DNA of 26,163 nucleotides from a virus. Of this stretch, positions 1 through 26,163 are shown piece by piece; the stretch's first letter is position 1, and each line of letters begins with the position of its first letter. The notes below the pieces were generated by a model, which was given only the letters and a program-made list of their open reading frames with translations, had not been told where the DNA came from and ran no database searches. A program made the translations under genes and the position numbers. Location of the stretch: the IMG/VR virus record IMGVR_UViG_3300021960_000440, positions 1-26,163 of that record, one strand, 5' to 3'.

Positions 1-2406
1 TGCCACAACATTAGCATAAAATGTAACTTCTGTTTCTGTAAATAAAGCAACATTGGCGCCGTCTACAATAATCTCAACATTTCCAGGATCAATGCCATCG
101 TCATTGACGGCTATTTCTGTATCATCTGCAACTAGTCCACCTGACGATAACCCACTAAGTTCAGAATTTAAATATCCTAAGGTAACAACGTCTGTGTCTG
201 CTACTGGATCAGCCGCTGATAGTGGTGCTTCAAATCCAGATGAATCTAATACGCTCAGCACACCATTTTCATCTCTCAATGTCAAGTTACCCATGACAAT
301 GGTGTTACCTGCTAGATATAAATCTCTCCATCTTAAACTGTCTGAACCCAGATCATAGGTAACATTAGCAGTTGGTAATACATGTCCTGTTACGTTTACA
401 TTTGATGATGTTAGATAAACTTCAGCACTACCTAAACGCAGAGCACCTACAGAAGTAGAATCCACTGTTAGATGTCTTACTTCAATGATATCTGTGGTCA
501 GCGGAACTTCAGCAAAAGTAATAACATTGCCTGATATATTGTAAGCTGATGCTGGCTGTTGTATAGTACCGTTGATACTGACAAACACAGCGTCATTGGT
601 TGATTCTTGGCTAAGTACAAAGGCATTGCCAACACCATCGGGTGTGATGATATCTGATGAAATAACTGCCTGGCCAGGAACTTTCCAAATTGTTCCATTC
701 CAAAACTCAATACTATTTCTTTCAGTATTGTAACGGAAATATCCTTCTTCAGCTGATACAGGTCTTTCAGATTCTAATCCTGACGGAATGTGCATGACAC
801 CGTTACTTGAAAATGCTACCAATCCATTAAGTGTTAAATTACCAGTGGTTGCACTAATTGTGTCATCTTCAAAGACTATGTCTTCAACTGTTGTGGTCGT
901 GTCATTGACGTTACCAACCAAAGTACCATCTACTGTGATTTCAATATAACCAGGATCAATGCCATCATCATTTAAGATAATACTAGTGTCATCTGCAGAC
1001 ATAGTTGGTGATGCACTGCTAATAGCAGACTGTAGATATGATAGAGTAACTGCATCTTGAGAACTAACTGGATCAGCAAGATTAACAATGTAACTGTTAT
1101 TAACATCAACTACGCCATCACCTGGACTTATTGTAATGTTTGATGTTAATGTAGATATTGTGTTGTCAATGAATGTAACATTACCCACTTGTGTCAGAGT
1201 AACATTGGCAATGTTTGTGATACGACCTTTACTGTCAACTGTGATCTTTGGAATTCTATCTGCATACTCGTCATCAGCTGAACCATATATTCCAGCAACC
1301 ACTCCTGTGTCAACTAATTCAACATTGATATTTGAATATGTACCGTATCCTACTACATCACCAGTAATTTGAAGATTTGAATTGTCTGTTAATGCTCGAT
1401 TACCTGCTTCATATAATTCTGTGGTTATAACAGTGGTAGCGGATACCGTTCCAGTAACGTCGACATTGGCAATATTTGAAGATACTATAATGTCCCCACT
1501 GACTGTGGTTATTGTTGTATCATTGACATTAATATTTCCTACTCTATTTAGAGTGATAGTATTAGCTGATGTAGCACGTCCTTTTTCATCCAATGTTATC
1601 TGTGCTATGCCAACATTAGAACCATACGTATCTGCTACAACACCAGTGTTAGCCAATGTTACAGCAATATTTGAGTAAATTCCTGTACCAGTAGCATCAC
1701 CTGTAACAGAAATATTAGTTATTTCAGTTAATACTCTATTACCAGAATCGTACAATTCATCAGCATTAATAATTCCGCCTGAGGTATTTCCACTGAGAGA
1801 AATGTTTCCACCAACAGTGATACTTTCTACATTGATATTACCTAAATTAGTAATATTGTATTGATCCTGTGTTAGTATTGTACCGTATATTCCTTGACTG
1901 CTGATAGTATTAGCGTATACTGATTCATACCAAAGAGTGATATCACCAATGGTACCTGACGAGTTTGAAAAAGGTAGTATTGATTCTGTTTGTATTGTAC
2001 CTGTGGTGGTTATGTTACCATCAACAGCTAAACTTATTAAATTTCCTAAACTGGTGATATTAGGTTGAGCATTGGTTGTTAATGTTCCAGTAATACTGTC
2101 TGAAGAAAAATATGTAGCATTAATGTTGCCACTATAGATGTGATCAACATATATTTCATTCCACCAATTAGAATTAGAACCAATGTTGTAAGTTAAATTA
2201 GCTGAAGTATATAGATTACCGTCTACAGCTAATATATCGCCGCGAACTGTAAGAGGAGCCGTAGGTATTTCTTCGTTAATTCCCACATAGAAATTAGCGA
2301 AATCCATGTAAACTAATGTATTACCTGAAGTGGTGAATTGTAGATCTAGACCTTGTCTATCTAAATTTGGTAATAACGCCGCTCCGGGTACACGTCCTAT
2401 AGCCAT
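1..2406 (-). CDS. Long fibre-like virion protein with internal repeats (C-terminus outside the window)
   Basis: The frame reading down from ATG 2406 stays open for 802 codons to the left edge, so the C-terminus is missing. A Shine-Dalgarno (SD) sequence ACAGGAG sits just upstream. The product is rich in Asn, Thr, Val, Ile and Gly, with short beta-strand-like stretches and almost no Cys, as in phage fibre and other trimeric surface proteins. Internal repeats are clear. Two units carrying LY-[DE]-[SA]-GNR, then TGVVA and KGR, lie at about 1490-1760 and 1140-1420. Two copies of DDGIDPG followed by VDG lie at about 925-1075 and 60-215. Two units with a GS-x-W-[RN]-[DE]-[LI]-Y motif lie at about 2115-2215 and 290-370. 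These motifs are familiar from tail fibre and virion surface proteins of marine T4-like phages. Its exact position in the virion (tail fibre, whisker or capsid fibre) is unknown. Confidence 0.85.
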   Translation of the reverse strand, partial: MAIGRVPGAALLPNLDRQGLDLQFTTSGNTLVYMDFANFYVGINEEIPTAPLTVRGDILAVDGNLYTSANLTYNIGSNSNWWNEIYVDHIYSGNINATYFSSDSITGTLTTNAQPNITSLGNLISLAVDGNITTTGTIQTESILPFSNSSGTIGDITLWYESVYANTISSQGIYGTILTQDQYNITNLGNINVESITVGGNISLSGNTSGGIINADELYDSGNRVLTEITNISVTGDATGTGIYSNIAVTLANTGVVADTYGSNVGIAQITLDEKGRATSANTITLNRVGNINVNDTTITTVSGDIIVSSNIANVDVTGTVSATTVITTELYEAGNRALTDNSNLQITGDVVGYGTYSNINVELVDTGVVAGIYGSADDEYADRIPKITVDSKGRITNIANVTLTQVGNVTFIDNTISTLTSNITISPGDGVVDVNNSYIVNLADPVSSQDAVTLSYLQSAISSASPTMSADDTSIILNDDGIDPGYIEITVDGTLVGNVNDTTTTVEDIVFEDDTISATTGNLTLNGLVAFSSNGVMHIPSGLESERPVSAEEGYFRYNTERNSIEFWNGTIWKVPGQAVISSDIITPDGVGNAFVLSQESTNDAVFVSINGTIQQPASAYNISGNVITFAEVPLTTDIIEVRHLTVDSTSVGALRLGSAEVYLTSSNVNVTGHVLPTANVTYDLGSDSLRWRDLYLAGNTIVMGNLTLRDENGVLSVLDSSGFEAPLSAADPVADTDVVTLGYLNSELSGLSSGGLVADDTEIAVNDDGIDPGNVEIIVDGANVALFTETEVTFYANVVA

Positions 2407-2424
2407 CTAAAAACTCCTGTTACA

Positions 2425-2433
2425 GTATTTATC
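2425..2433 (-). promoter_or_regulatory. Possible T4-type late promoter for the fibre gene
   Basis: Minus strand reads GATAAATAC, one base off the T4 late octamer TATAAATA. It lies between the stop of the preceding gene (2440) and the SD of the fibre gene. The leader would be very short, about 13 nt, so this is only moderately supported. Confidence 0.45.
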
Positions 2434-2439
2434 TGTAAA

Positions 2440-2751
2440 TTACGATGCGGTCGTGCTAGAGAAATTGTGTAATACCAAAATAGTTGCTGAACTTGTTGGA
2501 GTACTGGTAAATGTTATATTAGTAGTACCGTCAAATGTGTAGTTCACACCTGGATTTTGATAAACAGTATTCAAAAATACAAGAACCTGTGCTTCTTCTC
2601 CACTGCTGTATGAATATGACATCGCCCCAAACACATTATTAACATTATCGCCTGTGAATGCGTCTTTAACTATTTGCACACTTCCTTCTTGTGCTACTGA
2701 TTGCCAACTTGAACCATCATAAAATTCAATTGAACTAGTAGATGTATTCAT
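2440..2751 (-). CDS. Small fibre-like structural protein, 103 aa (possible C-terminal part of a split protein)
   Basis: The 103-residue product begins with MNTSTSSIEFYDGSSW. This matches the N-T-x-x-x-x-[IV]-E-[FY]-[YW]-[DN]-G-x-x-W module seen inside many marine phage fibre proteins. The same module occurs in the neighbouring long fibre gene (IEFWNGTIW, near 700). The second half carries a Q-x-P-G-x-[NS]-Y-T-F-x-G-x-T element, also typical of these proteins; the fibre gene has a related QQPASAYNISG. Its ATG overlaps the TGA of the 37-codon frame upstream by ATGA. In related proteins the residues before the module belong to the same chain, so this may be the second half of a gene split by a one-base shift. 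The function is structural by inference. Confidence 0.7.
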   Translation of the reverse strand: MNTSTSSIEFYDGSSWQSVAQEGSVQIVKDAFTGDNVNNVFGAMSYSYSSGEEAQVLVFLNTVYQNPGVNYTFDGTTNITFTSTPTSSATILVLHNFSSTTAS

Positions 2752-2861
2752 CTTGTTTGTCCTACTACTGCTGGATTAGGCCCAACAGAGTTAGTTCCCA
2801 CTGGAATTCCTAAAGCATAACTTCCTGATCGAAATTTAGTATTTTTAAGTAAATGTCCCAT
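2748..2861 (-). CDS. 37-aa fibre-type N-terminal fragment, translationally coupled on both sides
   Basis: Read from ATG 2861, this frame encodes 37 residues beginning MGHLLKNTKF and ending VVGQTR. The start overlaps the upstream stop (TAATG) and the stop overlaps the downstream start (ATGA), so ribosomes could pass along all three genes. The residues F-x-S-G-S-Y-A-L-x-[IL]-P-x-G-T resemble the beginning of marine phage structural proteins, in which the next segment is normally G-x-x-R-[FY]-N-T. Here that segment is divided: GQTR ends this frame and MNT opens the next. It could be a real small protein, the first half of a frameshifted gene, or a sequencing or assembly indel. Confidence 0.6.
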   Translation of the reverse strand: MGHLLKNTKFRSGSYALGIPVGTNSVGPNPAVVGQTR

Positions 2862-3172
2862 TATAAACCTACGTAACTAACTGTTGCTGTTATAGCATTA
2901 TCTGCTGATGCACTTGCTTGAAGTGTGTCATCATCTGTTAATACTAATTTTTCCATATCAACCACAAAAGTATCACCACTTGTGATTTGTACATCTTTAT
3001 AAATTTGTACATTAGCATCAACTGTGCCTGTGCCAGCTGGAACAGCATAGAGATCAAATGTTCTTGTTACAGAATCTGTATTACAAAAATACATCACTGA
3101 AACCACTGTATCTCCTGAACTGACATAGACATTTGATACTGATGTTGTTAATAGACTGTTAGTTATTGCCAT
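2861..3172 (-). CDS. Small beta-rich virion-associated protein, 103 aa
   Basis: The start ATG 3172 is preceded by AGGAAC at SD distance. The product begins MAITNSLLTTSVSNVYVSS and continues with alternating polar and hydrophobic residues (VMYFCNTD, TFDLYAVPAG, LVLTDDDTLQASAS), consistent with a small all-beta domain. From memory, proteins with the [ST]-x-x-x-x-[IV]-Y-x-S-S-G-[DN] start and the CN...TFDLY pattern recur beside fibre genes in marine myoviruses. I cannot give a T4 equivalent. Its stop overlaps the next start by TAATG, so it is translated together with the 37-aa frame. A role as a virion surface protein or fibre tip is inferred. Confidence 0.7.
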   Translation of the reverse strand: MAITNSLLTTSVSNVYVSSGDTVVSVMYFCNTDSVTRTFDLYAVPAGTGTVDANVQIYKDVQITSGDTFVVDMEKLVLTDDDTLQASASADNAITATVSYVGL

Positions 3173-3180
3173 AGTTGTTC

Positions 3181-3810
3181 CTATAATATCAATGAAAAAG
3201 CAAACGATCTGCTTTTTGTTATTAGTTCTTTATTAGCGGCTTCCCCGTTAAGAACATAGACGCCTGACTGCCCCTGTCCCGGAGTATCTGCATAAACAAT
3301 AGTTGCCCCACTTACTGCTACATTTGGAATTGGGGATGAGTTGTTTAATTGTATGTTACCATCAAATTCAATAATTCCATTACCACCTGCCACAATAGCA
3401 TGATTTGAAACTCCAAGGTTACCACCTAAGAATGGATCTGGATCATCAGCTACCTGTGTTAGACCAGCACCGCTACCTACAGAAGTAAGTATGTTAGCAA
3501 AAGTTGTTCCGTCTGTGGTTATTTGCCAACGATCAACGTATTCATTAAAAATTAGAGATACATTACCTAATGTGCCTCTATCAACAGCAACACCTGCATA
3601 GCCAAGAGTAACACCAGCACCTGGTTCACCTATGTTTAGTCTTAAAACATTGTCTTCAATTTCTGTGTTGGTTGACGTAATTGATGATGATAATCCCGTA
3701 ACTACTAGGTTACCTACAACTCTAATAGTTTCACTTTCTAAAGTAATATTAGCACCAGCTTCTGGTGCATTAATTAAATAGTTGCTATTGGTTTTTTTGA
3801 TGATTGCCAT
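3181..3810 (-). CDS. Fibre-like virion structural protein, 209 aa
   Basis: ATG 3810 follows a TGGAA SD-like stretch and a late-promoter-like CATAAATA. The N-terminus resembles head-fibre or neck-fibre proteins, with an early ITLESETIRVVGNLVVTG stretch. The middle contains ITSTNTEIEDNVLRLNIGE, then a GITLKG-type segment (here GVTLGYAGVAVDRG) and NVSLIFNEYVDRWQ. This order of 'definition list plus observed weight' motifs is familiar from structural proteins of marine T4-like phages. The rest is Gly- and Asn-rich with no catalytic motif. It is closely followed by the 103-aa beta-rich gene (8-base gap), so the two are probably co-expressed late. The exact place in the virion is unknown. Confidence 0.7.
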   Translation of the reverse strand: MAIIKKTNSNYLINAPEAGANITLESETIRVVGNLVVTGLSSSITSTNTEIEDNVLRLNIGEPGAGVTLGYAGVAVDRGTLGNVSLIFNEYVDRWQITTDGTTFANILTSVGSGAGLTQVADDPDPFLGGNLGVSNHAIVAGGNGIIEFDGNIQLNNSSPIPNVAVSGATIVYADTPGQGQSGVYVLNGEAANKELITKSRSFAFSLIL

Positions 3811-3832
3811 TTATTTAAATTCCATTTTTTAT

Positions 3833-3840
3833 TATTTATG
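3833..3840 (-). promoter_or_regulatory. Late promoter-like element
   Basis: Minus strand CATAAATA, one mismatch to TATAAATA, 22 bases upstream of ATG 3810 and downstream of a terminator. This suggests that the fibre genes form a separate late transcription unit. Confidence 0.6.
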
Positions 3841-3861
3841 CTAATCTTAAATCATCATGAC

Positions 3862-3890
3862 AAAAAAATAGCACCCGTAGGTGCTATTTT
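3862..3890 (-). terminator. Rho-independent terminator after the 133-aa structural gene
   Basis: An 11-bp perfect stem (3865-3875 with 3880-3890) closes a CGTA loop. On the minus strand it ends in a run of seven T. It lies 15 bases after the stop of the 3906-4307 gene. Confidence 0.9.
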
Positions 3891-3905
3891 GTAAGTTATA
3901 ATAAC

Positions 3906-4307
3906 TTATGGTGCTAAAATAGAAACTGATACGTTTTCAACTTGGTCACCGTCAGCAATAGCTGAATAGCCACCGTTAACTGTGTCTAATGCTGTCCAAT
4001 CAACTTTAGCATAGTCATCAAATTGTACACCATCATCTTGTACTAACACTGCTGTTTGATTGAAAAGTTTAACAACAAAGTACTGACCACCATCTGAATC
4101 TAATGCTGTGATTCTCATTTCACCTTCGTTTGGTGCTGTTGTAACTAACAAGCAATCACTAGTACCTTCACTATTTGTTACATTGAAAGTTTTTGAACCT
4201 TTTTGTGAATTGATTGATGTTACTGTATCTTCAGCTGAACCACCTACTACATAAGCATTAGCATTAAAGTCTTCAGCAAGATATCTTTTATTTACTGGAC
4301 GTCCCAT
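3906..4307 (-). CDS. Putative virion structural protein downstream of the major capsid gene, 133 aa
   Basis: ATG 4307 has a strong SD (AAGGAG). The product starts MGRPVNKRYLAEDFNANAY. The MGRP-[LV]-NKRY start is one I recognise from small proteins encoded next to gene 23 in marine T4-like phages. The remainder alternates Val, Thr and Ser strands with Asp/Gly turns (SQKGSKTFNVTN, GQYFVVKLFNQ) and looks like a small beta-barrel. The gene has its own late-promoter-like element, a structured leader and a strong terminator, so it can be expressed independently of the capsid operon, perhaps at high level. A capsid-decoration or head-fibre role is an inference from position. Confidence 0.7.
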   Translation of the reverse strand: MGRPVNKRYLAEDFNANAYVVGGSAEDTVTSINSQKGSKTFNVTNSEGTSDCLLVTTAPNEGEMRITALDSDGGQYFVVKLFNQTAVLVQDDGVQFDDYAKVDWTALDTVNGGYSAIADGDQVENVSVSILAP

Positions 4308-4347
4308 TTGTTTTCTCCTTTTTTTAAAATGGCGTTCTAGGCCCTAC

Positions 4348-4377
4348 GCGGTGGGTACCGCATAAGTTCATATGAAC
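4348..4377 (-). promoter_or_regulatory. Structured leader: 12-bp palindrome and GC hairpin
   Basis: GTTCATATGAAC at 4366-4377 is a perfect 12-bp palindrome. Directly downstream on the minus strand lies a 5-bp stem (4348-4352 with 4357-4361) with a 4-base loop. Both fall at or just after the expected start of transcription from the late-type element at 4382-4390. They could stabilise the 5' end of the mRNA or bind a dimeric protein; the sequence does not say which. Confidence 0.5.
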
Positions 4378-4381
4378 AATA

Positions 4382-4390
4382 GTATTTATT
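4382..4390 (-). promoter_or_regulatory. Late promoter-like element
   Basis: Minus strand AATAAATAC, one mismatch to the TATAAATA octamer, about 75 bases upstream of ATG 4307 and just after the capsid gene terminator. Confidence 0.6.
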
Positions 4391-4400
4391 TTAAACTTAA

Positions 4401-4426
4401 AACAAAAGGCCCATATAGGGCCTTTT
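4401..4426 (-). terminator. Rho-independent terminator after the major capsid gene
   Basis: A 9-bp perfect stem (4404-4412 with 4418-4426) with an ATATA loop. The minus-strand 3' side runs into TTTTGTT. It sits 27 bases downstream of the gp23 stop. Confidence 0.88.
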
Positions 4427-4453
4427 GAGTAAAGTTCACTGCTAAACTTATTC

Positions 4454-5626
4454 TTATTGGAAAGATAAGTTAGAAACTGTGATTTCTTCTAAGTAGTCAG
4501 CCGCATTACCAAGAGATGAAGCTGTGTTTGATAATTCAACATAGCCATATCTTGTCATAAAGCCTACTACTGGTTCAAATGTTGCTGGGTCAAGAACAAC
4601 ACCAGAAGACATTAATGGAACGTATGGGCAGTAGAATGCCGCCGCATCAGCTTCACTAGAACCTTTGTAACCTACTAATACAGGTTTGTCGTCTGCCGCA
4701 TAACCGTCAACATACACTTTCATAGCACCGTTTAATGTACCAACGAATTTAGTGTTTGTTGGAGCTTCAAATGTACCTTCTGTACTACGTGCAAAAGCAG
4801 AAGTAGTTGCAGATTGTAACACTGTTAATGAAGCTGGAGACACAACTGCCCAGTTACCTGCGCCACGACGTGTTCTTTGTGCAATCAAGTTAGCCGCACG
4901 GTTGATAAGAACTGCTAAAGCCGCATGTTCGTCACCAACGAATGTTGCTGTACCTGAAACTGTTGATTGGTTGTAACCATAAGTAGAACCTGCTAAAGCA
5001 CGTAATGAACTTAAGATTTCTTGATCAATTTCAACAGTAATTTCTTGTGCTAAAGCCGCCATAATTTCTGCTTCAACATCTAAACCGTGCATAGATTGTG
5101 CATCTTGAGCGGCTTCAAATGTCCAACGTGCAGACAATTTACGTGTTTTTGCTTCAACAACTTGTTTTAAGATTTGAACGTTGATTCTGTTACCTGGAAC
5201 ACCTTCAAGTGTTGATGTTGAAGATGCTTTACCAGCTGAAGTACCAGAATATGCAGTTGCAATCTTAAATGGTGATAAAGCTTCGTCACCAGCATATACT
5301 TGGTCGCCGTCTGTTACTGCGCCTGATGGATCAGCATAACGTACACGTAATGTATGGATCTGTGCTACAGGACCAGTCATTGGTTGTACGCCAACGATTT
5401 CATTAGCGATAACTGTTGGCATAACACGTCGAATCACTGGAAGAATAACTCTATTTAATGTTGCAACGTTACCTACTGCTGTTGCACCACTAGTAGCATT
5501 CTCAACTAAGTGTTTCTTAGTGTTTTCTAAAATTACAGCCATTGTGGTTCTTTTAGAACCTTGTAGACCTTCTAACAGGGCGTCTTTGGTCTCATTCCAA
5601 CGGCCTTCTAATAGTTGGTTTGTCAT
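4454..5626 (-). CDS. gp23: Major capsid protein (gp23-like), 390 aa
   Basis: This is the hexamer-forming subunit of the T4-type head. Several gp23 hallmarks are visible: an N-terminal prodomain (residues 1-42) and the segment TLNRVILPVIRRVMPTVIANEIVGVQPM (residues 57-84, cited here as TLNRVILPVIRRV then MPTVIANEIVGVQPM). The C-terminal portion has FYCPYVPLM and RYGYVELS elements. It follows gene 22 and lies in the conserved order 20-21-22-23. L41-V-E42 fits the L/I-x-E rule for prohead protease cleavage, so residues 1-42 are probably removed in assembly; this is inferred. At 390 residues it is shorter than T4 gp23 (521). The SD AAGGAAA precedes ATG 5626. No late octamer lies in the 31-base gap before it, so it probably relies on upstream promoters. 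Confidence 0.97.
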   Translation of the reverse strand: MTNQLLEGRWNETKDALLEGLQGSKRTTMAVILENTKKHLVENATSGATAVGNVATLNRVILPVIRRVMPTVIANEIVGVQPMTGPVAQIHTLRVRYADPSGAVTDGDQVYAGDEALSPFKIATAYSGTSAGKASSTSTLEGVPGNRINVQILKQVVEAKTRKLSARWTFEAAQDAQSMHGLDVEAEIMAALAQEITVEIDQEILSSLRALAGSTYGYNQSTVSGTATFVGDEHAALAVLINRAANLIAQRTRRGAGNWAVVSPASLTVLQSATTSAFARSTEGTFEAPTNTKFVGTLNGAMKVYVDGYAADDKPVLVGYKGSSEADAAAFYCPYVPLMSSGVVLDPATFEPVVGFMTRYGYVELSNTASSLGNAADYLEEITVSNLSFQ

Positions 5627-5657
5627 TTTTATATTTCCTTTTAATTAAAAGTTACTA

Positions 5658-6758
5658 CTATTTTAGCCCTGCTAAACGTTTGATTTCAATAACGTTGTTA
5701 TCGTCTTCTGTAACGTTGTTTTTAGCAGATTTATTACCAGTTACTTCCGCACGTCCTTCAGATAAAACCGGTTTTTCGACCTTTGCTTTAACTGGAGTAT
5801 TGTTCAAAACTGCTGGCAAATACTTGTCATATGCTGATCTGAGTTTATCAGTCTGCACACCTTCGAGTAAGTCACTCATAATTGAGGCTTTCTCTTTGTT
5901 TAACGTACCAAGTAATTCATTAAGTGTGTCCTTACGGTCAGCACTTTCCTTGATTACTCGAATTTCACGTTCTTTTGATTCAACTAAAGTTTCTTTTTCA
6001 TCAATTGCTTTTTTACTTTCAGCAATTATTTGATCTTTTTCATCAATTACTGCTTGAAGTTTAGCAAGTTCTTTGTTCTCATTTAAATGAGTAACAGCAA
6101 ACTCATTAGCAAATGCTTCGAAGATTCTACGTCCAAACATGTTCTCGCGAGCACTTTGGATGTCTTCTTTTAGTTGAGCTAATTCTGAGCCTAGATTGTT
6201 TGTTACTGATTCTTTAACAAGATTAGCACTACGTTTAATAAAGGCTTTTTGTAGTTCAGCAAGTTTTGTTTTTGCTTCTGCTACAAGTTTAACTTTAGTT
6301 TCAACAACTGCTTTCTTGTCTTGATCAAACTCTTTGATCTCTTCAGCTAACGCATGGATTACAAATTTCTCTAGTTTAGCAATAGCTTCACTGTGAACTT
6401 TGCGATCTGCACGCAAATCTTTGATCTCTTCAGTTAATTTAGCAATTAAAAAATTGTTAAATTTTTCTGTGCTTTCAACCATTTGTTTTTTAAACTTAAC
6501 ACGGTCTTCAGCAAGAGCTTGTTTTTCTTCGGCAAAATCTTTGATTTCAGCGGAGAGTGTTTCAGTAACCATTTTGTCTAGAGCTTCAACCATTACTTTT
6601 TTGTCATGCTCATAGCGACCCGCAAACTCTTCACGCAATTCTGCACGAACTTGTTCACGTGTTTCATTTAATTTAGATTCCCAAGCTTCAGTTATAGCAG
6701 TTTGAGTCTCTTCATTAATGATGCCACTATCTAACAATGGTTTGATAGCATCTAACAT
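5658..6758 (-). CDS. gp22: Prohead core scaffold protein (gp22-like), 366 aa
   Basis: This is a highly charged Lys/Glu-rich, largely helical protein lying between genes 21 and 23, the T4 position of the major scaffold. The N-terminus (residues 1-30, LDAIKPLLDSGIINEE) resembles the start of other gp22 proteins. Residues 30-280 are almost continuous predicted coiled coil, including several FA/LAEEIKE-type repeats (near residues 75, 112 and 137). The C-terminus carries a short NVIEIKRLAGLK tail like those of scaffolds that bind the capsid shell. The scaffold would be degraded by gp21 during maturation. The ATG 6758 SD (AGGAG) overlaps the gp21 stop, showing translational coupling. Confidence 0.92.
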   Translation of the reverse strand: MLDAIKPLLDSGIINEETQTAITEAWESKLNETREQVRAELREEFAGRYEHDKKVMVEALDKMVTETLSAEIKDFAEEKQALAEDRVKFKKQMVESTEKFNNFLIAKLTEEIKDLRADRKVHSEAIAKLEKFVIHALAEEIKEFDQDKKAVVETKVKLVAEAKTKLAELQKAFIKRSANLVKESVTNNLGSELAQLKEDIQSARENMFGRRIFEAFANEFAVTHLNENKELAKLQAVIDEKDQIIAESKKAIDEKETLVESKEREIRVIKESADRKDTLNELLGTLNKEKASIMSDLLEGVQTDKLRSAYDKYLPAVLNNTPVKAKVEKPVLSEGRAEVTGNKSAKNNVTEDDNNVIEIKRLAGLK

Positions 6759-6767
6759 TGTGATCTC

Positions 6768-7409
6768 CTATTTAATTTTCAGATCTTTGATTAAGCGTGT
6801 TACTTGCTCTTTCAAATATTTCTGTACTTTTTGATCTGCACTGGCTTCACGTGCCATTTCGAATACCTTAGCACCACCACGCATATTCATCAGTCCTTCA
6901 TAGATCGCTGTTGGATACGCATTAGGAGCACTAGGTTGTGCAACTACATCAACTGTGACTATTTCAAAGTCACTAACTTTACCGTCAGCTTCGTTAACAT
7001 TACCACTGCCACGTGAGCTAACACCAAGTTTTACACCACTTTCCAACATGGTCTTAACTAATTGACCCATTGGAGTTGGTAAAATCTTTAATTTGCCATA
7101 GCCGTTTGGTCCATCCATCCACATTTCTGTGATCATGTGTGAAACACGGTCTAGGTTAATTTTCAAATCATCTGGGTGGTCTACTTCGCCTAAGACGCTG
7201 TAGCCACCAGTGATTTGTTCATTAAGAGTAGAAACAGCAGTGGCAATTTCATTTACAGGATATACACGTTCATTGTGATTTTTAACACCACCCTGAATAC
7301 ATATACCTTTCATGTAGAGATTTTTGCCACTGCCGTCTTTGGTATCTTCTGCTAGAATTTCCATTCTAGCCGCGTCAAATGTCAAATTCTCTTTTAGATA
7401 TAATGCCAT
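6768..7409 (-). CDS. gp21: Prohead maturation protease (gp21-like), 213 aa
   Basis: This serine protease is expected to cleave scaffold, core and capsid proteins inside the prohead. The herpesvirus-like/gp21 fold motifs are present: GEVDHP with His78, and GVSSRG with Ser131/Ser132. A DFEIVTVDVVAQPSAPNA segment follows, as in the family. The N-terminal region, GICIQGGVKNHNERVYP, is also typical of gp21. Length is close to T4 gp21 (212). It sits directly upstream of the scaffold gene, whose SD overlaps the stop of this gene. ATG 7409 follows TTTAGGAAAC as SD. Confidence 0.97.
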   Translation of the reverse strand: MALYLKENLTFDAARMEILAEDTKDGSGKNLYMKGICIQGGVKNHNERVYPVNEIATAVSTLNEQITGGYSVLGEVDHPDDLKINLDRVSHMITEMWMDGPNGYGKLKILPTPMGQLVKTMLESGVKLGVSSRGSGNVNEADGKVSDFEIVTVDVVAQPSAPNAYPTAIYEGLMNMRGGAKVFEMAREASADQKVQKYLKEQVTRLIKDLKIK

Positions 7410-7423
7410 CTTAGTTTCCTAAA

Positions 7424-8185
7424 TTATTTTTTAAATGCTTTACCAGCATCAGCACCTGGTTTTGTTAAACCATCATGTGGTAATTCGCCTTTTGGTGCAA
7501 CTTTGCCTGCGCCTTTTTCATCGCCGCCTGCTGTTACATTAACTGCTGTACCACCCATGTCGTTTTTACCAGCTACTGTTGATTTTGTGTTGTCTGCGCC
7601 TTCTTGATTTGATGGTGTAGCAACTTTTTCTACGTATTCACGTACAACTTCTTCTGTTGTTTCTTCTGTTGCTTCTTCAACTGCTTCTTCAGCAACTTCT
7701 TCAGTTGATTCTTCAACTTTTTCCTCGTCGCAGTCTTCATCTTTAGCTTCAGCCATTGGCATTTCAGCCATTGGTTCTTCAGCAGGCACTTCAGCAGGTG
7801 CATCACCAGCCATTAACGCATCAAATTCAGCTTTTAATTCGTCAAGTGCAGATTCTAAATCTTCAACACGGTCTTCAATTTCGTCATGATCTTCTTCATG
7901 CTCGTCTTGTTCTCCGTCGTTGTCGTAATCTAATTCCATATCAGCGTCAGCGTCAGCTTCTTCGCCTTCTTCTTCTTCTTCAGAAATGCCTTCTTCGTCA
8001 ATTGCAACTTCGTCAGCAATATCACTTACTTCTTCTGTAGATTCAATTTCTGATAAATCTTCTTCGTCAACGAGACTTTCATAGATGTCTCTAGACTTTT
8101 CAACAACGATGTTATGAAAAAGTTCACGTGCCTTTTCATCTTCATCATTGATGATGTGTTCAATCAATTGTTCAAATTTGTTCAT
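7424..8185 (-). CDS. Acidic prohead core protein (gp67/gp68 position), 253 aa
   Basis: Residues 1-40 (MNKFEQLIEHIINDEDEKA, then LFHNIVVEKSRDIYESL) match an N-terminal motif I recall from prohead core proteins of large T4-like phages. Residues 45-185 are extremely acidic and low in complexity (long Glu/Asp/Ala runs), and the last 60 residues are Gly/Lys-rich. Position between 20 and 21 corresponds to T4 genes 67 and 68, whose products are internal prohead core proteins processed by gp21. I infer the same role. The repetitive acidic stretch may mimic DNA charge or occupy core volume. SD AAGGAG precedes ATG 8185. A 123-base gap with a hairpin separates it from the gene upstream. Confidence 0.75.
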   Translation of the reverse strand: MNKFEQLIEHIINDEDEKARELFHNIVVEKSRDIYESLVDEEDLSEIESTEEVSDIADEVAIDEEGISEEEEEGEEADADADMELDYDNDGEQDEHEEDHDEIEDRVEDLESALDELKAEFDALMAGDAPAEVPAEEPMAEMPMAEAKDEDCDEEKVEESTEEVAEEAVEEATEETTEEVVREYVEKVATPSNQEGADNTKSTVAGKNDMGGTAVNVTAGGDEKGAGKVAPKGELPHDGLTKPGADAGKAFKK

Positions 8186-8215
8186 TGCGAACTCCTTATA
8201 TAAAGATAATTCTTA

Positions 8216-8235
8216 TATACGGCCATAATCGTATA
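8216..8235 (-). promoter_or_regulatory. Hairpin in the leader of the acidic core gene
   Basis: TATACG (8216-8221) pairs with CGTATA (8230-8235) around an 8-base loop, 31 bases before the ATG at 8185. The surrounding gap (8186-8308) is AT-rich. It holds TTAAATAG- and GTAAATAT-like sequences on the minus strand that might be weak late promoters. There is no terminator for the gene upstream. Confidence 0.35.
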
Positions 8236-8308
8236 CGTGTTATATATTTACTACTACTATTTAAAATGGGGGTTAAATGCGTGTTTTTTGAGTGATTTTT
8301 AATGATTT

Positions 8309-8533
8309 TTATATAGTTGATGCAGAATCTGACCTAGATTGATACTGATTTTGTATTGATTCTATGTCATGCTCTTTTTCTAACTTACGTACATCATTGA
8401 TAATTCTGAGCCTGTTAATTTGTGCCAAAGTGAGTTTAGTTTTTCTTAAATCGTCAAGAGACAATGTAGTGTTATCGTCTTTTTCTGTACGATAACCTTG
8501 CATTTCCTGATTAAAAACTTCTAGTAGATTCAT
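8309..8533 (-). CDS. Small conserved protein between genes 20 and 21 (prohead core position), 74 aa
   Basis: The frame could be extended to a TTG at 8548, but ATG 8533 (MNLLEVFNQEMQGYR) is the more natural start. The core KLTLAQINRLRIINDVRKLEKE is a short helical, charged motif. I recall similar K-L-T-L-x-Q-I-N-[KR]-L-R proteins from T4-like phages beside the portal gene. T4 has gene 67 (a small core protein) here, so a prohead core role is possible, but sequence similarity to T4 gp67 cannot be claimed. It starts 19 bases after the portal stop, with no clear SD, and is probably translated by coupling. A GGTAAATAC in the gap resembles a degenerate late promoter. Confidence 0.65.
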   Translation of the reverse strand: MNLLEVFNQEMQGYRTEKDDNTTLSLDDLRKTKLTLAQINRLRIINDVRKLEKEHDIESIQNQYQSRSDSASTI

Positions 8534-8552
8534 GTTAGTATTTACCAAAAGT

Positions 8553-10226
8553 TTATAATTCTGTTTCTGGGGGTGTATCTGTGCCTGGTTCTTCTAAGCC
8601 ACCTGGTGTTTCTTCAGTTTCGTCTGGTGGTACAAATTGATCCGTGTCTGCTTCAATACCCGCAGGAGTTACACCAACTGCCCTAAGTCCTGCTTCTGGC
8701 GTTACGTTGTTTTCACCGTTTTCTTCTGCCCATAATTCGTCATTTGAATTTAGTTCTTCTTCGCTGAGATCTAGATAACGTTTAAGTAAGAAACGTTTAG
8801 ATAGATATGGAACAGGTTCTAATTGTGTAAATGCCTGTATCCTAACTGAATCAACTTCTGCCTGTCTGTATTTGGCAAAGTTTTGTGGTTCGTTAAAGTG
8901 TAATTCAAACAGACTGTTATCAATATTAATGCCTCTCCATCGCATGAACATCTTAAATTCTTGATCTAATTTGTCAACAACAAGATTTTGCAAACGCATA
9001 CAATATTGATTAAATCTCCACTCTTGGATGAGTGCAGTGGTTGTTCTACCATCACCAAAGGTTCTTTCACTGTCATCTGATTGTGTTGGTAGATACGAAC
9101 TTGGAATACGTAGACCACGGAACATTTTATTAGTAAAGTAACGTAGATCGGTAATTTCGCCTAAATTTTGGCCACCTGGAAATACATCAACACTAGAACC
9201 ACGTCCATCTGCTGTTACAGGGAAGAAGTAATCTTCCATAGTGCTTAAAGGATTATAAGTAGCATCCATCATGTTTTGTCCGCCACCTGTTTGTGTTGGA
9301 ATACGACGTTGATGGATTTCGTTTTTGATACGATCAACAAATGCCATAGCCATATGGCTTGGCATATTACCTACGTCAATCTTAAATATACGTCTCTCTG
9401 GAGCACGTTGTATACGATAGATAATGATAGCATCTTCAAGTAATTCTTTTTGTTTAAATATCTTAAATATTGATTCTAATACTGAATTACCAAAGGGCCA
9501 ATTTAGATCAAGTCCTTCTGTCAGACTTAGATGTACCACATGTTCAGCATCAATTGCGGCTTCGTTTTGAGCATGGCTAAATCTAGTGCCGCCACTGTAG
9601 GGAACATTTGGTTGAGTGTATGCACCGCTTGGTCCGCCTACCTGCGGATGATTAACATAGCTGTCACTAGATGCAACCGCTGTGCTAGTTAAGTTTTCAA
9701 AATTGATATTAATGTCACGAATCAGATACTGTTCAGGTTCTTTGCCTTCACTTTCATTAACAATAACTTTAGTGACTTTGTGCATTTCTGTCCAAAACAA
9801 TTTAAATGTTTCTGGGTCACGCAAGAATACCTGATCTCCATATTTGATCACATTACGGAACAATTTGAATAGACGTTTATTAAATTGATTAAGAGTCACC
9901 CATTGTTGTAGTTGCTCTTTGATAATTTTAACTTCGTTGTCTGTGGGAGTTTCTTTAAAATAAAGATCAAAACCTGTACCGTTTTGTGTATTAGTTTGTG
10001 TGCAAAATTCTGCAATAATGTCTAAGGCCGCATTAACTTCACTGTCCATATCCATTTGCTCATATTGATTATATCTTTCAATACGATTTGGATGACCAAT
10101 ATAGACTTCTGGTAATTGGCTAGCAAAATTTCTGTAACCAGGATCAATTGAAGAATTGGAGCCATTGCCCAATGGGCTCATTTGTCCGCTAGTATTTGGT
10201 GCCTTAAAGTATTTTTTCCACGACAT
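8553..10226 (-). CDS. gp20: Portal vertex protein (gp20-like), 557 aa
   Basis: This forms the dodecameric portal through which DNA is packaged. Family hallmarks include MDMDSEVNAALDIIAEFCTQ (about residues 58-77) and LFKLFRNVIKYGDQVFLRD. Later come RAPERRIFKIDVGNMP, IHQRRIPTQTGG, YNPLSTMEDYFFPVTADGRG and FPGGQNLGEITDLRYF, then KMFRGLRIPSSYLP. These are the segments used to type T4-like phages by gene 20. Length is close to T4 gp20 (524). The C-terminal tail (last 60 residues) is acidic and Pro-rich. A late promoter-like element at 10248-10255 and GAGAGAA as SD precede ATG 10226. It opens the head module. Confidence 0.98.
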   Translation of the reverse strand: MSWKKYFKAPNTSGQMSPLGNGSNSSIDPGYRNFASQLPEVYIGHPNRIERYNQYEQMDMDSEVNAALDIIAEFCTQTNTQNGTGFDLYFKETPTDNEVKIIKEQLQQWVTLNQFNKRLFKLFRNVIKYGDQVFLRDPETFKLFWTEMHKVTKVIVNESEGKEPEQYLIRDININFENLTSTAVASSDSYVNHPQVGGPSGAYTQPNVPYSGGTRFSHAQNEAAIDAEHVVHLSLTEGLDLNWPFGNSVLESIFKIFKQKELLEDAIIIYRIQRAPERRIFKIDVGNMPSHMAMAFVDRIKNEIHQRRIPTQTGGGQNMMDATYNPLSTMEDYFFPVTADGRGSSVDVFPGGQNLGEITDLRYFTNKMFRGLRIPSSYLPTQSDDSERTFGDGRTTTALIQEWRFNQYCMRLQNLVVDKLDQEFKMFMRWRGINIDNSLFELHFNEPQNFAKYRQAEVDSVRIQAFTQLEPVPYLSKRFLLKRYLDLSEEELNSNDELWAEENGENNVTPEAGLRAVGVTPAGIEADTDQFVPPDETEETPGGLEEPGTDTPPETEL

Positions 10227-10247
10227 ATCTAATATTCTCTCACGTGC

Positions 10248-10255
10248 TATTTATT
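10248..10255 (-). promoter_or_regulatory. Late promoter-like element upstream of the portal gene
   Basis: Minus strand AATAAATA, one mismatch to TATAAATA, in the 44-base gap between the tape-measure-like gene and gene 20. It probably drives the head operon. Confidence 0.6.
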
Positions 10256-10270
10256 ACTATATTTAACCTT

Positions 10271-12415
10271 CTAGTAAGTGTTGCTTAATATTCCTGATGA
10301 TATATTATTGCTCTGTTTCATTGTTGAGAGAATATCATCAAGCACTTTGGTCTGCTGTGTGATCGCTGACGTTATTGTGCTACTGTCTAAACTTACAGGA
10401 ATTGATTTATTTTCTGGTAATGGTACAACTGCTTCTGCACCGTGTAAGGTAGCTTGATATCCTGAAATTGGTCCTTCTGCTATTCCGCCTACTGCATATT
10501 CACCAAACATTTTATCAAAGGCCTTGGTTCCAGCCATATATCCACCGGTAGCAGTGACAGTGGAACCAACTAGTCCTAACCCACCAGTCATCGCCGCAGT
10601 TCCGGCTGTGAGTGCCGCACCACTTGCAAACCCAACTACTTCTCTAGCAATAGATTTTAACCAACTCTTTTCACCCATAGTTCCCGATTCGTAACCAGCA
10701 GGAACGTCCAAACCAGCACGTTGCATCTGTTTGCGTAGGCCTGTTATGAGTTCATCTACAACTTTACCAAAACTACCTAATTTGGGTGTTAATTCTTTTT
10801 CAAACATCAATCCTAAACGCTGTGCTTCATTTTCAATGTGTATCACAGTGTCAGTTAACCGATCTGTTGTTTTTGCCTGGCCGTCAACTGCATCATAAAC
10901 TGATTTAATTCCTTCTTCATTCATTTTAAATGCTATGCTTTGCAACTCACTGTAGCCCTGTGACAGATCAGAATATGTGCCAGGTATCATTGCTGATGCA
11001 AAGGCTACACCTTGGCCTAGTTGATTAGTGCTGTTGGCAAATTTAGTAAAGAATGGACTTACTGCATCCATGCCTTGACGCATGTTGAAACTACCACTCA
11101 TGATAGCATCAGCTGATGCTCTGGCCGCTTCGCCAAATCCTGAAGTAATAGAAACTAGGTCTGTAGTTGTACCACTTAGTACAGTCTGCATGATAGCACG
11201 TCGTTGACCTTCAGGCAATGGTGCTAGGAATTGTGTTACCTGTGCAAAAAGATCACTCTGTCCTGTTCTTCTGGCCTGTTCCTCAATTTTGGCACGGAAA
11301 GCATAGTTTTCTGCTTCACGTCTGGCTTGTTCTGTTCTACGTTTAGCATCTTCACCTGTAATATCAGAAATTACTCTTAGATTATTTGCGTATCTTTCTG
11401 TGGCCTGTGCAATTTGCGGATTGGTAGCAGTGGCTAATGTGCCTGTTCTACGCATGTCTGCCATGACCTGTGCTACTAGTTCTGCTTGTTCTTCGTAGCC
11501 ATATCCTAATTTAAGAAGATTTTCTTGAATGCCACTGGATCTAATAACTCTACCAACGTCACCCATTCTACGTACTGCTTCGCCTACACTCAACCCTGTT
11601 TCTGCTAAAACTGACGAATTATTTTTAATAACATTAGCAAATTGATCTAGTCTTAATCCTGATGCATAGGCCGCATTACGCATACCAGTCATACCATTGG
11701 CAAATAGAGCACCCGCCGCACTAGATTGATTAAAGACTTTAACAGTTTTTTCTACTTCCTTGGCTAGAACGTCTATACCAAATTTGGCCAATTCAGCACT
11801 TTTATCTGTGACAAAGCCAAGGCCTTCTGCTAATAAACTAGCACCAGCACCTAACCATTTAAATTTACCTTTACCTAATACTGCCGCGGCAATACCCAAA
11901 TCACTAATAGCACTCAGTGCCGCTTTAGTCTGCTGTTGGGTAACATCAATAGCATTACCCATCATATTTGATGCTAGTCTAACACCACTAGATCCATCTT
12001 GCAGATCTGTAACTAGAGTCTTAACACTTTTAATAGCACCATTGACTAATATCTCACCTGTGGCTTTTAAAAATGCTTTAGCTACCGCCTGTTGGTTTCT
12101 AGCAAAATATTGATTGCTTATGCGTTGACGTTCAGTTTCAAGAGTGCTCCTGTCAATATGAGTATCAAGTTGTTCTATTGCTTCATCAAGATCTTCTAAT
12201 CCAGGTTTTAGATCAACTATTTTTTTATTAGCACCTTTGAGATTTTTATCAAGTTGTCCTAACTGCTTACTCACAAGGTCATGAAGACGCTGTTGCTTTT
12301 CATTAGCATCTGTGATATCTTTGATAGAGTCAACTGAGTCGTCTATCTGATCTGCGAACTTGGCAAGGGCTTCAGCCGTTCGCCTCATCTGTTCCTGGAG
12401 ATTTTCTTCATCCAT
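10271..12415 (-). CDS. Tail tape-measure-like protein, 714 aa
   Basis: The first 100 residues are a charged predicted coiled coil. The middle is long and helical. Hydrophobic Gly/Ala-rich stretches occur near residues 175-200 and 590-640, as in tape measure proteins. The C-terminal part has YAVGGIAEGPISGYQATLHG followed by AEAVVPLPENKSIPV. This G-G-I-A-x-G-P...H-G-x-E-A-V-V-P-L-P signature is frequent at the end of phage tape measure proteins. It lies back to back with gene 26, whose T4 relatives neighbour the tape measure gene 29. 714 residues is also close to T4 gp29 (590) and suits a tail of similar length. No SD is obvious at ATG 12415, and a late-type element lies 49 bases upstream. An alternative is a different tail or virion protein with the same C-terminal motif. 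Confidence 0.7.
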   Translation of the reverse strand: MDEENLQEQMRRTAEALAKFADQIDDSVDSIKDITDANEKQQRLHDLVSKQLGQLDKNLKGANKKIVDLKPGLEDLDEAIEQLDTHIDRSTLETERQRISNQYFARNQQAVAKAFLKATGEILVNGAIKSVKTLVTDLQDGSSGVRLASNMMGNAIDVTQQQTKAALSAISDLGIAAAVLGKGKFKWLGAGASLLAEGLGFVTDKSAELAKFGIDVLAKEVEKTVKVFNQSSAAGALFANGMTGMRNAAYASGLRLDQFANVIKNNSSVLAETGLSVGEAVRRMGDVGRVIRSSGIQENLLKLGYGYEEQAELVAQVMADMRRTGTLATATNPQIAQATERYANNLRVISDITGEDAKRRTEQARREAENYAFRAKIEEQARRTGQSDLFAQVTQFLAPLPEGQRRAIMQTVLSGTTTDLVSITSGFGEAARASADAIMSGSFNMRQGMDAVSPFFTKFANSTNQLGQGVAFASAMIPGTYSDLSQGYSELQSIAFKMNEEGIKSVYDAVDGQAKTTDRLTDTVIHIENEAQRLGLMFEKELTPKLGSFGKVVDELITGLRKQMQRAGLDVPAGYESGTMGEKSWLKSIAREVVGFASGAALTAGTAAMTGGLGLVGSTVTATGGYMAGTKAFDKMFGEYAVGGIAEGPISGYQATLHGAEAVVPLPENKSIPVSLDSSTITSAITQQTKVLDDILSTMKQSNNISSGILSNTY

Positions 12416-12439
12416 TTATTATATGCTCACTTTATTAGC

Positions 12440-12447
12440 TATAAATA
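12440..12447 (+). promoter_or_regulatory. Late promoter (exact T4 octamer) for gene 26
   Basis: Plus strand TATAAATA, identical to the T4 late consensus, 35 bases before ATG 12482. It faces a divergent variant for the tape-measure-like gene. Confidence 0.8.
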
Positions 12448-12463
12448 CTTTTACCATATACTA

Positions 12464-12471
12464 TATTTATT
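12464..12471 (-). promoter_or_regulatory. Divergent late promoter-like element for the tape-measure-like gene
   Basis: Minus strand AATAAATA, 49 bases upstream of ATG 12415. With the plus-strand octamer at 12440 it forms a face-to-face pair whose transcripts would overlap at their 5' ends by about 20 to 30 bases. Confidence 0.55.
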
Positions 12472-12481
12472 GGAAAAAAAC

Positions 12482-13333
12482 ATGGAGAATTCAAATCAAT
12501 CAAATCCATTGATGTCGCACTTTAGACAGCCTGCAATCTATTTAAAATTGCCATCTGAAGGTAGATATTGGGATAATGATGCTGTAAACTTGCCCGTTAA
12601 TGGTGAAGTACCAGTCTATCCAATGACTACCAAAGACGAAATCATGCTCAGAACACCAGATGCTCTACTAAACGGTGCTGGAGTGGTCAGTGTGATACAA
12701 AGTTGTATACCTGCTATCCAGGACGCATGGAAAATGCCCAGCATTGACGTAGACTCTTGCTTAATTGCTATACGTATTGCTACCTATGGTAATGACATGG
12801 ATGTTACTACAACTTGTCCAAATTGCAAACATGAAAATGATCATACTATTGACCTTGGACAAACTATGTCGCAGATCAACATACCAGTTTATGATGTATT
12901 TGCCATTGGCGAAGGACTAGAGGCCAAGCTCAAACCTCAAAATTATTTTGAGATCAACCGCACAAATATGATTGGCTATGAAGAACAAAGAATGATGGCT
13001 GTGTTAGATAAACAAGATCTAACTCCAGAAGATAAAGAATCAGCAATTAGAGAAATTACCAGCAAATTAGTTGATCTGAACGTGCTAAATCTTGCTAGTA
13101 GCACAGACTACATTAAAACTTCAGACGGTACTTACGTAAACAACTTTGATCATATTAAAGAGTTTTATAGTAACACTAGTAGTAAAATAATTCGCAAGGT
13201 ACAGGATCATTTGGTAAAACTTGCAGAACAATCAGGACTTCCGCCTTATCCAACCAAGTGTGTAGAATGTACTACAGAATATAGTACGGAGGTTACATTC
13301 GACTACGCAAGTTTTTTCGTCAACGGCTCTTAG
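12482..13333 (+). CDS. gp26: Baseplate hub protein gp26-like, 283 aa
   Basis: The frame is open from a TTG at 12470, but ATG 12482 is preferred. It has GGAAAA upstream, and its product (N-P-L...HFRQPAIYLKLPS) fits the family N-terminus. Further family features are the segments MTTKDEIMLRTPDALLNG and MPSIDVDSCLIAIRIATYGN. Two CxxC pairs, Cys112/Cys115 and Cys260/Cys263, probably form a zinc ribbon. T4 gp26 acts in assembly of the central baseplate hub and neighbours gene 51, as here. At codons 278-279 the mRNA reads T-TTT-TTC, a canonical -1 slippery heptamer, four codons before the stop. Ribosomes that slip would make a 355-residue protein ending in the gp51-like domain. The late promoter at 12440 drives it. 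Confidence 0.88.
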   Translation: MENSNQSNPLMSHFRQPAIYLKLPSEGRYWDNDAVNLPVNGEVPVYPMTTKDEIMLRTPDALLNGAGVVSVIQSCIPAIQDAWKMPSIDVDSCLIAIRIATYGNDMDVTTTCPNCKHENDHTIDLGQTMSQINIPVYDVFAIGEGLEAKLKPQNYFEINRTNMIGYEEQRMMAVLDKQDLTPEDKESAIREITSKLVDLNVLNLASSTDYIKTSDGTYVNNFDHIKEFYSNTSSKIIRKVQDHLVKLAEQSGLPPYPTKCVECTTEYSTEVTFDYASFFVNGS

Positions 13334-13548
13334 CACTCAGTGACGAGGAGGTTGCAAGCCTAATCAACCGACTCGAGAAAGAGGTAAGAGCCATACAAGA
13401 CGAAACTATTAGGTTATGTTGGTACATGCGAGGTTCAATCAGTTATTCTGATGGTATGTTACTGTCACGATCTGAAAAAGAAATTATTGATCGTATAATT
13501 AAAGAAAATTTAGAAACTACCAAAAAAACCAGACTACCATTCTTCTAG
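13297..13548 (+). CDS. gp51: gp51-like baseplate assembly domain, in the -1 frame of gene 26
   Basis: This frame is open from 13285 to the TAG at 13546-13548 but contains no ATG, GTG or TTG before an internal Met late in the domain. The 76 residues entered after a -1 shift at 13318 include CWYMRGSISYSDGMLLS and the end KENLETTKKTRLPFF. I recognise these as the [WC]-Y-M-R-G-x-[IV]-S-Y...I-I-x-x-N-L-E-x-T-K-K-[TS]-x-[LM]-P-[FY]-F pattern of gp51-type proteins in T4-like marine phages. In T4, gp51 is needed for baseplate hub assembly and its gene follows gene 26. Two expression routes are possible: a -1 frameshift from gene 26, or initiation at AUU 13297, which has GGAGG four bases upstream. The coordinates given use the AUU as left bound; the frameshift product would add codons from 13318. 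Confidence 0.72.
   Translation: MRLRKFFRQRLLALSDEEVASLINRLEKEVRAIQDETIRLCWYMRGSISYSDGMLLSRSEKEIIDRIIKENLETTKKTRLPFF
13312..13392 (+). promoter_or_regulatory. Putative programmed -1 ribosomal frameshift signal
   Basis: The slippery heptamer T-TTT-TTC (13312-13318) is in phase with gene 26. After a 6-base spacer, GGCTCTTA (13325-13332) pairs perfectly with TAAGAGCC (13385-13392). The enclosed 52 bases hold a second hairpin, GGTTG (13350-13354) with CAACC (13365-13369). Heptamer, spacer length and downstream stem all match the classical layout. A GGAGG at 13288-13292, 19 bases before the heptamer, might add a stimulatory contact. Confidence 0.65.
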
Positions 13549-13555
13549 GTCAAGG

Positions 13556-13573
13556 TGTGGCATAAAAGCCACA
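13556..13573 (+). other. Hairpin after the gp51-like frame
   Basis: TGTGGC (13556-13561) pairs with GCCACA (13568-13573) around ATAAAA, 8 bases after the stop. No U-run follows, so it is at best a weak terminator or an mRNA 3'-end stabiliser. Confidence 0.4.
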
Positions 13574-13591
13574 TGCGATATAGTTATCCTC

Positions 13592-13620
13592 TTGACAAAA
13601 CTCAAAAAAGATGTTATATT
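13592..13620 (+). promoter_or_regulatory. Near-consensus sigma-70 (early-type) promoter
   Basis: TTGACA at 13592-13597 and TATATT at 13615-13620 with exactly 17 bases between them. The expected start is about 13627. It sits in a late-gene region and does not need gp55, so the downstream small gene can be expressed by unmodified host polymerase. Confidence 0.85.
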
Positions 13621-13625
13621 ATAAG

Positions 13626-13709
13626 AGTAATATAACCTAAATATTACTTGCAGGTTAGAAGATGTAGATGATTAACCTGTTTTTAAAACTTGGGGCAAAT
13701 CCCCTGGAG
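13626..13709 (+). promoter_or_regulatory. Structured 5' leader with competing hairpins
   Basis: AGTAATAT (13626-13633) pairs with ATATTACT (13641-13648). CAGGTTA (13651-13657) pairs with TAACCTG (13673-13679), which is followed by TTTTT and so resembles an intrinsic terminator. CAGGTTA can instead pair with the earlier AACCT copy at 13634-13638. GGGG (13692-13695) pairs with CCCC (13701-13704), immediately before the SD GGAGG at 13706. The arrangement resembles an attenuator or a small RNA fused to an mRNA leader; which one is not decidable from sequence. Confidence 0.5.
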
Positions 13710-13717
13710 GAAAAAAG

Positions 13718-13954
13718 ATGGATGTTTTAGCAAACGTTAAGAAGTGGGCAAGTGCTTTATGTGATGTAGCAGTATCGTTAATGGCTCTAGCTATTGTATT
13801 AGAGTTATTATTTGGTGGCGCAAAATCACTACCATTCTTACCTGTGACAGACGTTATTGGTTCTGTAACAGAAGTTGTTAAATCACTAGGCTCTGAAGGT
13901 TTAGTAGGCTTAGTGGCTGTTTGGGTATTATGGAATATTTGGAATAAGAAATAA
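13718..13954 (+). CDS. Small two-helix membrane protein, 78 aa
   Basis: ATG 13718 has an ideal SD (GGAGG, 7-base spacing). Residues 12-33 are hydrophobic (CDVAVSLMALAIVLELLFG core) and probably form a first membrane helix. A second helix spans about residues 58-74 (GLVGLVAVWVLWNIW). Short charged ends follow (NKK). Pro- and Gly-rich residues 34-48 form a loop. I recall similar proteins, with an SLG-x-[EQ]-GLVGLVA-x-WVLW ending, as very common small unknowns in marine T4-like phages. It has its own sigma-70 promoter, structured leader and terminator, so it is a single-gene unit. Two helices and small size are compatible with a holin, but there is no lysin gene beside it and no specific evidence, so the function is unknown. 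Confidence 0.85.
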   Translation: MDVLANVKKWASALCDVAVSLMALAIVLELLFGGAKSLPFLPVTDVIGSVTEVVKSLGSEGLVGLVAVWVLWNIWNKK

Positions 13955-13987
13955 TATTTGACAGTTAAGAAGTTCAATTAAACAAGA

Positions 13988-14016
13988 AGGGCATGTCATA
14001 TACATGCTCTTTTTTT
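13988..14016 (+). terminator. Rho-independent terminator of the small membrane protein gene
   Basis: GCATGT (13991-13996) pairs with ACATGC (14002-14007), extended by AGG/TCT-type pairs at 13988-13990, followed by seven T (14010-14016). Confidence 0.9.
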
Positions 14017-14033
14017 ATGGCATAAGTATATAC

Positions 14034-14618
14034 ATGAAAGTAATCAATTGTCATTTACCAAAAACAGCTACAATTACTACGCAAAAAATGTTTGGCAAAG
14101 AATGTGTTGTCTATGGTAAATCAACACTCAATGGAGAAATACCGGCTGGTGATGATGTTATTAGCTTTACGATCATTCGTGATCCGCTAGAAAGATTTTG
14201 TTCAGCTGTAAAGATGTTTGTTAAAAAAGATAAATGTAAATTAACACAGTCAGAGATAATTGATATTGCATTAGACAACGATTTTAGTGACAGACAACTT
14301 ACACAAGGTAGAGTACCTAATAAAGTTCAATATTCTATTGCATTACACACTTTGTCAATGTTTCATCCTCACATTAATGTGTTCTATGAAAATAAAACAC
14401 CTAAAGCAGATAACTTAATTGATTTTAACAATTTTGTTGCCGAATTAGAAAACTTAACTGATCGTAAGTTTAACAAAATACCACATGAAAATAAAGGTGC
14501 AGAAGTTGATATTATATTAACAGACAGTCAAATGCGATTGTTTAATCAAAAATATCATCATGATATTTTGTTCTATGAGAAGTTTTTGGAACAATGCAAT
14601 TTAGTTAAGTCGTTTTAA
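14034..14618 (+). CDS. Sulfotransferase-like protein, 194 aa
   Basis: The N-terminal HLPKTATITTQKMF (residues 7-20) corresponds to the 5'-phosphosulfate loop of sulfotransferases (usually K-T-G/A-x-x-[ST]). IIRDPLERFCSAVKMF in the first third corresponds to the 3'-phosphate-binding R-D-P-x-x-R-[FY]-x-S motif. Together they suggest binding of PAPS and transfer of sulfate to an unknown acceptor. The length, about 194 residues, is short for the family, and the Ile in place of Thr within the loop is a mild deviation. A longer frame from ATG 14004 would start inside the preceding terminator, so ATG 14034 is chosen; no clear SD is seen. The gene is alone between two terminators. Cell-surface or virion glycan sulfation are possible roles by inference. 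Confidence 0.7.
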   Translation: MKVINCHLPKTATITTQKMFGKECVVYGKSTLNGEIPAGDDVISFTIIRDPLERFCSAVKMFVKKDKCKLTQSEIIDIALDNDFSDRQLTQGRVPNKVQYSIALHTLSMFHPHINVFYENKTPKADNLIDFNNFVAELENLTDRKFNKIPHENKGAEVDIILTDSQMRLFNQKYHHDILFYEKFLEQCNLVKSF

Positions 14619-14635
14619 GATGTCTAACGACATCT

Positions 14636-14667
14636 AACTTCTTCGTTTGCACTCGAAGTTCTTTTTT
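14636..14667 (+). terminator. Rho-independent terminator after the sulfotransferase-like gene
   Basis: AACTTC (14636-14641) pairs with GAAGTT (14655-14660), then C and six T (14662-14667). A second small hairpin, GATGTC (14619-14624) with GACATC (14629-14634), begins at the stop codon. Confidence 0.8.
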
Positions 14668-14703
14668 CTAATCTGAACACTTTAAACTAGAATACATTTT
14701 ATA

Positions 14704-15013
14704 TTGACTTACTCGTATCATCCAGATATAAGTCATAATTCACCTATCCGCAGGCAAATTATGACAACGCATCATCCGAGTACTGCGTCATACTAACTAA
14801 AAGAGATTGAGATCATACTCACGGAAGCGGTCACCCGGTACTCCCTACTCTAGATTCATGTGGCGGATGCTTGATAATCCCTAGTTAGCGAAATTATCTA
14901 AGCACGTAGGTTGCTTTTTCTCAGAGCCTACATCATTTGGGTTTTAAACCTAATTGATATGCCTTGTCGTCCCGTTCCCAAGTCTACTCTTGGGAGTTCC
15001 ACACGTTGCCGTG
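14704..15013. ncRNA. Candidate structured non-coding RNA (strand undecided)
   Basis: No frame here looks coding. Stem-loops are dense: 14706-14711/14729-14734 with inner stem 14716-14719/14725-14728; 14733-14740/14757-14764 with symmetric CA/CA internal loop and inner CCT/AGG; 14767-14771/14784-14788; 14869-14878/14893-14903 (10 bp, one bulge); 14906-14910/14927-14931; 14937-14943/14947-14953; 14976-14982/14989-14995 (7 bp); 15002-15005/15010-15013. The first three loops each show AUCC (GGAU on the other strand). The CTCG bulge at 14712-14715 is complementary to CGAG in the third loop (14777-14780), a possible pseudoknot. 14821-14880 is 53% GC, against AT-rich genes around. A plus-strand TTGACT-N17-TATAAG (14704-14732) resembles a promoter but overlaps the first hairpin. 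No terminator is visible on either strand, and I recognise no known RNA family. Confidence 0.5.
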
Positions 15014-15054
15014 ATCACCTCATAGGACACAGAATACATCTGCATCAGCGACTG

Positions 15055-15501
15055 TTAAATGTTCTTTAAATCTTCTACTAATATGTTTTTGACGGAGCCG
15101 TTACCTAGTCTAACGTTAACGATCCCATTGTAGTTATCTTCTCTCAACAACACATGTTCTGTAATTTGAAAATACACTTCCATGTAGTTGGTTTCTCCAC
15201 GTGTTTTACAGAGATAGATAATTTCTCTTGTGAATTTATCTTTGCCTAGTTGGTCTATGTCTTTAGTGAGCCTGTCTGACGATCCCCAGTAGTCCTTCCA
15301 ATCTGTTTCAACTGTTGATCTACGTTTGTTCTTTTTGCCTTTTAGAGGTGGTCTCTTCTTTACTGTCCAGAAAAATTTACGACCTACATAGTCATGTCCA
15401 TTTTCTGTATTTGTGATTCTATATACGAACCCATAGTTGTCATTGATATCCTCAGACTCAAAAGGTTTGCCCTGGTAAGTCCAAGGATTATCATACGACA
15501 T
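15055..15501 (-). CDS. GIY-YIG-type nuclease, probable homing endonuclease, 148 aa
   Basis: Residues 23-41 (YGFVYRIT...HDYVGRKF) carry the paired motif of GIY-YIG nucleases, with GFV and YVG as the two signature tripeptides. A Lys/Arg-rich segment (KKRPPLKGKKNKRR) and DWKDYWGSS follow, then GKDKFTREIIYLCKTRGETNY, which contains the expected catalytic-region Arg and Glu. I recall this family as free-standing putative homing endonucleases of T4-like marine phages. The frame extends upstream to 15558, but ATG 15501 (MSYDNPWTYQG) is preferred because the longer start lies deep inside the upstream gene. It still overlaps that gene's stop by 11 bases. It abuts the structured RNA candidate on its 3' side. 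Confidence 0.72.
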   Translation of the reverse strand: MSYDNPWTYQGKPFESEDINDNYGFVYRITNTENGHDYVGRKFFWTVKKRPPLKGKKNKRRSTVETDWKDYWGSSDRLTKDIDQLGKDKFTREIIYLCKTRGETNYMEVYFQITEHVLLREDNYNGIVNVRLGNGSVKNILVEDLKNI

Positions 15502-16198
15502 ATTCTTTCCATATTTCTTTAAGATGCTGGTTGTATAGATAGTCAGCAAATTTTTCATGCCCTTCAGAATCTATTAAATGACCAGTTGACTTAGTTGGAA
15601 TATTATTCTCTTTAGCCCATTTAGGAATACTAAGATCAAATATATTCAGAATATTTTTCTTTTTTTCTAATATTTGATACATTTCAGTTCCAAAAATATA
15701 ATTTAAATTTGTCATACTATTTTCGTTTGGTGCTCCAGAAAAAATAAAGTAAGGAACATTAAGATTTTCTAATGTATTAACAAACATAAAAAATCTAGAA
15801 TAAAAACGAGCCCACATTGTGTTTACATCTTCTTCAACAAATTCTTCAACCTGCTTGTCAGTTAGTTGTGAGCGATCTAAATATTCTCGAGTAACTAGTC
15901 TACAGTTAGGATCTCCATTTTGAAATCTTTCTACTACATCTTTATCAGTAGATTCTGGTGCCCATAATTCTTCTCGACCAACAAAACTTAATGCTAATAA
16001 CACAAAAATATTTTGTCTTTGAGTACGTTTTAATTTAATGATATCCTCAATGGTAGATCTATATAATCTGTCATTTGAAGATCCTCGTACTGCTCGGTTT
16101 ATTAATGATCCGTTGAGTTTTTTATGTAAAAAAATAGGGTAAACGGAAAAATCGTCATGATGTTCTGTATAACTGTCCCCGTTTACATATAAAATCAT
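15491..16198 (-). CDS. SGNH/GDSL-hydrolase-like protein, 235 aa
   Basis: The N-terminus MILYVNGDSYTEHH has the GDS motif with Ser9 as probable nucleophile. RGSSNDRLY (residues 38-46) supplies the Gly and Asn positions of the oxyanion hole, and D210-x-x-G-H214 fits the C-terminal Asp-His pair. These are the SGNH blocks I, II/III and V, suggesting an esterase or acyl hydrolase, though no substrate can be read. It begins immediately after the TAA of the 59-aa gene (TAAATG), with no SD of its own, so it is probably coupled. It is a distant relative of the 22078-22791 product, which begins NGCSFTYG. Confidence 0.7.
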   Translation of the reverse strand: MILYVNGDSYTEHHDDFSVYPIFLHKKLNGSLINRAVRGSSNDRLYRSTIEDIIKLKRTQRQNIFVLLALSFVGREELWAPESTDKDVVERFQNGDPNCRLVTREYLDRSQLTDKQVEEFVEEDVNTMWARFYSRFFMFVNTLENLNVPYFIFSGAPNENSMTNLNYIFGTEMYQILEKKKNILNIFDLSIPKWAKENNIPTKSTGHLIDSEGHEKFADYLYNQHLKEIWKEYVV

Positions 16199-16378
16199 TT
16201 ACATTGAGTTCTTTTTGTCTTGAATCTCTGCTCTGCGTGCCTTGGCCAATTTACCTAGTTCACCTAATGCCTTACGGGCTCTTGCGGCCGCGGCTTTAAC
16301 ACCTTTGCCATCAAATACTTCTGCTTCTGCTACATAAGCATTAAATTGTTCTACGATTTGTTCATGGATTGTTGCCAT
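16199..16378 (-). CDS. Small basic, Ala/Lys/Arg-rich protein, 59 aa
   Basis: ATG 16378 has AAGGAAA at SD distance and the frame ends at TAA 16199. The product begins MATIHEQIVEQFNAYVAEAE and continues into a basic helix, AAARARKALGELGKLAKARR. From memory, marine T4-like phages share a small protein with the K-G-V-K-A-[AS]-A-x-R-A-R-K-A-L-x-E-L pattern, sometimes labelled histone-like. A nucleic-acid-binding role is plausible but not shown. It lies 21 bases downstream of the 61-aa basic gene and is joined end to end with the SGNH-like gene. Confidence 0.75.
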   Translation of the reverse strand: MATIHEQIVEQFNAYVAEAEVFDGKGVKAAAARARKALGELGKLAKARRAEIQDKKNSM

Positions 16379-16399
16379 TTTATTATTTCCTTATTGAAA

Positions 16400-16585
16400 T
16401 TAAACTACTGAAAATCGTCTTTCTATCTCTCGACGATATTTTGCTTTTTCTTTGTTACGCTGTGCTTTTTCAACAGCCTCTTCTAAACGAGCCTTGCTCC
16501 AACCTTTGATACGCGGTTTTTCGTTTTTAGTAAAGTTTGGATTTGCTTTACGTTTACCTGGGTGTACTCTTGCTGGACCTGCCAT
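16400..16585 (-). CDS. Small very basic protein, 61 aa
   Basis: ATG 16585 has a very good SD (AAGGAG). The product is about one third Lys/Arg (GKRKANPNFTKNEKPR, then EKAQRNKEKAKYRREIERR), with a helical C-terminal half and no Cys. I do not recognise it. High charge suggests RNA or DNA binding. It is preceded by a 57-base gap that contains a TTAAC/GTTAA inverted repeat at about 16609-16622, and it is the first of a pair of small basic genes. Confidence 0.65.
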   Translation of the reverse strand: MAGPARVHPGKRKANPNFTKNEKPRIKGWSKARLEEAVEKAQRNKEKAKYRREIERRFSVV

Positions 16586-16642
16586 TGTGTTCTCCTTGTT
16601 TCAATATTTAACACCGGTTAACGCCATGGAAAAATTTCTATA

Positions 16643-17221
16643 TCAATAATCTAAATTACAGTATAAAGTTACTTCTTCAATGACAGTATTATTAGCAGTA
16701 TTAGTTGTATAATTTATAAAATCAATGATATCCTTTGTTTGTATACCGTTACCTGTCCAGTTATCACGAGAACGTGATAATTCAGTGTCAAGCCTGTCAG
16801 GACTGATCAATGTAGTCCTAAATTTGACTTTGTTGTCCTTAAAGGCACGAGTGCATTGTTGACTAGCGTGTCTCAATGCTGACTTGGCTATCCTGTAGGT
16901 TTCCCAATCAGGCTCCGGAGCAACTATTGACTTCTCGCCAATACTGCCTATGTTAAATATCCAACCTGTTTTGTTGTGTTCACGCCATTGCTTGTATACT
17001 TCTAGCAGTAAGTTGACTTGGCCAAAGTTAGCCCAGTCTTCTTGTGGGGGACCATCAAATGCGTTGTTGATAAAGACATCATATTCCAAACTTTTCTCTG
17101 CTATTGCTTGGATGTCCTTGGTAATGTCAAAGCCTGACTGTCTACTTATGCCATCAGCAGACATTTTGTTAACAATGTCTAGGCCTAGGCCCCTATTTCC
17201 GCCTGTTACTAATATTTTCAT
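16643..17221 (-). CDS. Short-chain dehydrogenase/reductase, 192 aa
   Basis: The Rossmann motif TGGNRGLG spans residues 6-13, NNA residues 52-54, the catalytic Ser is S93 in NIGSIG, and Y109-x-x-x-K113 is intact. All elements of a classical NAD(P)-dependent SDR are therefore present, in a protein shorter than the usual 250 residues. Its ATG overlaps the stop of the SPASM radical SAM gene by ATGA, so the two are made together. That suggests it oxidises or reduces the product or substrate of the radical SAM enzymes. The substrate is unknown. Confidence 0.85.
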   Translation of the reverse strand: MKILVTGGNRGLGLDIVNKMSADGISRQSGFDITKDIQAIAEKSLEYDVFINNAFDGPPQEDWANFGQVNLLLEVYKQWREHNKTGWIFNIGSIGEKSIVAPEPDWETYRIAKSALRHASQQCTRAFKDNKVKFRTTLISPDRLDTELSRSRDNWTGNGIQTKDIIDFINYTTNTANNTVIEEVTLYCNLDY

Positions 17222-18324
17222 CTAGTTTGATCCCATACTTTTGTAAATTGTTTACCACAAGTCATAGCACACTCAAAAATTCTTTCTCTACTAGTCCAAC
17301 TTGTAACCAAGTCTGACCAGAAAGGATTTTTAAATATGTCTTCTATAGTATAATTGTGTATATCTAGATTGTCAAGCCCATACTGTTCTAAAAATGTTCT
17401 TACTTGATTCTTTCCGTCTACAGTGTGTCCTTTGTTAGCACCTGGCAGTGTTCCGTCCCTAAACCTAGCATCATAGAGGTTGTGATTAAAGAAGTTACAG
17501 GGCAATATAACACCTTGTGCGTTCATAGCAACTTTTTTACCGTGTAGGCTATCACAATGTATGTCCGTGGTCTTAAAGTATTGCTGTAGGTCGTTATACT
17601 GCTTCTTAAGTTGAGGTAACTTAACGACACTTTGATTGCGCCACTCCTCACTCTCTGGTGGTTCCAATGTATATTCAACCTCTCCCTGCATATTCTTAAC
17701 AGGCCAATGATCTAATTCACGCTCCTCACCATGATGGAAGAAACGACCAGTCTTACGAGCAAGAAACTTAAAGAAGCCCATGTCGTTGGCAATCTGTTCT
17801 GCTTCACTGACCTGATGTTCGTTGTGTTTGAACACGATCATTTGCCACATAGCACGGCCGCCTGCATTAATAAATGCTTCTGCGTTCTCTATGACCTTGT
17901 CATAGTCTACGTTCTTGCGATATAGGTGCAGAGTATCTTTAAGACCATCCAGGCCAAAGTCTACTTGACCATAGCCATTCATTATCTCAGCCATCTCGTG
18001 CCAGTATGCAGGATTATGGGCACCACCATTGGTATGCACATACAACCACAGTGTGGGATTCTTACGACGGAAGTCTTTCAGTATGTCCAGGAACTCTGGA
18101 TGCACTATGGGGTCACCATAACTGCCACAGAAGAATACCTGTCTCAGTCTACTACATAGTTTAGGTGTAAATGCACGATCAATCACATCACGTTCCAAGT
18201 GAACTAAGTCCATGTAGGGATTTAACTTGCCACCTAGATCGTTGCGAGGACACTGTGGGCAACTGGCATTACAGTATGTTGTAATCTCTAGTTGATACTC
18301 GTCTATTGTAGTGTAATCAAACAT
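17218..18324 (-). CDS. Radical SAM protein with SPASM-like C-terminal cysteines, 368 aa
   Basis: C18-x3-C22-x2-C25 (in TTYCNASCPQCPRN) is the radical SAM iron-sulfur motif. GSYGDP (68-72) stands at the GGE position and VHTNGG at the next strand. C-terminal C257, C276, C352 and C356 could bind an auxiliary cluster as in SPASM or twitch domains. Such proteins commonly modify peptides, nucleotides or sugars. The start overlaps the end of the 170-aa gene by 8 bases and the stop overlaps the SDR start, so the cassette is tightly coupled. Confidence 0.88.
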   Translation of the reverse strand: MFDYTTIDEYQLEITTYCNASCPQCPRNDLGGKLNPYMDLVHLERDVIDRAFTPKLCSRLRQVFFCGSYGDPIVHPEFLDILKDFRRKNPTLWLYVHTNGGAHNPAYWHEMAEIMNGYGQVDFGLDGLKDTLHLYRKNVDYDKVIENAEAFINAGGRAMWQMIVFKHNEHQVSEAEQIANDMGFFKFLARKTGRFFHHGEERELDHWPVKNMQGEVEYTLEPPESEEWRNQSVVKLPQLKKQYNDLQQYFKTTDIHCDSLHGKKVAMNAQGVILPCNFFNHNLYDARFRDGTLPGANKGHTVDGKNQVRTFLEQYGLDNLDIHNYTIEDIFKNPFWSDLVTSWTSRERIFECAMTCGKQFTKVWDQTR

Positions 18325-18829
18325 CAGGTAGATCCTTAAAGAAGTTTTTTGACTCCTCTAGTATTTCTTTATTGGTTTTAAAAATAGTTCCTTCTAGTCT
18401 AGGACCCGACTTTCTCTTTGCTATCAACCACTGTGCCGCGGGACTGGCAAAATCAAGAGCCCACGTGCCATTGTGTCCTAGATATAGATTTGGCGATATA
18501 AACACTGGTTCGTTATCTGCCCTGTGCATGTATACCGGATAAAATTTACCTTCCCACAATTCTTGTTTTAGTTCCACATGATCCATCTTAATTTCTTTGA
18601 TTTCTATATGTTTATCAACAACTATGTTCCCATCCTCAACAATGTGATCATGTTTGCTCTTACCGTAGTGTATGATCTTTAACACGTGGCTACCATTGTC
18701 AATGTGGAAGTCAAAATGGAATTCTTCTTCAGCAAGACCTTCGTGGAGAACTAGATAGTCATCAATTACTATCCTTATCAACGGATCGCCCAATGTTCTC
18801 TCTACGGCAAATTTTAGATCTAAGATCAA
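18317..18829 (-). CDS. Unknown protein between two radical SAM genes, 170 aa
   Basis: I do not recognise a catalytic motif. The product starts MILDLKFAVERTLGDPLIRI and reads as a beta-rich domain. A D-G-N-I-V-x-D-K-x-I-E-I-K-E-I repeat lies near residues 65-80, and NLYLGHNGTWALDF near residues 112-125 recalls conserved unknowns in marine phages. It overlaps both neighbours (ATGA at 18826-18829; 8 bases at 18317-18324). Being locked between two radical SAM enzymes, it may be a substrate carrier, a substrate-recognition subunit or a binding protein. Five or more His residues in the first half might bind metal, but no fixed motif is seen. Confidence 0.75.
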   Translation of the reverse strand: MILDLKFAVERTLGDPLIRIVIDDYLVLHEGLAEEEFHFDFHIDNGSHVLKIIHYGKSKHDHIVEDGNIVVDKHIEIKEIKMDHVELKQELWEGKFYPVYMHRADNEPVFISPNLYLGHNGTWALDFASPAAQWLIAKRKSGPRLEGTIFKTNKEILEESKNFFKDLPDV

Positions 18830-20316
18830 TGTATCACTCCTATCAATCTTCTTTGATACTTGTCCATCATGATCTTCATTTGATCATCACCCTTCCAGAA
18901 TGTGTATCCTAGATCAACAGCATGTTCCTGTGCTTTGATCCTACGCATAATCCTTTCTTTGTAGGTCAATGATTCGTTACCTCGGGCTATCCAATGAGTG
19001 CCTTTTGGTCGCTTGCCATCTACACCAATAATGTTCAATGTCTCTGGTTTTTCATACATTTCTGTGCCTTCTTCCATAGTCAGTGTAGTTCCAAGATTAA
19101 CACCGATCACAGTTCCATCGGCTACATAGCGTTGGTATTTGGTCAGCATGTCTAAAGTTTCTTGGAAATCTTCTTCTGTTTCTGTAGGAAAGCCAACTAT
19201 AACTAGGAAGTATACCTGTATGTTCCACTTGCTGTATTGTTCCATGTTGTAGTCTAGATCGGCACCAGTAAACCCCTTCTTCATGTGTTCTCGCACACGA
19301 TCACTGCCTGATTCTACACCAATGACCATAGTCTCTGCGCCACCTCGGCCCATTAGTTCAAAGTCCTTGGGTTTAAAATGCTTCTCAGAATACACGATGG
19401 CATGGCTACTGTAACGGAAATATCTATCAGGCAAACCATGTTTCTCGTAGTAGTCTACCAATGCCTGATTGAATATCCTGAAGTCCTTTGGACTGCCGTT
19501 GCACAGTGCATCATGGAAGAAGTAATGTCTAACATTATATTTTTCATAGTAATGTATCATTTCATCTGCCAATTGCTGTCCGGTCTTAAATCTAAATCCA
19601 CCCTGCATATTGGGTATGTCACAGAACACGCATTTACGCAGACAACCTCTACTGGTCTCCATTGGTAACACACCATCCTCATAGCCACTTTGATATTTGT
19701 TGATGTCAAAGTCATCAAAGTCCATGTATGGGTGTTCCTTGACTTCACTGCGTTCTGCAAGGATGTCTGTGTCTATGCCCTGGACATCATAGTTTCCCTT
19801 GATGATCTCTGGTATGGTCGTTTCGGCTTCTCCTCTGATCCAATGATCTATTAGATTCTTTTCTTTGAGATAGTGTGCAAACGTTGGTTTGGTTGAGAAA
19901 GATCCATTCTCTTCCTTGATCAATCCCTGCCCGCCTATTATCACCTCAACAGTTGATCCATTACGTAAGCGTGTTAGAAAGTATTCGGTAAACTTCTGTG
20001 CCTGCCAGGAAAACACACTAAGGAACAGCAATCTTGGATCGAGTTCTTTGATCCTCTCGATCCATTTCTGACAGAACGAATCTAGTGCCGAGTCCTCTGA
20101 TTCAGTTAAAGTTTTTGACTCAATGAATAGAAAATCATCAATTGCCGTAAAGATAGCATCATCTACAGAATCTTTAAACTCCGTGAAGAAGTCTAGGTTA
20201 AGATCTAATATCCGGCTTTGTTTGTTGTGTTGGTTAAAGATTCCTTTGATGATCGCAGGAGCGGCCGCAGGCCTAACAGGTGCTACCCTAGGTACAGATA
20301 GTATTACTGCGTCCAT
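18826..20316 (-). CDS. B12-binding-type radical SAM protein, 496 aa
   Basis: Residues 1-165 resemble the N-terminal cobalamin-binding Rossmann-like region of class B radical SAM enzymes: ILDLNLDFF, FLSVFSWQ and EVIIGGQG. RGEAE at 161-165 is the typical link to the radical SAM core. The core has C225-x3-C229-x2-C232 in SRGCLRKCVFCDIP. Class hallmarks GVESGSDRV, and VGFPTETEEDF follow. Members often methylate unactivated carbons or do ring rearrangements; I see no clear D-x-H-x-x-G, so cobalamin binding is unproven. The start overlaps the gp46 stop (TAATG) by one base, which is an unusual partner for a recombination nuclease gene. Confidence 0.85.
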   Translation of the reverse strand: MDAVILSVPRVAPVRPAAAPAIIKGIFNQHNKQSRILDLNLDFFTEFKDSVDDAIFTAIDDFLFIESKTLTESEDSALDSFCQKWIERIKELDPRLLFLSVFSWQAQKFTEYFLTRLRNGSTVEVIIGGQGLIKEENGSFSTKPTFAHYLKEKNLIDHWIRGEAETTIPEIIKGNYDVQGIDTDILAERSEVKEHPYMDFDDFDINKYQSGYEDGVLPMETSRGCLRKCVFCDIPNMQGGFRFKTGQQLADEMIHYYEKYNVRHYFFHDALCNGSPKDFRIFNQALVDYYEKHGLPDRYFRYSSHAIVYSEKHFKPKDFELMGRGGAETMVIGVESGSDRVREHMKKGFTGADLDYNMEQYSKWNIQVYFLVIVGFPTETEEDFQETLDMLTKYQRYVADGTVIGVNLGTTLTMEEGTEMYEKPETLNIIGVDGKRPKGTHWIARGNESLTYKERIMRRIKAQEHAVDLGYTFWKGDDQMKIMMDKYQRRLIGVIH

Positions 20317-22085
20317 TATACAGTGTCCACATCAGTGTCATACATTGTAAATCCGTTTTCTTTGATTACTGTCATAATGTTATTTACACGACCTGCTAGT
20401 TCATCTCTGTGTGATACTAACCAAATTGATTTGTTATGCTCACGAGCCATTTTCTTAAGTATAGCCATAGCATTTTCAACACCACTAGCATCCATACCTG
20501 AGTCAACTAACTCGTCAATAAACAATAAATTGATTGGTTGATATAGGCTTTCCCAAACATCACGGAATGCCCAACTTAAACTTAATATAAGTCTATTACG
20601 CTCACCTCTTGATAAATTATCAAAGTCTAAATCTCTACCTAGTTCAGTAATCTCCACAGAAAGGTCATTTAAGAAAGTGACTGTATGTGGCAAACCTATC
20701 CTGTCAAGGTACTGACCTAGGCGAGCATTTAGATAACTTAGATTCTGATCAATGATACGTTTTCTAACAAAACTATCTTTATTGGTCAGAAGTTTATATA
20801 AAAAGTCTTGGTGTTCTTGTACACGTTTGTATTCGTTAATAGGTCCATAGTTAATTTCTTCTTCACTTTGCTGTTCCATTTCAGCAATTTGTTCATGATA
20901 TGGATCTTCTTCTTTTTGTTTAGCAGTTAACTGTAGTTCTAGATTACCAAGACTGGATCTATGATGAATAGCATCTTCTTCCTTAGAGTAAAATGTCTTA
21001 GGACGATCACCTGGATCACCTAGTTCTTCTAAAGCACTAACTAGTTCTTGATAAGTTTCTAAATGTTTAGCATGTTCTTGTTCAGCATCTTTAAGACTTG
21101 CTTCTTTAGCGGCCAACAACTCGTCATGTTTGTCATCATGTACATCTTGTCCACAAGCATGACATTTATGTTCACGTAGACTTTCTACATCTCCAGCAAG
21201 GTTTTCAATCGCTGACTCTTCACGTTTGTAGTCACGCTCTGCCTGTTTGATTGCTTTTTCAACTTGTTCACGAGCGACCACAGTTTCATTCCACTTGGCT
21301 AAATCTTTGTGTAACTTAATCTCTTCGTCAATGTCTATCTTTTGTAATTCTTCTAGTGCAGTTTTAATTTCATTGACATCATCTTCGTGCTTCTTAATCC
21401 ATAACGTCTGTCTACGTTTAATACTGTCAACTTGTTCTTTCATTTTAGCATTTGAATCTTGTACTGCTTTAATTTTATATTCTTCTTCTTTGATAGCATC
21501 ACGTATACGTTTTTGTTCTTCTTTTAACGCATCTGCTTTTTCTGATAATACAGTGATACCCAATAACTGTTCAATTATGGCACGCTGATCATTAGGTTTA
21601 AGTGCTAGGAAAGGTTCTGTGTAGGTGTTAAGAGCCACAACGTGCTTGAACATTTCGTGTTTCATGTTAAGCAGTCGTTCTATTTCTGCCTGTGTTTCAC
21701 GACTATCACCTTGAGCATTGTCTTCTGCTTCTTTTTCTTCTCCACCTATGTAGAATTTTAATATGTTAGGTTTACGTCCACGTTCTATTTTATAGTCAAT
21801 ACCGTTGTGTTGAAAATCCACAGTGACAATCATGGCCTTAGCGTTAGTTTTGTTAACTAGATTATCTCTCCTGATATTAGTTAGTGCTACACCATAAAAT
21901 GCGTATGAAAGGGCGTTGATGATAGTGGTCTTACCAGTTCCGTTACGGGCGCCACTATCATCGCCTCCAAGGTCTATATTCTTGCCTAATACCAAGGTGA
22001 GGTCATCGCGATCAAACGCTACTGCTTGTGTTGAATTACCAACACTCATAAAGTTCTTAACTGTGAGGTTCTTTATTTTAAACAT
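20316..22085 (-). CDS. gp46: Recombination endonuclease subunit gp46 (Rad50/SbcC-like), 589 aa
   Basis: ATG 22085 is chosen over a TTG at 22097 because it gives the family N-terminus (MFKIKNLTVKNFMSVGN). Walker A is GARNGTGKT (residues 45-53). A long coiled coil reaches the zinc-hook C308-H-A-C311. The return coil is followed by the ABC signature LSRGE (491-495), Walker B LLFIDE (520-525) and a switch His near WLVSHRDEL. All parts of a phage Rad50-type ATPase are thus present. With gp47 it processes double-strand ends for recombination-dependent replication. T4 gp46 has 560 residues. An SGNH-like gene separates it from 47, with an 8-base overlap at 22078-22085. Confidence 0.97.
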   Translation of the reverse strand: MFKIKNLTVKNFMSVGNSTQAVAFDRDDLTLVLGKNIDLGGDDSGARNGTGKTTIINALSYAFYGVALTNIRRDNLVNKTNAKAMIVTVDFQHNGIDYKIERGRKPNILKFYIGGEEKEAEDNAQGDSRETQAEIERLLNMKHEMFKHVVALNTYTEPFLALKPNDQRAIIEQLLGITVLSEKADALKEEQKRIRDAIKEEEYKIKAVQDSNAKMKEQVDSIKRRQTLWIKKHEDDVNEIKTALEELQKIDIDEEIKLHKDLAKWNETVVAREQVEKAIKQAERDYKREESAIENLAGDVESLREHKCHACGQDVHDDKHDELLAAKEASLKDAEQEHAKHLETYQELVSALEELGDPGDRPKTFYSKEEDAIHHRSSLGNLELQLTAKQKEEDPYHEQIAEMEQQSEEEINYGPINEYKRVQEHQDFLYKLLTNKDSFVRKRIIDQNLSYLNARLGQYLDRIGLPHTVTFLNDLSVEITELGRDLDFDNLSRGERNRLILSLSWAFRDVWESLYQPINLLFIDELVDSGMDASGVENAMAILKKMAREHNKSIWLVSHRDELAGRVNNIMTVIKENGFTMYDTDVDTV

Positions 22086-22791
22086 GTAAATGATCAATAA
22101 TTAAATTACTAAGGTGCTTGTGGCCTTGTTCTAATATATGTCCACCAGGACCAACACTAAATGATGTACACAGATCTGTAATATAAAAGTCATTCCATTT
22201 ATAAAACTTAGATATGTCTATTAAACTTATATAATACTGTATTTCGTTGTATTCGTCACTGATTTGTTCGTCGTTCATTGAATCAAAATTGATTAAATGT
22301 TTAACTGAACCTAAAAACAATTCTTCAGGCGCTAACCACAGAGATAAATTATTTGGCATAGTATTAATCATGAGATAGTTTTTATCTTGTAATATCAACT
22401 GTAATTGAATTATTTGCTGTAGCCAAAGTTTAAAAGAAAACAATTCATTATACCAATGCTTGTATAAAGTTGCTCCCCAATCTCGATAAAACGATTCTTT
22501 AGCATACAGCCCGCCTTCCATGCGGCTATTAAAATCAATTTCAAAATTATTTTCGCTTTTGTAAAATGTAAATCTAGAATAATCAGTCCAGGCAATCAGA
22601 TATAAATCATAATCATCATGAGTATCTTTAACAGTGTGATATACAGTACGCTGGTTGGTACCCCCTGGCGTAGCACGATTCACTAGAGTTCCTCCTAGAT
22701 GGTTGCTAATTAACCTTGGCCATGCACTTTCTTGCGGTGACTCCAATTCATGACCGTAGGTAAAACTACACCCATTCGCATATATTTTCAA
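22078..22791 (-). CDS. SGNH-like protein between genes 47 and 46, 237 aa (TTG start)
   Basis: The frame begins at TTG 22791 directly after the gp47 TAA (TAATTG). No ATG lies near, and the family N-terminus M-K-I-[YF]-x-N-G-C-S-F-T-x-G is complete only from this TTG, so the TTG start is supported. GCSFT (7-11) replaces the usual GDS. GGTNQRT (43-49) fits the block with Gly/Asn, and GGHILEQGHKHL near the C-terminus fits the final His block. Trp and Tyr are abundant in the middle. Similar genes of the NGCSFTYG type occur in marine T4-like phages and are of unknown role. Overlap with gp46 ensures co-translation. Confidence 0.75.
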   Translation of the reverse strand: MKIYANGCSFTYGHELESPQESAWPRLISNHLGGTLVNRATPGGTNQRTVYHTVKDTHDDYDLYLIAWTDYSRFTFYKSENNFEIDFNSRMEGGLYAKESFYRDWGATLYKHWYNELFSFKLWLQQIIQLQLILQDKNYLMINTMPNNLSLWLAPEELFLGSVKHLINFDSMNDEQISDEYNEIQYYISLIDISKFYKWNDFYITDLCTSFSVGPGGHILEQGHKHLSNLIIDHLHV

Positions 22792-23808
22792 TTATAAATC
22801 CCTATAGATTGACAATAACAAATTAGGATCGTATGTGTCACTCTGTATGCTGGTCAATTGGTTAGTAACAATGGTATCAATTGATTCAAATGCCACATTA
22901 CCTAACTGTATGTCATCACCTATTGTGGTTTCTTTAACAGGTATCAGTGTAAGTTCACGTAGATTGTATGTACCAACAAATGTTTCTTTAATAAACGTTG
23001 CTTCTTCATAGGTAATGTCAATATCTAAATTAACTCTACAGTGCATGTTTGATAGTAGTAAATCTTCTGGCTTTTTAAGCACATCACTTAAATTGTAAAC
23101 TCTATATTTAGGTTGATCAGGCCAAGCAAAATGTTTAGCAGGCTCGCCCCACTCTAACACAGTCATGCCTCTGGCATCATCTCCAGCATCTGCATAGTTG
23201 TGTGGAAAGCAGTTACCAACATAGGTAATATTTTTATTAGTTTGACGTTTGTGGAAATGTCCACTAAACATATGATCCACACCTTTAAAATGATCTCTTG
23301 ATATTTCACCTACGTCTGGCATCTGTACCATGGCATTCATATAGAAACTGGGCAATTCAAAGTGTCCAAACATATACTTGGCTTGAATCTTTTGTACTTT
23401 TTTATGATCATCACCAACTAGCCAAGGAACAAATGATACATCACCTTCTTTGTGAAAGTCATTGACTATTTCAATGTTTGGAATATGTCTAGCCCACTCT
23501 GCTGATTGAATGTCACGTTTATCTCTGTAGTACAAGTCGTGATTGCCTGGAATAAAAAACACTCTATCAAATGCTTTGCCCAGTAATTCAAGTGCCTGTA
23601 GACTGTAGTTAAGTGTAACAATGTTGATTGCCGCTCTGTTGTTATGCCAGTCACCCAGCATTAGGCATGTTTCACAGCCTTCTTCTTTGGCTTTTGAAAT
23701 AAACCATTTTACAAAGTTCAAACAATCTTCGTTGTGTGTAGTTGAATTAGATTTCAGACCAAAATGGATGTCAGTCAGAATCGCCGCTTTCTTAAATAAA
23801 TTTGCCAT
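22792..23808 (-). CDS. gp47: Recombination endonuclease subunit gp47 (Mre11/SbcD-like), 338 aa
   Basis: All metallophosphoesterase motifs are visible: D13-x-H15 (LTDIHFG), GD-x-H-N-N (52-57), GNHD (88-91) and GHFH in the FSGHFHKRQ segment near residue 183. A GNCFPHNYADAGDDARG segment follows, typical of phage gp47. Length matches T4 gp47 (339). It is the nuclease partner of gp46. It begins 52 bases downstream of the gp55 stop, without an obvious SD, and ends in TAA joined to the TTG start of the next gene. Confidence 0.97.
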   Translation of the reverse strand: MANLFKKAAILTDIHFGLKSNSTTHNEDCLNFVKWFISKAKEEGCETCLMLGDWHNNRAAINIVTLNYSLQALELLGKAFDRVFFIPGNHDLYYRDKRDIQSAEWARHIPNIEIVNDFHKEGDVSFVPWLVGDDHKKVQKIQAKYMFGHFELPSFYMNAMVQMPDVGEISRDHFKGVDHMFSGHFHKRQTNKNITYVGNCFPHNYADAGDDARGMTVLEWGEPAKHFAWPDQPKYRVYNLSDVLKKPEDLLLSNMHCRVNLDIDITYEEATFIKETFVGTYNLRELTLIPVKETTIGDDIQLGNVAFESIDTIVTNQLTSIQSDTYDPNLLLSIYRDL

Positions 23809-23829
23809 ATATTATATTATACACATGTT

Positions 23830-23851
23830 AAGTCGTTACAGTCTACGACTT
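23830..23851 (-). other. Hairpin between gene 55 and gene 47
   Basis: A perfect 7-bp stem (23830-23836 with 23845-23851) with an 8-base loop lies just after the gp55 stop. There is no U-run on the minus strand. It could be a processing or stability element rather than a terminator. Confidence 0.5.
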
Positions 23852-23860
23852 GGATTACCA

Positions 23861-24742
23861 TTATTCGTCGTAACTTCCACCGCCACCCATACCTGAATTT
23901 TGTCTAGTATAACTAGGTGCAAAGTTGTTCATTTCTAAAATGTCATCACGAATATTTTGATTACGTTTTTCAATATTCAGCACACGAGTAAATGAATTGG
24001 TAATGGCCGCTGTGTAATAAGCAAATGGATTGTCTGATTTTGACTCATCAAACTGTAGACCAATTTGACTTAATTGTAATAGGGCTTGACTACGCATTTC
24101 ATCATTGTAGGTATAGCCACGCCAGTTTGATCTAGTAGCATAACGTTCTACCAGTTTCATAAACATGTTTGCTAGTGTAGGAGTCATATGACCGTGCATA
24201 GTTGAAAACTTGCCGTTATCAACATCTCCCTTCCAATGACTTTTACCCACGATGTATGGCTCTCCATTTTCATCTACACGGTAGTGATAGAACGGAGGAA
24301 AGTTTACCTTGACATATTTTTTAGCACCTCGTGCTTTTTCTGGCTCATCATCATATTCTGTTGTGATTGATTCATCTTCTGCTTCTATTCTAGCCTTTTC
24401 ATCTGCTTTGGCCTGTTTGACATCATCAATTGGAATATGTTCAAATGTCATAACACGAAATACTACATCTGTGACAGGCATTTCTTTAGTAGGAACTAAA
24501 AACTCATCTACCTTTCGCTTGACACCTTCTTTAGCAAATGCGTCTACTTGTAGTTTAGCCAAGCGTTCGCAACGTGCTTTACGTGCTTCTAATATGTTTT
24601 TCTTGTTGATTTTACTAACACTATGCAAGATCATATCATAATCACTGTCTGTTTCCTTGTCAATGTAACTGCAATAGGTCTTTTTTGACTTGTGAATTTC
24701 TTTTAATATGTCTTTGTTGTTTAGGTAATTTACTTTTCTCAT
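23861..24742 (-). CDS. gp55: Late transcription sigma factor gp55-like, 293 aa
   Basis: This directs RNA polymerase to the TATAAATA late promoters seen across the window. ATG 24742 has an AAGGAA SD and gives MRKVNYLNNKDIL; a longer frame to 24799 would start in the promoter region. The C-terminal third carries the region-2-like helix pattern of phage late sigma factors: YNDEMRSQALLQLSQIG, then NPFAYYTAAITNSFTRVLNIEKRNQ. This corresponds to sigma region 2.2-2.4 as kept in T4 gp55. A charged N-terminal half (residues 45-160) makes it longer than T4 gp55 (185 residues). The end is Gly-rich. It is divergent to a late baseplate operon. Confidence 0.85.
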   Translation of the reverse strand: MRKVNYLNNKDILKEIHKSKKTYCSYIDKETDSDYDMILHSVSKINKKNILEARKARCERLAKLQVDAFAKEGVKRKVDEFLVPTKEMPVTDVVFRVMTFEHIPIDDVKQAKADEKARIEAEDESITTEYDDEPEKARGAKKYVKVNFPPFYHYRVDENGEPYIVGKSHWKGDVDNGKFSTMHGHMTPTLANMFMKLVERYATRSNWRGYTYNDEMRSQALLQLSQIGLQFDESKSDNPFAYYTAAITNSFTRVLNIEKRNQNIRDDILEMNNFAPSYTRQNSGMGGGGSYDE

Positions 24743-24770
24743 TGATTTGTAGTTCCTTTTATATACTACT

Positions 24771-24799
24771 ATTATAATACCTATAAATACATAAAACAA
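24771..24799 (-). promoter_or_regulatory. Sigma-70-like promoter of gene 55
   Basis: Minus strand: TTGTTT (24794-24799), 17 bases, TATAAT (24771-24776, perfect -10). It lies about 30 bases before ATG 24742 and overlaps the plus-strand late promoter. Confidence 0.6.
24782..24789 (+). promoter_or_regulatory. Late promoter (exact octamer) for the baseplate operon
   Basis: Plus strand TATAAATA, an exact match to the T4 late consensus, 26 bases before ATG 24815. It lies inside the 17-base spacer of the gene 55 promoter on the other strand. Confidence 0.8.
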
Positions 24800-24814
24800 G
24801 AGGCAATATAAAAA

Positions 24815-25816
24815 ATGGCTATCAACATTAATAAATCAGTACAAAATGCGGCAACTGCCTTTGGTAGTAACCAAGCACCTAAGGCATACCAGCCCGGTGG
24901 CAGTTCAGCATTTAGTTTTCTAGATCCTAGCAAACTGCGTTTAGATCTATCTGGTCTATTACCTGGCGGACTTGGTAGTCTTGGTAAAGGATTAACACAG
25001 ATTGGTTTTCAGTCTAGTGGCGGATCATCAGTGGCCGCCGAAGATGATTGGAGATTACGTATCAGTCTTGCAGATAATTCACCAAACATTTTTTATAAAG
25101 ATTCTGAAAACTCATTACTGTCAATGTTAGCAGAAACTAACGGTGTTATATTTCCTTATACTCCTCAAGTTACAGTTAATCACATGGCAAACTATAACAC
25201 AGGACGCCTTACACATAGTAATTATCCCGCACAGTATTACCAGAGCAGTGAAGTGAGTGACATTAATATATCAGGAACATTCACAGCACAGAACGTACAA
25301 GAAGGACAGTACTTACTAGCGGCCATACACTTTTTTCGTTCTGCTACTAAAATGTTTTTTGGTGCCAATGAACGTAATTTTGGTCTAGCAGGCAATCCAC
25401 CACCAATAGTATATGTTGATGGCTATGGTAGTCATTACTTACCACATGTGCCTTGTGTGATCACACAGTTTAATCACACGATGCCTGATGATGTTGACTA
25501 TATTGAAGTGCCTGTGACCACAACCAGTCTAGTTGAAGTACCAGTAGAACAAGATCAAGGTAACTTTGGATCAGTTAACCTAAGTCAAGATGAAAGCCAA
25601 TTTGTGCCTGCACATTTGAAAAGTAATCTTGATAGACAACCTAAAACAAAATCAGCGTTTAGTTCTGTTACTACTACCACAAGAGTACCAACAGCAACAT
25701 CATTGAACGTGATACTCAAACCAATTTACAGTCGCAAAGCACTGCACGAAAAATTTGGACTCAAAGAATTCAGTCAAGGCAAATTAATTGGTCGTGACGG
25801 AGGAGGATTTCTATAA
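24815..25816 (+). CDS. gp48: Baseplate tail tube cap protein (gp48-like), 333 aa
   Basis: An SD-like AAGAGG stands 11 bases before ATG 24815. After a Gly/Ser-rich N-terminal 75 residues, the central region matches the gp48 pattern of marine T4-like phages: DDWRLRISLAD, ETNGVIFPYTPQVTVNH, RLTHSNYPAQYYQSSEVS, FTAQNVQEGQYLLAAIHFFR, TKMFFG and MPDDVDYI. In T4, gp48 caps the baseplate hub and starts tail tube growth together with gp54; gp54-like proteins share parts of this fold, so 54 is the alternative. The gene overlaps the next by one base (ATAATGG). Confidence 0.8.
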   Translation: MAININKSVQNAATAFGSNQAPKAYQPGGSSAFSFLDPSKLRLDLSGLLPGGLGSLGKGLTQIGFQSSGGSSVAAEDDWRLRISLADNSPNIFYKDSENSLLSMLAETNGVIFPYTPQVTVNHMANYNTGRLTHSNYPAQYYQSSEVSDINISGTFTAQNVQEGQYLLAAIHFFRSATKMFFGANERNFGLAGNPPPIVYVDGYGSHYLPHVPCVITQFNHTMPDDVDYIEVPVTTTSLVEVPVEQDQGNFGSVNLSQDESQFVPAHLKSNLDRQPKTKSAFSSVTTTTRVPTATSLNVILKPIYSRKALHEKFGLKEFSQGKLIGRDGGGFL

Positions 25817-26118
25817 TGGCTATTGAATACGCAAAAACCAGTCCGTACTATAATACAAACACACATGGATTTTTCTTAGACGTTACACAGTTTAGAAAAA
25901 TTCCTAAAGATACCAGTGATGTTACATTTAAAATAAATCAGACCTATAAGCATAGACCAGATCTATTGGCCAATGACTTATATGGTGATTCAAGATTATG
26001 GTGGGTGTTTGCTCAACGTAATCCAAACACTATCAAAGATCCTGTGTTTGACTTTACTCCTGGAACAACTATTTTTATTCCTAAAAAAGACACAGTGTTT
26101 GCCGCATTGGGGTTATAA
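25816..26118 (+). CDS. gp53: Baseplate wedge protein gp53-like, 100 aa
   Basis: The start is joined to the preceding stop (TAATG, with GGAGGA as SD). The product starts MAIEYAKTSPYYNTNTHGFF. HRPDLLANDLYGDSRLWWVF (residues 47-66) is a hallmark of a phage baseplate family that Pfam, as I recall, groups under gp53, with a LysM-like fold. The tail IKDPVFDFTPGTTIFIPKK is also typical. In T4, gp53 joins neighbouring wedges. The short length (T4 gp53 is 196) means that only the core domain is present, so the name is moderately sure. Confidence 0.68.
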   Translation: MAIEYAKTSPYYNTNTHGFFLDVTQFRKIPKDTSDVTFKINQTYKHRPDLLANDLYGDSRLWWVFAQRNPNTIKDPVFDFTPGTTIFIPKKDTVFAALGL

Positions 26119-26121
26119 TCA

Positions 26122-26163
26122 ATGGCAACATTACCTCAAGGTGTAGTTCAAGATCCAGTAACT
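26122..26163 (+). CDS. Start of a further late gene, cut by the window end
   Basis: ATG 26122 follows the gp53-like stop by 3 bases. Fourteen codons (MATLPQGVVQDPVT) are visible and open at the right edge. It is probably another baseplate protein by operon context; nothing more can be said. Confidence 0.55.
   Translation, partial: MATLPQGVVQDPVT

Follow-up and report, generated by a model that had tools for sequence, protein, structure and literature searches.

Genomic context of the locus

Directly behind gp46, a large T4-like phage encodes two radical SAM enzymes (B12rSAM and rSAM2), a protein termed p170 and a short-chain dehydrogenase/reductase (SDR), which raises the question of whether these genes form one pathway, whether they are tied to DNA recombination and replication, and on which substrate they act. 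The analysed window is the whole 26,163-nt stretch of viral DNA in which they lie (Table 1). We confirmed the overlapping arrangement described by an earlier sequence-only reading, in which successive genes share 1 to 8 bases: from gp46 through B12rSAM, p170 and rSAM2 to SDR the measured overlaps are 1, 4, 8 and 4 bases. Dozens of distinct virus contigs show this gene order, and the genes evolve under purifying selection (dN/dS about 0.04–0.17); thus, the arrangement is not a product of chance. The catalytic motifs of B12rSAM, rSAM2 and SDR are intact. Scans of the sequence for T4 late and for sigma-70-like promoters both returned matches at chance numbers only, so no independent cassette promoter can be claimed.

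Table 1. Features of the gp47-gp46 region and the cassette, with positions in the window.
Feature	Coordinates	Strand	Evidence and remarks
gp47-like (SbcD-like) nuclease subunit	22792..23808	-	position, homology across loci, Paride synteny
SGNH-like protein (DUF6071-like) in gp47-gp46 slot	22078..22791	-	PF19547 E=0.004, sub-threshold; other genes instead in relatives
gp46 (SbcC-like recombination nuclease subunit)	20316..22097	-	PHROG 77 E=2e-97; upstream anchor of insertion slot
B12rSAM, class-B-like (cobalamin-type) radical SAM enzyme, 496 aa	18826..20316	-	PF04055 E=4e-17; swappable module gene 1
p170, predicted beta-sandwich, carbohydrate-binding-module-like, B12rSAM partner	18317..18829	-	TTG start; AlphaFold2 model
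rSAM2, SPASM/twitch-type radical SAM enzyme, 368 aa	17218..18324	-	PF04055 E=3e-11; AlphaFold2 fold; resident module
SDR, short-chain dehydrogenase/reductase, 192 aa	16643..17221	-	PF00106 (adh_short) E=2e-7; rSAM2 partner
p61	16400-16585	-	small protein downstream of SDR
p59	16199-16378	-	Pfam Hc1 (histone H1-like) E=3e-11
SGNH-like protein (DUF6071-like), second, downstream of cassette	15491..16198	-	PF19547 E=5e-5, sub-threshold
SegE-like GIY-YIG endonuclease	15055..15558	-	PF19835 E=4.5e-39; usual downstream cassette border

The cassette had been described as translationally fused to the recombination operon, with a product possibly acting on DNA or during replication. We found an ordinary stop-start overlap. 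In relatives, the slot behind gp46 holds many different genes which overlap gp46 in the same way, and the cultured phage Paride retains a gp55-gp47-gp46 order with no radical SAM gene behind gp46. The overlap is therefore incidental, functional coupling to gp46 was rejected, and the position looks like an insertion hot spot and not a functional link. Another insertion slot lies between gp47 and gp46. In most relatives a SegE-like GIY-YIG gene directly follows SDR. The best cultured relatives of gp46 belong to Arenbergviridae-type phages (48.6%).

The gp46/gp47 neighbourhood is nevertheless what a DNA-directed role would fit, i.e., synthesis of a hypermodified base or nucleoside shielding the phage DNA. 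It could also draw on a RecA/UvsX-like gene that adjoins the p170-B12rSAM pair in one locus (L156), on QueE-, QueD- and FolE-like orfs recognised by eye in a related large record, and on MoaA and viperin among the fold neighbours of rSAM2. Yet, the slot is a general one, and the modelled fold of p170 points to carbohydrate. Moreover, no gene of the thymidylate-synthase family, to which dCMP/dUMP hydroxymethylases belong, was found in 19 long related records, which are possibly fragments and not all independent. We therefore hold modification of nucleotides or DNA to be unlikely.

Two separately inherited modules

SDR adjoins rSAM2 downstream, or is fused to it, in all 52 distinct loci. In turn, B12rSAM and p170 occur together in 24 loci and are jointly missing from 22, with no discordant case (Fisher 1e-13). 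Their pairwise distances are tightly correlated (r=0.97, and 0.96 with gp46 removed), whereas correlations between the two modules are 0.05 and -0.01. The B12rSAM-p170 pair is kept together where its order is reversed (loci L004 and L006) or its strand is the opposite one (L067 and L069), and also in a contig of marine origin, with 34% identity. A scan of a genome collection added only five distant contigs, one of which (L138) carries the pair, and B12rSAM, p170, two divergent p170 proteins and SDR were all without a match when searched against 50,697 phage records.

Since the presence and divergence of B12rSAM-p170 are uncoupled from those of rSAM2 and SDR, the four genes are two separately inherited modules, a resident, nearly fixed rSAM2-SDR pair and a swappable B12rSAM-p170 cassette. 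We therefore rejected the single pathway proposed by the sequence-only reading, for the pairs evolve, come and go independently. Two radical SAM enzymes and a reductase do form enzyme sets, though as two pairs; conservation as a unit holds inside each pair and not for the four genes, and occurrence of the genes apart, which had been named as an argument against the proposal, is seen between the pairs but never within one.

The two small proteins noted downstream of the block, p61 and p59, are present but lie outside this set. Among 125 loci of relatives with SDR and GIY-YIG (not deduplicated), they recur only in L072. As they are missing from nearly all loci that bear the enzymes, we rejected them as enzyme substrates, and their suggested place as targets of modification was not borne out. 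A survey of orfs of 60 aa or more revealed no other conserved orf in the block; a conserved precursor peptide, as expected of RiPP systems, was thus not found.

The radical SAM enzymes and the reductase

Both B12rSAM and rSAM2 score above the Pfam cut-off for PF04055 and belong to the Radical SAM superfamily. In B12rSAM the CxxxCxxC motif lies at C225/C229/C232 and is kept in 52/52 relatives, none of which has a DxHxxG motif. The B12-binding domain (PF02310) is sub-threshold in Pfam (E=0.0016), with sub-threshold matches in 2 of 11 members. Profile matches in the PDB are 9ccb (MgmA), OxsB and TokK. The NCBIfam methyltransferase relatives of B12rSAM score far below cut-off, and rSAM_ocin_1, PhpK, lipid-B12 and other secondary-metabolism models are weak matches. 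The likeness to PhpK, lipid-B12 and similar models, together with a weak match to the PADLOC candidate-defence model PDC-M51A (E=3e-11), is consistent with tailoring of a small molecule during infection (a lipid, a signalling nucleoside or an antibiotic-like compound), e.g., an anti-competitor or host-takeover metabolite. However, assembly or loading enzymes are not conserved in the block, and the strict partnership with p170 suggests a ligand- or polymer-binding adaptor, which makes small-molecule tailoring quite improbable.

The AlphaFold2 model of rSAM2 has a pLDDT of 93.9. Besides its cluster cysteines C18/C22/C25, rSAM2 has auxiliary cysteines at C257, C276, C352 and C356; the CxxxCxxC motif is found in 77/77 relatives and the auxiliary pattern in 76/77. 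The auxiliary cysteines and fold matches with Z of 15.9–19.7 place it among SPASM/twitch enzymes. Its fold matches include SuiB, SkfB, BlsE, MoaA, anSME, DesII and BtrN, with PqqE and viperin also among the neighbours. A viperin-like defence role was discarded, as PADLOC gave no match for rSAM2. SuiB and SkfB rank first, but the scores do not separate peptide maturases from sugar enzymes, and BlsE, DesII and BtrN act on sugars or cyclitols. In SuiB, SkfB and CteB the alignment with rSAM2 begins only beyond the first ~90–100 residues; hence, rSAM2 lacks the N-terminal part that forms the RiPP recognition element (RRE) in these enzymes, although an RRE that escaped recognition may be encoded at another site of the genome. 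As for the partner, SDR scores above the cut-off for PF00106 and the motifs TGxxxGxG and YxxxK are present in 74/74 relatives, which assigns it to the SDR family. Natural rSAM2-SDR fusions occur in three loci (L136, L064 and L065). The pairing of radical SAM enzyme and reductase is always kept for the main rSAM2, but not for its paralogues.

A peptide or protein target, either RiPP-like or a phage or host protein, would have B12rSAM C-methylating and rSAM2 crosslinking or oxidising residues. That SuiB and SkfB rank highest, closely followed by anSME and PqqE, is in line with this, as is the nearest solved relative of B12rSAM, MgmA, which methylates a protein glutamine; rSAM_ocin_1 points the same way. 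The lack of the RRE part in rSAM2, the beta-sandwich modelled for p170 and the absence of a conserved small precursor gene, p61 and p59 being confined to one locus, speak against it, and we consider such a target rather unlikely.

A predicted carbohydrate-binding-module-like partner

No match to p170 was found in Pfam, PHROGs or NCBIfam. Its AlphaFold2 model is of moderate confidence (pLDDT 69.5 overall, about 78–95 across residues 1–80). In VIA-align the closest fold is vCBM60 2xfd (Z 8.6, rmsd 2.2, 98/109 residues aligned), followed by 2xhh (Z 8.4), with all others at Z 5.0 or less. Foldseek returned the same two top matches with prob 0.99–1.00, but E of only 0.04–0.07. At this moderate model confidence, p170 does look like a carbohydrate-binding-module-like protein with the CBM60 beta-sandwich fold, CBM60 being nearest. 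The predicted structure is not a winged helix and does not support p170 as an RRE. The family model PF16841 did not match p170, nor did it detect CBM60 sequences in about 100 bacterial genomes, and hhalign scores of p170 against vCBM60 were at the level of shuffled sequences, with no signal of sequence homology. Hence p170, while resembling the calcium-dependent modules of CBM60/CBM36 in its predicted fold, differs from them in showing no detectable sequence similarity and in being free-standing and tied to a radical SAM enzyme.

Sugar-related genes around radical SAM cassettes

Genes of epimerase/GDP-mannose-dehydratase-like, methyltransferase and Asp/Arg-hydroxylase type occupy neighbouring slots, and the genes of neighbouring cassettes include sugar-nucleotide genes as well as methyltransferases and carbamoyltransferases. 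Nucleotide-sugar epimerases are encoded in 7 of the 19 long records, several of which are copies of one phage. Radical SAM-rich regions include DegT aminotransferase, epimerase and carbamoyltransferase genes, and a p170-like gene adjoins a cytidylyltransferase-like gene. In one related record there are 16 radical SAM matches. No clear glycosyltransferase is present within the window, only a sub-threshold sulfotransferase-like gene, and several cassette genes of glycosyltransferase-like appearance match no Pfam family.

Distant rSAM2 homologues are found in Pelagibacter phage Mosig, where an ArnB-like aminotransferase gene and a carbamoyltransferase gene accompany them, and in Campylobacter phage CP220, near nucleotide-diphospho-sugar transferases. 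In pelagimyophages, radical SAM cassettes lie inside a glycosyltransferase-rich host-recognition cluster (PMC7029224); this general remark is all we found in the literature on such an architecture. The locus shares with these systems its phage-borne, cassette-like nature and proximity to sugar genes. In contrast, it lies after a gp46 nearest to that of Arenbergviridae, and has a defined two-module architecture that is undescribed there.

Proposed function and precedents

The block may well be a modular sugar-tailoring locus, made of two independent enzyme pairs in the gp46/GIY-YIG insertion slot, a reading to which we give about an even chance. From the sequence-only list of peptide, nucleotide or nucleic acid, and glycan, the last is the one we favour, peptide or DNA being less likely; that the substrate is a glycan, which reactions take place and what purpose the cassette serves are what we infer. 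In the sugar-tailoring reading, p170 would serve as an adaptor holding the glycan chain for B12rSAM, which would transfer a methyl group to the sugar or make another carbon-centred change. In turn, rSAM2 would use a 5'-deoxyadenosyl radical to take a hydrogen off a sugar carbon, giving a keto intermediate via dehydrogenation or dehydration, which SDR would reduce with NAD(P)H to a deoxygenated or epimerised sugar. The altered glycan would probably be located on the host surface, where it would block competing phages, or on the virion.

Precedents are the deoxygenation by AprD4/AprD3 and the cobalamin radical SAM sugar methylases GenK/GenD1 (PMC5461906). The division of labour between rSAM2 and SDR would be that of AprD4/AprD3, a radical SAM diol dehydratase and an NADPH reductase acting at C3' of apramycin. 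The two systems are likened by their pairing of a radical SAM enzyme with an NAD(P)H-dependent reductase; however, rSAM2-SDR is phage-borne and even fused in some phages. Similarly, B12rSAM is likened to the class B radical SAM sugar C-methyltransferases GenK/GenD1 by its putative B12-type architecture and plausibly acts on sugars, but comes with a separate binding protein.

More tentatively, the locus could belong to an undescribed polysaccharide-editing machinery of large aquatic phages, although we think this doubtful. Here, free-standing carbohydrate-binding adaptors would guide cobalamin radical SAM enzymes to glycan chains that are already assembled, and radical SAM-SDR pairs would carry out the deoxygenation or epimerisation of sugars, all swapped as cassettes and rewriting surface glycans during infection. 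The locus also warns that function should not be read from an overlap with gp46. If the proposal is true, infecting phages would edit the C-H and C-O bonds of sugar chains by a chemistry whose other known examples come mainly from the biosynthesis of antibiotics; p170 would represent a new family of free-standing binding proteins associated one-to-one with a cobalamin-type radical SAM enzyme, and some of the scattered radical SAM genes of aquatic phages would gain a testable function.

Gene order and insertion site

On the complete virus contig (26,163 bases), the minus strand carries in series gp47, an SGNH-like gene, gp46, genes for a cobalamin-type radical SAM enzyme (B12rSAM), its 170-aa partner (p170), a SPASM/twitch radical SAM enzyme (rSAM2) and a short-chain dehydrogenase/reductase (SDR), then p61 and p59, another SGNH-like gene and, last, the gene of a SegE-like GIY-YIG endonuclease. 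The junctions from gp46 through SDR overlap by 1, 4, 8 and 4 bases; since this order and the measured overlaps agree with it, the overlapping series described in the sequence-only reading is correct in detail.

We found that the closest cultured relatives of gp46 belong to large Arenbergviridae-type phages (48.6%). In one phage of this type, Paride, gp47 and gp46 adjoin a gene for a late sigma factor and no radical SAM gene follows, which represents an empty version of the site. In relatives of the contig, a near-constant frame is observed (gp47-variable slot-gp46-variable slot-rSAM2-SDR-GIY-YIG), and the contents of both slots differ from phage to phage. An overlap of 1 to 11 bases with gp46 is common for whichever gene comes next; therefore, such overlap carries no functional message, and the functional tie to gp46 suggested earlier is not supported. 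The downstream border is formed in most relatives by the SegE-like GIY-YIG gene, whose product may plausibly help the cassettes to spread. PHROG 447 labels this protein "NAD synthetase" whereas Pfam assigns it to SegE-like GIY-YIG enzymes, and the former is probably a mis-annotation. An Arg-rich ORF stretch recurs just beyond the GIY-YIG gene in several relatives; it may not encode a protein but be a non-coding or antisense element. In the contig itself, a sulfotransferase-like gene lies just past the GIY-YIG gene on the opposite strand. The small nucleoid-type protein p59, here in a T4-like phage, adjoins the basic 61-aa p61; only one relative (L072) also carries both.

Features of the contig and of related virus records (L handles)
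Record	Feature	Position	Strand	Evidence
Contig	p59 (59 aa)	16199-16378	-	Pfam Hc1 (histone H1-like), E=3e-11
Contig	Sulfotransferase-like protein	14004-14618	+	PF03567, E=0.004, sub-threshold
Contig	SegE-like GIY-YIG endonuclease	15055-15558	-	Pfam, E=4.5e-39; PHROG 447
L004	Arg-rich ORF stretch	12128-12526	-	
L006	Arg-rich ORF stretch	13159-13461	-	
L009	Arg-rich ORF stretch	12426-12713	-	
L027	Second p170 copy region	6510-8268		
L154	Twitch radical SAM array	2497-14001		
L158	Twitch radical SAM array	2726-9193		
L155	QueE-, QueD-, FolE-like ORFs	1680-2525, 6752-7258, 9896-10588		By eye
L156	p170-like and B12rSAM-like insertion	2309-6514		

Two separately inherited modules

Separate searches with B12rSAM, p170 and rSAM2 yielded 136 virus loci, some of which derive from the same contig and overlap each other. 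All close relatives come from metagenomes; many records are fragments, and some are copies of one phage. Among distinct loci fetched by rSAM2 alone, SDR lies directly downstream in 51 of 52 and is fused in the remaining one, a pairing that applies to the main rSAM2, more distant paralogues often having no SDR; fusions also occur in two further loci (L064 and L065). Among those of these loci that include gp46, 24 have both B12rSAM and p170, 22 have neither and none has just one; in L125 and L127 the neighbor counted as p170 is a divergent protein of 130 aa, identified by eye. Fifty of 53 distinct p170-family proteins adjoin B12rSAM, among them two with the gene order reversed and the two pairs of L067 and L069, which lie on the opposite strand; two further ones lie at contig edges. 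Outside this locus, the pairing has an exception in L152, where a p170-like gene stands alone, next to a cytidylyltransferase-like gene and an ORF judged GT-like by eye.

Pairwise protein distances across 32 taxa correlate at 0.97 between B12rSAM and p170 (0.96 with gp46 removed), those of rSAM2 follow gp46 (0.77), and the residual correlation between the two modules is ~0. The swap is displayed directly by the nearest relatives, with rSAM2 85-93% identical: L068 and L070 lack B12rSAM-p170, L071 carries a version at 43%/38%, and L067 and L069 one at 38-40% on the other strand. Given the pairwise presence and absence, the uncoupled distances and these swaps, the four genes are therefore two combinable parts, a swappable B12rSAM-p170 and a resident rSAM2-SDR module, instead of the single pathway initially envisaged.

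In L027, a possible additional radical SAM gene is followed by a second p170 copy, which suggests duplication of cassette parts. L156 presents another insertion beside a recombination gene: twitch radical SAM, RecA/UvsX-like, p170-like and B12rSAM-like genes in series, with p170 preceding B12rSAM.

Enzyme integrity and predicted folds

The CxxxCxxC motif is kept in all B12rSAM (52/52) and rSAM2 (77/77) proteins, the auxiliary cysteines of rSAM2 in 76/77 and the SDR motifs in 74/74, with dN/dS of ~0.04-0.17. B12rSAM likely binds cobalamin, as its architecture and profile matches to MgmA, OxsB and TokK indicate; its Pfam B12 domain scores under the cut-off.

The p170 model, of moderate confidence, has two CBM60-type entries as best structural neighbours (Z 8.6 and 8.4; the rest ≤5.0), the same two being top in Foldseek. 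Because no sequence-level relation of p170 to CBM60 was found, the modeled protein is termed CBM60-like by fold only. The high-confidence rSAM2 model matches SPASM/twitch enzymes (SuiB 19.7, SkfB 18.9, BlsE 18.4, MoaA 18.2, anSME 17.7, DesII 17.3, BtrN 15.9), and its alignments to SuiB, SkfB and CteB start past their first 90-100 residues, the RRE position in such enzymes. The fold scores of this model alone do not separate peptide from sugar substrates; peptide, like DNA/nucleotide or small-molecule, substrates are of lower probability than sugars.

Sugar-gene context and proposed function

Neighboring slots in relatives hold GDP-mannose-dehydratase/epimerase-like, class I methyltransferase, Asp/Arg-hydroxylase-like and SGNH-like genes. 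Nucleotide-sugar epimerases occur in 7 of 19 long related records, five of the seven apparently being the same phage, and thymidylate-synthase-family genes were not found in these 19. The long records are also rich in radical SAM genes (16 matches in one of 364 kb) and contain DegT-type aminotransferase and carbamoyltransferase genes and twitch radical SAM arrays. Two related phages (L154 and L158) have a common array of ~5 twitch-type genes, followed in L154 by a carbamoyltransferase gene. A large phage, L155, may also make a 7-deazaguanine precursor, to judge from ORFs whose QueE-, QueD- and FolE-like labels, as the GT-like ones on some neighbor genes, come from reading the sequences by eye. 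In Pelagibacter phage Mosig and Campylobacter phage CP220, too, the rSAM2 relatives have sugar-type genes around them, and pelagimyophages are reported to harbor radical SAM cassettes within a glycosyltransferase-rich host-recognition cluster (PMC7029224).

Sugar tailoring is the best-supported reading of the cassette. p170 would be a glycan-binding adaptor serving the putative class B radical SAM enzyme B12rSAM. In the rSAM2/SDR pair, a radical step would oxidize (or dehydrate) the substrate and a reduction would come next, a logic likened to that of AprD4/AprD3 (PMC5461906). The substrate would be a sugar, and the inferred purpose is to change the host surface against competing phages or to decorate the virion.
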